64,000 nt of DNA from contig NZ_JAOWLC010000006.1 of assembly GCF_025751535.1 (NCBI RefSeq), positions 1-64,000 of the forward strand. The letters are read 5' to 3'. Numbering within the stretch: the stretch's first letter is position 1; each line of letters starts with the position of its first letter. Positions 1 to 64,000 of the stretch are shown here, in pieces. This DNA comes from Lentibacter sp. XHP0401. Its GTDB lineage: Bacteria > Pseudomonadota > Alphaproteobacteria > Rhodobacterales > Rhodobacteraceae. Both the position numbers and the translations under genes were made by a program. The notes under the pieces were generated by a model, which ran no database searches, was not told the origin of the DNA, and saw only the letters and a program-made list of their open reading frames with translations.

Positions 1-87
1 ACACCCCCCCCCCCCCTGCCCCCACCCACCCCACCCCAACAAACCCCCCCCGGGGGGGGGGGCGGCCCCCCCCCCCCCCCCCCCCCC
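1..87. other. Low-complexity C/G homopolymer at window edge
   Basis: Almost only C, then a G run, then C again (C run about 66-87), with no codon structure. It looks like a contig-end sequencing or assembly artefact rather than genomic sequence. Normal sequence begins at about 88, so the 5' flank of the first gene is only about 77 reliable bases. Confidence 0.7.
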
Positions 88-152
88 AACGCATCACAAT
101 AGCTGAATCCTCTTGTCAGCGGGGTAATTTTCATTACCATGTTAACAAAACA

Positions 153-158
153 AAGGAG
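153..158 (+). promoter_or_regulatory. Ribosome binding site of the first gene
   Basis: AAGGAG lies 6 bases before the ATG at 165. It fixes the start of the decarboxylase against an overlapping out-of-frame ATG at 139. Confidence 0.7.
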
Positions 159-164
159 CCAAAC

Positions 165-1574
165 ATGCGCTGGACTGATTTTCCCAAATGGGGCCGCTAC
201 GTGGCCGATTGGGCCGCCGAGTATCACGGCTCCCTGCGCCAGCGCCCCGTGCGTGCACAAACCAAACCTGGCGAAATCGCAGCCCAACTGGCCCCCGCGG
301 CCCCCGAACAAGGCCAGCCTGTCGACGAGGTGATCAAGGATTTCGAACGCATCGTCATGCCCGGTATCACCCACTGGCAACACCCGCGTTTCTTTGCTTA
401 CTTCCCCTCCAACGCCTCGCCCGCTGCCGTGCTCGCGGATTTCTTCACAACGGTCATGGCCCCGCAATGTATGCTCTGGCAAACCTCGCCCGCCGCCACC
501 GAAATGGAAACCCGCATGATGGACTGGCTGCGCGACGCGCTTGGCCTGCCGCAAGCCTTCCACGGCGTCATTCAGGACAGCGCCAGCGGAGCCACACTCG
601 CCGCCGTGCTCACCATGCGCGAACGCAGCCTCAACTGGGCCGGCAATCAGGATGGCCTGTCAGACCAACCCCGCCTGCGCATCTATGCTTCCGAGGAGGT
701 CCATACCTCGGTTGACCGCGCGATCTGGATTTCGGGCATCGGCCAAAATAACCTTGTCCGCATCCCCACCCAAGGCCCGATGCGCGCCATGGACCCCGCC
801 AAGCTCGACGCCGCCATCAAGGCTGACATCGACGCAGGGTATCTCCCCGCTGGCGTCATCGCCTGCACCGGCGGCACAGGCACAGGCGCTTGCGATGACA
901 TTTCCGCCACCTGCGATGTCGCCGCCGCCCACGGGCTTTACACCCATGTCGATGCGGCCTGGGCAGGCTCGGCCATGCTCTGCGAAGAGTTCCGCACGCT
1001 CTGGAAAGGCGTAGAGAAAGCCGACAGCGTAGTGCTCAACCCCCACAAATGGATGGGCACACAGTTTGACCTCTCCGCCCATTTCGTGCGCGCGCCGGAA
1101 GACCTCACCCGCACCCTGGCAATCCAGCCCGAGTATCTGAAAACACACGGAAAAGACGGGATCATAAACTACTCCGAATGGTCTGTCCCCCTCGGCCGCC
1201 GCTTCCGTGCACTGAAACTCTGGTTTCTCTTCCGCACCTATGGCCTTGAAGGCCTGCGCACCATGCTGCGCAACCATGTGACATGGTCCGAAGAGCTCTG
1301 CGAGCGCTTCCGCACCACACCCGACTTCGAGATTGTCACAGAACCGGTGCTCTCGCTCTTCACCTTCCGCTATGCACCCAAAGGCGCAAGCGATCTTGAC
1401 GCGCTCAACCAGCGCCTTGTCGATGTAGTGAATGACGATGGCCGCATCTACATCACCCAAACCCGCACCAAAGGCGCGCTTGTCATCCGCTTTCAGGCAG
1501 GCCAGTTTGAAGCAACCCGCGACGATGTGATGACCGCCTACGACGTGATCACCGAACTCGCAGCCACTCTTTAA
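165..1574 (+). CDS. Pyridoxal-5'-phosphate-dependent group II decarboxylase (aromatic-L-amino-acid decarboxylase family)
   Basis: 469-residue cytosolic enzyme of fold type I. The PLP-binding lysine is Lys295 in NPHKWMG, and the cofactor-ring aspartate is Asp263 in HVDAAWAG. The N-terminal stretch HPRFFAYFPSNASPAAVLAD and the SGATLAAV segment are typical of aromatic amino acid decarboxylases. Length fits the family (about 470-480). Expected activity is decarboxylation of an aromatic L-amino acid to its amine; the exact substrate cannot be read from sequence. The HpaI-type aldolase starts 10 bases after its stop, so the two are likely cotranscribed. An amine product would fit the amine-processing cluster downstream, but that link is inference. 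Confidence 0.88.
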   Translation: MRWTDFPKWGRYVADWAAEYHGSLRQRPVRAQTKPGEIAAQLAPAAPEQGQPVDEVIKDFERIVMPGITHWQHPRFFAYFPSNASPAAVLADFFTTVMAPQCMLWQTSPAATEMETRMMDWLRDALGLPQAFHGVIQDSASGATLAAVLTMRERSLNWAGNQDGLSDQPRLRIYASEEVHTSVDRAIWISGIGQNNLVRIPTQGPMRAMDPAKLDAAIKADIDAGYLPAGVIACTGGTGTGACDDISATCDVAAAHGLYTHVDAAWAGSAMLCEEFRTLWKGVEKADSVVLNPHKWMGTQFDLSAHFVRAPEDLTRTLAIQPEYLKTHGKDGIINYSEWSVPLGRRFRALKLWFLFRTYGLEGLRTMLRNHVTWSEELCERFRTTPDFEIVTEPVLSLFTFRYAPKGASDLDALNQRLVDVVNDDGRIYITQTRTKGALVIRFQAGQFEATRDDVMTAYDVITELAATL

Positions 1575-1584
1575 GGAGACACCT

Positions 1585-2358
1585 ATGCCAGCGCCCCACA
1601 ACCCTTTCAAAGCCGCTCTGAAAGCGGGTAAAAAACAGCTTGGCTGCTGGTCGAGCTTTGCACACCCCTACCCCGTCGAAATGGTCGCGACAGCGGGCTT
1701 TGACTGGATCGTGATCGACGGCGAACACGCCCCGAACGATCTGCAAACCATCACTGCACAGTTGCAAGTGCTCGATGGCAAACACTCCCACGCTGTTGTG
1801 CGTATCCCGACAGGCAACGACTGGCTTGTGAAACAGGTGCTCGACGCAGGCGCGCAAACTGTCCTTGTGCCGATGGTCGACACGGCCGAACAAGCGGCGC
1901 AACTCGTGCGTGCCATGCGCTACCCGCCGCACGGCATCCGCGGCGCAGGCGCGGCAGGTGCCCGGGCTTCTCACTTCGGCTCGATCACAGATTATGTCCA
2001 AACAGCCAACGATCAGGTCTGTTTGCTGGTGCAGGTCGAAACCCGCCTCGGCATGGAAAACCTCGATGCGATCCTGCAGGTTGAAGGCGTCGATGGTGTC
2101 TTTATCGGCCCTGCTGATCTGGCTGCCGATATGGGCTATCCGGGCAATTCGGCAGCCGACGAGGTGAAATCCGCAATTAAGGATATGCTCACCCGCATCG
2201 GCGCATCGGACAAAGCCGCAGGCATCCTCGGCGTGAGCGAAGCGGCAACGCAGGACTACGCCGATTGGGGCGCGCAGTTCCTTGCCGTGGGTGTTGATGT
2301 GGGTGTGTTCACCAAGGCGATCCGCGATCTTGAGGGGCAATGGCGCTCGCGCATCTGA
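1585..2358 (+). CDS. HpcH/HpaI family aldolase (2-keto-3-deoxy sugar acid / HKHD aldolase-like)
   Basis: 257 residues, class II metal-dependent pyruvate aldolase fold. Visible motifs are VIDGEHAPND with the catalytic His48, VQVET with the metal-binding Glu, and GVFIGPADLAADMG with the metal-binding Asp. The family cleaves 4-hydroxy-2-oxo acids to pyruvate plus an aldehyde (HpaI, GarL and RhmA are relatives that sequence alone does not separate). RBS AAGGAGA precedes the ATG. It sits 10 bases after the decarboxylase and before a GntR regulator, so it probably belongs to a small catabolic operon. Confidence 0.85.
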   Translation: MPAPHNPFKAALKAGKKQLGCWSSFAHPYPVEMVATAGFDWIVIDGEHAPNDLQTITAQLQVLDGKHSHAVVRIPTGNDWLVKQVLDAGAQTVLVPMVDTAEQAAQLVRAMRYPPHGIRGAGAAGARASHFGSITDYVQTANDQVCLLVQVETRLGMENLDAILQVEGVDGVFIGPADLAADMGYPGNSAADEVKSAIKDMLTRIGASDKAAGILGVSEAATQDYADWGAQFLAVGVDVGVFTKAIRDLEGQWRSRI

Positions 2359-2362
2359 TTTC

Positions 2363-2445
2363 GAATTGCGCTGCGCGCAATCCGACCAAGAGCGAGGGGG
2401 CCAGCCCCCTCGCGCTCCCCCAAGGCATTTTGGAACAGAAGAAGC
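2363..2445. repeat. Paired-hairpin intergenic repeat, copy 1
   Basis: Two consecutive stem-loops. ATTGCGC (2365-2371) pairs with GCGCAAT (2375-2381) over a 3-base loop. Then GCGAGGGGG (2392-2400) pairs with CCCCCTCGC (2405-2413) over CCAG. The spacer TCCGACC between the hairpins is shared with the copy at 53441, where the first stem has the same geometry. It lies between the aldolase and the GntR gene and could also act as a terminator, although no T-tract follows. Confidence 0.6.
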
Positions 2446-2511
2446 ATATTTAATGCGTCTTTGAATATTTACTGTCTGGACTAAAATCTGAATTTGCGCC
2501 AGTTTGGGCCT

Positions 2512-3162
2512 ATGGCTGGCCAAACTGAAACCATCATCAGCGCAATTCTGCGCGACATCGAAACAGGAGCTTTGCGCCCCGGTGATTTCATTGAAGACGG
2601 CGCCATCATGGCACTACATGATGTGTCTCGCACACCTGTGCGCGAAGCGCTGATCCAGCTCGAAACCTCGGGGCTTGTCGAACGTGTCGCGCGCAAGGGA
2701 GCGGTTGTGTTCCGCCCGACACTGGAGCAGTTTCTGGCCATTCTGGAAGTGCATGCCAAGCTGGAAGGTCAGGCCGCCGGGCTCGCGGCGCGCAGGCTTT
2801 CAAACACCCATGCGCAGGCTCTGGAGGCGGCGGTTACAGCCTGTGAGGCACATGCACAAAAACATGGAGACGGCGCGCCCGACGCATACTACCAGCTCAA
2901 CATGGACTTTCACCGCGTGGTGGCAGAAGCCGCCGGCAATCCCTATTTGCTCGAGATGATCAAAACCAACGCACGCAAGCTCATGGCCTATTACCGCGCG
3001 CGATATCACTACAAAGGCGTCATCGCGACTTCTGCCAAAGAACACCGTGTCATCGCCGATCTTATCTTCGCGCGCGAGGCCATCGAAGCCGAAACCGCCA
3101 TGGAGCGCCATGTGAGCTTTGACCATGTCACAGCACTTGATCTTCTCGCAGCGTTAAGCTGA
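2512..3162 (+). CDS. GntR family transcriptional regulator, FadR/FCD subfamily
   Basis: 216 residues from ATG 2512; an in-frame TTG at 2494 would add six residues. The N-terminal winged helix covers about residues 5-70 and includes LRPGDFIEDGAIMALHDVSR and TPVREALIQLETSGLVER. A C-terminal all-helical FCD effector domain follows (about 80-205), with metal-ligand positions typical of the family (DFHRVVAEAAGN and SAKEHRVIADLI). Such proteins usually repress neighbouring catabolic genes and respond to a carboxylic acid effector. The 3' end overlaps the convergent amidotransferase by 9 bases. Likely regulates the decarboxylase/aldolase genes or the P450 cluster; which one is not visible. Confidence 0.85.
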   Translation: MAGQTETIISAILRDIETGALRPGDFIEDGAIMALHDVSRTPVREALIQLETSGLVERVARKGAVVFRPTLEQFLAILEVHAKLEGQAAGLAARRLSNTHAQALEAAVTACEAHAQKHGDGAPDAYYQLNMDFHRVVAEAAGNPYLLEMIKTNARKLMAYYRARYHYKGVIATSAKEHRVIADLIFAREAIEAETAMERHVSFDHVTALDLLAALS

Positions 3163-3834
3163 CTTTCCCTCTAAAAACAAGGCCATACGTTCCGCCATAC
3201 CGGTCATGTCCGCAGGTCCGACCATAGAGGCCCGCGCCGCTTCTGTAACGGCAAGCGGCAGTTCACTCGCCAGTTCCTCAACCAGTGCCGCCATAAAATC
3301 GGGCTCCATCTCGGGGTGATACTGCGTGGTCATGATCCGTCCGATCTGAAAGCCCCCCACAGGGCAACCCGGGCCTGTTGCGATCACGTCTGCTCCTTCC
3401 GGAAGCCGCGAAACCTGCTCGATATGCGAGGCGTAAAGTGGCAGGCGCGCCTCGCCCAGATTAACGTCAACAAGGCCATGCACCCAGCCGTCAGGGTTGC
3501 GGCTCACCTCGCCACCCAGAGCCTTGGCAATCGCCTGATGCCCGAAACACGCACCAATCATCGGCACATCTGCGGCATATATTTCGCGGATCACTTCTAA
3601 TAACCGCGCCACCCAAGGCGCATCGGAATTCACCGAAGAGGGAGACCCTGTAATCATCACACCGTCAATGCCGTCAAGACTTTCGGGAAAGACCCCATCC
3701 TTCACCTCATAGGCCGTAAAGCACCAGTCGGGCCGCACTCTCCGCATCATCGAGGGAAACTTCTCGCCATCCTTTGGCCAAGCCTGCGCAAAGGTGCTTT
3801 CGTCGGTGTTTGTCACCAGAACCGCAATGTGCAT
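3154..3834 (-). CDS. Class I glutamine amidotransferase-like hydrolase
   Basis: 226 residues. The start is the ATG at 3834, preceded by GAGGAG, rather than a longer in-frame start at 3849. The GATase-1 triad is complete: Cys96 in GACFGHQ, His173 and Glu175 in QYHPEME. It is a stand-alone domain of the GMP-synthase-like type with no synthetase partner domain. Divergently transcribed from the P450/ligase/ferredoxin genes with an 87-base shared promoter region. In aniline (AtdA2) and isopropylamine pathways, similar free-standing amidotransferases hydrolyse gamma-glutamyl amides; given the ligase next door the same role is inferred here. Confidence 0.85.
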   Translation of the reverse strand: MHIAVLVTNTDESTFAQAWPKDGEKFPSMMRRVRPDWCFTAYEVKDGVFPESLDGIDGVMITGSPSSVNSDAPWVARLLEVIREIYAADVPMIGACFGHQAIAKALGGEVSRNPDGWVHGLVDVNLGEARLPLYASHIEQVSRLPEGADVIATGPGCPVGGFQIGRIMTTQYHPEMEPDFMAALVEELASELPLAVTEAARASMVGPADMTGMAERMALFLEGKSA

Positions 3835-3921
3835 CGGGTATCTCCTCAAAGATTCTTCTTTACATATTTATATGCCCTCATAATATACTTAACAAGTGAA
3901 ACTGGAAGTGAGGCTGCCCCT

Positions 3922-5178
3922 ATGACTGTCTGGACACCAACCGATGACGGCTACGCCGACCTTTCAAGCCACGACACATTCGAGCAAGGCGCACCGCACA
4001 ACACCTTCAAACGCCTGCGCGATGAAGACCCTGTGAGCTGGACCGAGTATGAAGGCGGTGAAAATTACTGGTCCGTCACCCGCCAGGCCGACATTCTGGA
4101 AATGAACCGCAATACAGCTGTCTTTTCCTCCGCGCGCGGCATCCGCATGGAAGACCAATCATATGAGGAATACCTCGCGCGCCGCACCTTTCAGGAAACC
4201 GACGCGCCAGAGCATATGAAAACCCGTATCAAGGTGGCCAAGGCCTTTTCCAAGCCTGTGATCGCGCAGTTCGAACAAGAGATAGGCACGCTCTGCGACG
4301 AAATCCTCGATGAAGCTCTCAGCGAAGACAGCTTTGACGCCACCAAGACAATCGCCCGCGAGCTGCCCATGCGCATGCTCGGGCGCATCCTCGGCCTGCC
4401 TGAAAAAGACCTGCCGTGGCTGGTCGAAAAGGGCGACGCTCTCATCGCCAACACGGACCCGGACTTTACAGACCATGTGCTCGACAAAATGCAGACCGAC
4501 GAGTTCCGCATGATGCCGTTCAACTCCCCCGCAGGCGCCGAGCTTTACCTCTATGCCAAAGACCTCATGGCGCAGAAAGAAGCAGCAGGCGACACAGAGG
4601 GCGTGCTGCACATGATCCTGCAGCCCGACAAGGACGGTAACACCATCTCGCAGGAAGAGTTTCGCAACTTCTTCTGCCTTCTCGTCGCGGCAGGCAACGA
4701 CACCACACGCTACTCGATCGCCGCAGGCATTCAGGCCATGTGCCACCAGCCCGAGCTGCTTGGCCAGATGCAAACCGGCGATATCTGGGCCACAGCGCCC
4801 GACGAAATCATCCGCTGGGCCACCCCTGCGCTCTACTTCCGCCGCACCGCCGCGCAAGACTATGAGGCGCACGGCAAAACCATTCGCGAAGGCGACAAGG
4901 TGCTCTTCTGGTGGAGTTCAGGCAACCGCGACGAACGCGCCTTTGATGCGCCCATGCGTGTGAACCTTGCGCGTGAGAACAACCGCCACGTCAGCTTCGG
5001 CCAAGGCGGCCCGCACGTCTGCCTCGGCATGTGGCTGGCGCGGCTCGAAGTGCGGGTTCTGTTTCAAAAGCTTGCCAAACGCATCTCGCATATCGAAGCT
5101 GACGGAGAGCATAAATTCCTGCGTTCGAATTTCGTCGGCGGGATCAAATCACTGCCCGTTCGCATCAAGCGTGCCTGA
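3922..5178 (+). CDS. Cytochrome P450 monooxygenase
   Basis: 418 residues from ATG 3922, with a GA-rich ribosome-binding region upstream; an in-frame extension to 3829 lacks P450 similarity. The oxygen-binding I-helix motif is AAGNDTTR (256-263), the K-helix has EIIR, and the heme loop is FGQGGPHVCLG with proximal Cys367. The extra residue in the heme loop is normal in CYP124/125/142-like bacterial P450s. Soluble, class I type needing a ferredoxin; a 2Fe-2S ferredoxin is encoded two genes downstream. No ferredoxin reductase is in the window. First gene of a P450-ligase-ferredoxin operon; substrate unknown, possibly a gamma-glutamyl amide. Confidence 0.92.
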   Translation: MTVWTPTDDGYADLSSHDTFEQGAPHNTFKRLRDEDPVSWTEYEGGENYWSVTRQADILEMNRNTAVFSSARGIRMEDQSYEEYLARRTFQETDAPEHMKTRIKVAKAFSKPVIAQFEQEIGTLCDEILDEALSEDSFDATKTIARELPMRMLGRILGLPEKDLPWLVEKGDALIANTDPDFTDHVLDKMQTDEFRMMPFNSPAGAELYLYAKDLMAQKEAAGDTEGVLHMILQPDKDGNTISQEEFRNFFCLLVAAGNDTTRYSIAAGIQAMCHQPELLGQMQTGDIWATAPDEIIRWATPALYFRRTAAQDYEAHGKTIREGDKVLFWWSSGNRDERAFDAPMRVNLARENNRHVSFGQGGPHVCLGMWLARLEVRVLFQKLAKRISHIEADGEHKFLRSNFVGGIKSLPVRIKRA

Positions 5179-5199
5179 TAGACACAAGAGAGAAACATC

Positions 5200-6489
5200 A
5201 TGAAAGACCGCCTCCGCGCCCTCTTCTGCGACCACCTTTCCATCATGCGGGGCAAATACCTGCCCGGCAGCAAGATCGCCGATGCCAGCACGCGCTTCTG
5301 CCGCTCCACCTTCGGGGTGCATTACGACAAGGATCTGCTCAACGCGCCGGGCGCCATGATGATGCAAGGCCTGCCCGACATGGAGCTGAAGTGGAAAGCG
5401 CAAGAGGTGCGAGAGAGCTGGGATGAAAACACCAAGATCGTTCTGGGCGATCTCTACGACCACGAAGGCGAGCCGCTCGCGCTCTGCCCGCGTGGCGCAC
5501 TCAAACGCGCTGTGGCGACTTGGGAGGCCAAAGGCCTCACCCCGAAAGTCGGCATAGAGCTGGAATGTTTCGCGCTCCAGACCGACGAAATGGGCCGCAT
5601 CATTCCCTACGATGCCCCCGGCGGTGTGGTCTATGGCACAGGTCCGTTTTCCGACCCCCTGCGCTTTAACGATGCCATCTGGGAAGAAGCCGAACGCCTC
5701 GGCTTCCGACTTGAGATGATCACATCGGAGTTTGACAACCCGCAGTTCGAATATGTGCTCACCTTCGACGATGCCGTGAAAGCCGTCGATGATATCGTGC
5801 TCTTCCGCCTCATGGCGCGCGAAATCGCGCTGGAGCATGGCGTGTTGCTCAGCTTCATGCCCAAACCTCTGGCCGAAGCGGGCGGCTCGGGTATGCACAT
5901 CAACTTCTCCTTCACGGACAAAAGCGGCAAGAACGCGCTGTCTTCGGGCGAAAAAGGCGGCCCCGCACATATGAATGATCTGGCAAAAGGTTGCCTCGCA
6001 GGGCTGCTGGAGCACCACAAAGGCCTCGCGGGCCTCATCGCGCCCTCCGCCAACAGCTACCAGCGGCTCCAGCCGGGGTCGCTCTCGGGCTTCTGGAAGA
6101 ACTGGGGGGGCGACCATCGTAATGTCACCACACGCATCAGCTCGGAAGGTGGCGTGAAAGCGCGGCTTGAGCACCGCATGGCCGATGCTTCTTCCAACCC
6201 CTACACCAGCACAGCCGCCGTGCTGCAGGCCAGCCTTCTGGGGCTGGAAAACGGCTATACCCTACCGCCAATGGAAACAGGCGACGGGTTTGAGAAAACC
6301 GATGCTAAGGTCAGCACCGCGATGGACCTCAAAGGCGCAACGGCAGACCTTAAGGCCGACACAGCACTGTGCACGGCCGTCGGCGAGGCGCTTTGCGCCA
6401 ACCACATCTACATGAAAGAACAGGAAGTGAAGAAGACCCGCGATCTGGAAGGCGACGCCCTACGCGACTTCTATGTGCACTTCATCTAA
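5200..6489 (+). CDS. Glutamine synthetase-like gamma-glutamyl-amine ligase
   Basis: 429 residues of the glutamine synthetase fold. The catalytic core shows GIELECF (metal ligands Glu120, Glu122), GGSGMHINFSF (229-238), NSYQRLQPGS (285-294) and RLEHRMADASSNPY. Where true glutamine synthetases have the GSGMHxH pattern, this has His233 followed by Ile-Asn, and no adenylylation-site segment is evident. It therefore belongs with the GS-like ligases that couple amines to glutamate (PuuA, GmaS, IpuC, AtdA1 types) rather than housekeeping GlnA. RBS GAGAG before ATG 5200, 21 bases after the P450 stop. Amine substrate not determinable from sequence. Confidence 0.85.
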   Translation: MKDRLRALFCDHLSIMRGKYLPGSKIADASTRFCRSTFGVHYDKDLLNAPGAMMMQGLPDMELKWKAQEVRESWDENTKIVLGDLYDHEGEPLALCPRGALKRAVATWEAKGLTPKVGIELECFALQTDEMGRIIPYDAPGGVVYGTGPFSDPLRFNDAIWEEAERLGFRLEMITSEFDNPQFEYVLTFDDAVKAVDDIVLFRLMAREIALEHGVLLSFMPKPLAEAGGSGMHINFSFTDKSGKNALSSGEKGGPAHMNDLAKGCLAGLLEHHKGLAGLIAPSANSYQRLQPGSLSGFWKNWGGDHRNVTTRISSEGGVKARLEHRMADASSNPYTSTAAVLQASLLGLENGYTLPPMETGDGFEKTDAKVSTAMDLKGATADLKADTALCTAVGEALCANHIYMKEQEVKKTRDLEGDALRDFYVHFI

Positions 6490-6501
6490 AGGGAGAAACC
6501 T

Positions 6502-6816
6502 ATGAACGTGACTTGGAAACTGCCCGACGGAAGCGAGATTTCGGCAGATGTGGCCGATGGAACCAACATGATGGAAGCCGCCGTGGCCAACAATGTGCCA
6601 AACGTCATCGGCGAATGCGGCGGCTCTTTGGCCTGCGCCACCTGCCACGTCTATGTCGATGAGGCTTGGGTCGGAAAAACAGGCTCTGTTGAAGACTTTG
6701 AAGACGCCATGCTCGACGCCACCGAAGCCGAACGCGAGCCAAACTCGCGCCTGTCCTGCCAGATCGTCGCGTCAGATGATCTGGACGGGCTCATGCTGAT
6801 CGTGCCGCAGGCGTAG
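6502..6816 (+). CDS. 2Fe-2S ferredoxin, adrenodoxin type
   Basis: 104 residues. The cluster ligands are Cys39, Cys45, Cys48 and Cys86, the C-x5-C-x2-C-x37-C pattern of vertebrate/bacterial adrenodoxin-type ferredoxins that feed class I P450s. It starts 12 bases after the GS-like gene with GGGAG as RBS, so P450, ligase and ferredoxin form one operon. It is the expected electron donor for the P450; the reductase must lie elsewhere. Confidence 0.92.
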   Translation: MNVTWKLPDGSEISADVADGTNMMEAAVANNVPNVIGECGGSLACATCHVYVDEAWVGKTGSVEDFEDAMLDATEAEREPNSRLSCQIVASDDLDGLMLIVPQA

Positions 6817-6825
6817 GTTTCGAAG

Positions 6826-6895
6826 CAAGTGCGATGACCGACAGAGCGCACTTGTTGCGCGGAGTCGGTGGGATATTTTCAGCAAGAAAAGGAAC
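6826..6895. repeat. Hairpin and partial intergenic repeat after the ferredoxin gene
   Basis: CAAGTGCG (6826-6833) pairs with CGCACTTG (6847-6854). The tail GGGATATTTTCAGCAAGAAA resembles the tail of the paired-hairpin repeat at 53441. It could end the P450 operon transcript, though no T-tract directly follows the stem. Confidence 0.4.
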
Positions 6896-6982
6896 CCCGC
6901 GGGGATCGCATTTGCGCAGGGGCTTTCGCTATTCACAAAATTAGTTTAGATTAACGAAAAACTACATTCGGGAATCCTGAAC

Positions 6983-8194
6983 ATGAGCACTTATACTCCT
7001 TCCGTCTATGATGCCGAGCCTATCCCCGCTGCAGCCCGTGCCGAGATTGAAAAGCTTTTGGGCTCAGGAGATCTCTTCCGATACACAGCACCGGAAGACG
7101 CGCCTGTCGCGCTTTTGGAGCGGGAATTCGCCGATCTTCTCGGCGCGAAATATGCACTGGCTGTGTCCTCTTGCTCGGCCGCGCTTTTTCTCTCGCTAAA
7201 GGCGCTGAACCTGCCCCGCGATGCACGCGTGCTGATCCCTGCGTTTACCTTTGCCGCCGTGCCTTCTTCGGTCATCCATGCCGATTGCGTGCCTGTGCTC
7301 TGCGAAGTGGGCGAGAATTACCGCGTTGATATGGCCGATTTCGAAGCCCGGCTGGATGACAATATCCAAGCCGTGATCATCTCCCACATGCGTGGTCATA
7401 CCTCGGATATGGACGCAATCATGGCGCTTTGTGATGCACGAGACATCCCCGTGATCGAGGATGCAGCGCATAGCCTTGGCACCACATGGCATGGCCGCAA
7501 CATCGGCACGATCGGGCGTATTGGCTGTTTTTCCTTCCAGTCCTATAAGCTTGTCAACGCAGGTGAAGGTGGCATCCTTGTCACTGATGATGCCGATCTG
7601 CTCGCTCAAACTGTCATCATGTCAGGCGCTTACGAGCACAACTGGCGCAAACATGGCGCAATTGATGAAGCCCTCGAGGCCGCCTTTGCACGCTGGCAAA
7701 ACCACCTGCCGCTTTATAACCTGCGTCTGGGAAATCTATCCGCCGCCGTGATCCGCCCGCAACTGCCACTTGTGGCCGAGCGCGTCACCAAAGGCCGTGC
7801 CAACCATGATTATGTCGCAGCACAGCTTGAGCAAAGCCCCTGGTTCACTGTGCCTGACAAGCTCGCCCCCGAAGAGCGTGCGCCTGACAGCATCCAGTTC
7901 AACCTTGTGAACATGAGCGATGAAGACACCCGCGCCTTTGCAGATGCCGCCGCCACCCGCGGCATCAAAGTGCAGGTCTTCGGAATGAGCACCGACAACG
8001 CCCGCGCCTTCTGGAACTGGAAGTTCATCAAAGGCGAACCCCCCGTTTTACCAAAAACCCGCGCTATGCTGATGCGCGCCTGTGATGCCCGTCTGCCAGC
8101 ACGGCTCACCCGTGAGCAACTTGATGTTGTGGTAGAGGCGCTTCTGGAGGCTGTGAATGAAGTCAAAGGCGCGCCTGCCCTCAAAGCAGGCTGA
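6983..8194 (+). CDS. DegT/DnrJ/EryC1/StrS family PLP-dependent aminotransferase
   Basis: 403 residues. The fold type I signature is present: the PLP-ring aspartate in VIEDAAHS (Asp160) and the internal-aldimine lysine in FSFQSYKLVNAGEGG (Lys189). Family members transaminate keto-sugars or cyclitols, but no sugar-nucleotide genes are nearby. A role in the adjacent amine pathway is possible but not shown. It is 166 bases downstream of the ferredoxin, so probably a separate transcript, and its 3' end overlaps the convergent LysR gene by 14 bases. Confidence 0.87.
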   Translation: MSTYTPSVYDAEPIPAAARAEIEKLLGSGDLFRYTAPEDAPVALLEREFADLLGAKYALAVSSCSAALFLSLKALNLPRDARVLIPAFTFAAVPSSVIHADCVPVLCEVGENYRVDMADFEARLDDNIQAVIISHMRGHTSDMDAIMALCDARDIPVIEDAAHSLGTTWHGRNIGTIGRIGCFSFQSYKLVNAGEGGILVTDDADLLAQTVIMSGAYEHNWRKHGAIDEALEAAFARWQNHLPLYNLRLGNLSAAVIRPQLPLVAERVTKGRANHDYVAAQLEQSPWFTVPDKLAPEERAPDSIQFNLVNMSDEDTRAFADAAATRGIKVQVFGMSTDNARAFWNWKFIKGEPPVLPKTRAMLMRACDARLPARLTREQLDVVVEALLEAVNEVKGAPALKAG

Positions 8195-9146
8195 CCATCC
8201 CTTTGGCATAGGGAAAGGCTTCAAGCGCCGGAGCAATCACCGTCTGCTCCAATATGGGGCGCAGCTTGTCGGCCATGCCGGCGGGCATATCCTGCAAAAT
8301 ACCCTCTCGCGCGGTCAGGCTGATACGCCGCGAGAGCGGCTCGAACGGCAGCGCCATCACATCGATCTTGGGTGCAAAACGGCGCGCCCGCATCAGCGCC
8401 AGCGGCGTGAGGATGGTCCAGCCCGCCCCCTGACCGACAAGCGCCAGAATGGCATGGTAGCTATCCAGCTCGAAGCGGTGCGAAAGCCGCAGGTTCTGGC
8501 GCGACAAATGACTGGCAATCAACCGCCCCATATGATGCCGCGATGTATACTGGATAAGCGGCATCCGCTTTAACTGGCGCAGCACATCCCCTTTGCGGTC
8601 CACCGCCCCCTTGGGCGCGGCCACCACAAAACCGTCCTCGAGCAACGGATGCACTTCCATCCCGCTCAGCGCCTCGCCCATCTCAGCGGCAACGATCACA
8701 TCCAAAGCACGTGCATCAAGCTGGTCATGAAGAAAATGGCTCGCGCCCGTCTCAAGCAAGAACTGACAGGTCTTAAGCTCGTCCGCCATACGGGTAAGAA
8801 GTTGTGGCGTCACATCAAGTTCGAAGTCTTCGATCATACCCATCCGCAGCCGTGTCAGCGCCCGCAGATCGCTCATCGCAAGTTCCGCACGCGCCTGCTC
8901 GGCCTCGTTCATGATATTCTGCGCGCGGCGCCGAAAAATCTCACCCGCAGGGGTGAGCAAAACAGGCCGCGCATTGCGCAGAAGCAATGTCACCCCCATC
9001 GCGCCCTCAAGGTTGGTGAGTTGCTGGCTCACAGCCGAAGGGCTCGCCCCCAAACGGCGTGCCGCCGCGGTGATCGAGCGCTCCTCGGCCGTGGCAATAA
9101 ACACCTCGACTCCCCAAAGCGTAATGCGGCCCGCACTGTCGGCCAT
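8181..9146 (-). CDS. LysR family transcriptional regulator
   Basis: 321 residues. The N-terminal winged helix is typical (SITAAARRLGASPSAVSQQLTNLE, about residues 24-47), followed by a periplasmic-binding-like effector domain (about 95-300). It starts only 6 bases after the phaR stop on the same strand, so it may be read from the phaR transcript. Its target is not obvious; both the convergent DegT aminotransferase and the PHA genes are candidates. Confidence 0.88.
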   Translation of the reverse strand: MADSAGRITLWGVEVFIATAEERSITAAARRLGASPSAVSQQLTNLEGAMGVTLLLRNARPVLLTPAGEIFRRRAQNIMNEAEQARAELAMSDLRALTRLRMGMIEDFELDVTPQLLTRMADELKTCQFLLETGASHFLHDQLDARALDVIVAAEMGEALSGMEVHPLLEDGFVVAAPKGAVDRKGDVLRQLKRMPLIQYTSRHHMGRLIASHLSRQNLRLSHRFELDSYHAILALVGQGAGWTILTPLALMRARRFAPKIDVMALPFEPLSRRISLTAREGILQDMPAGMADKLRPILEQTVIAPALEAFPYAKGMVSLL

Positions 9147-9152
9147 AGCGTG

Positions 9153-9722
9153 TTACTTGCCCATCTTTGAAAGTTTTGCCTGAAGCGCGGCCAGCTCGGC
9201 CTTGATATCATCAAGGTCTTCACCGCTGTCATCCTCCTGCTCCGGCTCTTCCGCCACAGGACCTGTGCTGCCAAAGCCGCCCGACATTCCGCCTGTCATC
9301 GCTTTCAGGAAAGCTTCCTGCTGCGCCTTCATTGCCTCAAACCCGGGCATCTGGCCCAGCGGACCAAGGCTGCCGCCCATATTCTTCATCATCTTATCCT
9401 GCCCCTCGCGGAGCATATCAAAGCTGGCTTGCAAAAATTCGGGCATCATCTGTGTCGCCTGGTTGGTGTAGCTGCGCACAATGTCATTGAGCACAGAAAC
9501 CGGCAACATATTCTCGCCACGGCTCTCGTGGTCGGCAATGATCTGAAGGAGATACTGGCGCGTCAGGTCATCACCTGACTTCAGATCGACAATCTGCACC
9601 TCGCGCCCGTCCCGGATAAACGCTGCAATATCATCAAGCGTCACATAGTCGGATGTTTCAGTGTTATAAAGTCTGCGGCTTGCATACCGCTTGATCAGTA
9701 AGGGTTTGTTCGCCTCGTTCAC
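9153..9722 (-). CDS. phaR: Polyhydroxyalkanoate synthesis regulator PhaR
   Basis: 189 residues from a GTG start at 9722, chosen because GGGAGGA lies 7 bases upstream; the longer in-frame extension to 9812 runs through the phaP terminator. The N-terminal PHB/PHA DNA-binding domain is clear (KRYASRRLYNTETSDYVTLDD, YLLQIIADHE), followed by the PHB accumulation domain (SFDMLREGQDKMMKN). The C-terminus is acidic with a short coiled coil. PhaR represses phasin genes and is released by binding nascent PHA granules. A CTGC-N3-GCAG palindrome sits 27 bases upstream of the start, suggesting autorepression. Confidence 0.94.
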   Translation of the reverse strand: MNEANKPLLIKRYASRRLYNTETSDYVTLDDIAAFIRDGREVQIVDLKSGDDLTRQYLLQIIADHESRGENMLPVSVLNDIVRSYTNQATQMMPEFLQASFDMLREGQDKMMKNMGGSLGPLGQMPGFEAMKAQQEAFLKAMTGGMSGGFGSTGPVAEEPEQEDDSGEDLDDIKAELAALQAKLSKMGK

Positions 9723-9748
9723 GCCTTGATCCTCCCAAATGAGCCGCG

Positions 9749-9759
9749 CTGCAGTGCAG
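9749..9759. promoter_or_regulatory. Candidate PhaR operator upstream of phaR
   Basis: CTGC-AGT-GCAG, a perfect palindrome of the CTGC-N3-GCAG form reported for PhaR in Rhodobacter. It lies between the phaP terminator and the phaR start, the position expected for autoregulation. Confidence 0.65.
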
Positions 9760-9774
9760 CTTAGGCGAGTGCTG

Positions 9775-9811
9775 AACAAAAAGAAAGAGCGGGCCGCAAT
9801 GGACCCGCTCA
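9775..9811 (-). terminator. Rho-independent terminator of phaP
   Basis: Read on the minus strand, GAGCGGG (9804-9810) pairs with CCCGCTC (9787-9793) and is followed by a T-rich run (TTTCTTTTT). It lies 56 bases beyond the phaP stop and separates phaP from phaR. Confidence 0.8.
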
Positions 9812-9865
9812 AGAGTTGAGCGCAACGAGAATGGGAGGAGACTGTCGCGCTCGATCTGTGTCAGC

Positions 9866-10315
9866 TTACTTCGCTGGTGCAGTCGCTTTTTTCGCAGCAG
9901 CTGTCATGTCTTCAGTCGCTTTTTTCACGGCTGTTGACGCTTCTTCCGAAGCTGATTTGCCGGCTGCCATCATGAGCTCAACTGTTTCGAGTTGAACTTT
10001 TTTCGCGACTTCTGCGAAGGCTGCGAGGTTTTCTGATGCAACTTCAGCTTGAGCTGAGGCGAAATCTGTAATCGCTTTTGCGTAATCGGCAGGCTCGGCT
10101 TTGGCCTTTGACATGTCGCCAAGTTTGGCAAGTGTCTCAGAAGTCCATTTTGTCGAGATCGCGGCTGATTTTTCAGCTGCGTCAAGTGCCAGTGAAGAGA
10201 ACTTTTCGCCAAGCTCGGCTTGGTTTTTGAAAGAGCCTTCGAAAGCTTTTGTGTCTACCGGAAATGCGCCCATCATGTCTTTGAGTGTCGCTGTGAAATC
10301 TTGTGCTTTAGCCAT
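9866..10315 (-). CDS. phaP: Phasin (PHA granule-associated protein)
   Basis: 149 residues from ATG 10315 with AAAGGA as RBS. A small, Ala/Lys-rich, helical protein of the Phasin_2 type: amphipathic helices through the middle and a C-terminal KKATEDMTAAAKKATAPAK tail. Phasins coat PHB granules in the cytoplasm. It sits between phaR and phaC, with a strong terminator behind it and three CTGC/GCAG palindromes in its 5' region. Family expectation is strong induction during PHB accumulation. Confidence 0.88.
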   Translation of the reverse strand: MAKAQDFTATLKDMMGAFPVDTKAFEGSFKNQAELGEKFSSLALDAAEKSAAISTKWTSETLAKLGDMSKAKAEPADYAKAITDFASAQAEVASENLAAFAEVAKKVQLETVELMMAAGKSASEEASTAVKKATEDMTAAAKKATAPAK

Positions 10316-10390
10316 TGTATAGGTCCTTTGAGTTGGGTGGCCTATCAAGCAGAAAGGCCTAAGTTGTTTTCGCGTCTGACAGATATATAC

Positions 10391-10407
10391 ATGCCGCAAC
10401 GCAGCAT
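10391..10407. promoter_or_regulatory. Imperfect PhaR operator, phaP-proximal
   Basis: ATGCCGC-AAC-GCAGCAT matches the extended palindrome with one mismatch (CCGC in place of CTGC). It is the closest of three sites to phaP, about 77 bases before its start. Confidence 0.45.
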
Positions 10408-10420
10408 TTCAAGTCTTTTT

Positions 10421-10431
10421 CTGCATTGCAG
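10421..10431. promoter_or_regulatory. PhaR operator, middle site
   Basis: CTGC-ATT-GCAG, a perfect CTGC-N3-GCAG palindrome about 106 bases upstream of phaP. Confidence 0.65.
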
Positions 10432-10481
10432 CAAAAAAGCTTACCTAAGGTCGAACCCTTGTTTCAAAGGGCATCAACGAA

Positions 10482-10498
10482 ATGCTGCATCGCAGCAT
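10482..10498. promoter_or_regulatory. PhaR operator, distal extended palindrome
   Basis: ATGCTGC-ATC-GCAGCAT has perfect 7-base arms with the CTGC-N3-GCAG core at 10485-10495. It lies between the phaC stop and the phaP promoter region. Confidence 0.65.
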
Positions 10499-10530
10499 AT
10501 CTCCCAAAGACTGAAAACAGCTTACCCGAC

Positions 10531-12324
10531 TCAGACCTCGGGTTTCAAAACAACATAGGTCCCGGGTGCGTCGCACAAAGGCTCATAACCCTTCCCGCCC
10601 ACATCCCGCGCCGCAATCATCTGACCCGAGCGTTTGCTCAGCCAGCTTTCCCAACGTGGCCACCATGACCCCTCATGGAAATGCGCGCCCTCCCACCAGT
10701 CGGCCGCCGTTTCCGGCAAGTCTTCGTTGGTGTAATGGCCGTATTTCTTCTTGCTCGGCGGATTGACCACCCCCGCAATATGCCCCGACTGGCTCACCAC
10801 AAAGGTCTTGTTCTTCGCCCCCGTCATACCGAAGCCACGGTAACAGTCGCGCCATGCAGCGATATGGTCGGTCTCGCAGGTCACCGCAAAAAGCGGAATC
10901 TCGACATCGCTCACATGCAGCCGCTCTCCCAAAAGCTCATAGCCATCACTCACAAAGGCGTTCTTCTGGCAAAGCCCGCGCAGATACTCCATAACCATCG
11001 TCCCAGGCAAATTGGTCGCATCGCCGTTCCAATAGAGCAAATCAAATGCGGGCGGCGTCTCGCCCATCATATAAGATTTGATGGCAGGCCCGTAGACCAG
11101 ATCATTGGAGCGCAAAAAACTCATGGTGCGCGACATAATAACCGAGCGCAGCACACCGTAGTTGCCGACTTCTTCCTCGATTCCATCGACAAAATCATCC
11201 TGTAAGAAGGGCGTAAACTCCCCCTGCTCGCCAAAATCGGTCAGCGCTGTGAAGAATGTCGCGGATTTCACCGATTTATCGCCCTTGGCCTTCATATATG
11301 CGAGCGTCAGGTGCAGGGTTGTGCCCGCAATACAGTATCCCACCGTATTCACCTGCTTTTCCCCGGTAATCTCCTTCACCACGCCAATCGCTTCAAGAAA
11401 GCCGTTCTCTATATAGTCCGCCATGCCCCAGTTGCCCTGCTCGCGGCCCGGATTGCGCCAGCTGACCACAAACAAGGTATAGCCCTGCTCGGTGATCCAT
11501 TTGATCAGGCTGTTCTGTTCCTTAAGGTCAAGGATGTAGAATTTATTGATCCACGGAGGAAAGATAATCAGCGGTGTCTTGTGCACCTCCTCGGTGCGCG
11601 CCTTATACTGGATCAGTTCCAGCATTTCGTTACGAAACACCACACTTCCCTCGCTTGTCGCGACATTGCGGCCAAGCTCGAAGGCGGTCTCGTCACACAG
11701 CTTCACCAAAAGCTCGCCGTCATTGGCCTCCATATCGGCCACAAGGTTTTCAAGCCCGCGCACAAGGCTCTCGCCCTCTGTCTGCACCGCCCGTTCAAGC
11801 GCATCGGGGTTCGTGCTCAGAAAATTCGTGGGCGCAAGCATCGCAATAATCTGCTCAGAAAAATACCCGAGCCGCCGTTTGTCTGTTTCGCTCAGGTCAT
11901 CCACATTCGCGACAGCGTCACGGATGGCATCGGAATTGATCAGATACTGTTGCTTCACAAAGTTGAAATAAGGGTGGCTCTGCCAAAGCGGATTGCTAAA
12001 GCGCTTGTCACTCTCCGTGCGGTCTTCGGGCGCCTTGAGCCCCTCTTTCATGAAAGCTTCCTGAGCTTCCATGAAATGCTGCACAGATTTCCCCCAATAC
12101 TCGAACTGCTTCTCATATATGCGTTGGGGGTTTTCCATCATCTCGGCCCAATAGTTCACCGCAACCTGCGTCATCAACTCGGGGCCAGGGCCGTTCAGCG
12201 TCGGGTTCACGGGTTTCCGCGCGCCGATTACCCGCATCAAACGCTCGGTAAGCTCTTCAACCCGTTTCAAATTTGCTTGCATTTTGTCAAGATTTTCACC
12301 CGAGACATCTTCTTTTGTTGTCAT
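10531..12324 (-). CDS. phaC: Class I poly(3-hydroxyalkanoate) synthase
   Basis: 597 residues. The lipase-like box GYCIAG contains the catalytic Cys331; the aspartate in CETDHIAAW and the histidine in SQSGHIAGV complete the triad. The N-terminal PhaC_N domain (about 80-250) and the length fit class I enzymes, which polymerise (R)-3-hydroxybutyryl-CoA on the granule surface without a PhaE subunit. Transcribed divergently from phaZ over a 112-base region with a PhaR-type palindrome 26 bases before the phaC start. No phaA or phaB is in the window. Confidence 0.96.
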   Translation of the reverse strand: MTTKEDVSGENLDKMQANLKRVEELTERLMRVIGARKPVNPTLNGPGPELMTQVAVNYWAEMMENPQRIYEKQFEYWGKSVQHFMEAQEAFMKEGLKAPEDRTESDKRFSNPLWQSHPYFNFVKQQYLINSDAIRDAVANVDDLSETDKRRLGYFSEQIIAMLAPTNFLSTNPDALERAVQTEGESLVRGLENLVADMEANDGELLVKLCDETAFELGRNVATSEGSVVFRNEMLELIQYKARTEEVHKTPLIIFPPWINKFYILDLKEQNSLIKWITEQGYTLFVVSWRNPGREQGNWGMADYIENGFLEAIGVVKEITGEKQVNTVGYCIAGTTLHLTLAYMKAKGDKSVKSATFFTALTDFGEQGEFTPFLQDDFVDGIEEEVGNYGVLRSVIMSRTMSFLRSNDLVYGPAIKSYMMGETPPAFDLLYWNGDATNLPGTMVMEYLRGLCQKNAFVSDGYELLGERLHVSDVEIPLFAVTCETDHIAAWRDCYRGFGMTGAKNKTFVVSQSGHIAGVVNPPSKKKYGHYTNEDLPETAADWWEGAHFHEGSWWPRWESWLSKRSGQMIAARDVGGKGYEPLCDAPGTYVVLKPEV

Positions 12325-12349
12325 CTTAACAAAATTCCCCTATCTTTTT

Positions 12350-12360
12350 CTGCAACGCAG
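12350..12360. promoter_or_regulatory. PhaR operator in the phaC-phaZ divergent promoter
   Basis: CTGC-AAC-GCAG, a perfect palindrome 26 bases upstream of phaC and 77 bases upstream of phaZ. It could control either promoter or both. Confidence 0.6.
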
Positions 12361-12436
12361 CATAGTCTTTATGCCAGCACAGTAACATTACTAAGGTAGC
12401 CTTTCAGGTCACCCAACTCAAAACAAGGACGTCCAA

Positions 12437-13726
12437 ATGCGCTTTATGGCCAGCTACGACTTCATGGAATCGTTTCGCAATGCCAATCAATGGTTCGGCG
12501 CAACCGCCCAGTCCTTTGCATCCTACCCCGCTTTTGCTCTGGCTCCAAACCCTGCTTTTCAATGGATCGCAGCTTGGGGCGAAGTCACCGAGCGCAGCTT
12601 CGAGCGCATGGTCGCCAAGCCCGACTGGGGCATCGACACATTCACCTGCGAAGATGGCAAAGATCACCTCGTCAAAGTTGAAAAAGTCGTTGAGCGCCCC
12701 TTTGGAGATCTGATCCACTTCAATGTCACAGGCCGCGAGAAAGCGCCGCGCAAGGTGCTTATCGTCGCGCCCATGTCGGGCCACTACGCAACGCTTCTGC
12801 GCTCCACCGTCAAAAGCCTCATCCGTGACTGTGAAGTCTATATCACCGACTGGCACAATGCCCGCGATATCCCCGTCTCCGAAGGCAAGTTCGATATCGA
12901 GGACTACACTCTTTACCTCGTTGATTTCATGCGCGAGCTCGGCCCCGACACCCATGTCATCGCCGTGTGCCAGCCCGTGCCCCTCACGCTGGCCGCCACA
13001 GCCTATCTCGCCGAGATCGAGCCCGATGCACAGCCCCGTTCGCTCACGCTCATCGGCGGCCCGGTTGACCCTGACGCAACGCCTACCGAAGTCACCGATT
13101 TCGGCCGCCGCGTCACCATGGGCCAGCTTGAAGAAAGCATGATCCAGCGGGTCGGCTTCAAATATGCCGGCGCTGGCCGCAAGGTCTATCCGGGCCTGTT
13201 GCAGCTTTCTTCCTTCATCTCGATGAATGCCGAGAAACACGCCAAAGCCTTCACAGATCAAATCTCCCGTGTCGCCAAAGAAAAGGCAGGAGATCACGAC
13301 AAGCACAATAAATTCTACGATGAATACCTCGCCGTTATGGATATGACCGCAGAGTTTTATCTCTCCACGGTGCACCGCATCTTCAAAGAGCGCGAAATAG
13401 CGAAAAACGAGTTTATCGTTGCAGGCCACAAGGTCGATATCGGCAAGATCACAACAGTTGCCGTCAAAACTGTCGAAGGCGAAAAAGACGATATCTCCGC
13501 CCCCGGCCAGTGTATCGCCGCGCTTGCCCTCTGCACGGGCCTGCCCGACAGCAAAAAAGCCTCACACGTTGAGCCGGGCGCTGGCCACTACGGCATCTTC
13601 GCAGGCAAAAGCTGGCGCAACAATATCCGCCCGCTTGTGCTCGACTTTATAGATGCAAACTCCGAAGCACCTGCGAAAGCTGCCAAAAAAGCCGGTAATA
13701 AGCCCGCCAACACAAACGCGGCCTAA
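12437..13726 (+). CDS. phaZ: Intracellular PHA depolymerase
   Basis: 429 residues from ATG 12437 with AAGGACG upstream. An alpha/beta hydrolase in which the nucleophile is Cys178 in VCQPVPLTLAA, the arrangement of intracellular PhaZ enzymes that act on native PHB granules; no signal peptide. A C-terminal Ala/Lys-rich tail follows the ...EPGAGHYGIF... histidine region. It mobilises stored PHB and is paired head-to-head with phaC, so synthesis and breakdown share a regulatory region. The stop overlaps a small convergent ORF by two bases. Confidence 0.93.
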   Translation: MRFMASYDFMESFRNANQWFGATAQSFASYPAFALAPNPAFQWIAAWGEVTERSFERMVAKPDWGIDTFTCEDGKDHLVKVEKVVERPFGDLIHFNVTGREKAPRKVLIVAPMSGHYATLLRSTVKSLIRDCEVYITDWHNARDIPVSEGKFDIEDYTLYLVDFMRELGPDTHVIAVCQPVPLTLAATAYLAEIEPDAQPRSLTLIGGPVDPDATPTEVTDFGRRVTMGQLEESMIQRVGFKYAGAGRKVYPGLLQLSSFISMNAEKHAKAFTDQISRVAKEKAGDHDKHNKFYDEYLAVMDMTAEFYLSTVHRIFKEREIAKNEFIVAGHKVDIGKITTVAVKTVEGEKDDISAPGQCIAALALCTGLPDSKKASHVEPGAGHYGIFAGKSWRNNIRPLVLDFIDANSEAPAKAAKKAGNKPANTNAA

Positions 13727-13860
13727 AGCAGAAGCCAGTCCAGAAGGCTTAAAACCGCACCGACAGGCAGCGCTATGGCCAAAGCCAGCAGCGCTGCCCC
13801 CAACGGCGTAAGCCTTGGCGCAGGCAGGCTTTGCCCAAAAACGGTTTTTTCTGTCTTCAT
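13723..13860 (-). CDS. 45-residue putative single-pass membrane micro-protein
   Basis: An ORF below the usual length cutoff: ATG 13858-13860, stop TAG 13723-13725, overlapping the phaZ stop tail to tail. The N-terminus is polar (MKTEKTVFGQSLPAPR). A hydrophobic helix of about 25 residues follows (LGAALLALAIALPVGAVLSL), then DWLLL at the end. The hydrophobic segment matches one membrane helix. The RBS is weak. No family recognised; being real rests on its fit to the 181-base gap and its membrane-helix composition. Confidence 0.5.
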   Translation of the reverse strand: MKTEKTVFGQSLPAPRLTPLGAALLALAIALPVGAVLSLLDWLLL

Positions 13861-13907
13861 AAGGCCCAGTTAACCACGAATTAGGTTTCTTTTGGCTTAA
13901 CAAAGCC

Positions 13908-14708
13908 ATGGATCATGCCCTCCAACAATCCGATCTGTTCAATGGCGCGCTCACCCGCTTGGGGTGCGCACCTAAGCGGGTGTTGTTGCCAAGCGGCCCC
14001 GCCTATGTGCTGCGTCGCTTTGGCCTCTCGTTGGCAACCCGCCCGCAGGATTGCCCCGCAGCCTATGAGGCTCTCGCCAAAAACCGCATCCGCCTTCTCA
14101 ATACCGAAAGCGAAAGCCCCGCCTTGCGCGCCCATGGTTACCGTCAGATCGTGCAAGCCCCCCACATTGCCGAGCTGGCGCTCTCTCCGAACACTGCCGC
14201 AATGCGCGCCGCGATGCAGCCGAAATGGCGGCGCAACCTGACGCGGTTTGGGGCTGATCTTCCGCAAAACTGCACCCTCACCCACCGCGCTTTCGAGCCC
14301 GGTAAAGACGTCTGGCTGCTCAAGCTTGAAGCGGTACAAGCCCGCACCCGCCGCTATCGTGGTTATCCGGCGGCCCTCACACTGGCCATGTCCGAAACTT
14401 CGCCAACGGCGCTACGGCTTTTCACCCTCAGCCAGGCAGGCACACCCTGCGCCGCCATGCTCTTTGCCCATCACGGCAATCGCGCCACATATCACATCGG
14501 TTGGTCCGGCCCCGCAGGCCGCAACCTCGGGGCGCACTGGCTGCTCCTCTGGAAAGCCATGCAAGAGCTGCCCGCCCGCCGCATCACCAGTATCGAACTC
14601 GGGCTGATTGATAGCGAACACGGTGCGCCGCTCGCCCGCTTCAAGCTTGGCTCAGGCGCAAACACCCGTCGCCTGGGCGGCACATGGGCGCGTGTTCTCC
14701 GGCCCTGA
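13908..14708 (+). CDS. FemAB/GNAT-like N-acyltransferase
   Basis: 266 residues, soluble. The central part (about 100-230) has features of the GNAT/FemAB acetyltransferase_6 fold: a basic stretch MQPKWRRNLTRF, then SQAGTPCAAMLFAHHGNRATYHIGWSG, and a helix GRNLGAHWLLLWKAMQ. The substrate is unknown. It stands alone, divergent from the micro-protein. Confidence 0.6.
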   Translation: MDHALQQSDLFNGALTRLGCAPKRVLLPSGPAYVLRRFGLSLATRPQDCPAAYEALAKNRIRLLNTESESPALRAHGYRQIVQAPHIAELALSPNTAAMRAAMQPKWRRNLTRFGADLPQNCTLTHRAFEPGKDVWLLKLEAVQARTRRYRGYPAALTLAMSETSPTALRLFTLSQAGTPCAAMLFAHHGNRATYHIGWSGPAGRNLGAHWLLLWKAMQELPARRITSIELGLIDSEHGAPLARFKLGSGANTRRLGGTWARVLRP

Positions 14709-14760
14709 AGCTGTCCATACTGTTATATATACGCGCGGCCCTACAGATTGCCCCACAAGA

Positions 14761-15474
14761 TTAAGAGCGCAAAACATAAGGCTGCTTCAGCCAGTCCGTC
14801 AGCAGCGCATTCACCTGTTCGGGCGCTTCCAGGGTCGGCAAATGCCCTGCCCCTTCCACAATCGCCAGCTTGGCATAAGGGATCAACTCGGCCATGAATT
14901 CATGCCGCTTGCGCGGCGTCAGCCCGTCATATTCTCCGCACATCACAAGCGCGGGCATCTTGGCCTTGCGCAACGCCGCCTGCTGATCGCGCCTACGCTG
15001 CAACGCCTTGATCTGGCGCAAGAATACTTCAGGCCCAAGGCTCTCTGCCATCGCCTGAACTTGCGAAAGCACCTGTATTCTCTGCGGCCCCGGCGCAAGA
15101 AATTCGGGTTTCAAAAAGCCGCGCAACACATCAATCATCCGCCCCGATTTGACTCCGACAATCATCGGCTCATAAGCCGCGGCGCTCTGCGGCGTCTCGG
15201 CCAGCGGGTTGGTGTCCATCAGGCAAAGCCTCGTCACCCGCTCGGGCGCACGCCGCAGAATTTCCATCGCAACGATTCCGCCCATAGACAGCCCCGCCAG
15301 AGCAAATTTCTGAGGTGATTCCAAAAGGATAGACGAAGCGATCTCCTCGATCCGCTCGCCCTCCGCCGTGCAAGCCACCATCACATTTCTGCTACGGCTG
15401 AAGTGCTCGACCTGCGGCCAGAAAAGCCGCGCATCACACATCATACCGGGGATAAACAACAACGGCTCGCGCAT
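14761..15474 (-). CDS. Alpha/beta hydrolase
   Basis: 237 residues. The nucleophile elbow is GLSMGG and the catalytic histidine is in GAGHLPTLEAPE; FIPGMMCDARLF near the N-terminus would form the oxyanion hole. Short, with a minimal lid. The esterase or amidase substrate is not predictable. Followed 197 bases upstream by a second, unrelated-looking alpha/beta hydrolase on the same strand. Confidence 0.85.
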   Translation of the reverse strand: MREPLLFIPGMMCDARLFWPQVEHFSRSRNVMVACTAEGERIEEIASSILLESPQKFALAGLSMGGIVAMEILRRAPERVTRLCLMDTNPLAETPQSAAAYEPMIVGVKSGRMIDVLRGFLKPEFLAPGPQRIQVLSQVQAMAESLGPEVFLRQIKALQRRRDQQAALRKAKMPALVMCGEYDGLTPRKRHEFMAELIPYAKLAIVEGAGHLPTLEAPEQVNALLTDWLKQPYVLRS

Positions 15475-15670
15475 TCGGAGGGCTCCTTCTTGGCGCGCAG
15501 ATTGGCAGACCTGCCGCCAAGGTCAACTGCTCAAATCACATGACAGGGAATTGCGACAAATGATAAGGGCCGCCGCATTAAGCGCCCCTCAAGGTTTTCT
15601 CGCCAGAGTTTATCCACAGCTTTTACACATCAGCTTTACAGCGCAACTCTCTGGCGCAGATTAAAAACTC

Positions 15671-16420
15671 TCAAGTCTTGGCACAGGACATTACATCTGC
15701 CACCGCCGCCTCGATCAGTGCCAGACAGCGCTCGTCCGAGAAGCGGTGGTCCGCATCCTTCACCAGCGTCAGCCGCATGTCAGGCCCCTCCGCGTGCTCC
15801 AGAAGCTGCACCGCCGTCGCCACACTCACCGCCGTATCCGCCGTTCCCTGCAAGAACCGCACGGGGAAAGGCAGTTCAAGTTTATCACGCAAAACCAACC
15901 GCTTGCGCCCGTCTTCGATCATCCGTTTGGTGATGATGTAGGGCTCCATATAGTCCGACGGCAGCGACACATGGCCCACGGCCTCAAGCTCTGTTTTCTG
16001 CGCATCCGTAAAGCTCGCCCAATAGCCATCTTCGGTAAAATCAGGCGCCGCCGCAATCGTAACCATCCCCATAATCCGCTCCGGCATCGCACGCGCCAGC
16101 AAAAGCGCCTGCCATCCCCCCATAGAGGAGCCGACAATCAGCAAGGGGCCGTCCGTGACGGCGTTCAGAATGGCCAGCGTATCTTCATGCCAGTCCCCGA
16201 TCGAGCCGTCTTCAAAGCGGCCCGAGCTTTCGCCATGACCCGAATAGTCAAACCGTAAAAACGCATAGCCACGCGCTTGTGCCCAAGCTTCAAGATGCAC
16301 AGCCTTCGTGCCTTCCATGTCCGATTTCAGCCCGCCACAAAACACAATGCAAGGCCCCGCGCCGTCACTCTTGTGATAGGCCAGTTTGCGCCCTTGCTCG
16401 GCTTGGTAAAATTGTGCCAT
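15671..16420 (-). CDS. Alpha/beta hydrolase (serine aminopeptidase S33-like)
   Basis: 249 residues from ATG 16420 (an upstream in-frame start at 16447 is less likely). Motifs: FCGGLKSDMEGTK (oxyanion loop), VGSSMGGW (nucleophile Ser), GTADTAVSV (acid) and DADHRFSD (His). The pattern resembles small cytosolic hydrolases of the palmitoyl-thioesterase ABHD10-like group. The MFS gene ends 62 bases upstream on the same strand, so the pair may be cotranscribed. Confidence 0.83.
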   Translation of the reverse strand: MAQFYQAEQGRKLAYHKSDGAGPCIVFCGGLKSDMEGTKAVHLEAWAQARGYAFLRFDYSGHGESSGRFEDGSIGDWHEDTLAILNAVTDGPLLIVGSSMGGWQALLLARAMPERIMGMVTIAAAPDFTEDGYWASFTDAQKTELEAVGHVSLPSDYMEPYIITKRMIEDGRKRLVLRDKLELPFPVRFLQGTADTAVSVATAVQLLEHAEGPDMRLTLVKDADHRFSDERCLALIEAAVADVMSCAKT

Positions 16421-16482
16421 TCGTTCGCTCTCTTCGCTTGTTTGCACTCATTTTGCCGTGCGCGCGCCGCAGGTGCAATGGC

Positions 16483-17742
16483 TCATGGCGTCTTCAACCC
16501 AAGCGCCAGAAGCCCGCCCGCAGCCGACATCACAGCAAAGCCGACAAGCGCACCATAAGGCCCGATCCAGGACAGCGCTCCGCCCATGGCCCCCGCCAGA
16601 AGCAAGATCGTTCCGATCACCACATTCGCCGCCGCCGCATAAGCCGCGCGCTGCTCTTCCGGTGCAATATCAACAAGATAAGTCGAGCGAGCCTGCCGGA
16701 CACCATGGTAGGCCAGCATCAGCGCAAAGAGGATTACAGGGATCACAAACCTGCCCTCGGCATATCCTGAAACGCCTGCAAACACCGCTGCGCTCAACGA
16801 CACAGCACCCAAAAAGCCCACCACCGCCAGCACTCTACGGCTCGAACTGTCAGCCATACGACCCCAGATATAAGAGCTGAGAAAACTCGCCGCACTTGAC
16901 GCAACCAGCAACGCGCCCAGCTGGCCCAGCCCCGTGCCCTCGCTCTGCCCTGCCAAAATGACAAGATATGGCGGGGCAAGGGCCGTCGATACAAGCATCC
17001 CGCGCACAGCAATAAAGCGGCGCAGGTTCCTATCACGGCGCAAAATACTCCAGACACCCTCGGTGTCCGCCTCGCTTTCCGTGCTGCTGGGCTGCTCCGG
17101 AAGCTGCGCCAGAGTAGCGGCACTCGTAAGCCACAAAGCACCGGCCAGCCCCACAGCCCCGATCACCGCGTGCTCGTCTTTCATAACACCGCCCACCATC
17201 AGAAGCGCAAAGCAAAACACACCCGCCGCCGCCAGCGAGCCCGCAAGCCCAGTCACAGCGCCACGCCGCGTCTGACCGACTGTTTTTCCCAGAATATCCT
17301 TGTAACTTACCGAACAGGCTGCACGGCTGACAGCAAGACACGCCAGAAGCCCGCAGATCACCCAGCCCGCCGTAACTCCTTCAAACGCAAGGGCTGCCAG
17401 AGCAATCAGCAGTGCCGAAAGACCCTGCCCCACCGCGCCCGAAACCCACACCCAGCGGCGCATTTCCAAACGCTCTATGAACCGTGCCAATACAGCCTGC
17501 GGCAAAAGCGCGCCCGCCTCGCGTATGGGAACCAGAAACCCGATAATATAGGCTGGCGCGCCAAGCGCGGTCAGCAGCCAGCTCAACACCAGCTTGGGGT
17601 TGAGCAAACCATCCGACAGCTTGGAAAAAGACAGCGCGGCGATATGTAAAAGCCCCGCCTTGCCCTCCTCGTCCTTGTTCCAGTCCTTCTGGGCCGATCC
17701 GGTGGCCGTCCCAAACAACTGCTCTGCATTCACCGCTTTCAT
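16483..17742 (-). CDS. MFS transporter
   Basis: 419 residues from ATG 17742, chosen because GGAGG lies 5-6 bases upstream; an in-frame start at 17787 has no RBS. About 10-12 hydrophobic helices. The loop following the first helices (VPIREAGALLPQAVLARFIERLEMRRWVW, interrupted here by helices on each side) has the basic charge pattern of the MFS motif A region. Inner-membrane transporter of unknown substrate. Confidence 0.8.
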   Translation of the reverse strand: MKAVNAEQLFGTATGSAQKDWNKDEEGKAGLLHIAALSFSKLSDGLLNPKLVLSWLLTALGAPAYIIGFLVPIREAGALLPQAVLARFIERLEMRRWVWVSGAVGQGLSALLIALAALAFEGVTAGWVICGLLACLAVSRAACSVSYKDILGKTVGQTRRGAVTGLAGSLAAAGVFCFALLMVGGVMKDEHAVIGAVGLAGALWLTSAATLAQLPEQPSSTESEADTEGVWSILRRDRNLRRFIAVRGMLVSTALAPPYLVILAGQSEGTGLGQLGALLVASSAASFLSSYIWGRMADSSSRRVLAVVGFLGAVSLSAAVFAGVSGYAEGRFVIPVILFALMLAYHGVRQARSTYLVDIAPEEQRAAYAAAANVVIGTILLLAGAMGGALSWIGPYGALVGFAVMSAAGGLLALGLKTP

Positions 17743-17910
17743 GTAGGCCTCCACAGGTATAACCAACCAGCGCCGCCAAAGTTCCATGGAACCGCTTGAA
17801 ATGCCTGTCCCCGGCTGCTTGACAATTCACCCTCAAAAGCGCAAACCGCCCCCGAACCATACCCGCAACCGGGCGCTTTTGTGGGCGCCAAACTGACGAG
17901 GAGCTAGGCC

Positions 17911-19872
17911 ATGAGCCAGATTTCCCCAAATAAAATCAACCTGTCCCTTCCTGATGGCAATTCACGTGAGTATGCCGCTGGCATCACCGCTGGCGAAGTG
18001 GCCGCCGATATCTCTACAAGCCTCGCCAAAAAGGCAATTTCGGCCACCGTCAATGGCCAGCACTGGGATTTGGCATGGCCGATCGAGGCCGATGCAAGCA
18101 TCGCCATTCACACGCTCAAAGATGAAGACCAGGCCAACGAGCTCATCCGCCACGATTTTGCGCATGTCATGGCCCGCGCCGTGCAGGAGCTTTGGCCCGA
18201 TGTCAAAGTGACCATCGGTCCGGTGATCGAGAACGGCTGGTATTACGACTTTGACCGCAAAGAAAGCTTCACACCGGAAGATCTCGGCGCAATCGAGAAA
18301 AAGATGAAAGAAATCATCAATCTGCGCGACAAGGTTCGCACAGAAATCTGGCCGCGCGACAAAGCCGTGCAATACTACAAAGATCAAAACGAGCCCTTCA
18401 AAGTCGAGCTGATCGACGCCATCCCCGGCGACGAGCCCCTGCGCATGTATTGGCATGGCGACTGGCAGGATCTTTGCCGCGGCCCGCATTTGCAGCACAC
18501 AGGCCAGCTTCCCGCCGATGCCTTCAAGCTCATGAGCGTTGCAGGTGCCTACTGGCGCGGTGATAGCAACCGCGAGATGCTTCAGCGCATCTACGGTGTC
18601 GCCTTTACAGGCAAGGAAAAGCTAAAAGCCTACCTCCTGATGCTCGAAGAAGCCGCCAAACGCGATCACCGTAAACTTGGCCGCGAGATGGACCTCTTTC
18701 ACATGCAGGAAGAAGCCCCGGGGCAGATTTTCTGGCATCCCAACGGCTGGACCATCTACACCACCCTGCAAGACTACATGCGCCGCCGTCAGCGCGCAGG
18801 TGGATATGTCGAGGTCAACACGCCTCAGGTTGTGAATCGCAAACTCTGGGAGGCCTCGGGCCACTGGGAGAGCTATCAGGAAAACATGTTTATCGTCGAG
18901 GTCGATGAAGACCACGCGCGCGAAAAAACTGTCAACGCATTGAAGCCGATGAACTGCCCCTGCCACATTCAGGTCTTCAACCAAGGCCTTAAATCCTACC
19001 GCGACTTGCCCCTGCGCATGGCCGAGTTCGGCTCTTGCAACCGCTATGAGCCATCGGGTGCATTACACGGGATCATGCGGGTGCGTGGCTTTACACAGGA
19101 TGATGGGCACATTTTCTGCACCGAAGAGCAGATCGAAGACGAAACAGCGCGCTTTATCAGCTTCCTGTCAGAGATCTATGCAGAACTCGGCTTCACAAAC
19201 TGGTCAATCAAGCTCTCGACACGCCCCGAAAAACGGATCGGCTCCGAAGAGACATGGGACCAGTTGGAAAAAGCCCTTGGCAACGCCTGTAAAGCAGCGG
19301 GTTATGACTATGAGATCCAAGAAGGCGAAGGCGCATTTTATGGCCCCAAGCTTGAGTTTGTTCTCACAGATGCCATCGGCCGCAACTGGCAGTGCGGAAC
19401 CCTGCAGGTTGACAGCAACATGCCAGAGCGTCTTGACGCCGCATATATCGGCAAGGATGGCGACAAGCACCTGCCCTATATGCTGCACCGGGCCACACTT
19501 GGCTCGTTTGAGCGTTTCATCGGTATTCTCATTGAGGAACACGCAGGCAAGCTCCCCTTCTGGCTCGCGCCCCGGCAGGTTGTTGTCGCCACAATCGTGT
19601 CCGATGCCGATGACTACGCCTCCGAGGTCTGCACCGCGCTCAAGGCCGCAGGCGTGCGCGCCGAGCTTGATATCCGCAACGAGAAGATCAATTACAAGGT
19701 CCGCGAGCACAGCCTCGGCAAAGTGCCCGTCATCCTTGCGGTCGGTCACCGCGAAGTTGAGGAACGCACCCTCACCGTGCGCCGCCTTGGCGAGAAGCAG
19801 ACAAATGTTACAAGTCTCGATGATATCGTGAGCGAACTCGCAAAAGCCGCGACTCCGCCCGACCTTTTGTAA
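17911..19872 (+). CDS. thrS: Threonyl-tRNA synthetase
   Basis: 653 residues, full length. Domain order: TGS (1-65), editing domain with [12 protein letters not shown] (about 78-90) and the CRGPHL box, and the class II core. In the core are MNCPCH (zinc Cys), the motif-2 segment [21 protein letters not shown] and motif-3 [11 protein letters not shown]; an anticodon-binding domain follows (about 545-645). GAGGAG is the RBS. Monocistronic with its own terminator behind it. Confidence 0.97.
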
Positions 19873-19890
19873 TATTTGATCCAAAACATC

Positions 19891-19925
19891 AAAGCGGGCG
19901 TAACAATATACGCCTGCTTTTGAAA
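19891..19925 (+). terminator. Rho-independent terminator of thrS
   Basis: AAAGCGGGCG (19891-19900) pairs with CGCCTGCTTT (19911-19920), with one G-T pair and a 10-base loop, followed by T residues. It lies 18 bases past the thrS stop. Confidence 0.85.
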
Positions 19926-20072
19926 TTTATCGCTCGAAACCGCCCGAAACAATACACGTGACCTCGCGTTATCGTGACACACGCGCCCGTGAATAGCGTA
20001 AGTGCCCCGCTCCCAGCTACCTTTAGCAAGCCGCAACACTGCGGCCCTCGTTAATGTAAAAGGGAGTTCCCA

Positions 20073-20375
20073 ATGTCTAAACTGATCAAATCCGCCGCTG
20101 TAGCAGGCGCCGTTGCTGCGGCCCTTGCCGCACAAGTCACAACTGCCTCGGCCGCTGAAAAAGAAAAATGCTTTGGCGTTTCCATGGCCGGCAAGAATGA
20201 TTGCGCCGCAGGCCCGGGCACAACTTGCGCAGGCACATCTACAGTCGATTACCAAGGCAACGCCTGGACACTTGTTGACGAAGGCACATGCACAGAAATC
20301 GAACTGCCTGCCATGGCCGACGGTGAAATGCGCAAAGGTTCGCTCGAAGCCCTCGATCGAGATTTGCCCGCATAA
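20073..20375 (+). CDS. bufA: Bufferin-type RiPP precursor (DUF2282)
   Basis: 100 residues: a Sec-type signal peptide (1-28, ends TTASA-AEK) and a mature part with four cysteines, Cys33, Cys44, Cys52 and Cys73, in the order [23 protein letters not shown]. This is the DUF2282 layout of bufferins, periplasmic copper-buffering peptides whose central cysteines are converted to thiooxazole-type rings by a DUF692 enzyme. RBS AAGGGAG before ATG. First gene of a four-gene operon whose next member is the DUF692 protein. It is exported and expected to act in the periplasm. Confidence 0.9.
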
Positions 20376-20427
20376 ACCTCTTTGGGAGGACTCCCTCGGT
20401 CCTCCCGTCCAGCCTTCGGAGCCAGCC

Positions 20428-21282
20428 ATGTTTGACCAAAACCGAAACAACCGCCTGCCAAACCGTGCAGGCCTGGGCTACAAGCCGCAGCATTACGCCG
20501 AAATCATGGACAATGCCGCCCCTGTCCGCTGGTTTGAGGTTCACGCCGAAAACTACATGGGACAAGGTGGCCGCCCGCTCGCACAGCTGCGCGCCCTCTC
20601 CGAGCGTTTCCCCGTTTCCGTGCATGGTGTCGGCCTCTCCATAGGCGGAGAAGGCCCGCTTGATCCCGAGCACCTCGCGCGCCTCAAACACCTATGCGAT
20701 TGGCTCAACCCCGCCAGCTTCTCCGAGCATCTCGCTTGGTCGTCGCACGACAGTGCCTTCCTCAACGACCTTCTGCCGCTACCTTACAACGCCGCAAGCC
20801 TCGCCCGTGTGAGTGCCCATATAGACGAGGTGCAAGAGACGCTGGGTCGTCAGATGCTGCTCGAAAACCCCTCCTCCTATCTGGCCTTTGAGGCCTCCGA
20901 TATGGAAGAAACCGGGTTTCTGGCCGAGCTGGCCGCGCGCACAGGCTGTGGCCTGCTGCTTGATGTGAACAACGTCTTCGTCTCTGCAACAAATCTGGGG
21001 TATTCCCCGCAAAGCTATATCGACACCTTCCCCCTTGATAAGGTTGGTGAAATTCACCTTGGCGGCCATGATGAAGACAAAGACGATGCAGGCCGCCCGC
21101 TGCTCATCGACAGCCACGGACACGAAATAGCTGATCCTGTCTGGGCGCTGCTTGACTATACATTAGAGCGCGCCGGCCCGCTCCCCTTGCTTGTCGAATG
21201 GGACAATGACGTCCCCGAATGGCCCGTGCTTGCCGCCGAAGCCGCCCGCGCAGAGGCAGCACTGACCAAGGTTCCCGCATGA
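20428..21282 (+). CDS. bufB: Multinuclear non-heme iron oxidative enzyme, DUF692 (bufferin maturase)
   Basis: 284 residues, TIM-barrel MNIO family. Conserved metal-ligand segments are visible: [56 protein letters not shown] and [13 protein letters not shown]. The family uses mixed-valent iron to oxidise cysteines of RiPP precursors. It lies 52 bases after bufA and overlaps bufC by ATGA, so the three are expressed together. Start ATG 20428; no better upstream start. Confidence 0.93.
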
Positions 21283-22022
21283 GTCAGAAAAGCTTCACCA
21301 AAGCGCTACTTGCTCCTGATCTGCCCGCGCCGGACGGCCTGAACGATGGCCATGGCGCGCCTGCAGGCAAGCGCTTTGCGGTCTATCGCAACAATGTCAC
21401 CGTTTCACTGATTGACGCGCTCGAAGCAGGCTTTCCCGTTGTGGCAAAGCTCATCGGCGCAGAAAACTTCCGCAATATCGCCCGTGAATACCTGCGCACC
21501 GAGCCGCCCGCCTCCCCCTTGATGATGCTCTATGGCAAGGGGTTTGCCGCCTTCCTTGCGCGCTTCCCGCCGCTTGCCAAATACGCCTATCTCCCCGATA
21601 TCGCGCGGCTCGAATATGCCCTGCGCGAGAGCTATCATGCCGCCGACCACACGCCGCTCGCCCCTGAGGCTCTGGGCCGGATTGCCCCCGGAGCTCTGGC
21701 AGATGTCCGCCTCGTTCTTGCACCGTCTCTGCGCCTCGTCGTCTCGCCCTGGCCCGTCCACGCGCTCTGGCTCTACAACAAGCGCGAAGGTGCGCCCAAG
21801 CCGGTGGCTATGGCCCAATCCGTGCTTGTTGCCCGCTCGGGCTTTGATCCCGAGCCTCATCTTTTGCCCCAAGGAGCCGACCGCTTTATCGCGGGTCTTC
21901 AGGCCGGAAAAACACTCGGAGACGCTTGCGAAAGCGCGCCCGAAATTGATCTCGGCGCCGCTCTCGGCCTTTTGCTCGGCACCCAAAGCATATCTCAAGT
22001 AAAACATGAGGAATTACCGTGA
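21279..22022 (+). CDS. bufC: DUF2063 partner protein (BufC, precursor-recognition)
   Basis: 247 residues from the ATG at 21279 that overlaps the bufB stop (ATGA). The DUF2063 domain at the N-terminus has the typical [31 protein letters not shown]-type sequence (residues about 30-60; key positions Tyr-Arg-Asn-Asn). It is known to bind the precursor and present it to the MNIO enzyme. The downstream DoxX gene overlaps by GTGA. Confidence 0.9.
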
Positions 22023-22585
22023 ATAATTTGATAAGTAAGTATAATTACATTTCATCAACAGCCTCGGACATGGCGCCCGGAGTGCTTCCGCTGCTCGCGC
22101 GCCTCACATTCTCTGCGGTGCTGTTACACTACTTCATCGCCTCTGGCCTCACAAAGCTTGGCGAGGGTCTTTTCGGCTTCCTCAACCCATCGGCCGGCGC
22201 TTACGCGCAGATCTTCCCCAAAGCCATGGAGGCCGTGACGTACGATATCTCCCAGCTCACCGTCTTTCACTGGGCTGTCGTCACAGGCGGCACCATCGCG
22301 GAGTTCGCTCTCCCCGCGCTCATCGTTGTCGGCCTCTTCACCCGCCTCGCCGCGCTCGGCATGATCGGCTTTGTGATTGTCCAATCTCTCACCGATCTCT
22401 ACGGTCACGGTGGCATAGATCACGAAGGCACGCTTGGCGCATGGTTTGACCGCGCCTCCGACAGCCTCATCCTCGATCAGCGTGCGCTTTGGGTGTTCTT
22501 GCTGGCCACTCTGGTGCTCAAGGGCGGCGGCTGGCTCTCGCTTGATCGCGTTCTAAAACCCGCTCAAAGCCCAAGTGCCGCCTGA
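22019..22585 (+). CDS. DoxX family membrane protein (BufD)
   Basis: 188 residues from GTG 22019, which overlaps the bufC stop and has GAGGAA 5 bases upstream; an ATG at residue 18 is the alternative. Four predicted membrane helices with the DoxX pattern (LLARLTFSAVLLHYFIASGLTKL; EFALPALIVVGLFTRLAALGM). DoxX genes commonly close bufferin operons; the exact role (quinone-linked redox step or copper handling) is not settled. The 3' end overlaps the convergent ArsC-like gene by 22 bases. Confidence 0.87.
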   Translation: MNNLISKYNYISSTASDMAPGVLPLLARLTFSAVLLHYFIASGLTKLGEGLFGFLNPSAGAYAQIFPKAMEAVTYDISQLTVFHWAVVTGGTIAEFALPALIVVGLFTRLAALGMIGFVIVQSLTDLYGHGGIDHEGTLGAWFDRASDSLILDQRALWVFLLATLVLKGGGWLSLDRVLKPAQSPSAA

Positions 22586-22878
22586 GTGTCCTTACCCCAT
22601 CCAAGATAAAGCTTGCCATCCGCTTCAATCAACGGCCGCTTCATCAAGGCAGGGTGTGCGGCGATCAGATCAAGCGGCGCACCGGCTCTCTCGGCCTCGC
22701 TCATTCCTCGCCAGGTCGTTGATCTTGTGTTCAAAATCGCCCCGCCAAACTCCGCCTCGGCCCGCGCCAGAAGCCCCTCTGGCAGGCCCGCTTCGCGCAC
22801 ATCTATCAGCTCTGCTCCGGCCAAGGCCTTCAGCGCCTTGCGGCAGGTATCGCAATTTTTCAGCCCGTATATTTGCAT
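22564..22878 (-). CDS. ArsC/Spx family protein (arsenate reductase-like)
   Basis: 104 residues from ATG 22878 with GGAG 7 bases upstream. Thioredoxin-like fold with a CDTC motif (residues 10-13) where classic ArsC has a lone Cys, and KRPLIEADGKLYLGW near the C-terminus, the conserved R-P of the family. The CxxC form resembles YffB/Spx-type members rather than proven arsenate reductases. No ars genes are near. Confidence 0.85.
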   Translation of the reverse strand: MQIYGLKNCDTCRKALKALAGAELIDVREAGLPEGLLARAEAEFGGAILNTRSTTWRGMSEAERAGAPLDLIAAHPALMKRPLIEADGKLYLGWGKDTQAALGL

Positions 22879-23013
22879 CACAGTTCTCCTGATTCCCTAA
22901 ATTCATTTGATTTTTACAAAAATTGTGTAAGCTTTCACCCAGTGACTTTCTATTTCTGACTTCCGCCCAGTCACCCTGACGGAGCCACGAGATCGTGAGT
23001 GACGACAGGTATA

Positions 23014-23038
23014 TGAGGCCTGCCTGAAAAAGGCCTCA
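23014..23038 (+). promoter_or_regulatory. Hairpin in the cold-shock gene leader
   Basis: TGAGGCCT (23014-23021) pairs perfectly with AGGCCTCA (23031-23038), just upstream of the AAGGAGAAG ribosome-binding region of the cold-shock gene. Long structured leaders are typical of temperature-controlled csp mRNAs, but here the role is inferred. Confidence 0.4.
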
Positions 23039-23062
23039 CCAAAGGGAAGAAGGAGAAGCGGC

Positions 23063-23269
23063 ATGCCAAATGGCACCGTGAAATGGTTCAACACAACAAA
23101 AGGCTTCGGCTTTATCGCGCCTGACGATGGCGGCAAAGATGTCTTCGTGCACATCTCGGCTGTCGAGCGTTCGGGGCTCACAGGCCTTGCCGATGATCAG
23201 AAAGTCACGTTTGATCTGGAAGATGGCCGCGATGGCCGCCAAATGGCGACCAACATCAAGCTGGCCTAA
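23063..23269 (+). CDS. Cold-shock domain protein
   Basis: 68 residues, a single cold-shock domain with RNP1 KGFGFIAP and RNP2 VFVHISAV. It binds single-stranded RNA/DNA and acts as an RNA chaperone. It follows a leader of up to about 180 bases with a hairpin and ends in a strong terminator. Gene number in the csp family cannot be assigned. Confidence 0.95.
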   Translation: MPNGTVKWFNTTKGFGFIAPDDGGKDVFVHISAVERSGLTGLADDQKVTFDLEDGRDGRQMATNIKLA

Positions 23270-23290
23270 TCAAGCTGTTGAAGTGAAAGG

Positions 23291-23328
23291 AAAAACGGCG
23301 CGGAGGTTCACCCTTCCGCGCCGTTTTC
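23291..23328. terminator. Bidirectional terminator between cold-shock gene and Cys-rich protein
   Basis: AAAACGGCGCGGA (23292-23304) pairs with TCCGCGCCGTTTT (23315-23327) around a 10-base loop. Because the stem starts with A and ends with T it can work for both the plus-strand cold-shock gene and the minus-strand gene ending at 23344. Confidence 0.85.
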
Positions 23329-23343
23329 AATGTGTCAAAAAGC

Positions 23344-23631
23344 TTAGCTGCAGCCTTTTTCGCCTTCAACGCATGTGTGGCTCGGAACGTAGCGCACAGC
23401 GCGTTTTTTCTGGACGCGCTTCTTAGCCACAGGATGCGCCATCATTGATGAATAGCTCACATTCTGGTTCGGCGTGCCACAGCAGATCACCCCGCCCATA
23501 ACAATCGGCGAAAGGCCGTTCGGGCAGTTGTTCGCGCCGCCGTAAGCATAGGTCGGCATAACATCACCCGCCATCGCAGGCGCGCCCATCAGCGCAACAA
23601 AGGCAGCTCCAAGAATAACTTTGGTTTTCAT
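23344..23631 (-). CDS. Small secreted cysteine-rich protein of unknown function
   Basis: 95 residues from ATG 23631 with GAGGGA as RBS; the longer in-frame start at 23757 lies inside thyX. Signal peptide 1-21 (ends APAMA-GD). The mature part has five cysteines (36, 50, 51, 87, 94), a CC pair, and a basic patch AKKRVQKKRAVR. Periplasmic or secreted. I do not recognise the family. It is 95 bases downstream of thyX on the same strand and shares the terminator at 23291. Confidence 0.75.
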   Translation of the reverse strand: MKTKVILGAAFVALMGAPAMAGDVMPTYAYGGANNCPNGLSPIVMGGVICCGTPNQNVSYSSMMAHPVAKKRVQKKRAVRYVPSHTCVEGEKGCS

Positions 23632-23726
23632 AAAAAATCCCTCACCCAAAATGTTGTATGTTCTTGCCTTCAGGCTACCAAACAGGGCCAAAAGGTCAAA
23701 CGAAAACAGCGTCTCCCAAGGCGTTC

Positions 23727-24635
23727 TCAGTCCAACAGAGCCTGAAATTCGCGCCACTCGCCCTTGCTCATGCCGGAAGACTCCTGGCTCACGTCTTCGC
23801 CCTTGAGCATCCGCTTGATCACATCCAGCGCCTTGCCGCTCAGGTTGGCCCCACCCATGCGGTAATCCTCAAACGCGCTGTAAGCCGCCGGCACCCAATC
23901 GGCCACAACCTTGCAAATCGCATCGGCATACACCCTGATCTCGTATTGCGCATGGGCGTCAGCGCGAAGGCGCAGGAAATGCAGCAGGTTGTGCAGATCA
24001 ACCTTCCAGTACCACTGCGTATAGATATTCGCGGGCAGGTTCATCCGCGCAAGCTCGCGCGCAAGGTTGTCAGGCTCGCCTTCCTTGCCGATCATCTCTT
24101 CATAATGGTCATAGCAGCGCGCCGCATCACCTTTCAAAATCTCGAGCACCCGCGCCGAGGCTTCTGCCGAAAGCGGCTCGCCGCGGCCCTGATTGTTAAC
24201 GACCGATTGCGCCGCAAGCTGCTCGGGCTGGGGGATGTAAAACTCACGGTCCAGAATGGAATAGCGCGCAGAGTATTCATTCACATTTGCTGTGCGGTGG
24301 CGGATCCACTGCCGCGCCACAAACACGGGCAGCTTCACATGCAGCTTGATTTCGCACATTTCGAACGGCGTGCTGTGCCAATGCCGCATGAGGTAACGGA
24401 TCAACCCTTCGTCGTTCTGCACACTCTTCGTGCCCTTGCCGTAACTCACCCGCGCGGCCTGACAGATCGCAGCGTCATCGCCCATATAGTCGATCACGCG
24501 GATGAAGCCATGGTCAAGCACAGGGTATGCCTTGTAAAGATGCGCCTCCATGCCCTCGCTCACCGCGCGCAGCGTAGGCGCGGAGGTGCTGCGCAATGTC
24601 TCGATTTCGGCCTGCTGTTCGGGTGTCAGAGACAT
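23727..24635 (-). CDS. thyX: FAD-dependent thymidylate synthase
   Basis: 302 residues. The ThyX signature [14 protein letters not shown] occupies residues 112-125. It makes dTMP from dUMP with methylene-tetrahydrofolate, NADPH and FAD. Length is somewhat above the minimal ThyX and typical of alphaproteobacterial forms. Divergent from the surface-lipoprotein gene over a 192-base region in which I see no clear operator. Confidence 0.96.
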
Positions 24636-24827
24636 CTTGGCATCCTTCTTATGTGTCTATGAGTCGCTGCACACTATATCTTGCGAATGCCCGACAATGA
24701 AACACTAGAAACCGCGCTAAAATGCAACGGACACCGTTTCATCGCCTCAAGACCCTTTGCATTGATTGACAAAAAAGCCCCGAAGAACGAATCTCACAGA
24801 AAAATACGTGTGCGAGGGCAAGTCATC

Positions 24828-25763
24828 ATGAAACGTTTTATCCCGGCTCTGGCCGTTATCGGCATGCTTACGGCTTGCAGCGGCGACGGAACCAACCCGT
24901 TTGACAACACCGATACAGATACAGGTGATGGCAGCACAGGTGGCGAATCCGGAATTCCGGCAAGCCTTACAAAAGATCTTGATGGCATCAACTACAATGC
25001 AGCTGACAACACACTCACTGTCACAGGCATTACCCTCACGTCTGGCCAGGCAACAGCCACCTATGATCGCAACGCGGCGCTTGATACCGCAGGATACCAT
25101 GCCTACACCACTCAGGACGATGAGCTGGATCGGCATTCCATCGCCTTGGTTCAGCAATCCGGCAACAGCGGCAGCGTTCGTGCGGGTGCGGTGTAAACGG
25201 GTGGTCAATTCAACCGCTTCTTTTATGGCGGGTATTACGAGCGCGATGGCAACTTTACGCCTCCAACGTCAGGTCAAGTCAGCTATGCAGGCACATATGC
25301 GGGCCTGACAAACCTTCAGGTCGGCGGTGATCTTATTCCCGTAACCCCGGGCACGCCTGTCGAGCTCATGCCGGGACAGGCCGCAAGAACCGAAGGTAAT
25401 ATTTTTCTGAATGTTACATTCGGCGAGAACAACAACGCCATCAACGGTTCGGTTTATGACCGCTCCATCGTCGACACAGGACAAGCCCTGCCCTCGATCG
25501 TTTTGGTTGCGACAGATATTGCAGCAGACGGCACATTCCTTGGTCAGGTCGAATATGATGGAATCTTGAACAACAATATCGGCGACTATGGCGGGATATT
25601 CGGCGGACCAAACGCAGAAAGCGTTGCAGGTGTTGTAAGCCTCGAAGAGTTTGACAACGATACGCTTGGCTTCGACAACGAGCTCGAAATAGGCGTCTTT
25701 GTGCTCGATCAATGCGGAACGCCCGATGCGATTGATCCGCTTTGTGCCAATGTTAACCCTTGA
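24828..25763 (+). pseudogene. TbpB-like surface lipoprotein (putative Slam substrate), interrupted by an in-frame stop
   Basis: ATG 24828 opens a lipoprotein signal with lipobox LTAC (Cys17). The frame is stopped by TAA at 25194-25196, after 122 codons, but the same frame is open again from 25197 to the TGA at 25763. Read through, the product would be 311 residues. The distal half has the Gly/Tyr/Phe-rich beta pattern of TbpB-type barrels (FFYGGYYERDGNF; YGGIFGGPNAESVAG). The stop codon directly abuts the next gene (TGATG), a Slam-like translocator. Either a true nonsense mutation or a base-call error; the pairing with Slam makes a surface-displayed ligand-binding lipoprotein the best guess. 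Confidence 0.72.
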
Positions 25764-27152
25764 TGACTAAGAGGCTTCTCAAAAAAGCCCTGCTTGCCAA
25801 GTTTCTCATTTTGCTCACATGCGCTTCTCTGGCACGCGCCTCAGACGAGAAAAGCTCAACGCTTACCCTTCAAGAGGCACGGGCAACAGCCAAGGCTGCG
25901 CTTCAAAGCGGGCAATACGAACTCGCTCTGAAGTTGGGTCAAGGACTCCTGCTTGCAAACGCGCAAGACGGAGAGGCGCACTACATCGTTGCCGTCTCAA
26001 AAGCATCGCTGGGCGATGTAAAAGGCGCGCGCACCTCCGCAAGAAAGGCTTTCAGGCACGCAAAAGCAGCCGACGACAGCTTCTTCGCCAGCCAAACCGC
26101 CGCCCAACTCGCCTTGAGGGACAAAAAATACACCGCCTCGCAATACTGGCTCAGGCGCTCACTGGCACATGCCCCCCAACGAGCGCTTGCGCAACCAGAC
26201 CATCAGCGACTTTCGCCAGATAAAGGGCCTCAAACCTGTCTCCTTTTCGGGCAATTTCTCCATCGCCCCTTCCGATAATGTAAACTCCGGCACAGATGAC
26301 CCCTACCTCATCATAGATGGCCTGCCCGCTGTCGGCATTTTGAGCGCGTCTTCAAGGCCGCTGTCGGGAGTCGTCGCGCGGGCCAACGTCAGGTTCAGCT
26401 ATCGTCTTGCCCAAAGCGAAAAATCCCGCCTTCAGCTCAACGGGCGTATCTATCACCGTGAAGTCATGCTTTCGAGTGCCGCCAAAGCGACAGGAGTTTC
26501 CAATGATGAGCTCTCAAGCGCCACATACGAGCTTGGCCTTTCACAAATACACATAGGTAAAAACGGCAGTTTCAACCGCTACGGGCTTGAACTCGGCCGC
26601 AACTTTTCCGGCCGCTCAGCGCAAAATGATTACGCAAGGCTCTCCTTCTCCCACACTTTCCGCCCCGGCGATGCCGACAGCCTCACCCTTGGCGCAAGCT
26701 ACCGCCATATTCGCTACAATACCGCCTTCCTCAACAGAGCCAGCCAAATCGAGTTGCGCGGTGACTACCACCGCAAGTTAGCGTCGGGTGATACCCTCCA
26801 GTCTGGCCTCATTCTGGGCCAGACAGACAGTGAGCGCGGCAATGTCAGCCAGTCGTCCGCCACCGCTTATCTCACCTACGGTTTAGGCCAAAAAGTCGGT
26901 CCCGCCGAAGTCAGCGTCACGCTCGGTGCCAAATATGCAGACTATCCACGCTTCTTTATCGGCTTTCTCGAAGCACCCGGAGGGCGGCAGGACACCGCGC
27001 TTTTCGGCACATTGGACCTGCGCCTTGCCGATTTTGAAAAAGCAGGATTTGTGCCGACAGTCTCGCTGCAACTCAACAAAACCAGTTCCAATATCAGCCG
27101 CTACGAGACAGATGGCGCCTCCATAGCGATCGGTTTTTCATCCAGCTTCTGA
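25763..27152 (+). pseudogene. Slam-like outer-membrane surface lipoprotein assembly modifier, frameshifted
   Basis: The N-terminal part (25763 to about 26175) has a signal peptide and TPR-like helices (SGQYELALKLGQGLLLANAQDGE). The C-terminal part (frame from 26172 to 27152) is a beta-barrel of the DUF560/Slam type (IKGLKPVSFSGNFSIAPSDN..., aromatic-ended strands, last residues AIAIGFSSSF with terminal Phe). The frames join if one C is removed from the C6 run at 26172-26177, giving AHAPNERLR. The restored protein would be about 460 residues, normal for Slam. It is coupled to the preceding lipoprotein gene by TGATG. Confidence 0.72.
26172..26177 (+). other. C6 homopolymer at the Slam frameshift point
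   Basis: Six C residues; five would restore a single reading frame across the TPR and barrel parts. Homopolymer length change is the simplest cause, either phase variation or a sequencing error. Confidence 0.7.
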
Positions 27153-27219
27153 GCTTTCTCACAGCCCCCCTTGAGGCTGTGGCAGTCTGCGTTACACTGC
27201 TCCGAAAAAGGAGCTTCGG

Positions 27220-27648
27220 ATGCAAGTCAAATACCTTCACACAATGGTCCGCGTAAAAGACCTCGATGCATCAATACGGTTTTTCGAGCTGATCGGTCTC
27301 GAGAAAACCCGCCAGATGGACAGCGAGGAAGGCCGCTTCTCGCTCATTTTCATGGCCCCTCCGGGACAGCACGAATGCCCCGTAGAACTCACACACAACT
27401 GGGATGGCGACGAGGGCCTGCCCTCCGACAGCCGCCATTTCGGCCATCTCGCCTATGAGGTCGAGAACATCTATGACATGTGCCAGCACCTCATGGAAAA
27501 CGGAGTGCTCATCAATCGCCCCCCGCGGGATGGCCGCATGGCCTTTGTGCGCTCACCCGACAATGTGAGCATCGAGTTCCTGCAAGTTGGCGAGCCTCTG
27601 GCCCCCGCCGAGCCTTGGGCCAGTATGGAAAACACCGGTCACTGGTAA
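27220..27648 (+). CDS. gloA: Lactoylglutathione lyase (glyoxalase I)
   Basis: 142 residues, vicinal-oxygen-chelate fold with two beta-alpha-beta-beta-beta repeats. Likely metal ligands are in the first strand (YLHTMVRVKD), VELTHNW (Glu), FGHLAYEV (His) and SIEFLQ (Glu). It isomerises the methylglyoxal-glutathione hemithioacetal to S-lactoylglutathione. The stop overlaps the next gene (TAATG), so the two are translationally coupled. Confidence 0.93.
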   Translation: MQVKYLHTMVRVKDLDASIRFFELIGLEKTRQMDSEEGRFSLIFMAPPGQHECPVELTHNWDGDEGLPSDSRHFGHLAYEVENIYDMCQHLMENGVLINRPPRDGRMAFVRSPDNVSIEFLQVGEPLAPAEPWASMENTGHW

Positions 27649-28400
27649 TGCACCGCACGCTGGCAGCCCTCGCATTTTGCCTCGCACCCCTCGTGGCGCA
27701 GGCCCAAAACGAAGGCTGCCGCCTCGCTCTCGTGCTGGCGATAGATGTCTCCTCCTCCGTCGATAAGGGAGAATACGCCCTGCAAAAGGGTGGGCTGGCC
27801 TCGGCCCTCATCGCCCCCGATGTGGTCCGCGCCTTTCTGGCCTCGCCCCGCCCTGTCGCACTCAATATCTTCGAGTGGTCGGGCCGCTACAAACAGGTCA
27901 GCGTGCAGGATTGGGTTCTGATACGCTCCCGCGCCCACCTGCGCGCCGTGGCTGAAAGCATCGTCCGTTTCGAGCGCAGCCAGACCGAATTTCCAACAGC
28001 CATGGGCTACGCCCTCGGCCATGCCGCCACCCTTCTGGAGCGCGCCCCACCCTGTGACGCCAGAACCGTCGATATCTCGGGCGATGGCATCAACAACGAA
28101 GGCTTCGGCCCGCAGCGTGCCTATAATGCCTTCAATTTCGCGGGAGTCACCGTCAACGGCCTCGTCATCAACGGTGCCGATCATGAGGGTGAAACCGATC
28201 TCATCTCCTTTTATCAAACCGAAGTGTTGCACGGCGCGGGCGCTTTTCTTGAAGTGGCGCAAGGCTTTCGCGATTTCGAGCGCGCCATGGCCCGCAAGCT
28301 CGAGCGTGAGGTCGCGCCGGGGCTCGTCGGCATCGCCCCCGCAAACGAAACGGACGCACCACTGCCGATGCGCCCTGCCCGTCTGCCTCTGCCTCGGTAA
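27648..28400 (+). CDS. DUF1194 secreted von Willebrand factor A-like protein
   Basis: 250 residues from the ATG at 27648, overlapping the gloA stop. Signal peptide 1-20 (LVAQA-QN). The MIDAS-like motif DVSSSVD (about 32-38), a conserved Thr and VDISGDGINNEG give a vWA-type fold. DUF1194 proteins are common in Rhodobacterales and Rhizobiales and are uncharacterised; periplasmic location is expected. Confidence 0.87.
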   Translation: MHRTLAALAFCLAPLVAQAQNEGCRLALVLAIDVSSSVDKGEYALQKGGLASALIAPDVVRAFLASPRPVALNIFEWSGRYKQVSVQDWVLIRSRAHLRAVAESIVRFERSQTEFPTAMGYALGHAATLLERAPPCDARTVDISGDGINNEGFGPQRAYNAFNFAGVTVNGLVINGADHEGETDLISFYQTEVLHGAGAFLEVAQGFRDFERAMARKLEREVAPGLVGIAPANETDAPLPMRPARLPLPR

Positions 28401-28409
28401 AACGGTGTA

Positions 28410-28907
28410 TCAGTAAATATAGCGTATCTGGTCGCCCCAGTAGCGCTCCATCCGTTTCAAGGCACTGGTAATATCCTCCAGCCCGGCATGGCTCAGCACC
28501 TGTCGCTTCACCAGCCCATCGGCATGTCGTGCAAACAGATCCGCCACGACCGAATGAATCTTGCGGCCCTCAGGCGTCAGCTTCACCCGCACAGAGCGGC
28601 GGTCAATCTCGCAGCGCTGATGGTGCATATACCCCATCTCCACCAGCTTCTTGAGGTTGTAGCTCACATTGGAGCCCTGATAGTATCCGCGTGTCTTAAG
28701 TTCCCCTGCGGTCACCTCGTTGTCGCCAATGTTGAAAAGCAACAGCGCCTGCACCGCATTGATTTCCAGAACGCCCACGCGCTCGAACTCGTCCTTGATC
28801 ACATCCAGAAGAAGCCTGTGCAGACGCTCGACAAGTGCGAGCGCCTCCAGATACCCCGACATGAAGCTGGCCTCAGCTCCGTTTCCTACTTGCATTTGAA
28901 AGCTCAT
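28410..28907 (-). CDS. MarR family winged-helix transcriptional regulator
   Basis: 165 residues from ATG 28907 with GGAG upstream (in-frame extension to 28997 unlikely). The central winged helix includes ELKTRGYYQGSNVSYNLKKLVEMGY and the wing RCEIDRRSVRVKLTPEGR. Such regulators in alphaproteobacteria respond to small ligands or stress; the target is not visible. Downstream of DUF1194 in convergent orientation. Confidence 0.88.
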   Translation of the reverse strand: MSFQMQVGNGAEASFMSGYLEALALVERLHRLLLDVIKDEFERVGVLEINAVQALLLFNIGDNEVTAGELKTRGYYQGSNVSYNLKKLVEMGYMHHQRCEIDRRSVRVKLTPEGRKIHSVVADLFARHADGLVKRQVLSHAGLEDITSALKRMERYWGDQIRYIY

Positions 28908-29023
28908 TCTTTGTCTCCGTCGAAACTGCTCGAGGAGGAAACTGAACCAAAATGCCGAAAAATCGGTTAAACACAGGGTAGAATTGCTAAAATGCAAGAC
29001 ACATAGATGGTTTTCACAGCGCC

Positions 29024-29287
29024 CTAACGCGCATCAACATGCTGTGCAATTTCGTCAATCAGGCCGGAAAACCCTTGTGGAGCTGGTATTTGCCCGCTGA
29101 CCCACTGGTATAAATCATGGTCGTTCTCTTCCAGCAGGTTTTCGTACAAATCAAGCTTGTCCGCGCTCAAATCCGCCAGTCTTGCCTCGGAAAAGCGCAT
29201 CAGAATGAGGTCCATCTCTTTGATGCCCCGCCGCATCGAGCGCATTTTGAGCCGTTTCAGGCGCACATCCCGGGTCTCGCCACTCAT
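29024..29287 (-). CDS. sdhE: FAD assembly factor SdhE (succinate dehydrogenase assembly factor 2)
   Basis: 87 residues from the ATG at 29287, one base after the stop of the XRE gene. The signature RRGIKEMDLILMRF with the RGxxE motif and the five-helix SdhE length are clear. It promotes covalent FAD attachment to succinate dehydrogenase. Coupling to a DNA-binding protein gene rather than to sdh genes is notable. Confidence 0.9.
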   Translation of the reverse strand: MSGETRDVRLKRLKMRSMRRGIKEMDLILMRFSEARLADLSADKLDLYENLLEENDHDLYQWVSGQIPAPQGFSGLIDEIAQHVDAR

Positions 29288-29288
29288 C

Positions 29289-29678
29289 TCAATCAACCCA
29301 GGTGCGCAGCTTTTTCTCCAGCGCTCCAAGCCTGTTGGCCGTGCGCAAGGAGCGCGCCTTCAAATCAACGATTTCAGCCAAAATCTCGTTCATGTCCTTT
29401 TCCTCGCGGGAGATAACCTGCTCGGGGTCAACCCCCTCGCCTGTGCCCTCCAGAAGCCACATCATCGAAACATTCAACATTCCCGCCAACATGCTCAGCT
29501 TGTTGGCGCGCGGCTCGGCCATATCGTTTTCCCAGTTCTGAAGCGTGACAAGCTTCACACCCAAACGCTTGGACAGTTGCTTTTGGTCCATACCTGCCGC
29601 CTCACGTGCGCCAGCCACACGGTCACCGAAAGTGGATGTTTCCGGATCAAACCAATCCTTGCTCTGCTCTTCAGACAT
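29289..29678 (-). CDS. XRE family helix-turn-helix regulator
   Basis: 129 residues. The HTH covers about 18-75 (VAGAREAAGMDQKQLSKRLGVKLVTLQNWEND) followed by a short helical tail with leucine-rich heptads (EILAEIVDLKARSLRTANRLGALEKKL) suggesting a coiled-coil dimer. Upstream partner of sdhE with a 1-base gap, and divergent from the aminotransferase gene. Confidence 0.88.
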   Translation of the reverse strand: MSEEQSKDWFDPETSTFGDRVAGAREAAGMDQKQLSKRLGVKLVTLQNWENDMAEPRANKLSMLAGMLNVSMMWLLEGTGEGVDPEQVISREEKDMNEILAEIVDLKARSLRTANRLGALEKKLRTWVD

Positions 29679-29729
29679 ATCTCTCCTATTCCGCCGATCT
29701 TTCTTGATCAGCCTTGCTCTGCAACCTAA

Positions 29730-30968
<1,239 letters not shown>

Positions 30969-30984
30969 AGGAACAACGTAACAC

Positions 30985-31386
30985 ATGGTCGCCGAACTCC
31001 CGCCATATTATTTCCGCGTCCGTGACAACGGCGCTTTCGTGTTTCGGGTTGATACCGAAAACCGGCAGCGCCGTATCGAAATGGACCAGATCGCCGTGGT
31101 CAATATCCGCAACGGCGAGATCAAGCCTCATGGCGGGCGTGAACTGACCCGCGAGGATATCGCAGCCATCGAGCAATGGATGGAAGAGCGCACCCGCCTT
31201 CTCGCCTACCGCGACATTGATGATATCCACCGCGCGGTGGACTATCTCAACATCACAACCCAATGGGCGCAATCCAAAGCAACAGATGAACAGCTTGAAG
31301 CCGTGACAGATGATTTGCTCTTGGCCATGCACGACCTGCGCACCATGCTTGTGCGCAAAAAAGCGGACCGCTTGATAAACAGCTAG
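30985..31386 (+). CDS. Conserved hypothetical protein
   Basis: 133 residues, soluble, no signal peptide. It begins VAELPPYYFRVRDNGAFVFRVDTE and has a helical C-terminal half (EQLEAVTDDLLLAMHDLRTMLVRKKADRL). It is 16 bases after the aminotransferase on the same strand and probably cotranscribed. I do not recognise a named family; the codon use matches the neighbours, supporting a real gene. Confidence 0.75.
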   Translation: MVAELPPYYFRVRDNGAFVFRVDTENRQRRIEMDQIAVVNIRNGEIKPHGGRELTREDIAAIEQWMEERTRLLAYRDIDDIHRAVDYLNITTQWAQSKATDEQLEAVTDDLLLAMHDLRTMLVRKKADRLINS

Positions 31387-31396
31387 GCTCTTGGCG

Positions 31397-32743
31397 CTAC
31401 GCAATGCCCTTCGGCTGCCAGCGCAAAAACCGCCAGATCAGCAGCACAGCCGCCACAGCCAGCCCGATCGCAAGGCCAAGCCAGATGCCCACACCCCCGA
31501 GGCCAAATGTAATACCCAGCAGATAAGACACAGGCACGCCGACGATCCAGTAAGCGACACCGGCAATCACCATCGGCACGCGCGTGTCCTGCACGCCGCG
31601 CAAAATCCCGAGCGCCATCACCTGCGCCGCATCCACAAGCTGGAACAGCGCCGCCGCGGCCAGCAATCCAACCCCGATCAGCATAACCGTGGCGGTATCA
31701 GGGTCAGTCGGATCAAGGAATGCGCCCAGCAAAACCTCGGGCAAGGTGAGAAAGACAATCACAGTGACCACAGCCACAACAATCGACATCCCGAAGACAG
31801 TGTATCCGCCGTGGCGCAGTGCCGCGATGTCACCGCGCCCATAGGCCCGCCCCGCGCGCACCGTGGCCGCGTTGGACAACCCCAGATGCACCATAAACGC
31901 CAGTGATGTCACCTGAAGCGCAATCCCGTGCGCCGCAAGCTGGAGCGTGCCGAGCCAGCCCATCATGACAGAGCTCGCAGCAAACAGCCCCACCTCGGCC
32001 AATGATGTGATCCCGATAGGCCAGCCCAAGCGAAACACCTCGCCAAAGGCCTCCCAATCGGCGCGCCAGAACCGCACAAAAAGCTGGTGCTCGGGCGTTG
32101 CCCACTGTGCGTAAGCCACGATCAGAACAAACGAAAGCACCTGCACCACAAGCGAGGCCCAGGCCGCGCCCTCAATGCCGAGTTCAGGCGCGCCCCAGTT
32201 GCCGAAAATCAGCATGTAATTCACCAACGCATTGGCAAAAACAGCCGCTATAGTGATCCAGAGCACAGCCTGCGTTTTCTCCAATGCGGCCAAGAAGCTC
32301 TTCAGCGTCATCACCATGAGCGCGGGGAAAATCCCCCAGCCCGCAATCATCAGATAGTCCGCGCCCAAAGCCGCCAACCCGGGCTCTTGCCCCAAAGCCA
32401 GAAGCACAGGCTCCGCAAAGATAAAGATAGGCATGACCAGAACGCCGAACATGATCGAGGCCCAAAGCCCCATCCGCGTCACGCGTCTGGCCTGACGCTC
32501 ATCGCCCGCGCCTTCTGCCGAGGCGACCTTGGGCATCACCGCCCAGGCAAAGCCCGAGCCAAAAATGAAAAAGACAAAGAAAATGGTCCCGGCCAAAACC
32601 TGTGCCGCCAAAGCGTCAACGCTATACCAGCCCAGCATGACAGTATCGATGAGTGTAATCATCATCTGCGCCACATGGCTGCCCACCAAGGGCAAGCCAA
32701 GCACCAGATAAGCCTTGATATGATCGCGCGTCGTTCCCTGCAT
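31397..32743 (-). CDS. MATE family multidrug efflux transporter
   Basis: 448 residues from ATG 32743; the in-frame extension to 32953 runs through the GTGCAC repeat region. Twelve hydrophobic helices with the MATE pattern: LVGSHVAQMMITLIDTVMLGWYSVD in the first helix pair and the matching LGWPIGITSLAEVGLFAASSVMMGWLG in the second half. Inner-membrane cation-driven drug exporter of the NorM type. Confidence 0.92.
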   Translation of the reverse strand: MQGTTRDHIKAYLVLGLPLVGSHVAQMMITLIDTVMLGWYSVDALAAQVLAGTIFFVFFIFGSGFAWAVMPKVASAEGAGDERQARRVTRMGLWASIMFGVLVMPIFIFAEPVLLALGQEPGLAALGADYLMIAGWGIFPALMVMTLKSFLAALEKTQAVLWITIAAVFANALVNYMLIFGNWGAPELGIEGAAWASLVVQVLSFVLIVAYAQWATPEHQLFVRFWRADWEAFGEVFRLGWPIGITSLAEVGLFAASSVMMGWLGTLQLAAHGIALQVTSLAFMVHLGLSNAATVRAGRAYGRGDIAALRHGGYTVFGMSIVVAVVTVIVFLTLPEVLLGAFLDPTDPDTATVMLIGVGLLAAAALFQLVDAAQVMALGILRGVQDTRVPMVIAGVAYWIVGVPVSYLLGITFGLGGVGIWLGLAIGLAVAAVLLIWRFLRWQPKGIA

Positions 32744-32862
32744 GAAAACAGCCTTACGCCGAGGCGCAAGGCGGGGCAAGCCTTCTGATCTCGGGGTCGT
32801 GCCCAAACGCGCTGCGCACGCTGCGTTAAGTAAATTTCCGTTAACAAAAACCGATTCAGCCG

Positions 32863-32890
32863 GTGCACGGGGTGTGCACGCCTTGTGCAC
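32863..32890. repeat. Triple GTGCAC array, copy 1
   Basis: GTGCAC at 32863-32868, 32874-32879 and 32885-32890, an exact 11-base period, followed by a pyrimidine tail (ATCACCCCCCT). It lies 120 bases upstream of the MATE start. The same array occurs at 56438. The palindromic repeats on one helix face look like cooperative protein-binding sites. Confidence 0.7.
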
Positions 32891-32987
32891 GTATATCACC
32901 CCCCTGTTTCCGACGTTTCCAAAAAGGTTAACGCCCGAAAACGCCGCCGCCACAGGGCCTTAACCCCAGTGTGCTATGGCCTTTGAG

Positions 32988-33785
32988 CTAAGGCCTGTCG
33001 CGATAAAAGACGGTGAGCCGAATATTCTCGACATGATCGGTGCACACCTGATTGCTGCTCAATGTCCCACTATTCGTCCCGACAAAATACAACCCGAAAC
33101 GGCGCAAACCCAAGCTGCTGTCATCCACCATCGCTTGCAGGGCCGTCACCGCCCGTGCATCAAGCTGCATAGTCGCCGCGCCCCGCGATTTGCCGACAAA
33201 CTCAACAGCCGGATTGGCCGCCAGAAACCACTCGTTCAGCCGTACCTCACGCCCCTCGATCTGCAATCCCGAAAGCATCGTCGTGGCTGGCGGATTGGAA
33301 AGATCAGGTGTTCTTTGCGGGAAAAACGGGGTGCCAATCACCCAAAACACATTGTCGAGCATCCCGACACCCGTTGTGCTCCTGCGGCATCCAAGGACCC
33401 CGCCGTCCGCATCTGGCGCAGGGCTGATGCGATAGGCCAGAAGGGCACTGGTGATCTCGCGCCGTGCCCCGTCAGGAGGCCCTCCTAGAGCGCTCAGATC
33501 AAAGCCAGCATATCCGTTCATCCGCCGCAAAACATCCTCGCGGCATCGGTTGTTGGCCCCGCTCACCCGATGCCCGACGATCAGCACATCCTCCGCCAGC
33601 CCGTTGTATTGCCCGTCCCCAAGCCCCGTGGCGTCAACTCCACAAAAGACATCGGTGCCCGGGTCTGCTGTCATTTGCTGAACAATCTGGAAGCGCGCCG
33701 CAGGCGCAGATGTGAGTGATCGGAGACCGTCCAGATCACAGCCGCCCACTGTCAGACAAAGCAGCAATGCACCCAGTTTTTTCAT
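32988..33785 (-). CDS. Putative lipoprotein of unknown function
   Basis: 265 residues from ATG 33785 (RBS GAGAGG). Lipoprotein signal with lipobox VGGC (Cys16). No catalytic motif recognised. The mature part has several cysteines (FCGVD, NNRCRED, LGCRR, QVCTDH) that could form disulfides, and a C-terminal LRRFGLYFVGTNSGTLSSNQ segment. It stands alone between the MATE gene and plsC. Confidence 0.8.
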   Translation of the reverse strand: MKKLGALLLCLTVGGCDLDGLRSLTSAPAARFQIVQQMTADPGTDVFCGVDATGLGDGQYNGLAEDVLIVGHRVSGANNRCREDVLRRMNGYAGFDLSALGGPPDGARREITSALLAYRISPAPDADGGVLGCRRSTTGVGMLDNVFWVIGTPFFPQRTPDLSNPPATTMLSGLQIEGREVRLNEWFLAANPAVEFVGKSRGAATMQLDARAVTALQAMVDDSSLGLRRFGLYFVGTNSGTLSSNQVCTDHVENIRLTVFYRDRP

Positions 33786-33938
33786 GATGGCCCTCTCTTT
33801 CACAAAACAGCCTTGCAGCAGCCTCGATGGTAGAGCACGAGAAGCTTACCCTAGGTCAATAATGCTATTCTGTAAAGAACGGCTGGCCTCGCAGAACCAT
33901 ACAGGTTGAGTTCGCTCCCCGTATGCGCTTTAGAGGCG

Positions 33939-33958
33939 GCGTAGCGTTGACGCTACGC
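33939..33958. repeat. Inverted repeat upstream of plsC
   Basis: GCGTAGCGT (33939-33947) and ACGCTACGC (33950-33958) form a perfect 9-base stem with a 2-base centre, 23 bases before the plsC start. Could be an operator or a leader hairpin. Confidence 0.45.
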
Positions 33959-33981
33959 AACCCAACCAATGACAGGCCTTC

Positions 33982-34737
33982 ATGTCCAAAGCTCTTACGC
34001 CGATTGATCCGCGCCCGATCAGGCTGCTCAAACGCGCCCTGCTCTGCCTCACAGGCCCGTTCTACTTCCTCTATATCGGCTTTGTGCCGCTCCTCTGCGC
34101 GCGCCGCAAAGGCTTTCGTGGCTGGTATTGGCGCGCCGTCAAACGGGCCTGCTCACGGCTCCTCTGGCTGCTCAGCATCCGCGTTGAAATATCGTCCGCC
34201 GACAAGCAAGCCCTTGCCGAAGATGAAAACAGCCTCATCGTCATCAACCACCGCAGCCACCTTGACGGCTTCACGCTGATGGACGCTGTGCCGGACGCGA
34301 AATGGTTTACCTTCGCCGCCAAGAAAGAGCTCTGCGATGCGGCCCTGCTCAGCACGGGTTTCAAAGGTGCAGGGCTGGTCGAGATTGACCGTTCAAGTGG
34401 CAAGATCGCTATGGAAACGCTCACACAGGCTGTGCAAACCATGCCTGCCCGCCGCTCCGTTGTGCTCTTCCCCGAAGGCACACGCGTCAAAAGTGCCTCC
34501 CTCGGCAGCTTCAAGGCAGGCGCCGTTGTCGTGGCCCGCGAAACAGGCCGCAGCATCCGCCCCATCGTTATCCTGAATTCCGACACACTCCTGCCGCACG
34601 GCAAATTCGCCCCTTCAAGCGGAACCGTAACGCTTAAGGTTCTGCCACCCTTTGAGTGTAATTTGTCTGTCTCGGTGGAAGAAGACCTCGCCCGCCTTCA
34701 CGCGACAATGGCAGAGGTGTTCGACGCAGGAGCCTAA
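33982..34737 (+). CDS. 1-acylglycerol-3-phosphate O-acyltransferase family protein
   Basis: 251 residues. PlsC-type motifs: NHRSHLDGF (the HX4D box with His90 and Asp95) and FPEGTRVKS (substrate-binding block III). An N-terminal hydrophobic helix (about 18-40) anchors it to the inner membrane. It transfers a fatty acyl group to a lysophosphatidate or a related lipid. Monocistronic, convergent with the type I secretion operon. Confidence 0.88.
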   Translation: MSKALTPIDPRPIRLLKRALLCLTGPFYFLYIGFVPLLCARRKGFRGWYWRAVKRACSRLLWLLSIRVEISSADKQALAEDENSLIVINHRSHLDGFTLMDAVPDAKWFTFAAKKELCDAALLSTGFKGAGLVEIDRSSGKIAMETLTQAVQTMPARRSVVLFPEGTRVKSASLGSFKAGAVVVARETGRSIRPIVILNSDTLLPHGKFAPSSGTVTLKVLPPFECNLSVSVEEDLARLHATMAEVFDAGA

Positions 34738-34746
34738 AGGCAGCGC

Positions 34747-35934
34747 CTAAGGCTCGCGGAACGCCTCGCGCGACTTGTAAAGCGGCTTGAGCAGATAGGT
34801 CAGCACCGTCTTGGCACCCGTATGCAGTTCCACATTGGCCTGCATACCGGGGCGGATCTCGATACGGTTCTGCCGTTCGCTCAGCTGGCTCATATCGACC
34901 TTCACAGTCACCTTGTAATGCGCCGAAGCCTCGGGGTCGCGGGCATTTTCGTCTTTGAAAGTATCCGCCGAGATCACATCCACCTCGCCCTTGAGCGAGC
35001 CATAAATCGTATAATCATAAGCCGACAATTTTACAGTCGCTTCCTGCCCGCGGCGGATGTTGGCGATGTTCTTGGGCTTCACACGCGCCTCGACAAACAG
35101 CTCTTCATCCAGCGGAATGATCTGCAAAATTTCCTCACCGGGGCGCACAACGCCGCCAATGGTTGTCACTGCCAGCCCGTTCACAATCCCGCGCAAAGGC
35201 GAGCGCAGTGTGGTGCGGTTCAACTGGTCCTGGCCCGCCTTCAGCCCCTGTTTCAGCGTGGCAATCTCTTTCAATGTGTCCGAGTAATCCTGCGCGCGCT
35301 CAAGCTCGGTTTTGGTGACAATATCGTCATATCTGATCTTCGCATCTGCATATGCCTTGCGTGTTTTCGTGACCTCGATCAGCGCAACAATCTTCTTGGT
35401 GAGCAAGTCTTCCATCAAGCGCTTTTCCTGCGCCGCCTGCTCAAGAACCTGCTTTGCCCCCGTCTTGGCGGTGTTAAACTCGGTCTGGCGCGCCACAAGC
35501 AATGCGCGCTCGGACGCAACAATCTCGGGGCTGCGCAGTTGAAGCGCTTCCGGCACACCAAATTCGACGCGCCCTTCCATTTCGGCTTCAATACGGCGGC
35601 GGCGAATATCAAGCGCGATAATCTGGTCCTGCAAGTCATCCACCGAGGATTGGAACTGCGTGCCGCGCAGTTGTGCCAGCACATCGCCTTCGTTCACAAC
35701 CTGGCCTTCTTTCACCAGAAGCTCGGCCAGAATGCCGCCTTCAAGGTTCTGGATAATCTGAGGACGTGACGACGAAATCATCTCGCCGTCCGCGCGCACA
35801 ATCTCGTCAACCCAGGCAAAGGCCGCCCAAACAATAAAGAGAAGAACAGTCGCCGCACAAAGCCAGATGGTCAGGCTCGGTCCGCGCAGTTTTGCCCCAA
35901 GCTGGCTTGACAGGTTTGTTGCATCCGCACTCAT
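34747..35934 (-). CDS. Type I secretion membrane fusion protein, HlyD family
   Basis: 395 residues. One N-terminal membrane helix (about 22-45), a biotinyl-lipoyl-like segment (GGILAELLVKEGQVVNEGDVL, about 70-90), a long coiled coil (about 95-220) and a beta-barrel part (EEILQIIPLDEELFVEARVKPKNIA). It links the inner-membrane ABC exporter to the TolC channel. The start overlaps the exporter stop by 4 bases (ATGA). Last gene of the adhesin-tolC-ABC-hlyD operon. Confidence 0.93.
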   Translation of the reverse strand: MSADATNLSSQLGAKLRGPSLTIWLCAATVLLFIVWAAFAWVDEIVRADGEMISSSRPQIIQNLEGGILAELLVKEGQVVNEGDVLAQLRGTQFQSSVDDLQDQIIALDIRRRRIEAEMEGRVEFGVPEALQLRSPEIVASERALLVARQTEFNTAKTGAKQVLEQAAQEKRLMEDLLTKKIVALIEVTKTRKAYADAKIRYDDIVTKTELERAQDYSDTLKEIATLKQGLKAGQDQLNRTTLRSPLRGIVNGLAVTTIGGVVRPGEEILQIIPLDEELFVEARVKPKNIANIRRGQEATVKLSAYDYTIYGSLKGEVDVISADTFKDENARDPEASAHYKVTVKVDMSQLSERQNRIEIRPGMQANVELHTGAKTVLTYLLKPLYKSREAFREP

Positions 35935-38357
35935 GCCGCGCCCCCTGCACCCTTGCTCAGATGCGCCAGCACCTGATCGCGTGGCCCGTCAACGGCCATG
36001 CGTCCGTTTTGCAAAATCACCGTGCGTGTTGTCAGCTGCAAGATCGGCACACGATGCGTTGCGATAACAGCAGTCCGCCCTTTGAGCCATGTCTGCAAGC
36101 GGTCCACCAGCACCTTTTCGAGCGTCTGGTCAAGCGCTGCAGTCGGCTCGTCCAGCAGGCAAATCGGCGGGTTTTGCAGCCAAAGCCGCGCCCAGCCAAT
36201 AGATTGACGCTGACCTATAGACAGCCCCGCGCCACCATCCCGAATATCCAGGTCGAGCCCCTTGGGGTGACCCTTCACATATTGCCCAAGCCCCGCGAAA
36301 TCGAGCGCTTCAAGCAAGCGCGCATCATCGCGCTCCAGCATATTGAGGTTGAGGTTGTCGCGCAGCGTTCCCGCAAAAAGCTTTACCTCCTGCCCGAGGT
36401 AGCCGATCATCCGGCGCATATCGCGCGGATCAATCTGGCCCATTTCCATACCGTCAAGAAGCACACGCCCCTGCGTGGGCGCATAAAGCCCCGCAAGCAC
36501 CTTCAGCAGCGTGGATTTGCCCGACCCGTTTGAGCCAAGCACAGCCACAGCCTCGCCAGCCTTAAGTTGCAAGCCAGCCACATCAAGCTGCGGCTTGCCG
36601 CCTTCATCATACTGAAAGCGCATCTCGTGAATTTCATAGTCGCCTTTCAGGCTGTCACGGCGCAAATAGCTGCGGTCCTCGGCGCGGTCCTGTGGCGCAT
36701 GGGCAATCGCGTCAAGCCCGTCAAGCGCTGCCTTCACATTGCCCCAACGGGCCATCGTGCCGGAAAGTTGCGTCAGCGGGCCAAGCGTGCGGCCCGTCAA
36801 AAGGCCCACAGCAATAATCGACCCCACGGTAAACTCCCCCGCAAACACAAGGTAGGTCCCCATGATCACCGAGCAAACATATGTCGCCTGCTGCACGCCC
36901 TGCGACCAGAACGTAAGGGTTGAGGCCAACTGGCGCTGCTGGCTTGATTTGAGCGCCGACAATGCCGTCAGCTCGTCCCAAAGACGGCGGATACGGTCCT
37001 CGGAGCGCTGCGTTTTCACCGTATCAAGCTCGAAGATGGTCTCGTGCAACATCCGGCTTGCCTTGGCGCTCGCCCCTTGCGTTTCTTTGGTCAGGCGGAT
37101 CATCTTTTTCTGGAGGAAAAACCCGGGCAGAACCATAAGAATACCGCCAAGGACGAGCACCCAGACGACGTTACCTGCGATCGAAGAGACCAGCAGGAGA
37201 AAGACAAAAATAAACGGAATATCCGCCAAAGCGCCCACGGTAGACGCCGTGAAAAACTCGCGCACAGAGCCGAACTCGCGCATAGATGAGAAAAGCTGGC
37301 TCGGCTCCTGTCCTGCCCGCTCGCTGCGCATCCCCAGCACGCGGTCCATCAGAATTTTCTGCACGCCAAGCTCGATCTGCCGCCCCGCCCCGTCCATCAG
37401 ACGTGCGCGCGCCATCTTCAAAAGCGCCTCCATCAGAATAGCAAGACCCGCACCCACTGCCAGCACCCAAAGGGTTGCGACGCTCTGATGCGGGATCACG
37501 CGGTCATAGACCTGCAAGCTGAACAAAGCGACAGCCACGGCCAGCAAGTTGGCCACAAACGAACCGAGCGCCACTTCGCCAAACTGCTTTTTGAACTGCC
37601 CGAAATGCCCCCAAAACCAATGCGGCTCGCTTGTCTTGGGCGTATGCGCGCGGCTGATCTGCTTCAGCTGGGCCTCGGCCTTCACAATCATCCCCGTGAA
37701 ATAGGGTTCAAACTCGCCAAGCGGCACAAGCGCGCGGTTGTCCGGACAGGTCTTGTCGTAAATCACAAGCGCGCCGTCTTCTTCGCCCATCACCAAGAGG
37801 AACTGTCCGCTTGTCATAAGCGCAAGCGCAGGCCAGCTCGCGTTGATCGAATGTGTCACCGTCTCGACAGACGCATGCAAGCCCTGCGCTTCCAGCGCCT
37901 TGGCCAGAACGGCAGGCTGCACATCATCCGCCTCGCCTTCGCGCAGCGCAATCACATCCAGAATATCACGTGAGGTGGTCTGCACACCCAATATACCGGC
38001 ATAGGTTGAGGTAAGCTCCGCGCGGGTTTTCGTGCGTGCCCCTTTGGGCGCAGGCGCAACAGCCTCAATCTTGGCAGCAGGTGTTTCGGGCACCGCATTG
38101 CCCGCCTGCACTTGCATTTTAACAGGTTTGATCTGGCCCAGAACAGGCTTCGCAGCCGCCACTGGCTTCAGCCCGCGCTCGGCGGCGCGTTCAGCCGCCA
38201 CACGGGCGGCACGCGCCTCTTCGTCCACAACCCGCCGCTCGATCCGCGGCTTTACCGTCACTGCCGAAACAGGCTGCGCACCCGTATTGGCCGAAGGCTT
38301 GAGCTTGGCCTTACCGCCAGCCTGAATTGTCAGCGAGAGCGGCTTCTTCTGGGTCAA
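35931..38357 (-). CDS. Type I secretion ABC exporter with degenerate C39-like domain
   Basis: 808 residues, LssB/LapB-like. Order: a disordered Ala/Lys/Arg-rich N-terminal extension (about 1-120), a peptidase C39-like domain (about 125-250) without the catalytic Cys, six membrane helices (about 265-545), and an ATPase with GSNGSGKST, LSIGQRQ, ICLLDEPTAALD and ATHR. The signature motif is LSIGQ rather than LSGGQ. The degenerate C39 domain fits recognition of a C-terminal secretion signal instead of cutting a GG leader. Overlaps both neighbours by 4 bases. Exports the adhesin encoded upstream. Confidence 0.93.
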   Translation of the reverse strand: MTQKKPLSLTIQAGGKAKLKPSANTGAQPVSAVTVKPRIERRVVDEEARAARVAAERAAERGLKPVAAAKPVLGQIKPVKMQVQAGNAVPETPAAKIEAVAPAPKGARTKTRAELTSTYAGILGVQTTSRDILDVIALREGEADDVQPAVLAKALEAQGLHASVETVTHSINASWPALALMTSGQFLLVMGEEDGALVIYDKTCPDNRALVPLGEFEPYFTGMIVKAEAQLKQISRAHTPKTSEPHWFWGHFGQFKKQFGEVALGSFVANLLAVAVALFSLQVYDRVIPHQSVATLWVLAVGAGLAILMEALLKMARARLMDGAGRQIELGVQKILMDRVLGMRSERAGQEPSQLFSSMREFGSVREFFTASTVGALADIPFIFVFLLLVSSIAGNVVWVLVLGGILMVLPGFFLQKKMIRLTKETQGASAKASRMLHETIFELDTVKTQRSEDRIRRLWDELTALSALKSSQQRQLASTLTFWSQGVQQATYVCSVIMGTYLVFAGEFTVGSIIAVGLLTGRTLGPLTQLSGTMARWGNVKAALDGLDAIAHAPQDRAEDRSYLRRDSLKGDYEIHEMRFQYDEGGKPQLDVAGLQLKAGEAVAVLGSNGSGKSTLLKVLAGLYAPTQGRVLLDGMEMGQIDPRDMRRMIGYLGQEVKLFAGTLRDNLNLNMLERDDARLLEALDFAGLGQYVKGHPKGLDLDIRDGGAGLSIGQRQSIGWARLWLQNPPICLLDEPTAALDQTLEKVLVDRLQTWLKGRTAVIATHRVPILQLTTRTVILQNGRMAVDGPRDQVLAHLSKGAGGAA

Positions 38358-39655
38358 ATGTCGCCCCCGTCTGCCAGAAGTCCAAGCTCCTTGGCCATAT
38401 CAAGCCGCGCGCGTGCCAGATCGTACTTCAAGCCGATCTCGGCTTCTGCCTGCGCGGCGTAAGTCTCATACACCCCGACAACATCCATCACCTGCCGCTG
38501 GCCCGCGTCATACTGGTTTTGAAACATATCGAGGTTGCTCTTGGCCCCTGCCGTCAGCGCCGCTGCTTCTGCAAGCTGTCGGCTTAGCGCGGCCGTTTCG
38601 GCCTCTTGCTTGGCCAACCGGCGGTTTGCCTCTTCCTGTGATTGCGCAACCTGGCGGCCGGCCGCCTCTTCTGTCGCCTTGATCGCCTCAAGGTTTGCAC
38701 CCATCCCGATTCCGATAGCGTTTGTAGGTGCAACAGAGCCCGTGACCCCACCACCGCTGCTGTCAACCGAGGCCGTGACCGTTGGCAAATAACCTGCGCG
38801 GTCAATCTTTGCATTGGCAACCGCGCGGCCCTTCTCGGCCTCCGAAAGCAACACCTCCAAAGGCTGCGCCGCATCACGGCTTACCGTCAGCGCGCTCACG
38901 CCCTCGACATCGCCCAGTTTCTTGACAGACATCGCGTTAAGCTCGGCCACAGCCGCTTTCGCCGTTTCGCTCTCGGCACTGAAATCGGCCTGCATCTTGG
39001 CCAGCTTCAAACGGATTACGCTAAGATCAGACATATCCGAAACGCCACCTTTGACACGCTCGGTCATGATCCACTCGAAATGCTGCATGTCTTTCAAAGC
39101 ACCGCTGAGCATCGTCGCGGTTTCACGCGCTTCCTGCCCGCGCAAATACAACATCAAAGCCGTGTGCACCCGCTCATTGGTATCAATCGCTAGGTTCACA
39201 GCGGCGACTTCAACATCGGCTTTGGCAAATTCGCGCTCTGCCTTCTTCCTGCCGCCCGAGTATAGCACCGCATCCAGAACGATACTTGCCACCGCATCAC
39301 TCAGCGAGGTGAGAGAAATGCTCGGCCCCAAAGTGGGTAGCCAGTTCTTGGATTGCGCCTCGGCGCGCAAACGTGCCGAACGCAGTTCGCTTTCGGCGGC
39401 GCGCGAGTTGGCCGCCAGAACAGGCGTGGCCACACGATCAAACGCGCTGCCCGATGGCAAAATGCTTTGCCGCGCTTGCAGCGAGGAAATAACAATTGAA
39501 TTGGCCGCTTCGGCCTCGCGCTTCTCGGCGATATTCGGTTCTAACAAGCCGGATTTGAAGCGGCTCACTTCACCGCCACCCGACATGCAACCGCTCATCA
39601 AGGTAATAAGAATCAAAGCACTGCTGGCCCTCAGGCCCAAAAGGTTCTGCCCCAT
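38354..39655 (-). CDS. TolC family outer-membrane channel, lipoprotein-type
   Basis: 433 residues. Lipoprotein signal with LMSGC (Cys at about 23), then the paired coiled-coil architecture of TolC/OEP proteins (about 60-420; e.g. AQSKNWLPTLGPSISLTSLSDA and the C-terminal RQVMDVVGVYETYAAQAEAEIGLKYDLARARLDMAKELGLL). It provides the outer-membrane exit for the type I system. It follows the adhesin gene after a 93-base gap containing a strong hairpin and overlaps the exporter gene by ATGA. Confidence 0.92.
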   Translation of the reverse strand: MGQNLLGLRASSALILITLMSGCMSGGGEVSRFKSGLLEPNIAEKREAEAANSIVISSLQARQSILPSGSAFDRVATPVLAANSRAAESELRSARLRAEAQSKNWLPTLGPSISLTSLSDAVASIVLDAVLYSGGRKKAEREFAKADVEVAAVNLAIDTNERVHTALMLYLRGQEARETATMLSGALKDMQHFEWIMTERVKGGVSDMSDLSVIRLKLAKMQADFSAESETAKAAVAELNAMSVKKLGDVEGVSALTVSRDAAQPLEVLLSEAEKGRAVANAKIDRAGYLPTVTASVDSSGGGVTGSVAPTNAIGIGMGANLEAIKATEEAAGRQVAQSQEEANRRLAKQEAETAALSRQLAEAAALTAGAKSNLDMFQNQYDAGQRQVMDVVGVYETYAAQAEAEIGLKYDLARARLDMAKELGLLADGGDI

Positions 39656-39698
39656 AGATCGCCCCGTTTTTTATTAGGCGTTATTGTTTTGGGTGGTC

Positions 39699-39737
39699 GG
39701 GGCGCGCAATGCCTGCACATCTATACGCGCGCGCCCC
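39699..39737 (-). terminator. Intercistronic hairpin between adhesin and tolC
   Basis: GGGGCGCGC and GCGCGCCCC (39699-39707 and 39729-39737) form a perfect 9-base GC-only stem with a 21-base loop. No T-tract follows on the minus strand, so it looks more like a partial terminator or a transcript-stabilising element between the abundant adhesin message and the secretion genes. Confidence 0.5.
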
Positions 39738-39748
39738 TCCCTTTCGTC

Positions 39749-42700
39749 TTAAATAACTACGTTAACATCGTCGTCGATCAATACAGTGGCATCCTCACCG
39801 ATAGTGTAGACATCGTAGGTCTGGCCATTCTCTGTGACAGTCCCTGTTGTCTTCGTCGCACCGGTGATGGTGACAGTGTCGTCATCGCCGCCATCAATCG
39901 CCAGAGTGTTGGAGTTCTCGGCAAAGGCCTCGATCTGGTCAAGCGAGAGCGTCAGATTGGTATCTTCCGCAAAGGTCAGATCAATCGCCTCGATCTCAAG
40001 GCCCGCGAGGTTCGGGTTCACACTCGACATATCGATATTGGAGCCCGCAGGATCATCAAGCGCCATAAAGGTGCCCGAAACGTTGCCCGCATCATCCGTT
40101 GCCGTAACAACAAGGTGTGATCCGTCGGGAACCGTGCTGTCAAAGGCAAAGATGTTGTTCCCGCCTGCCAGCATTGCATCCCCATCATCAGCGATCTGGT
40201 TAACATTGCCGCTGGCCTCAACCTCGAACACAGCTTGCGTGTCGTCGCTGTCACGGACCCAAACCGCTCCATAACCATCGTCTACGTTGGTTTCCGCGAA
40301 AATTTCAGGCGCGTTAGGCAGTTCCGCATCAATCGAAATCGTCTGCTTGATGCTGTCCACGTTGCCCGCCTCGTCCTTGGCGTTCACAATGATTTCCGCA
40401 TCATAGCGCTCGGCATCAAAGGCCTCGGCAGGAAGCTCGAGTGTCCAGTTTCCACCAACCACTGTCGCGTCATAGGTTACGCCGCCGAATTCAACGGCAA
40501 CTTCCGAACCCGCTTCAACCTGACCGGACAGGACGATCCCGTCGCTCACTTCGCTTGCGTTATAAACAGCATTGCTGCCTTCAAGTTCTGCACCACCGTC
40601 GAGCTTGTTAACCAGCGTGTCATACTGCACTTCACGTGTCACAAAGTTCGTGTTGCCGTTCTTGTCGATGACATCAACGCGCAGATCGAAACTGCTTTCG
40701 CCTTCAGGCAAAGAGCTCGTCGGCATAACAACGCTCCAGTTACCAGCCGCATCAACGGTTGCCGGCACAGATTGCCCGCCGATCGAAACGATAACCGAAG
40801 TGGAACCCGCTTCTGTTGTGCCGCTGAATCCAACACCATCGTCACGCTCGAAGCTGTTGATGATATTGTCATCCGTGACCGACACTCCTGAGATGGCCAG
40901 ATCGCGTACAACCGTATCAAACTCGACAGTTCCGGTCACTTCACGGACGTTGCCTGCCGCATCCGTTGTCGTCGCAATGATCGGCGCATCATACTGCCCG
41001 TCTTCCAACTGGCTTGATGCAAAATCAGCCTTCCAGTTGCCCGCGGCATCGGTTTTGACAGTCATGGTCGCATCACCGAGCTTCACTTCAATCATGTTGC
41101 CCGGATCAGATGTGCCGCGCACGGTCACACCGTCACTTGCTTCATCGGCGTTCACAATGTTGTTGCCCTCAATCGGTGCGCTGCTCAGAGTGAGCGAGCC
41201 CGCCATATTGTCGATCACAACATCCTGTGTCAGCTCCGAGGTGTTCATCGCCAGGTCAGTCGCTGTCGCCGTCATGGTGAAGCTGTCACCGTTTGATTGC
41301 GGCAATTCGCTCTCGCTGAAGCTCACGCTCCACTGGCCGTTCACCACAGTCGCCTCACGGTCAATGCCCGCAAAGTTGACCATAACAGTCGAGCCGGCTT
41401 CAACAGTGCCGCCAAAGTTCACACCGCTTGTGGCTTCAGTGGCACTCACAATACCATCGCTACCGCCTGTGGTGGTGTTGATTGTGTAGTTTTCAACCAG
41501 CGTGTCAAATTCGACAGTGCCGGCTGTGCTTGAGGCGTTGCCCGCCGCATCAACTGCATTCACAATCACCTGGCCGGTGTAATCACCGGTTTTCACTTCG
41601 CTTGCGCTATATGTCACGCTCCAGCTGCCATCTGCCGCAACCGTGGCTTCGTGCACAATGCCGTCAAGGCTCACCGTAACAAGAGTCGACCCTGGCTGGC
41701 TTGTTCCCGTCAGGGTCACGCCGTCACCGTGTTCGCTGAAGTTGATCACCCCGTCCGAACCTGCGTTCGAGCCTGTGAATGCAACTTCGCCAACTGTATC
41801 AACAACAATCGTCTCAACCACTGTCGTCGAGTTGCCGTAGCTGTCGGTCGAAACGATGGTCACATCGCTCTCGTATTCGCCGGCCTTAACCTCACCTGAA
41901 GTATAGCTGACAGACCAGCTGCCATCTTCGCCAACCACGGTTTCCTTGACCACACCGTCAATCGTCACGGTCAGGCTTGCACCCGCTTCACCCGATCCGC
42001 TCAACACGATACCGTCAGGGTCTGAGTGGCCCTCGGCATTGAACAGGTCGTCAGTTGATTTGACACCTTCGTTCACAACAATCTCGGGGCCGGTCAGATC
42101 AATCGTCACGCCCGGTCCGGTCAACTCGGTGACCGTGCCATCTTCTTCCGTTACAACAACATCAACGGTATATTCACCATCATCGGGGAAATCTTCACCT
42201 TCAAAAGTTGCTTCCCAGTCGCCGTTCTCATCGGGCTGCACCGTCACGACATTGTCGCCGATTGTAACCTCGACATCAGAACCGGGCTGTGCCGTGCCTG
42301 TCACCACAACAGTCTCTTCAGCTTCGGTGACATCGTCACCACCGATAACAACTGTGCCGTCATCAACCGTTGGCGCAACATAAGCCGGCGTGCCGCCGCC
42401 CCCGCCGCCACCGCCGACACCGGCAATAACACCGGCACCACCTGCAACAGCCGCAGCCGTGCCAAGCCCGCCGCCAAGGCCGCTGAGCAGCCCCGCACCA
42501 AGCATCGAAACTTCGTCGTCCTGACCCATACCCGCATGCGCCACTTCCGTGCCGTCCACAAAGATAAGATCGTCGCCTGCGCCGTATTTGCCCCAGGTCT
42601 CGGCCACACCATACTGACCGTAAAGCTCACCGTTCGCACCGTCGACCAGCGTCACTTCACTGATATATGTGTCCGCTGATACATAGAGCTTCGCCACTGG

Positions 42701-42931
42701 CGCGCCCGATCCGTCAAAGAAATTTTCCAAAAGGATCACACGCCCATCGGCCAGTGCGATCTCAAGATTTGGCCCCGAGCGCTTGTAACCGACAATATCG
42801 CTCTGCCGCAGGTTGAAGGAGTATTCCCCGCCCGCACTTGTTTGAATTACTGTAAGATTTTGGTCCGCTGATACGCTTCCACGATCGACCGAACCCGCGC
42901 CACCACGGGCAACGAAACTAATTGGTTTCAT
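39749..42931 (-). CDS. Large Ig-like repeat adhesin secreted by the adjacent type I system (BapA/LapA-like)
   Basis: 1060 residues from ATG 42931; the in-frame extension to 42997 is not needed. An N-terminal prefix/retention-type domain (about 1-140, MKPISFVARGG...) is followed by a Gly/Ala hinge (GLGGGLGTAAAVAGGAGVIAG at its centre). Then come about seven to eight tandem Ig-like repeats of 85-100 residues, each with DGIVLSG..EAGS, GxWSVxx and DAAGN motifs. A unique acidic C-terminus (about 940-1060) ends in VLIDDDVNVVI, typical of type I secretion signals. No RTX nonapeptides. Acidic and Cys-free, as expected for a cell-surface biofilm adhesin. First gene of the secretion operon. Confidence 0.88.
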   Translation of the reverse strand: MKPISFVARGGAGSVDRGSVSADQNLTVIQTSAGGEYSFNLRQSDIVGYKRSGPNLEIALADGRVILLENFFDGSGAPVAKLYVSADTYISEVTLVDGANGELYGQYGVAETWGKYGAGDDLIFVDGTEVAHAGMGQDDEVSMLGAGLLSGLGGGLGTAAAVAGGAGVIAGVGGGGGGGGTPAYVAPTVDDGTVVIGGDDVTEAEETVVVTGTAQPGSDVEVTIGDNVVTVQPDENGDWEATFEGEDFPDDGEYTVDVVVTEEDGTVTELTGPGVTIDLTGPEIVVNEGVKSTDDLFNAEGHSDPDGIVLSGSGEAGASLTVTIDGVVKETVVGEDGSWSVSYTSGEVKAGEYESDVTIVSTDSYGNSTTVVETIVVDTVGEVAFTGSNAGSDGVINFSEHGDGVTLTGTSQPGSTLVTVSLDGIVHEATVAADGSWSVTYSASEVKTGDYTGQVIVNAVDAAGNASSTAGTVEFDTLVENYTINTTTGGSDGIVSATEATSGVNFGGTVEAGSTVMVNFAGIDREATVVNGQWSVSFSESELPQSNGDSFTMTATATDLAMNTSELTQDVVIDNMAGSLTLSSAPIEGNNIVNADEASDGVTVRGTSDPGNMIEVKLGDATMTVKTDAAGNWKADFASSQLEDGQYDAPIIATTTDAAGNVREVTGTVEFDTVVRDLAISGVSVTDDNIINSFERDDGVGFSGTTEAGSTSVIVSIGGQSVPATVDAAGNWSVVMPTSSLPEGESSFDLRVDVIDKNGNTNFVTREVQYDTLVNKLDGGAELEGSNAVYNASEVSDGIVLSGQVEAGSEVAVEFGGVTYDATVVGGNWTLELPAEAFDAERYDAEIIVNAKDEAGNVDSIKQTISIDAELPNAPEIFAETNVDDGYGAVWVRDSDDTQAVFEVEASGNVNQIADDGDAMLAGGNNIFAFDSTVPDGSHLVVTATDDAGNVSGTFMALDDPAGSNIDMSSVNPNLAGLEIEAIDLTFAEDTNLTLSLDQIEAFAENSNTLAIDGGDDDTVTITGATKTTGTVTENGQTYDVYTIGEDATVLIDDDVNVVI

Positions 42932-43021
42932 GACACCACCATTTGCCTCAATAAAAATACACACGACGTCATTCATTGCGCCGTTTTTCTGCCACAATCC
43001 CTACTCATTAAAAACGCATTT

Positions 43022-43103
43022 GAATAGTGCCTATTTAGGGGGAACCCCCAAAATACTGCGTCATTACTGATATTTAGGGTGTTTTACGTTGCAGTGATGC
43101 AAC
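43022..43103. promoter_or_regulatory. Upstream region of the adhesin operon with inverted repeats
   Basis: The 258-base gap before the adhesin is AT-richer than its neighbours. It holds GGGGG-AA-CCCCC followed by AAAA (around 43038-43053) and GTTGCA (43088-43093) with TGCAAC (43098-43103). The second repeat is a plausible operator; no sigma-70 boxes could be assigned with confidence. Confidence 0.35.
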
Positions 43104-43189
43104 AAAACGAGCACGGCTCCGCCTCCGCGTGTGGCCTCTTTAATGCACTCGCCTCGACTTAAAGACTGCCAAAAAACAGCAGGCGCCCG

Positions 43190-44026
43190 TTACTTCAAAA
43201 AGACATGGCCCTTCATGCCGGCAGGGATACGCGCCCCCATACGGCTCAGTATAGTTGGCGCAATCTGCAACTGGTCAATCTCGCTGCCCGCCGTCGGGCC
43301 CACTCCGTCACCGAAGTAATACATTGCCGAAAGTTGCTGCAAATCACTCTTGCCGCCATGATGCCCGCGCTCGTCCTGCCCGTGATCTGCGGTCACAATC
43401 ACCTCATACCCCATCGCCCGCCAGCGCGGAATAAACGGCGCCAGCATCTCGTCCATCACAAAACAGGCATGGTCCATCTCCTGACAGTCATGGAAGAAGC
43501 GGTGGCCCATGCTGTCGAGCGTGCAGGTGTGCAACATGCCATAATCAAGCCCGAAGCGCGCACAGAGGTTCGTCAACGTGCCGAACAGGTCCACATCCGA
43601 AGGCGTCATCTGGTTGATCAGCCCATAGCCTGTCATCGTATGAAAACGGCCATGGTTAATAGTCTCGCTCTCGGGCTCGTCATATTCAATGTCGCGCACA
43701 TAATCGAAAGGATGACGGTTGAAAAACTCGCTCCAGAACGAATGCGCCACAGCTCCTGTCACGCCCCCGCTCTTTCGCACCGCTGAAAAGACATCCTCTT
43801 CCTTGAGGCGAAACACATTCCCGTTGCCCGTGCAGCCATGCACCTGCGGCGTGACGCCCGTGTGAATGCTCGCATAGCAACTCGCCGAAATAGACGGCAG
43901 CACCGCGCGCACTGTCCATGTCTGGGCTTCCCCGCTCTGCACCCAGCCCTCAAGGTTGCCAAACAGACGGCGGAAGTTGCGAAGGGGCACCCCGTCCAGA
44001 ATAATGAGCAGTAATTTACGTTTCAT
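43190..44026 (-). CDS. Alkaline phosphatase superfamily hydrolase (type I phosphodiesterase/pyrophosphatase-like)
   Basis: 278 residues from ATG 44026, with GGAGAGG 5 bases upstream. The metal-binding pattern of the superfamily is visible: LLIILDG (Asp11), a nucleophile region AVLPSISASCYASIHTG, HTCTLDSMGHRF (Asp and His) and TADHGQDERGHHGG (Asp, His, His). Cytosolic, no signal peptide. The substrate is unknown; a phosphodiester or phosphonate is possible. Downstream of the peptide ABC operon on the same strand but separated by 136 bases with a repeat. Confidence 0.85.
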   Translation of the reverse strand: MKRKLLLIILDGVPLRNFRRLFGNLEGWVQSGEAQTWTVRAVLPSISASCYASIHTGVTPQVHGCTGNGNVFRLKEEDVFSAVRKSGGVTGAVAHSFWSEFFNRHPFDYVRDIEYDEPESETINHGRFHTMTGYGLINQMTPSDVDLFGTLTNLCARFGLDYGMLHTCTLDSMGHRFFHDCQEMDHACFVMDEMLAPFIPRWRAMGYEVIVTADHGQDERGHHGGKSDLQQLSAMYYFGDGVGPTAGSEIDQLQIAPTILSRMGARIPAGMKGHVFLK

Positions 44027-44064
44027 AAGCACCTCTCCAAAGCCGGCCCTGCCGCCCTTTTCAT

Positions 44065-44160
44065 TGCCAATAAATATATCTCAGGGGGGGCGGGGGACTG
44101 CCCCCGGTTAAACGTGAAATTCGGCTGGCCGGGCTTTCGCACTGCGAAAACCCGATCCCC
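44065..44160. repeat. Paired-hairpin intergenic repeat, inverted copy
   Basis: In inverse orientation to the copies at 2363 and 53441. Read on the minus strand it has TTTTCGC-AGT-GCGAAA, then GGGGGCAGTCCCC, then a tail resembling GATATATTTATTGGCAATG that matches the tail at 53510. It lies between the ABC ATPase stop and the AlkP-type hydrolase gene. Confidence 0.5.
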
Positions 44161-44162
44161 CC

Positions 44163-45800
44163 TCAGTTCCCCGCGCTTTCCATCTTACGGTTCGCTATCA
44201 CCTCTTCCAGCCAGCCCAGCTTCATCTCGGGCACAGAGCTCAGCAAAAGGTCGGTGTAGTTGTCAAACGGCGGGCTCAACACATCGGTTTTCGTGCCATA
44301 GCGCACCACCTCGCCCTGATACATCACGGCAATGCTATCCGCGATTGCCCGCACCGTCGCCAGGTCGTGGGTGATAAACAAATAGGCCACATCCTCGACC
44401 TTCTGCAAATCAAGCAACAGCTTCAGAATGCCATCCGCAACCAGAGGGTCAAGCGCGCTCGTCACCTCGTCGCAGATAATGAGCTTGGGCTTGGCCGCCA
44501 GCGCCCTCGCAATACAGACCCGCTGCTTTTGCCCGCCCGAGAGCTCGGCGGGGTAGCGGTCCTGAAAGCCCTTGCCCAGTTCGATCTCGTCCAGAAGCTC
44601 CTGAATACGCTTCTGCTTTTCCGCACCGCGCAACCCGAAGTAAAACTCCAGAGGCCTTCCGATGATCGTCCCCACAGTCTGGCGCGGGTTCATTGCCGTA
44701 TCCGCCATCTGGTAAATCATCTGCAACTCGCGCAAGTCTTCCCGTGGCCGCGTGCGCATCACCGGGTTGAGGTCGCGTCCCGCGAAATGCACCCGCCCCT
44801 CGCGCTGCGGCAAAAGCCCCGTAATCACCCGCGCAAGCGTTGACTTACCCGAGCCGCTTTCGCCCACAACAGCCAAGGTCTGGCCGGGGTGCACTTCCAC
44901 ATTCACATTCTTGAGCACATCGAAATTCGTGCCCTTGTAGCGCGCTGTGATGTTCTCGCAGATCAGCACAGGTTCGCTGGTCGGCTTCTTTTCAACGTGG
45001 TCAATCTTGCGCACCGAAACAAGCGCCTTGGTGTAGTCCTCACGCGGCGCGTTGATAATCTGGTCAACAGAACCATACTCAACCATATCACCCATCTTGA
45101 GCACCATAATGTCATCCGACACCTGCGCCACAACAGCCAGATCATGCGTGATATAGAGAGCCGCAACACCCGTATCGTGAATGGCTTCCTTGATCGCCAT
45201 CAACACATCAATCTGCGTCGTCACATCAAGCGCCGTGGTCGGTTCGTCAAACACAACGAGGTCAGGCTCGGGGCACAGCGCCAACGCGGTCATACAGCGC
45301 TGCAACTGCCCGCCTGACACCTGATGCGGATAGCGCTTGCCAATGGTCTCGGGGTTGGGCAGCCCGAGCTTTTCAAACAGCGCAATCGCGCGCGCCTCGG
45401 CCTCGGATTTGGTGAATTTCCCGTGGCGGATTGCCGCTTCCGTCACCTGCTCCAATATCTGCTTCGCAGGGTTGAAGCTTGCCGCCGCCGACTGGCTTAC
45501 ATAGGTCACTTCCCCGCCGCGCAGGCTGCGCAAGTCACCGCGCGTGGTGTTCAAAATCTCGCGGCCATTGACCCAGACTTCGCCTCCGGTCAACTCGACA
45601 CCGCCGCGCCCATAGGCCATAGTCGCAAGCCCGATGGTCGACTTGCCCGCACCGGACTCACCGATCAGCCCAAGCACTTTGCCTTTCTCAAGGTCAAACG
45701 AAACCCCATGCACAATCTCGATATCATGCGGCTTCTCACCGGGCGGATAAACGGTCGCGCCGATCTTGAGGTCACGCACGCGTACAAAAGCATCGCTCAT
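44163..45800 (-). CDS. Oligopeptide ABC transporter ATP-binding protein, two fused ATPase domains
   Basis: 545 residues from ATG 45800. Two complete ABC domains: the first with GESGAGKST, VSGGQLQR and DEPTTALD; the second with GESGSGKST, LSGGQKQR and DEVTSALD. Equivalent to DppD and DppF in one chain, a common arrangement. It powers the two permeases encoded directly upstream; its start overlaps the DppC stop by 4 bases. Confidence 0.94.
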   Translation of the reverse strand: MSDAFVRVRDLKIGATVYPPGEKPHDIEIVHGVSFDLEKGKVLGLIGESGAGKSTIGLATMAYGRGGVELTGGEVWVNGREILNTTRGDLRSLRGGEVTYVSQSAAASFNPAKQILEQVTEAAIRHGKFTKSEAEARAIALFEKLGLPNPETIGKRYPHQVSGGQLQRCMTALALCPEPDLVVFDEPTTALDVTTQIDVLMAIKEAIHDTGVAALYITHDLAVVAQVSDDIMVLKMGDMVEYGSVDQIINAPREDYTKALVSVRKIDHVEKKPTSEPVLICENITARYKGTNFDVLKNVNVEVHPGQTLAVVGESGSGKSTLARVITGLLPQREGRVHFAGRDLNPVMRTRPREDLRELQMIYQMADTAMNPRQTVGTIIGRPLEFYFGLRGAEKQKRIQELLDEIELGKGFQDRYPAELSGGQKQRVCIARALAAKPKLIICDEVTSALDPLVADGILKLLLDLQKVEDVAYLFITHDLATVRAIADSIAVMYQGEVVRYGTKTDVLSPPFDNYTDLLLSSVPEMKLGWLEEVIANRKMESAGN

Positions 45801-46615
45801 CCGCGGCCCCCTTTCAGGCTGGTGGTTCGGTTCAAAACCCAATCCGCCACAAGGTTTACAGAAATCGCCAGTGTCGCAATCGCAATCGCAGGCCAGAGCC
45901 CCGCTCCGATGCCATAGACAATCCCGTCTTTGTTCTCCTTAACAATCCCGCCCCAGTCCGCCAGCGGCGGCTGCACGCCAAGACCAAGGAAGCTGAGCGT
46001 CGAGATGAACAGAACCATGAAAATGAAACGCAAGCCCAGCTCGGCCACCAAGGGGCTCAAAGCATTGGGCAGGATCTCGCGGAAAATAACCCAAAGCCGC
46101 CCTTCCCCGCGCAAGGAGGCCGCTTCGACATATTCCATCACATTGATGTCCACAGCCACAGAGCGCGCAAGACGGAACACACGGGTCGAGTCAAGCAAAC
46201 CCATCACAAGAATGAGCACAGGCACCGTCACAGGCACCATCGCCAGAATAACCAGCGCCATAATGAGCGAGGGGATCGCCATCACAAGATCAACCAGGCG
46301 GCTCAGAAGCTGGTCCGCCCAGCCACCGAGCACGGCAGCCAGAAAGCCCAGCGTCGAGCCGGTGACAAAGCTCAGGATCGTACCCGCCGTGGCGATGAAA
46401 ATGGTGGTTTGCCCGCCGTATATCATCCGTGTGAGAAGGTCGCGCCCGATGTTGTCTGTGCCAAGCAAGTGCTCGGAGCTCGCAGGCTCCCAGACATCGC
46501 CCACAACTTCGGCCATGCCATAAGGCGCAATCCAATGCGCAAAGATCGCGACAAAAAAGTAAACGCCGGTGATGAAAAGCCCGATGAGGGCCGAAAGAGG
46601 TATGTTCTTGATCAT
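45797..46615 (-). CDS. Peptide ABC transporter permease (DppC-type)
   Basis: 272 residues from ATG 46615, which overlaps the DppB stop. Six membrane helices and the EAA loop (EAASLRGEGRLWVIFREILPNALSPLV). N-terminal periplasmic segment typical of DppC/OppC (GTDNIGRDLLTRMIYGGQTT). Inner membrane. Confidence 0.93.
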   Translation of the reverse strand: MIKNIPLSALIGLFITGVYFFVAIFAHWIAPYGMAEVVGDVWEPASSEHLLGTDNIGRDLLTRMIYGGQTTIFIATAGTILSFVTGSTLGFLAAVLGGWADQLLSRLVDLVMAIPSLIMALVILAMVPVTVPVLILVMGLLDSTRVFRLARSVAVDINVMEYVEAASLRGEGRLWVIFREILPNALSPLVAELGLRFIFMVLFISTLSFLGLGVQPPLADWGGIVKENKDGIVYGIGAGLWPAIAIATLAISVNLVADWVLNRTTSLKGGRG

Positions 46616-47568
46616 TTCGGGTGCCTCAGTCTCGGGTTCGACAGGATCGAGATGATATCTGCCAGCATATTCAGGCCGATATAGATCGCCGCGAAGATGA
46701 CACCGCACGCCAGCACAACAGGCACATCGCGCTTGGTGACTGCATCAACAAGAAACTGCCCCATACCCGGGTAAACAAACACAACCTCGATCACCACAAC
46801 CCCGACAACAAGATAAGCAAGGTTGAGCATCACCACGTTCACAATCGGGGAGACCGCATTGGGAAAGGCGTGTTTGGCAATCACATTGAAAGTGCTCAAC
46901 CCCTTCAGCTCGGCAGTTTCAATATAGGCCGACTGCATCACATTCAAAATCGCCGCACGCGTCATCCGCATCATATGTGCCAGCACAACAAGTGTAAGAA
47001 CCATGACAGGCAGCACGATCGACTGCAGCTTTTGCCAGAGCGTCATACTGTCATTGATCATCGCGAGAGCCGAACCAAAGCCCAGCTTCACCGCCAGAAA
47101 GTAAACCAGCACATAGCCGATGAGAAATTCGGGAATAGAGATGGTCGTGAGCGTGATGCCCGAGATCAGTTTGTCAGGCCAGCGGTTGCGGTAACGCACC
47201 GCGAGCAGCCCGAGAAAAATCGCCAGCGGAACCGAAACAAGCGCCGCCCAGAACGCAAGGAACAACGTGTTGCCAAGCCGCTTGCTGACACTCTCGGCAA
47301 TGTCGAGCCTGTTGGTCAGCGAAACGCCGAGATCGCCGGTCAAAACGCCGCCGAACCACTCGAAATATCGTGTCGTTGCGGGGCGGTTCAGGCCCATCTC
47401 TTCGCGCAGGTTGGCAAGGCTCTCGGCTGTCGCCGACTGGCCCAGAACAGCCTGTGCCGCATCGCCCGGCAAGGCCTCGGTGAGGCCGAAGATCAGAATC
47501 GATGCGGCCACGAGCAACAGGATGCCCAGCACAAGCCGCTGGGCAACCAGTTTTATAATGGGGTGCAT
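46612..47568 (-). CDS. Peptide ABC transporter permease (DppB-type)
   Basis: 318 residues, six helices. The DppB N-terminal pattern LPGDAAQAVLGQSATAESLANLREEMGLNRP and the EAA-like loop ETAELKGLSTFNVIAKHAFPNAVSP are clear. It starts 16 bases after the binding-protein stop on the same strand, in operon order SBP-B-C-DF. Confidence 0.94.
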   Translation of the reverse strand: MHPIIKLVAQRLVLGILLLVAASILIFGLTEALPGDAAQAVLGQSATAESLANLREEMGLNRPATTRYFEWFGGVLTGDLGVSLTNRLDIAESVSKRLGNTLFLAFWAALVSVPLAIFLGLLAVRYRNRWPDKLISGITLTTISIPEFLIGYVLVYFLAVKLGFGSALAMINDSMTLWQKLQSIVLPVMVLTLVVLAHMMRMTRAAILNVMQSAYIETAELKGLSTFNVIAKHAFPNAVSPIVNVVMLNLAYLVVGVVVIEVVFVYPGMGQFLVDAVTKRDVPVVLACGVIFAAIYIGLNMLADIISILSNPRLRHPK

Positions 47569-47583
47569 ACTGCCGGATCCCGC

Positions 47584-49170
47584 TTACACAAACCACATCT
47601 TGCGTGTGATCTCGCCGTTCATCAGCTCCTGGTTGGCATTCTGCCCCCAACCGCCGAGAGCGGTGCTGTGTGCTTCCACGAAATCGTTGAACATCGGGCA
47701 GATAAGCCCGCCCTCGTCACGCACCATCCGACCCATCTTCGAGTAGATTTCCTTGCGTTTGGCCGTGTCGAGTTCTCCGCGTGCCTCAAGCAGCATCTTG
47801 TCAAACTCGGGGTTCTTGAAGCGCGTGTCGTTCCAGTCCGCCGTCGAGAGATAGGCGGTTGAATACATCTGGTCCTGCACAGGGCGTCCGCCCCAATAGC
47901 TCGCGCAGAACGGCTGCACATTCCACACCTCTGACCAATAGCCATCATTCGGCTCACGCTTGATCTCAAGCGGAATGCCCGCCTGCGCCGCCGTCTGCTG
48001 GAACAGAGACGCTGCATCCACGGCCCCGGGGAAGGCCCCATCCGCAACCCGCAAGATGATCGGGCTGCCGTCATGGCCGGATTTCTTGTAATGCTCCGCA
48101 GCTTTTGCCAGGTCAAAAGCACGTTGCTCGATGCTCTCGTCAAACAGCGGGTAGGATGCGTTGACCGGCATGTCATTGCCGACCGAGCCGTAGCCCTGCA
48201 GGATCTTTTCAACAAGCTCTTCACGGTTGATGGCATACTTGAGCGCAAGGCGCAGCTCGTTGTTGTCAAACGGCGCCGTGTCGGCGTGCATGATGAACAC
48301 ATAGTGTCCGCGGCCTGCCGTCGAGGTCACCTCGATGTTCGGCGCACGTCCAAGCAAGCCTGCCACTTTGGGCTCGACGCGGTTGATAATATGCACCTGC
48401 CCTGATTGCAGCGCCGCTGTTCGGGCCGTGGCATCATTGATCACGATGATCTCCACCGAGTCAAAATGCGCATCATCCGCCCAGTAGTTCTCGAATTTGG
48501 AATAGGCATGGCGCACACCCGGCTCGTTGGCTTCAAGCTTGTAAGGCCCCGTGCCGATGCCTGCATCCGGCGCATCCATGCCACCGTTGGGCTGGATGAT
48601 CAGGTGATAATCCGCCATCAGATAAGGCAAGTCGGCGTTTGCATCTTTCAGCGTGACCGAGAAGGTATCGCCATCCACTTTCATGCTATCGATGCCGTTC
48701 ATGATGCCCAGCGCGCCCGATTTTGAATCCTCGTTGGAATGGCGCTCCATCGTTTTCATGACGTCTTCGGCGGTCAGGGTCTTGCCGTTGTGAAACTCTA
48801 CGTCCTTGCGGATCTTGAACATCCAGGTCTTGGCGTCCGCCGAGCTTTCGACACTCTCCGCCAAGAGGTTCTTGATCGAGCCGTCGCCGGCAACATCCAC
48901 GAGCGTGTCGCCAAACTGCTTGCCGTTGTGAAAAGGCACCTGGCTCGCATAGGTTGCCGGATCGAGCGAGTTGGTGCTCTCTCCACCAACAGAGCCGATC
49001 TTGAAATCGCCGCCCTTCTTGGGCGTCTGTGCCTGCACCGCATCAGCCATCATCAGGTTTGCCGCTGCCGCTGTTACACCCAAAGCGCTGGCTTTGCCCA
49101 TAAAATCGCGGCGCGAAAGCTTGCCTTCGGTTACGCGTTTTTTGAGATATTCGAGTTCGTTATTCATCAT
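47584..49170 (-). CDS. Peptide ABC transporter substrate-binding protein, Tat-exported
   Basis: 528 residues of the SBP_bac_5 family. A twin-arginine signal SRRDFMGKASALG (about 19-31) with hydrophobic stretch and AQA cleavage site sends it folded to the periplasm. Core segments DVEFHNGKTLTAEDV and RLALKYAINREELVEKI are typical of DppA/OppA proteins. The start could be the second ATG at 49167, which has better spacing from GGAG. First gene of the transporter operon; the ligand is probably a peptide but related proteins also bind other amides and glycosides. Confidence 0.92.
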   Translation of the reverse strand: MMNNELEYLKKRVTEGKLSRRDFMGKASALGVTAAAANLMMADAVQAQTPKKGGDFKIGSVGGESTNSLDPATYASQVPFHNGKQFGDTLVDVAGDGSIKNLLAESVESSADAKTWMFKIRKDVEFHNGKTLTAEDVMKTMERHSNEDSKSGALGIMNGIDSMKVDGDTFSVTLKDANADLPYLMADYHLIIQPNGGMDAPDAGIGTGPYKLEANEPGVRHAYSKFENYWADDAHFDSVEIIVINDATARTAALQSGQVHIINRVEPKVAGLLGRAPNIEVTSTAGRGHYVFIMHADTAPFDNNELRLALKYAINREELVEKILQGYGSVGNDMPVNASYPLFDESIEQRAFDLAKAAEHYKKSGHDGSPIILRVADGAFPGAVDAASLFQQTAAQAGIPLEIKREPNDGYWSEVWNVQPFCASYWGGRPVQDQMYSTAYLSTADWNDTRFKNPEFDKMLLEARGELDTAKRKEIYSKMGRMVRDEGGLICPMFNDFVEAHSTALGGWGQNANQELMNGEITRKMWFV

Positions 49171-49286
49171 TCACTCCCGGTTGAATTTTCTGCCGCCTCG
49201 CCGCGGCTTTTATTAATCGTTGAGTCAAAGAAAGCGCATTGAGCGTGAGACAGCAAGATATTTCTCAGGAAATGCCCACAAGCGCC

Positions 49287-51266
49287 TCACATCATATCGC
49301 GTTCAATTCGCTCTTCCACATCACGGGCATAGACCAAAACATCGTTCTCATAGGCCTCAAGCCGCCCGCTCACATAAAATGCTTCGCGGTCACTGTGCAT
49401 TCTGGCAAAAGTCTCCGTGCGCAGCGCAAGCCCCTCGCGTTCGGTTTCTTCGGTCCAATGTGTCATGCCGCGTGCAGAAAGCGGATCATCAGGATGAATC
49501 ACCCAGGTCTCCCGGCTCACCCCGCCGCTCACGAGCCCATGTCTCACATCACGCACCTTGCCAAAATCATCGTCAATAATCAGCGAAACAAGCCCCGTCG
49601 CGTGGTCAATCTCCTGCCGTTTCACATTGCGCGGCGCGCGCAGTTCTTCGGTTTGCCACCCTTCGGCGCCCTCGGCCGCCTCAAAGCTCCACTCGTCCGC
49701 TTCGGCAAGGGCGCGCTCGGGCAGGCTCAGCACCCCGCCCCTCACCGTCACCCGTGCCACTTCGGGTGCAGGCCAGATCAACGGCCAGTAAGCGGTTGAA
49801 ATCGCCACGGCAATCTTATGGCCCTCAGGCACGCGATACGCGATATGATCAAGCGCAAGCTCGATCTCGACCGCCTCCCCCACAGGCATCGCCTCGGGGC
49901 TGGCCGAACTGTTGCGATACGTCAGGTTCAACACCCCGAAACTTACCCGTGTGCTCGCCCCGTCAGGGTGCACATGATTGAGCCGCACACAGATCTGCCC
50001 CTGCGGCGCATCACTGCTCAGGCTCAGCCGCACCTTGGGACGCCCGACAATATCAACCGAACGCGCAAGCACAGGCCCTGTCCAAACGGCAGAATACAAA
50101 TCATCCATCCGCTGGTCATCGCAAAGCTCGGGGCCACGCCCGATAGCGTAATACTCGCCCCCGCCAAGCCCGCAATGGGCAGGCGAGGCAATCTGCACCC
50201 GCGTCTCTCCCTCGCGCCCCAACTGTCCGTCAGGCCCGAGAGGATAGTCATGCATCTCGCCGCCCGTGGCCTCATCGGCAATCCAAACACCGTCTCTGGG
50301 CTCGTTAAAACGGCTGGGCCGATAGCCTTCCATTACATAACCGCGAAACGCAGGGTCGCCCTCAACACCGGTGTCGATGCCCTTGAGCCACTTGTCCCAC
50401 CAGCGCTTGGCCTCCTGCAAAAACCCGATCCTCGGCTCGGGCTTGGCAATATGAGGATAAAGATGCACCCAGGGGCCGGTAATCCCCTTCGCACCCTCGA
50501 TGTTCTCCACCAGCGCAGGCACGGCATTCTTGTAACCGTCCGCCCAACCGCCGATCGCCAGCACCTTGGCCTTGATGCGCGCATAATCCTCGCAAACCGA
50601 GCCATGCTCCCAAAACGCATCGCGCCGCTGGTGCTTCAGCCAGTTTGCGATGAGAAACGGCTCGCTCTTCAGGCGTTCCATCCAGATTTCGCGCCAGTCC
50701 TCGCGCAAAGCAGGGTCAGGCGGACGTGACGAATAAGCCCACATGGTCGAGGACCAGGCGAGGTTCTCGTTCAGCAAACAGCCGCCCTTGTGGTGAATAT
50801 CATCGGCAAAACGGTCTACTGTCGAGCAAATCGAAATCACCGCTTTCAAGGGCTCGGGCTGCAAATAAGCCGTTTGCAAGCAGTTGAACCCGCCCCAGCT
50901 GATTCCCTGCATCCCGACATTACCGTTGCACCAGTCCTGCGCAGCCAGCCAGTTGATCACCTCAACGGCGTCATCAAGCTCCTGCTGCGTGTATTCGTCT
51001 TCCATGTGGCCATAGCTGTCGCCATTGCCGCGCATATCCACGCGCACCATCGCATATCCGCGCGCCGCCATCCACGGATGCGAAATCTCGTCTCGCCCGC
51101 AGGTTCCATCGCGCTTGCGATAAGGCAAATGCTCCAGAACCGCTGGCACAGGGTCATCCCCCGCATCTGCAGGCATCCACACCCGCGCCGAAAGGCGCAC
51201 CCCGTCAGACATGACAATCCCCACATCGGGGCGGTCAACAATCTCTCTTAAACCATGTTCGCTCAT
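49287..51266 (-). CDS. CocE/NonD family hydrolase (X-Pro dipeptidyl-peptidase S15-like)
   Basis: 659 residues. N-terminal alpha/beta-hydrolase of the S15 type with GISWGGF (nucleophile Ser), preceded by DMRGNGDSYG and YAMVRVDMRG; the C-terminal galactose-binding-like beta domain (about 400-560) is typical of CocE. An extra C-terminal part of about 100 residues (ATGLVSLIIDDDFGKVRD...) follows. Cytosolic. It lies 116 bases upstream of the peptide transporter genes on the same strand and may process the imported compound. Confidence 0.88.
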   Translation of the reverse strand: MSEHGLREIVDRPDVGIVMSDGVRLSARVWMPADAGDDPVPAVLEHLPYRKRDGTCGRDEISHPWMAARGYAMVRVDMRGNGDSYGHMEDEYTQQELDDAVEVINWLAAQDWCNGNVGMQGISWGGFNCLQTAYLQPEPLKAVISICSTVDRFADDIHHKGGCLLNENLAWSSTMWAYSSRPPDPALREDWREIWMERLKSEPFLIANWLKHQRRDAFWEHGSVCEDYARIKAKVLAIGGWADGYKNAVPALVENIEGAKGITGPWVHLYPHIAKPEPRIGFLQEAKRWWDKWLKGIDTGVEGDPAFRGYVMEGYRPSRFNEPRDGVWIADEATGGEMHDYPLGPDGQLGREGETRVQIASPAHCGLGGGEYYAIGRGPELCDDQRMDDLYSAVWTGPVLARSVDIVGRPKVRLSLSSDAPQGQICVRLNHVHPDGASTRVSFGVLNLTYRNSSASPEAMPVGEAVEIELALDHIAYRVPEGHKIAVAISTAYWPLIWPAPEVARVTVRGGVLSLPERALAEADEWSFEAAEGAEGWQTEELRAPRNVKRQEIDHATGLVSLIIDDDFGKVRDVRHGLVSGGVSRETWVIHPDDPLSARGMTHWTEETEREGLALRTETFARMHSDREAFYVSGRLEAYENDVLVYARDVEERIERDMM

Positions 51267-51328
51267 AGCGGCATCTTGGCCTGCACCACGCGCGTGTCAA
51301 GCAGAGTCCTTGCGCTTAACCGGCCCGC

Positions 51329-51967
51329 TCAGCTTGCGAGGCGCAATGGCTCTTCTGCGCCCTCGGGCATGTCTGGCAAGATCGCTGCAGAAGCAGCGCC
51401 CCATTTCATACTGATCGCGCAGTAAGGCTTGCCGCCGTAATAAACAGGCTCTCCCACCACGGCAGCGTCAAAGCCGATGCCCCGCACGATCGCATCAAAG
51501 TTCTTTCGCGTGAATGCCAGAAGCTCCTCGGCACCCACTTTTTCCGGATATTCCGCGATGGTCAGAAAAAGCGCCGTCAAAGCGGATTTGCCCGAGGCCT
51601 CCACACGGCTCACCTCCCAGATGTTATCCGCCTGCGGCGCAGCCCGTTTGCCCAGAATATCGGCTGGTATACCCGGCAGCAGCCCCAGCATCGCGTCGCG
51701 CATCATATAGCTGAACTCGACCGAGCCATAAGACACGCGCGCCGAGGTCGGCATCAAGCGGGCATAGCCCTCAACCTTCCCGCCACGCTCGATCAGAATG
51801 TAAACAGTTTCAGCGCGGTCATACTGGTCCTGCTCGATATGAGCGCTGCGTGGAATGTCCCACCCCAGCTTTTCATAAAACAGCATCCGCCGCTTGCGCA
51901 GATGCTCATGCACAAGAGCGCCATAAACACCTCTGTTTTGGTCGGTCACAATAATACGGTTCCACAT
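51329..51967 (-). CDS. Acyl-homoserine-lactone synthase, LuxI family
   Basis: 212 residues from ATG 51967 (GGGGGA upstream; TTG at 51973 less likely). All LuxI-invariant positions are present: Arg26, Phe30 and Trp36 in RRMLFYEKLGW, Asp47 and Asp50 in EQDQYD, Arg70 in GYARLMPT, and Glu118 and Arg121 in WEVSR. It makes an AHL signal from SAM and an acyl donor. No luxR is adjacent; the nearest regulator is the HpaR-like MarR gene upstream. The 195-base region before it is AT-rich and contains two overlapping palindromes. Confidence 0.88.
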   Translation of the reverse strand: MWNRIIVTDQNRGVYGALVHEHLRKRRMLFYEKLGWDIPRSAHIEQDQYDRAETVYILIERGGKVEGYARLMPTSARVSYGSVEFSYMMRDAMLGLLPGIPADILGKRAAPQADNIWEVSRVEASGKSALTALFLTIAEYPEKVGAEELLAFTRKNFDAIVRGIGFDAAVVGEPVYYGGKPYCAISMKWGAASAAILPDMPEGAEEPLRLAS

Positions 51968-52057
51968 AGACAATCCCCCAAGATTACAAATGTGAGGTTA
52001 CTCTTTAAATCAGATTGGCAGACTTTGATTAAAGATGTGTTGGCAATGCCCCCAAGA

Positions 52058-52078
52058 AATACAACTTAAAGTTGTATT
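52058..52078. promoter_or_regulatory. Palindrome upstream of luxI, arms AATACAACTT / AAGTTGTATT
   Basis: Perfect 10-base arms (52058-52067 and 52069-52078) around a single A. It lies about 90 bases upstream of the luxI start in an AT-rich stretch. Arm length and spacing suit a dimeric winged-helix regulator such as the MarR protein encoded next to it. Confidence 0.6.
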
Positions 52079-52102
52079 GCAAGGTAAAACATTGCAATAC
52101 AA
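52072..52102. promoter_or_regulatory. Second inverted repeat, TTGTATTGCAA / TTGCAATACAA
   Basis: Perfect 11-base arms (52072-52082, 52092-52102) separated by 9 bases, sharing its left arm with the palindrome at 52058. It lacks GC and T-tract features of a terminator, so operator function is more likely. Confidence 0.55.
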
Positions 52103-52163
52103 TATTAATCATTCTTAAAATTAAAGTTAACTCAGGGTTGAAGCCCGCCTCACTGGCACGGTT

Positions 52164-52649
52164 TCAGTCCAGGTCAGTCTCGGTAAGCTCAACGAGCATA
52201 TCCAGCAAGGCGTCCAGCTTTTCCTGCCCCACACGCTCGCGCAGACGCTCGGAAATTTCGACGCTTTCAGACTGCGCGGACACAAGTAACTTGCGGCCCT
52301 CATCCGTAATATTCACCTGCACGCGGCGGCGGTCGTCCGGATGGCCCTTGCGGCTGATCAACCCCTTCTTGTCCAGAAGTTGCATGATCCTTGTGAGCGA
52401 AGGATTGAGCAAACAGGCCGCCTCGGCGATCTCTTTGGGGTCCATCATGCCGCGCTCGTCAAGCACCCGCAGCACCCGCCACTGCTGCTCCGTCACGCCG
52501 ATCTTGGCCAGCATCCGGCGGTAAGGGCCCATAACTGTCTCGCGGCCGCGCAACATTGCAATCGGCAAAGAGCGCCGTGTGCTCGGCAAAAGGTTTGCCG
52601 TCTTACCTGTCGGTGCGGAGCCAGCCGCTTTCATATCATCGTCACTCAT
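52164..52649 (-). CDS. MarR family regulator, HpaR-like
   Basis: 161 residues from ATG 52649 (TTG at 52667 possible). The HpaR pattern is strong: LPSTRRSLPIAMLRGRE, LAKIGVTEQQWRVLRVLDERG, LLNPSLTRIMQLLDKKGLI and DDRRRVQVNITDEGRKL. HpaR represses homoprotocatechuate (4-hydroxyphenylacetate) catabolism in enteric bacteria, but no hpa meta-cleavage genes are near; here it sits upstream of luxI on the same strand. Confidence 0.87.
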   Translation of the reverse strand: MSDDDMKAAGSAPTGKTANLLPSTRRSLPIAMLRGRETVMGPYRRMLAKIGVTEQQWRVLRVLDERGMMDPKEIAEAACLLNPSLTRIMQLLDKKGLISRKGHPDDRRRVQVNITDEGRKLLVSAQSESVEISERLRERVGQEKLDALLDMLVELTETDLD

Positions 52650-52709
52650 GCGTTTCTTTATGCGCAACTCTGTCTTATGGGCAAGCGTTTTAGCATGCGG
52701 CCAAAGCGC

Positions 52710-53372
52710 CTACACGCTCATAGCCAGCACACGGCTGATCTCGGTGAGAGAGCGACCTGATTGCGCACGCCAGATGTTGAACGCGTCTTGAACCGCACGC
52801 AGCCCCGCCTTGGAGCTTGGCGCCTTGTCCACGACCCCTTCGGCCACCAGCCGCGCCACCACATCGGGCGAAAGGATAAAGCTGCTCCGCCCGAGCATAC
52901 GCATCCCGTAAGCTCCAGTCTGCCCACCAAGCCGCGCACCGCGTTTTTTGAGCATCTCAAGCAAGCCGACGAAGTCTTCATCCGGCCACTCACCCAGCAC
53001 TTTGCCAACACCACCCTCGGTGCGCAACTCAAGGAAAAAAGCTGCGTTGTCGCGCACCGAAGCAATCTTCGGCCCCGATCGGACAATCCGCGTGTCGGTG
53101 ATCAGACGGTCAAACATCTCGTCATCCATCATCGCGCAGCGCCCGATATCAAACCCGTAAAAGGCCGCTTCAAAACCGTCCCACTTGCTGTCTATCACCT
53201 GCCATGCCAGCCCGGTGCGGAACACATATTTGGAAATCTCCGCCAACCAGCGGTCTTCAGGGATGGCTGCAAGCTCTGCTGCTGACCTGGGTTTGTCGAT
53301 CAGCGCCTCAAGCGCTGCCCCTCCGCCCTTGCGCTTGGCGGCAATCTCGTAAATCTCGTCAAAGTGGCGCAT
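52710..53372 (-). CDS. DNA-3-methyladenine glycosylase I family protein
   Basis: 220 residues. The Tag-like core is visible: EISKYVFRTGLAWQVIDSKWDGFEAAFYGFD (central residues about 46-76), where Tag has its base-binding pocket, and LITDTRIVRSGPKIASVRDNAAFF. The N-terminal zinc-finger Cys/His pattern of Escherichia coli Tag is missing, so it is a divergent member. Expected to remove alkylated adenines from DNA. Confidence 0.82.
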   Translation of the reverse strand: MRHFDEIYEIAAKRKGGGAALEALIDKPRSAAELAAIPEDRWLAEISKYVFRTGLAWQVIDSKWDGFEAAFYGFDIGRCAMMDDEMFDRLITDTRIVRSGPKIASVRDNAAFFLELRTEGGVGKVLGEWPDEDFVGLLEMLKKRGARLGGQTGAYGMRMLGRSSFILSPDVVARLVAEGVVDKAPSSKAGLRAVQDAFNIWRAQSGRSLTEISRVLAMSV

Positions 53373-53440
53373 GGGGCTATCCTTTTTGCTCTTTCAAACA
53401 TTCTGAAGCCAAATATCCGGAAGAGCCAGCTTTTCGGTAT

Positions 53441-53530
53441 CGAATTTTCGCTTCGCGAAAATCCGACCCAGGCGAGAGGGCGCTGCCCTCTCGCGCTCTC
53501 CCGGGATATTTATAGCAATGAAAAAGGAAT
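53441..53530. repeat. Paired-hairpin intergenic repeat, copy at parE
   Basis: TTTTCGC (53445-53451) pairs with GCGAAAA (53455-53461). Then GCGAGAGGGC (53472-53481) pairs perfectly with GCCCTCTCGC (53485-53494) over GCT. A tail GGGATATTTATAGCAATGAA follows. It lies in the divergent Tag-parE region, so it is not simply a terminator. Confidence 0.6.
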
Positions 53531-53606
53531 AAGCCTTGCCCACTTCCCTGCCCCGTTGTCCTCTGTCATAATGGCCAAAACCCATAACAAAGACGAGCAG
53601 CGGCAC

Positions 53607-55568
53607 ATGTCAGACGATCTTCTTACCGGCGCGGGCGCGAGCCCCGACAGCTACGACGCCTCCTCCATTCAGGTGCTCGAAGATATGGAGCACGTCCGCC
53701 TGCGCCCCGGTATGTATATCGGCGGCAAGGATGACCGCGCTTTGCACCATATGGTCGCCGAGATCATCGACAACTCGATGGACGAAGCCGTTGCGGGCCA
53801 TGCCACATGGATCGAGGTGGAGCTGCACGAAAACGGCCATGTCTCCGTGCGCGACAATGGCCGCGGCATCCCGACAGGGCCTCACCCGTCAAACCCCGAT
53901 AAATCCGCGCTCGAAATCATCTTCTGCACCCTCAACGCAGGCGGTAAATTCTCGGGGGACAGCTACGAAACATCAGGCGGCTTGCATGGCGTCGGCTCTT
54001 CTGTTGTCAACGCGCTTTCGGACCACCTGCGCGTCGAAGTGGCCCGAAACAAAGAGCTCTTCGCGATGGAGTTCTCCCGTGGTGTGCCGCAAGGCAAGCT
54101 CGCCAAAGTCGGCGCCGCCCCCAACCGCCGCGGAACATCGGTGACCTTCCACCCCGACCCTGAGATCTTCGGCTCTCTCAAGCTCAAGGCCTCCCGCCTC
54201 TTTGCCATGGCGCGCTCGAAGGCCTACCTTTTCTCCGGTGTCGAGATCCGCTGGAAAACCGCGCAAACCGATGGCGACACGCCACAAGAAGCCACGTTCC
54301 ACTTTCCCGGCGGGCTTGCAGACTACCTCAAGGAAGTCATGGGAGGTGCCACCACCTATTCGGAAAACCCATTCGCAGGCACTGTCAGTTTTGAAAAGTT
54401 CGAACGCCCCGGCAAGGTCGAATGGGCCATCAACTGGACACCCGCCCGCGACGGCTTCATCCAGAGCTACTGTAACACCGTGCCCACCCCCGAGGGCGGC
54501 ACGCACGAGGCCGGCTTCTGGGCCGCGATCCTCAAGGGCATCAAGGCCTACGGCGAGCTTGTCGGCAACAAAAAGGCCGCAACCATCACCCGCGAAGACC
54601 TCACCACAGGTGCAGGCGCGCTCGTGAGCTGCTTCATCCGCGAGCCCGAATTTGTCGGCCAGACCAAAGACCGCCTCGCAACCGTCGAAGCGCAGCGCAT
54701 GGTCGAAAACTCGGTCCGCGACCACTTTGACAACTGGTTGGCAGCGGACACAAAATCCGCAGGCGCGATCCTCGATTTCCTCGTGCTCAGAGCCGAAGAG
54801 CGCCTGCGCCGCCGTCAGGAAAAAGAGACCTCGCGCAAAACCGCGACCCAAAAACTCCGCCTCCCCGGCAAGCTCACCGACTGCTCGTCAAAGTCGCGCG
54901 AAGGCACCGAGCTGTTCATCGTGGAAGGCGACTCTGCGGGCGGCTCCGCCAAAATGGCGCGCAATCGCAACTACCAGGCACTCCTGCCCCTGCGCGGCAA
55001 AATCCTCAACGTCCTCGGCTCGGCCTCCTCCAAAATCGGGACCAATCAGGAAATTTCCGACCTCACCCAAGCGCTCGGTGTGGGCCTCGGAACCAAGTTC
55101 AACGTCGATGACCTGCGCTATGACAAAGTCATCATCATGACAGATGCGGATGTCGACGGCGCCCATATCGCCGCCCTCCTCATGACCTTCTTCTTCACCC
55201 AGATGCGCCCGATGATAGACCACGGCCACCTCTACCTCGCCTGCCCGCCGCTCTACCGCCTCACCCAGGGCGCGCGCCGCCTCTATGTGGCCGATGATGT
55301 AGAGAAAGACCGCATGATGGAAAAAGGCCTTGGCGGTAAAGGCAAAATCGACGTGCAGCGCTTCAAGGGCTTGGGCGAAATGGACGCAAAAGACCTCAAA
55401 GAAACCACGATGGACCCGAAATCACGCAAGCTGATCAGGGTTACGATTGACGAGGACGAACCGGGCCAAACAGGCGACCTCGTGGAGCGCCTCATGGGCA
55501 AAAAGCCCGAGCTGCGCTTCCAGTATATTCAGGAAAACGCGCGGTTTGTTGAGGAGTTGGATGTTTGA
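53607..55568 (+). CDS. parE: DNA topoisomerase IV subunit B
   Basis: 653 residues from ATG 53607 (an ATG at 53571 would add 12). GHKL ATPase motifs EIIDNSMDEAVAG, DNGRGIPTG and GGLHGVGSSVVNALS, then the transducer, then TOPRIM with EGDSAGGSA and DADVDGAHI, ending in the GyrB/ParE C-terminal RFKGLGEM block. ParE-type length without the GyrB insertion. It forms topoisomerase IV with ParC, which is not in the window, and decatenates chromosomes. Confidence 0.95.
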   Translation: MSDDLLTGAGASPDSYDASSIQVLEDMEHVRLRPGMYIGGKDDRALHHMVAEIIDNSMDEAVAGHATWIEVELHENGHVSVRDNGRGIPTGPHPSNPDKSALEIIFCTLNAGGKFSGDSYETSGGLHGVGSSVVNALSDHLRVEVARNKELFAMEFSRGVPQGKLAKVGAAPNRRGTSVTFHPDPEIFGSLKLKASRLFAMARSKAYLFSGVEIRWKTAQTDGDTPQEATFHFPGGLADYLKEVMGGATTYSENPFAGTVSFEKFERPGKVEWAINWTPARDGFIQSYCNTVPTPEGGTHEAGFWAAILKGIKAYGELVGNKKAATITREDLTTGAGALVSCFIREPEFVGQTKDRLATVEAQRMVENSVRDHFDNWLAADTKSAGAILDFLVLRAEERLRRRQEKETSRKTATQKLRLPGKLTDCSSKSREGTELFIVEGDSAGGSAKMARNRNYQALLPLRGKILNVLGSASSKIGTNQEISDLTQALGVGLGTKFNVDDLRYDKVIIMTDADVDGAHIAALLMTFFFTQMRPMIDHGHLYLACPPLYRLTQGARRLYVADDVEKDRMMEKGLGGKGKIDVQRFKGLGEMDAKDLKETTMDPKSRKLIRVTIDEDEPGQTGDLVERLMGKKPELRFQYIQENARFVEELDV

Positions 55569-55641
55569 GGGAATCGACCCCGTCCGACGGCACTTCCGCT
55601 CCAACCAAATGCGCTTAGCCAGACCGAGCAAAAGGCAATTT

Positions 55642-56277
55642 TTACAATCCCAACCAACGCATGAGTCCTCGCCTCCTGCGTTTGGTAGTAACCTTTCCGT
55701 TTTTAATCTCAGTGGAGCGCAATCCTAAAACCAAGGTCAGAGCTCCGATTGCATCCTCTAGTGCATCATGTGTTTGAGATTGGCTGTGAGTAACACCGCA
55801 ATATACCCCAGCCTCTGTCAGCTTAGGCCATTTCACATCTCTACCATGTATTTCACAGGCGCGAGCATGAGTTTCGAACATTGTGCACAATTTTATATTG
55901 TTTCTAAGTGGCGTAACATTGGTGCGTATTAGTTCAGCATCTAAGAACGCTGAGTCGACTTTCACGTTGTGTGCAATTATAGGAAGGCTTCCTATAAATT
56001 CCCTTATCTCGCGCGCCTTATCTGCAAATTCGGGCTCGTTCTTTACATCTTTATCAGTGATCCCGTGAATTTCAGTAGCCGCCCTAGGAATAGGTATTTG
56101 TGGGTTGAACACAAAAGTCAGCCCTTCATAACTCCCTTTGAGTTGTCCGTTATCAAGCTCAAATTTCTGAAGGTCCACCTTGAGCAAAGCTATTGAAACG
56201 ATGCGATCGTTCTTTGGGCTAAGCCCAGTTGTTTCTACATCAAATACAACAACTTCTGATAAGTTTTCAAAGTTCAT
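55642..56277 (-). CDS. DEDD-family 3'-5' exonuclease (DnaQ-like)
   Basis: 211 residues. The exonuclease motifs are Exo I FDVETTG (Asp13, Glu15), Exo II HNVKVDSAFLD and Exo III THDALEDA (His, Asp), the DEDDh type. A basic C-terminal tail KTTKRRRRGLMRW may bind DNA. It resembles the stand-alone exonucleases related to the Pol III epsilon subunit rather than DnaQ itself. Visibly AT-richer with different codon use from its neighbours, so probably acquired; it has no operon partners. Confidence 0.88.
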   Translation of the reverse strand: MNFENLSEVVVFDVETTGLSPKNDRIVSIALLKVDLQKFELDNGQLKGSYEGLTFVFNPQIPIPRAATEIHGITDKDVKNEPEFADKAREIREFIGSLPIIAHNVKVDSAFLDAELIRTNVTPLRNNIKLCTMFETHARACEIHGRDVKWPKLTEAGVYCGVTHSQSQTHDALEDAIGALTLVLGLRSTEIKNGKVTTKRRRRGLMRWLGL

Positions 56278-56437
56278 TCAGATACCTTCGGCAAAGCGCT
56301 TTATTTCATAAGCACTTCATCGAAATTTACAACGAACGTCAAACCCCGTTAACTTAGGGTGGCTGCTCACCCACCCCTCCCCCACCCCCGCACGCACCGT
56401 TAACCCCTCCTCCCCATCACAACACCCCAGTCCCCCG

Positions 56438-56465
56438 GTGCACGCTTTGTGCACGCCTTGTGCAC
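56438..56465. repeat. Triple GTGCAC array, copy 2
   Basis: GTGCAC at 56438-56443, 56449-56454 and 56460-56465, again with an 11-base period, followed by TTCACCCCCCT as at 32863. The flanks (56345-56435) are pyrimidine-rich with GTTAAC words. It lies 83 bases upstream of the HEATH lipoprotein and 160 bases before the exonuclease start on the other strand. Confidence 0.7.
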
Positions 56466-56547
56466 GCTTTTCACCCCCCTCACATTTCGGCCAAATCCGC
56501 GCATTAACCCTCTCGCGCGCTCGGCGGGTTCCCGCTAACATCGCCCC

Positions 56548-57222
56548 ATGCGCCTCTTAGCCCTCGCCTTGTTCCTCACCCTCGCCGCCTGCGGCCGCCC
56601 TCTCTCAACGGGCGAAAAATCCTTTATAAATCAGATATATGGCCCCAGCTTCGCAGCCGAACGCGCCCGCCTCCACAACGGCGCGCTGGTCGGCTCGGTC
56701 ACCTTCAAGCGCAAGAAGCGCCCGCGCCTCACATGCCGTGAGCGCATCTTCCCCGAACGCCCCGAAGAAATCGTCACCACAAGCCCTGCTGCCGTGGCGC
56801 TTTTCAACCATGTTTTCTTCGCCAAGCCGTTCTTTCTAAAGGATTATATGCACGGCTACCCCGACAGCATGAGCCTCTATGCTGCCATGCTTTTTGCCCA
56901 TGAAGCCACCCACATCTGGCAGTGGCAGAACCGTGCGACAACAGGCTATCACCCGCTCAAGGCCGCGGCTGAGCACAGCGCCGTGGATGACCCATATCTC
57001 TTTGAAATAGAAACAGAAAACCGCTTTCTGGATTACCCCTACGAGCAGCAGGCCAGCCTCGTGGAAGAATACGTCTGCTGCACATCGCTCGACCCAGAAG
57101 CGCCGCGCACGAAGCGTCTGCAATCCATGCTGTCAGAGGCCTTCCCCCTCGGAAATATCCATATCCCCCAAAAGGTTAGCCTCCCATGGGACGGAGCCGA
57201 GACAGACCGCATCTGCCGTTAA
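56548..57222 (+). CDS. Lipoprotein with HExxH metallopeptidase-like motif
   Basis: 224 residues. Lipobox LAAC (Cys15). HEATH at 118-122 in [13 protein letters not shown] matches the zinc-binding HExxH of gluzincins, with several acidic residues downstream ([19 protein letters not shown]) that could supply the third ligand. No peptidase family can be named; similar motifs also occur in DUF-type scaffold proteins. It is convergent with murD and overlaps its stop by 4 bases. Expected in the periplasm, anchored to a membrane. Confidence 0.78.
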
Positions 57223-58616
57223 AGCCTCTTTAAGACCTCTTGGGTAAAGTCATCCCCACGTTTCTCGAAGCTGTCATACTGATCAAAGCTCGCCGCCGCA
57301 GGGGCCAGCAACACAACATCGCCTGCCTCGGCCTCTTTCATCGCCGATTCGACGGCTTTTTCCATAGTGGTGCACACTTCGGCCTCAACGCCCGAAAGCT
57401 GCATCGCAAAATACGCCGCCTCGCGTCCGATCACATAGGCCTTTTTCACGTGGCCTAGCGCGTCTTGCAAGCCGCTCAAACCGCCCTCTTTTTCAAGCCC
57501 GCCACAGATCCAGCGGACATTTTCAAACGCGCGCAAAGCCTTCTCCGCCGCGTCCACATTCGTCGCCTTGCTGTCGTTCACATAAGAAACGCCACCGGCC
57601 TCGGCAATAAGTTGCGAGCGGTGCGGCAAGCCCTTAAAGCTATGAAATCCCTGCTCAATATCGCGCGGTGCAAGTCCGAGCGCACGGCAAACAGCATAGG
57701 CTGCACAGGCATTCTGATGGTTGTGCGCGCCGGGTAAACCCTTCACCTCGCGCAAGTCAATCGAGGCCACCTGACGCCCCTTGCGCCACTCGGCAAGGAA
57801 GCCCTTGCGCGCATAAACGTTCCAGCCATGCCCCGTCAGTTTCCGTTTAACTGATACACGGATCACCCGGTCATCGCCCTGCCCCGCCGAGAGTTGGTTG
57901 TCCAGAAACAACCCCTCGTTTTCATCGACGCCAATCACAGCACGGTCAGGCCCGCCTTCCGCAAACAGCCGCCGTTTGGCCGCAAAATAGCCGCCCATCC
58001 CGTGGTGGCGGTCCAGATGATCCGGTGAAAGGTTTGTAAACACAGCAATATCCGGCGTCAGCGCCCGCGCCAGCTCGGTCTGATAGGAGCTCAGCTCAAG
58101 CACAATCACATCGCCCGAGAGCGGCACATCAAGGTCAAACACACCGCGCCCGATGTTGCCCGCAAGCTGAGCGGTTTTGCCAGCGCTTTCAATCAGATGC
58201 GCAATCAAAGCCGAGGTTGTCGACTTCCCGTTTGATCCCGTCACAGCCACCACACGGGGTGGCACATCCAGCGCGTCCCAAGCACCGCTTCCAAGCGAAG
58301 CAAAGAACAGCCCGATGTCATTGTCCACAGGCACCCCCGCCATGAGGGCTGCCGTCACAACGCGGTTTGGCTCGGGGTAAAGATGCGGAATTCCGGGGCT
58401 GACAACCAGTGCCGCCAAGCGGCTCATCACCGCCTCGCGCGCCAGGTCCACACACTCGAAGCCCTCGGCTGCCGCCCGCTCCCGCGCATCAACGTTGTCG
58501 TCCCAGCAGAGCGCCTCGGCCCCGCCCTCGCGCAGGCTCCGCGCCGTTGACAAGCCGCTGCGCCCAAGGCCCAAAACGCCCACGCTCTGGCCCGCATATC
58601 CTGCGACTGGGATCAT
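57219..58616 (-). CDS. murD: UDP-N-acetylmuramoylalanine--D-glutamate ligase
   Basis: 465 residues. Mur-ligase Walker [18 protein letters not shown], central-domain [14 protein letters not shown] and [11 protein letters not shown], and C-terminal [12 protein letters not shown]. It adds D-glutamate to UDP-MurNAc-L-Ala in the cytosol. Member of the dcw cluster; 21 bases separate it from mraY. Confidence 0.96.
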
Positions 58617-58637
58617 CGGATCGTCCTTCTCTTCAGG

Positions 58638-59720
58638 TTAACGAAGTTTAAGCGTAGCAAGGCCGATCAGGGCCAAAATCAAAGAAATAATCCAGAACCG
58701 GATCACAATCTGCGGTTCGGCCCAACCCTTCTTTTCATAGTGATGATGGATTGGCGCCATAAGAAACACCCGCTTCCCCGTGCGTTTGAAGTAAAGCACC
58801 TGAATGATCACCGAGAGCGCCTCGACCACAAACAGCCCCCCCACAATCGCCAGCACAATCTCGTGCTTCGTGCTCACCGCAATCGCGCCCAAAGCGCCGC
58901 CCAAGGCAAGCGAACCTGTGTCCCCCATAAACACAGCCGCAGGCGGCGCATTATACCAAAGAAAGCCGAGGCCACCGCCAAATATCCCGGCGGTAAAGAT
59001 CAGGATTTCTCCCGTCCCCGGCACATAATGCACGTCAAGATAGTCGGTAAAGTCGACCCGTCCAACCGCATAGGCAATCACACCCAGCGTGCCCGCAGCG
59101 ATCATCACAGGCATAATAGCCAAGCCGTCCAGACCATCGGTCAGGTTCACAGCATTCGCCGCGCCCACAATAACAATCATCGCAAACGGCACAAACAGGT
59201 AACCAAGGTTAATCAGCGTGTTCTTGAACACCGGCATAGCGAGCTGATACTGCAGCCCCTCGGGGTGATATACTGCCGCCCAATAGCCGGCAATCGCGCT
59301 AATCAACAAGCCAAGCAGCATCCGCACACGGCCCGATACTCCCGCAGTTGTTTGCTTTTTTACCTTCGCATAATCATCGGCAAAGCCGATGGCGGCAAAG
59401 CTAACCGTCACAAACAGCACGATCCAGATGAACGGATTATCAAGCCGCGCCCAAAGCAGCGTCGAGGTGAGCAGCGCGCCCACTATCAGCAACCCGCCCA
59501 TCGTCGGCGTGCCGGCCTTTGCCAGATGCCCTTCGGGGCCATCATCTCGAATCGGCTGTCCTTTGCCCTGACGGCGGCGCAGCACGTTGATCAGCGGAGG
59601 CCCGAAGATAAACCCGAAAATGAGGGCGGTGAGAAACGCTCCGCCAGCACGGAAAGTTATATATCTGAAAAGGTTGAAAAAATCGCCACCATCAGAAAGA
59701 TATGTTAGCCAATAAAGCAT
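58638..59720 (-). CDS. mraY: Phospho-N-acetylmuramoyl-pentapeptide transferase
   Basis: 360 residues, ten membrane helices. Family motifs: [26 protein letters not shown] and [11 protein letters not shown]. It attaches the pentapeptide precursor to undecaprenyl phosphate, making lipid I in the inner membrane. The stop of murF is directly adjacent (59721), so the two are cotranscribed. Confidence 0.97.
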
Positions 59721-61148
59721 TTACTCGTTCCCTCGTCTTTCCGTTTTGGGGCGCATGGCCTCGCGGATTGCCGTCACAATCCGGCTCACAGCAATACTCT
59801 TTGAGCCTTTGACGAGCACAATATCACCAGCGCGCAAATACCCGCGCACCTTATGAGCCAGTTCATCAGCCGTTTCAAACCATTCACCTTGCTGCTCATC
59901 GGGCAGCGCGTCCCACGTATGGCGCATCAAAGGGCCAACGCAATGCACAATATCAAGCTCAGCAATGGAGCCAAGTTGCGCCACGGCCTTGTGTTGCGCA
60001 GCCTCGCTTGTGCCAAGCTCCAGCATATCGCCAATAATCGCAATCTTGCGGCATGGGCCTTTGGCCGGCCGCGCAATATCGGCCAAAACCTGAAGCGAAG
60101 CCATCAGAGAAGCCGGGTTCGAGTTGAACGCATCGTCAATCAGTTCGATGTGGTCATCGTCGACCTCATCCAGCAGCAAGATTTCGCGCTTGCCCCGCCC
60201 GGCCGGCGGCTCCCAATTTGCAAGGTCCGCTGCCGCCACCGCACGCTCGACACCGAGAGCCTCACAAACCGCAATCGCGCCCAGCCCGTTCATGGCAAAA
60301 TGCTGCCCCGCAGCGCACACCTTAAAGACAAGTGGTTCGCCAAATGCCTCGGCCTCGGCCACTGTCATATTGTCCTTAAGCCGCGTTGAAAGCAGCGTGT
60401 AATCCTTTGATGAAACACCAAAAGTCAGCACCTTGCCCGCAGATTTTGCAGCCTTGGCCGCCAGCACAGGCGCGGTCTCAAGGTCGGCATTCCAGACCGC
60501 CACGCCACCCTCGACAAGCCCGTCCATGATCGCGGCTTTCTCCGCCGCGATGCCTTCGATATTCTCGAACGCCGCCAGATGCGCCGCTGCAACCGTGGTG
60601 ATCATCACCACATGCGGCCGGGCCATCCTGGCCAAAGGCGCAATCTCGCCGGGGTGATTCATGCCGATCTCGATCACGGCAAACTCCGCCTCAACGGGCA
60701 TCCGCGCCAGCGTCAGCGGCACGCCCCAATGGTTGTTATAGCTCGCCTCTGCCGCGTGGCAAAAGCCCTGCGCCGCAAGGATCACCCGCAGCATCTCCTT
60801 GGTCGAGGTCTTGCCTGCGCTGCCTGTCACACCGATGATTTTGGCAGTGCTCCGCGCCCGCGCCGCGCGGCCCAGATCTTCCAAGCCAGCCAGCACATCA
60901 TCCACGAGCAAGAGCTTGTCGCAGCCTTCCAGCCCCTCGGGCACATGGCTGACCAATGCGGCCACCGCGCCCTTCTCAAGCGCCTGCGCGACAAACTCAT
61001 GCCCGTCCCGCGCAGCCTTCAGGGCAACAAACAAATCCCCTGCCGCAAGCGTGCGTGTGTCGATAGAGACACCCGTCGCCGCCCAATCCGATTGAACCTC
61101 ACCGCCCGTCGCCGCAGCCGCATCAGCGCTTGTCCAGATCGGGGTCAT
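59721..61148 (-). CDS. murF: UDP-N-acetylmuramoyl-tripeptide--D-alanyl-D-alanine ligase
   Basis: 475 residues. Walker A GVTGSAGKTSTKEML, then YNNHWGVPLTLARMP and EIGMNHPGEIAPL, characteristic of MurF, and a C-terminal domain with DDAFNSNPASLMASL. It adds D-Ala-D-Ala. Overlaps the murE stop by 4 bases. Confidence 0.96.
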   Translation of the reverse strand: MTPIWTSADAAAATGGEVQSDWAATGVSIDTRTLAAGDLFVALKAARDGHEFVAQALEKGAVAALVSHVPEGLEGCDKLLLVDDVLAGLEDLGRAARARSTAKIIGVTGSAGKTSTKEMLRVILAAQGFCHAAEASYNNHWGVPLTLARMPVEAEFAVIEIGMNHPGEIAPLARMARPHVVMITTVAAAHLAAFENIEGIAAEKAAIMDGLVEGGVAVWNADLETAPVLAAKAAKSAGKVLTFGVSSKDYTLLSTRLKDNMTVAEAEAFGEPLVFKVCAAGQHFAMNGLGAIAVCEALGVERAVAAADLANWEPPAGRGKREILLLDEVDDDHIELIDDAFNSNPASLMASLQVLADIARPAKGPCRKIAIIGDMLELGTSEAAQHKAVAQLGSIAELDIVHCVGPLMRHTWDALPDEQQGEWFETADELAHKVRGYLRAGDIVLVKGSKSIAVSRIVTAIREAMRPKTERRGNE

Positions 61149-62620
61149 ATCCTTCCCTCCAGAGCCGCCACAGCCACGCTGGCTTGCTCCACATCGTCAA
61201 ACGGCAAAATATCGTCACCCACGACCTGACCTGTTTCATGGCCCTTGCCCGCAATCAAAAGCGCATCACCGGGCTGGAGCAGATCAACGCCGCGCAGGAT
61301 GGCCTCGGCGCGGTCGCCAAACTCGTTGGCTTCGGGGCAACCTTCCAACACAGCGGCACGGATGCTCGCCGGGTCTTCAGAGCGCGGGTTGTCATCGGTC
61401 ACAATCACAACATCTGCATGTTCCGCCGCCGCGCGCCCCATCAGGGGCCGCTTGGTGCGGTCACGGTCCCCGCCCGCGCCGATAATGGCAATGATCCGCC
61501 CCGCCACATGCGGGCGCATTGCTTTCAGCGCCGTGGCAACAGCGTCAGGCGTGTGCGAATAGTCCACAAACACCGCCGCGCCATTGTCGCGCGTGGCGGC
61601 AAGCTGCATCCGCCCGCGCACCGTCTGCATATAATCAAGCGTCTCGAAAACAGCCTGCGGCTCTTCCCCCGCCGCAATCACAAGGCCCGCCGCCAAAAGC
61701 ACGTTTTCAGCCTGAAAGCCGCCAATCAGCTTCAGATCAGCGCGGTAGCCCCTGGAATTGTGCTTGAAAAACACTTCCTGCCCCGTGGCATGAAAGCGCT
61801 GCGCAGTCAGCTGGATGTCAGCTCCGTCCATGCGCCCTACCGTCATCACTTCAATCTCGCGCGCCTGCGCAACCTTGGCCATGTCCCCGCCGCGCGGATC
61901 GTCGATATTGATCACGGCTACGCCATCTTCTGATAAAAGCCGCCCGAACAACCCGGCTTTGGCGGCAAAATACTCTTCAAATGTCGCGTGATAATCCAGA
62001 TGATCCTGCGTGAAGTTGGTAAACCCCGCCGCCGCAAGGTGCACCCCGTCAAGGCGGCATTGTGCAAGCCCGTGCGAAGAGGCTTCCATCGCGGCGTGGG
62101 TGATGCCCGCATCATAGGCCTGTTTCAGCGTGCGGTGTAGCGTGATAGGCTCAGGCGTTGTGTGCGCCAAAGGCGCGCTCCAGTCGCCCTCAACGCCGGT
62201 TGTGCCGAGGTTGACGGCAGGCAAACCAAGCTCCTGCCAGATCATCCGCGCAAAACTGGAAACACTGGTCTTGCCGTTGGTCCCCGTCACCGCAATCATA
62301 ACTTCAGGCTGCGCCTCAAACCAGAGCGCCGCCGTATACGCCAGAACCTGCCGTGGGTTTTCGCTCACAACCAAAGCCGCATCAGAGGCCTTAAGCTCAT
62401 CGCGCGCAATCGCTGCACCCTCTGGGTCTGTCAGAACCGCGCCGGCGCCCATCCGCAAGGCATACTGGATAAACTCACCGCCATGAACCTTGGTTCCGGG
62501 AAGGGCGGCAAACAGAAAGCCGTCTTTCACCTCGCGGCTGTCAACAGCAAGTCCGCTGATGCTGACATCGCCTCCACTGGTCGCCGTCAGCCCCAGTTCG
62601 CTCAGTTTTTTATGCCCCAC
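61145..62620 (-). CDS. murE: UDP-N-acetylmuramoyl-L-alanyl-D-glutamate--2,6-diaminopimelate ligase
   Basis: 491 residues. Walker A VTGTNGKTSVSSFARM; the DNPR motif in VTDDNPRSEDP specifies meso-diaminopimelate rather than lysine, in line with a Gram-negative wall. LDYHATFEEYFAAKAGLF is the typical carbamylated-lysine region. It lies 16 bases after ftsI. Confidence 0.96.
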   Translation of the reverse strand: MGHKKLSELGLTATSGGDVSISGLAVDSREVKDGFLFAALPGTKVHGGEFIQYALRMGAGAVLTDPEGAAIARDELKASDAALVVSENPRQVLAYTAALWFEAQPEVMIAVTGTNGKTSVSSFARMIWQELGLPAVNLGTTGVEGDWSAPLAHTTPEPITLHRTLKQAYDAGITHAAMEASSHGLAQCRLDGVHLAAAGFTNFTQDHLDYHATFEEYFAAKAGLFGRLLSEDGVAVINIDDPRGGDMAKVAQAREIEVMTVGRMDGADIQLTAQRFHATGQEVFFKHNSRGYRADLKLIGGFQAENVLLAAGLVIAAGEEPQAVFETLDYMQTVRGRMQLAATRDNGAAVFVDYSHTPDAVATALKAMRPHVAGRIIAIIGAGGDRDRTKRPLMGRAAAEHADVVIVTDDNPRSEDPASIRAAVLEGCPEANEFGDRAEAILRGVDLLQPGDALLIAGKGHETGQVVGDDILPFDDVEQASVAVAALEGRI

Positions 62621-62636
62621 CGCCGCCTCTTATCCG

Positions 62637-64000
62637 TTAATTCGATGTGAGCGTTATACCAGCCAATTCACCCTGTTCAACTTCTGGTCTTAGCCCGAGC
62701 AACGGCGCAATACGATTAATGAACTCCGCCGCCACAGGAACAGCCGTCCAGCCCGCGCTGCGACGGTTCTCGCCCATCGAGTACACCTCGGGCTCATCCA
62801 GCGTGACAATCAAAACATACCGCGGATTGTCTGCCGGAAAAATGCTCGCAAATGTGGCGATAACCTTATCGTCATAATACCCGCCACGCGCCTTCGGCTT
62901 GTCAGCTGTGCCGGTCTTGCCACCCACAGCATAGCCCGCCACATCCCCGAAACTGGCCGTGCCATCCGTGACAACCTTGCGCAGCAAGCCGTTCATCTCG
63001 AAAGCCACCTGAGGTGACACCACCTGCGCACCATAATTCGGCCCGCTCTGCTTGATCAGAGTTGGCGTAATCTTGCGCCCGCCATTGGCGATGGTCGCAA
63101 AGGCCGCCGCAAGGTGCATCGGCGTCGCGGACAGGCCGTGGCCATAAGAAATTGTCATGGTCGAAATTTCCGACCAGTTTTTCGGAATAAGCGGCTGACC
63201 GCCCCCTGCCTCGGGCATTTCAACTGCCGTGGGCTCCAGCATCCCGAGGCTTTCGAGAAACTCTCTCTGACGCTTCGCCCCGATCATCTGCGCAATCCGC
63301 GCTGTCCCGATGTTGGAGCTCTTCGTCAGAACCGTTTCCACGTCCAGCTCTTTGCCGTAGTTGTGAAAATCCCGAATGCGGTATTTGCCCCAAACCAGCG
63401 GCCCGCGTGTGTCGATCATGGTGCTCGGGCTCACCAGACCCAGTTCATAAGCCTGCGCAATGGTAAAGACCTTGAAAGTCGAACCAAGTTCATACACTCC
63501 CTGAAGCGCGCGGTTAAAGAGCGGGCTGTCGTCAGGGTCGCCCTCAACAGGCGGCAAGGGGCGGTCGTTCGGGTCAAAATCGGGCAGGCTCACAACCGAG
63601 ATCACCTCGCCAGTGTGCACATCCATCAGGATGCTCGCAGCCCCTTTCGCGCCCATCAGCCGCATCCCGCCATACATCACCCGCTCGGCAGCCGTTTGCA
63701 CTGTCAGGTCAAGCGAAAGCTGCAAGGGGCGCGCGCCATTGCTCGGATCGCGCAGATATTCGTCAAACTGCTTTTCAACACCAGCCATGCCGATCACTTC
63801 CGCCGCATGCACGCCCTCACGGCCAAAACTTGTTCCACCCATCACATGGGCAGCCAACTTGCCATTGGGATAAAGACGCGCCTCGCGCGGACCAAAAAGC
63901 AACCCGGGCGAACCGATATCATGCACAAGCTGAAGCTGCTCGGGGCTGATTTTCTTTTTCACCCAGACAAATTTGCGCTTGCCGGTAAAATCCTTAACCA
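62637..64000 (-). CDS. ftsI: Peptidoglycan transpeptidase FtsI (PBP3), N-terminus outside the window
   Basis: Partial: the frame is open through 64000 and reads KDFTGKRKFVWVKKKISPEQ before the first internal GTG at 63960-63962, so the true start and the membrane anchor lie beyond the edge. The transpeptidase active-site motifs are present: GSTFKVF (SxxK serine), SSN and KTGT. It cross-links septal peptidoglycan in the divisome. First visible gene of the ftsI-murE-murF-mraY-murD run. Confidence 0.95.
   Translation of the reverse strand, partial: VKDFTGKRKFVWVKKKISPEQLQLVHDIGSPGLLFGPREARLYPNGKLAAHVMGGTSFGREGVHAAEVIGMAGVEKQFDEYLRDPSNGARPLQLSLDLTVQTAAERVMYGGMRLMGAKGAASILMDVHTGEVISVVSLPDFDPNDRPLPPVEGDPDDSPLFNRALQGVYELGSTFKVFTIAQAYELGLVSPSTMIDTRGPLVWGKYRIRDFHNYGKELDVETVLTKSSNIGTARIAQMIGAKRQREFLESLGMLEPTAVEMPEAGGGQPLIPKNWSEISTMTISYGHGLSATPMHLAAAFATIANGGRKITPTLIKQSGPNYGAQVVSPQVAFEMNGLLRKVVTDGTASFGDVAGYAVGGKTGTADKPKARGGYYDDKVIATFASIFPADNPRYVLIVTLDEPEVYSMGENRRSAGWTAVPVAAEFINRIAPLLGLRPEVEQGELAGITLTSN

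Follow-up and report, generated by a model that had tools for sequence, protein, structure and literature searches.

In the isopropylamine (ipu) pathway of Arthrobacter aurescens TC1, which is described with a multicomponent P450, the published logic, as outlined in PMC6776027, is that the amine is glutamylated, hydroxylated by the P450 and then released. The name for the ligases concerned, glutamyl-organic-amine synthases (GoaS), is taken from PMC11335346. A set of genes similar in content lies in the window analysed here, which comprises 64,000 nucleotides (positions 1-64,000) of contig NZ_JAOWLC010000006.1 from Lentibacter sp. XHP0401 (GCF_025751535.1; genome label G000; Table 1). A sequence-only reading had drawn a cluster of amidotransferase, P450, GS-like ligase and ferredoxin at 3154..6816, and had proposed that it follows the gamma-glutamyl logic of aniline and isopropylamine degradation with a P450 as the oxygenase. 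The four ORFs are indeed intact, in the families assigned and correctly placed, and the proposed logic is supported, but a P450 in such a pathway has a precedent in ipu (PMC6776027). The cluster was also drawn too short on its upstream side, where the decarboxylase, the aldolase and the GntR/FCD regulator recur with the module. On balance, the module is probably devoted to the gamma-glutamylation-dependent oxidation of an arylethylamine of the tyramine or dopamine type that would feed homoprotocatechuate cleavage, a proposal in which we infer the reactions, the substrate and the regiochemistry of the P450.

Table 1. The module and adjoining genes in the window, with the proposed role of each product.
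Feature	Position	Strand	Length and profile match
PLP-dependent group II decarboxylase, proposed aromatic amino-acid decarboxylase making the amine	165..1574	+	PF00282 315 bits
HpaI-like aldolase, proposed last homoprotocatechuate cleavage step	1585..2358	+	TIGR02311
GntR/FCD-family regulator	2512..3162	+	PF00392 + PF07729
Class I glutamine-amidotransferase-like protein, proposed gamma-glutamyl-amide hydrolase	3154..3834	-	226 aa; PF00117 59.9 bits
Cytochrome P450, proposed gamma-glutamyl-amide oxygenase	3922..5178	+	418 aa; PF00067
Glutamine-synthetase-like ligase, proposed gamma-glutamyl-amine synthetase	5200..6489	+	429 aa; PF00120 240 bits
2Fe-2S (adrenodoxin/Isc-type) ferredoxin, proposed P450 electron donor	6502..6816	+	PF00111, four Cys
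DegT/DnrJ/EryC1-family aminotransferase, doubtful part	6983..8194	+	PF01041

The ligase (Pfam Gln-synt_C, E 4.7e-71) keeps E120, E122, E177, E184, H233, R289, R307, E324 and R326, positions that are invariant in alignment A1 and that correspond, in our reading, to the metal, ATP and glutamate sites in the fold of GS. Where GlnA has FDGSS and GYEAP the ligase has RFCRSTF and PGSLSG, and the Asp of the first GlnA motif and the Glu of the second presumably make up the ammonia site. Module ligases form a clade of 19 rows (support 100/100), separated at 100/100 from GlnA, including the GlnA of the same genome (L001), and at 98/75 from a GlnT row. This clade sits on the PuuA/IpuC/AtdA1 side of the tree as a distinct group of its own, the deep branches among GoaS types having moderate support. 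A grouping with true glutamine synthetases, the first of three outcomes that the sequence-only reading had named as refuting it, is contradicted by the 100/100 split and the replaced ammonia-site residues; on these features the ligase is not a glutamine synthetase, and organic-amine glutamylation is predicted.

The amidotransferase triad that had been claimed, Cys96, His173 and Glu175, is present exactly as described when translation starts at the ATG at 3834 on the minus strand, and a C/H/E triad occurs in all 66 GATases compared (57 from module loci, the other nine being that of the window and references). In the GATase tree the window protein joins (84/89) GATases whose genes adjoin GS-like and P450 genes, and the aniline-plasmid AtdA2-type protein falls outside them. 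It scores 65.5 bits against TIGR00888 (GuaA-type), below the cut-off of 172, and its tree position is away from GuaA, and the second refuting outcome, a pairing with GMP synthase, did not emerge; by profile score and tree position the protein is not GuaA-type.

Translated from the ATG at 3922, the P450 shows AGNDT in its I-helix together with an ExxR motif. Its heme loop, FGQGGPHVCLG, has 11 residues, a form shared by 7/7 sequences of alignment A2 (window included), and the strict FxxGxxxCxG pattern finds no match because the loop has one extra residue. Module P450s form a clade in the P450 tree, and E77, R87, E92, R196 and N249 are present in 34-37 of 37 module rows compared with at most two of nine others, which include the pTC1 ipu P450 and a Mesorhizobium P450, both near GS genes; R401 and K409 are weaker signature positions. 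These residues may mark the module type, a point that is suggestive only. The ferredoxin of the window has Cys39, 45, 48 and 86 and a Fer2 match. No ferredoxin reductase was found among the 13 window proteins scanned (165-13726), and the relative L135 has one. Scans of positions 1-8300 returned three promoter sites (shuffle mean 2.5) and eight terminator sites (shuffle mean 9.4).

The module ligase is present in 73 of 394 family genomes. Among 60 relative loci that were fetched (ligase identity 46-83%; neighbouring genes counted by tblastn), the P450 lies directly upstream of the ligase, on the same strand and less than 400 bp away, in 58, whereas in L067 and L092 the ligase stands without a P450. 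The GATase is present in 57/60 and divergent, upstream of the P450, in 49/60, the window-type ferredoxin is found in 31 and missing from 29, and the GntR/FCD regulator is linked in 35, compared with only four for the DegT/DnrJ/EryC1 aminotransferase. The same gene order thus occurs in many genomes, and the third refuting outcome, an order unique to this contig, has fallen away; the grouping of the four genes is more than chance. Linkage to the module extends to a class III transaminase (31/60 loci), TctA (32/60), TctB and TctC (33/60 each) and an ALDH (25/60) whose best model is PuuC (517 of 850 bits). A transaminase/IclR/TctCBA/ALDH/Tm-1 set was rejected as part of the module proper, because the transaminase is also found on plasmids that carry no close module ligase and because the window genome has the set at an unlinked site (L118); it is likely a partner of the module.

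The substrate had been left unnamed, and it is the company kept by the module across genomes that points to one. HpaD (TIGR02295 above cut-off) is encoded in 63 of 73 module genomes compared with 58 of 321 others (Fisher p 1.8e-28, without phylogeny correction), and in 12 of these 63 it lies within 25 kb of the ligase, where about 0.8 would be expected. Of the ten module genomes that lack it, seven have a Fe/LigB-type HpaD above cut-off, compared with one of 80 module-less, HpaD-less genomes (p 1.2e-7, without phylogeny correction), whereas the control gene pcaH was without association (23/40 module genomes and 21/40 others). Genes of the hpa pathway, HpaD included, adjoin the module in four of the 60 loci (L061, L079, L082 and L091) and in L137, where HpaD and HpaE exceed curated cut-offs, and hpa genes do so too in L260 and L261, both picked for a known nearby HpaD. 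In the window genome, HpaD (C3:90890-91771; 413 bits, cut-off 321.4) belongs to an hpaE-D-G-H operon on contig C3 that is unlinked to the module; no HpaI match was found in the 19 kb of C3 retrieved, and the HpaI-like aldolase lies in the window. TIGR02311 (HpaI) is the best of four models for that aldolase, at 341.7 bits, which is below the equivalog cut-off of 368.8, and it is therefore named HpaI-like; 10/60 loci have an HpaI match.

A homologue of the decarboxylase is present in 36/40 module genomes and 11/40 others (kinship not corrected for). It is linked in 9/60 module loci, in eight of which a flavin aromatic hydroxylase (FMO) adjoins it, and lies within hpa operons in L091, L261, L262 and L264. 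Among NCBIfam models the decarboxylase scores highest with L-2,4-diaminobutyrate decarboxylase, reaching 133 bits where the cut-off is 900. What the sequences themselves show is the gene content, the catalytic residues, the conservation of the order and these two associations, and with HpaD and the decarboxylase as guides the amine is most likely an arylethylamine ending in homoprotocatechuate.

In the pathway we propose, the PLP decarboxylase would make an arylethylamine such as tyramine, or uptake would supply it, and the GS-like ligase would use ATP to join it to L-glutamate. Electrons would reach the P450 via the 2Fe-2S ferredoxin and a reductase whose gene lies elsewhere, and the enzyme would oxidise the gamma-glutamyl amide, with hydroxylation of the ring (gamma-glutamyl-tyramine to gamma-glutamyl-dopamine type) as the likeliest reaction; the class I amidotransferase would then strip the glutamate. 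The freed amine would be converted to homoprotocatechuate by a class III transaminase together with an aldehyde dehydrogenase, which lie in a separate operon in the window genome, for degradation by HpaD, HpaE, HpaG, HpaH and HpaI. The glutamyl group would block the amine, plausibly preventing cyclisation of dopamine-type quinones. Several observations count against this scheme: hpa is unlinked in the window genome, the ferredoxin is missing in 29/60 loci, GAT-like genes are rare in ring-cleavage loci, L067 and L092 are without the P450, TM1040 has paa rather than hpa genes next to the module, the decarboxylase scores far below the cut-off of its best model, and a TctCBA transporter near 33/60 modules suggests an anionic compound. 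The FMO next to the decarboxylase could instead perform the ring hydroxylation. Use of the P450 as a plain stand-in for HpaB (4-hydroxyphenylacetate 3-hydroxylase, PF03241) was also considered and finds no support: HpaB shows no trade-off with the module (6/40 module genomes and 8/40 module-less HpaD genomes). An HpaB match is missing in 66/80 HpaD-bearing genomes tested.

Versions of the module in other loci bear on where the P450 would act. In the same class, L133, L134 and L136 have a run of ALDH, extradiol dioxygenase, FAH, acetoacetate-decarboxylase-like protein, decarboxylase, P450, ligase and ferredoxin, and a related gene set is found in Streptomyces and other actinobacteria, where, of 81 loci, 76 pair the P450 with the ligase and 65 pair it with an HpaD_Fe-like dioxygenase. 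A GAT-like gene is present in 10/81 of the actinobacterial loci and was found in none of the ring-cleavage loci L133-L136 and L138. A different chemistry on the same class of substrate would have the P450 hydroxylate the carbon next to the nitrogen, the gamma-glutamyl amide yielding arylacetaldehyde and glutamine, the amidotransferase acting as a glutaminase and the aldehyde being oxidised to an arylacetate for entry into hpa or paa. This would account for linkage to both hpa and paa genes (paaABCD, not hpa, adjoin the module in TM1040, and PaaA is found in 5/60 loci) and, as the P450 need not hydroxylate the ring, it fits the HpaB result and the FMO adjoining the decarboxylase. It is nonetheless unlikely in view of the ring-cleavage genes that both actinobacterial and L133-type clusters carry, the L133-type run in which no oxygenase other than the P450 and the dioxygenase is recognised, the GAT-like genes mostly missing from both kinds of cluster, and the transaminase linked in 31/60 loci, which would be redundant. 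The paa genes may also be regarded as an alternative exit for the pathway.

Hydroxylation could also fall on an alkyl chain. In an aliphatic-amine pathway of the ipu/puu kind, the P450 would hydroxylate a gamma-glutamyl alkylamide at a methyl or methylene group, and the amino alcohol or amino acid so formed would pass to the class III transaminase and the PuuC-like ALDH. Both of these enzymes recur beside the module, ipu, which has GS, P450, ferredoxin, reductase and GATase, offers a precedent, and the solved P450s closest in sequence are of the CYP125/268/124 group, which are lipid or sterol hydroxylases. However, such a pathway leaves the HpaD association and the ring-cleavage genes in operons unexplained, and identity to the ipu proteins is only 27% for the P450 and 28% for the ligase, so that we regard it as improbable. 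It is more doubtful still that the module serves detoxification or nitrogen scavenging, with glutamylation merely capping a toxic amine from the decarboxylase or the environment and the P450 having an unrelated job: a GS-like enzyme reportedly helps survival when polyamines are in excess (PMC10956863), but P450 and ligase are adjacent in 58/60 loci and co-occur in 76/81 actinobacterial loci, with catabolic genes around them. That the ligase is an ordinary glutamine synthetase with chance neighbours is scarcely credible, for although its annotation is at family level only, the GlnA ammonia-site residues are lost, the clade is separate, the order is conserved and the genome has a separate GlnA-type gene (L001), and a true GS of nitrogen metabolism was set aside on the ligase tree and the residue replacement.

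Collectively these results indicate that members of the marine Roseobacter group, and bacteria with the related Streptomyces set, probably put glutamate onto an aromatic amine, oxidise it with a P450 and pass it to a ring-breaking pathway. More tentatively, and at a little under an even chance, this may be a new route for arylethylamines (tyramine, dopamine or similar) in two phyla that combines decarboxylation of an aromatic amino acid, gamma-glutamylation, P450 ring hydroxylation of the glutamylated amide and extradiol cleavage, in which glutamate would give the P450 a handle and would shield the catecholamine from oxidising itself. The parts are familiar and the gamma-glutamyl P450 logic is already known from ipu, whereas the arylethylamine route appears undescribed: judged by titles and abstract openings, the matches listed include no description of arylethylamines being degraded by a gamma-glutamyl P450 route. 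If the proposal is true, aromatic amino acids or biogenic amines would reach central metabolism in this marine group by a P450-based path with gamma-glutamyl protection, in genomes that mostly (66 of the 80 with HpaD that were tested) show no HpaB match. Annotations such as 'glutamine synthetase family protein', 'glutamine amidotransferase' and 'cytochrome P450' would become one testable pathway, and attention is directed to the large parallel set among actinobacteria, Streptomyces included.

Of the described systems, the ipu genes on plasmid pTC1 of Paenarthrobacter aurescens TC1 (L099) resemble the module in clustering a GS-like ligase, a P450, a ferredoxin and a class I amidotransferase-fold protein. 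However, neither the ipu ligase nor the ipu P450 is sister to its module counterpart (the P450 being on a long branch of unsure placement), the ipu GATase groups with PuuD whereas the module GATase does not, the ferredoxin genes differ in length (207 bp in ipu, 315 bp in the module), and the ipu cluster has its own ferredoxin reductase, which the window cluster is without; hpa, decarboxylase and TctCBA genes are not annotated in the pTC1 ipu stretch. Many genomes have, close to the module, functional counterparts of the GS-like PuuA, the hydrolase PuuD, the ALDH PuuC and the class III transaminase PuuE of the E. coli puu system (L102), but the PuuB oxidase is replaced by P450 and ferredoxin, the context around the module is aromatic, and PuuD and the module GATase are far apart in the tree. 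Like the module, the aniline-type cluster of Comamonas pI2 (L106), or AtdA1A2 and NpaA1A2 as outlined in PMC11335346, combines a ligase, a class I GATase and an oxygenase. The pI2 GATase is 40% identical to that of the window over 154 residues, but the ligase is only 22% identical to that of the module, a ring-hydroxylating Rieske dioxygenase with its reductase stands where the module has the P450, and the amine nitrogen in the aniline system is directly on the ring, unlike that of the proposed arylethylamine.

The P450s PipA and MorA presumably belong to family CYP151. Their piperidine and morpholine clusters, likened to the module by description only, also bring P450, ferredoxin and GS genes together for a (proposed) role in N-heterocycle degradation, the GS being treated there as ammonium assimilation (PMC9477822). 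Finally, the genes for HpaD, HpaE, HpaG, HpaH and the HpaI-like aldolase of the hpa meta-cleavage pathway adjoin the module in several genomes. This pathway is usually fed from 4-hydroxyphenylacetate, which HpaBC converts to homoprotocatechuate, whereas here it is proposed to be fed via a gamma-glutamylated amine.

The four genes that the sequence-only reading had named, a glutamine synthetase (GS)-like ligase, a class I amidotransferase, a cytochrome P450 and a 2Fe-2S ferredoxin, are real and complete, and the amidotransferase carries the triad with which it had been credited (Cys96, His173, Glu175). P450, ligase and ferredoxin share one strand, with intergenic gaps of 21 and 12 bp, and the amidotransferase gene is divergent from the P450. 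The window starts at the first base of its contig, C25, and polyhydroxyalkanoate genes also lie within it (9153-13726).

Features of the window and of individual loci compared with it
Feature	Sequence	Position	Strand	Remarks
PLP decarboxylase	window	165-1574		upstream of module
HpaI-like aldolase	window	1585-2358		upstream of module
GntR/FCD regulator	window	2512-3162		upstream of module
Class I amidotransferase-like gene	window	3154-3834	-	ATG at 3834; 226 aa; Pfam
Cytochrome P450	window	3922-5178	+	ATG at 3922; Pfam
GS-like ligase	window	5200-6489	+	Pfam
2Fe-2S ferredoxin	window	6502-6816	+	Pfam; Cys 39, 45, 48, 86
DegT-family aminotransferase	window	6983-8194		downstream of module
PHB-accumulation regulator	window	9153-9812
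PhaC	window	10531-12324
PHB depolymerase-domain protein	window	12437-13726
FkbM-family methyltransferase	L096 (TM1040)	10430-11176
UPF0261/Tm-1-like protein	L096 (TM1040)	18394-19287
LigB-family gene	L267	9837-10679		Pfam
LigB-family gene	L269	7790-8632		tblastn
P450	L279 (pML2037)	5974-7227
2Fe-2S protein	L279 (pML2037)	7224-8261
APC permease	L279 (pML2037)
GS	L279 (pML2037)	9880-11196
Gamma-glutamyl-GABA-hydrolase-family gene	L279 (pML2037)	from 12720

The gene order is not unique to this contig. The ligase is found at E <= 1e-60 in 73 of 394 Rhodobacteraceae genomes, at 74 places, of which 60 were fetched as stretches of 19 kb, shortened to as little as 10 kb where a contig ends, and 14, including the window's own, were left out of the set. 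By tblastn, these 60 family loci contain the P450 in 58 cases, the amidotransferase in 57, the GntR regulator in 35 and a window-type ferredoxin in 31. Wherever the P450 occurs (58 loci), it immediately precedes the ligase on the same strand, within 400 bp; the amidotransferase is divergent in 49 loci, upstream on the same strand in five and downstream of the ligase in three. Neither gene was found by tblastn in L067 and L092, nor was the amidotransferase in L082; the L067 contig stops just beyond the ligase but does cover the region in front of it in which a P450 would be expected. Ruegeria sp. TM1040 carries the module on its megaplasmid, where an FkbM-family methyltransferase gene occupies the place that the ferredoxin has in other loci, and ligase and P450 are adjacent in two Tritonibacter mobilis records. 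Beyond the family the P450 is sparse, occurring in 11/385 genomes of the class (own one counted) and 5/398 of the phylum (counting own one and two seen already).

The ligase stands apart from true glutamine synthetases, as had been supposed. In a tree of 36 rows, 19 module ligases form one clade (support 100/100) outside the PuuA, IpuC and AtdA1-type branches; the E. coli GlnA and that of the window genome itself are separated from it at 100/100, and a GlnT row at 98/75. The nearest group, with moderate support (93/88), consists of Streptomyces and Embleya ligases that are also encoded beside a P450. Alignment with GlnA shows E120, E122, E177, E184, H233, R289, R307, E324 and R326, which we take to bind metal, ATP and glutamate, to be invariant; the Asp of FDGSS and the Glu of GYEAP, presumably the ammonia site of GlnA, are missing, and both motifs are also missing from the PuuA, IpuC and AtdA1-type rows. 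A gamma-glutamyl-amine ligase, and not a glutamine synthetase, should show this residue pattern.

In the amidotransferase, Cys, His and Glu are kept in all 66 sequences compared. The module proteins group (84/89) with their counterparts from Sagittula and Novosphingobium humi, likewise encoded next to a GS-like gene and a P450. GuaA lies outside as the outgroup, and the grouping with GMP-synthase partners that the sequence-only reading had named as a refutation did not appear. An aniline-plasmid AtdA2-type protein also lies outside this group, and PuuD and the amidotransferase of ipu, the isopropylamine locus of Paenarthrobacter aurescens TC1, form a separate pair (100/99), in a tree whose long branches leave the deep order unsure.

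The closest P450s in a plasmid collection mostly adjoin a GS gene, which lies within about 1 kb in 11 of the 12 best records (H61-H72), judged by position or, for H72, by tblastn; the Nonomuraea record (H69) has no GS match within 6 kb of its P450. Among five lower-ranked records opened (H73, H74, H77, H96, H98), a GS and a gamma-glutamyl hydrolase-family gene lie near the P450 in the one from Mesorhizobium loti, and the stretches of the other four hold no annotated GS. Plasmid pML2037 of M. loti carries a P450/GS cluster of another type (L279, 5974-13221). In a quick tree with SH-aLRT support only, the 25 module P450s cluster together, the nine actinobacterial ones make up a clade of their own, and the ipu P450 is distant, on a long branch of unsure placement. 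No ferredoxin reductase was recognised among the thirteen window proteins scanned (165-13726).

Genomic context points to homoprotocatechuate. At L137 the order hpaI-H-G-D-E lies beside the module, with HpaD (389 bits, cut-off 321) and HpaE (755, 638) above curated cut-offs, HpaH (337, 351.5) and HpaI (339, 369) just under them, and HpaG well under (165, 276). Hpa genes including hpaD adjoin the module in four of the 60 family loci (L061, L079, L082, L091), and hpa genes do so in L260 and L261, both chosen for known HpaD proximity; the decarboxylase is within the hpa operon in L091, L261, L262 and L264. Across the 394 genomes, representing 394 genera, HpaD (TIGR02295, over cut-off) occurs in 121, namely in 63/73 genomes with the module versus 58/321 others (odds ratio 28.6, Fisher p 1.8e-28, uncorrected for kinship). 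In 12 of these 63 genomes HpaD and the ligase are no more than 25 kb apart, against about 0.8 expected if a mean genome size of 3.9 Mb is assumed. A second type of HpaD, the Fe/LigB type, is unrelated to the first in fold. This type (TIGR02298, over cut-off) is encoded by seven of the ten module genomes without the first, compared with one of 80 genomes (two more giving weak matches) drawn from the 263 with neither module nor HpaD (p 1.2e-7). Either type is thus encoded by 70/73 module genomes, and the remaining three are G069 and G155, in at least 300 contigs each, and G181, 86% complete. Two extradiol dioxygenase folds can also occur in a single hpa operon, since a LigB-family gene lies beside a VOC-type hpaD in L267 and L269.

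The decarboxylase (E <= 1e-120) follows the same distribution, with 36/40 sampled module genomes (of 73) against 11/40 others (of 321); pcaH, a control from another aromatic pathway, was over cut-off in 23/40 and 21/40 of the same genomes. By hand count, decarboxylase and HpaD lie within 3 kb of each other in 15/31 sampled module genomes with both and in 0/3 module-less ones. In the window genome itself, hpaE, D, G and H are on contig C3, where the 19 kb fetched gave no HpaI match; the genome's HpaI-like aldolase sits in the window. A further contig (C24) carries a transaminase, IclR, TctCBA, ALDH and Tm-1-like set, and a UPF0261/Tm-1-like protein accompanies TctCBA and ALDH here, in TM1040 and in 20/60 module loci.

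A simple replacement of HpaB by the P450 predicts more HpaB in module-less HpaD genomes, which is not clearly so (8/40 versus 6/40 module genomes, p 0.77). Since HpaB is rare in both groups, genomes without the module must rely on a different hydroxylase, for which a flavin monooxygenase (PRK08132 subfamily) is a candidate; it occurs in 9/60 family loci, eight of them also with the decarboxylase. The window genome has a homologue (82%) on contig C28, stopping 334 bp short of the contig end. That end and window positions 1-100 are both rich in C/G homopolymers and look like an assembly break; C28 and the window contig may therefore adjoin one another, with the monooxygenase before the decarboxylase as in relatives.

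Outside the family, loci L133, L134 and L136 contain in a single run an ALDH, a LigB-type (HpaD_Fe-like) extradiol dioxygenase, a FAH-family and an acetoacetate-decarboxylase-like enzyme, the PLP decarboxylase, P450, ligase and ferredoxin, with ferredoxin reductase matches as well; L135 lacks the PLP decarboxylase, has an added ferredoxin reductase, and has a second, unrelated P450 about 2.5 kb upstream of its run. A scan of named genomes returned only actinobacteria among the best 80 of 571 loci because its query began with the Embleya P450. Among these 80 plus Embleya, matches were found for the ligase in 76/81, the dioxygenase in 65, the FAH enzyme in 66, ALDH in 62 (at >=38% identity, some perhaps other ALDHs), the acetoacetate-decarboxylase-like enzyme in 74, ferredoxin reductase in 56 and an amidotransferase-like gene in 10. 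Of the five without a ligase match, L165, L183 and L217 meet a contig end on that side; L156 and L208 do not. The cluster (L149-L228, L101), often with ferredoxin and reductase, spans Streptomyces, Actinomadura and others, and looks like a parallel form of the pathway.

In the proposed scheme the decarboxylase would turn an aromatic amino acid into an arylethylamine, which the ligase, judging from its residues and clade, would couple to glutamate at the expense of ATP. P450 and ferredoxin would then oxidise the gamma-glutamyl amide, ring hydroxylation being favoured because the P450 is the sole oxygenase recognised besides the dioxygenase in the L133-type run. The amidotransferase would release glutamate, transaminase and ALDH would yield the arylacetate, and the Hpa enzymes, as their association with the module supports, would cleave the ring. 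That the module performs gamma-glutamylation-dependent oxidation is highly probable and an exit via homoprotocatechuate is likely; an arylethylamine is the probable substrate, and ring hydroxylation is a tentative assignment for the P450. Collectively, the module is conserved and probably catabolic, and represents a new version of gamma-glutamylation-dependent amine catabolism, probably for arylethylamines. It was undescribed in the titles and abstract openings searched, whose coverage excludes most subscription journals. The general logic is not new, since the ipu pathway for isopropylamine is already published with a P450 (PMC6776027), and for proposed cyclic-amine degradation too a GS gene is reported close to P450 genes (PMC9477822). 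What is new relative to known systems is the enzyme set and its genomic context, and the substrate class probably differs too.
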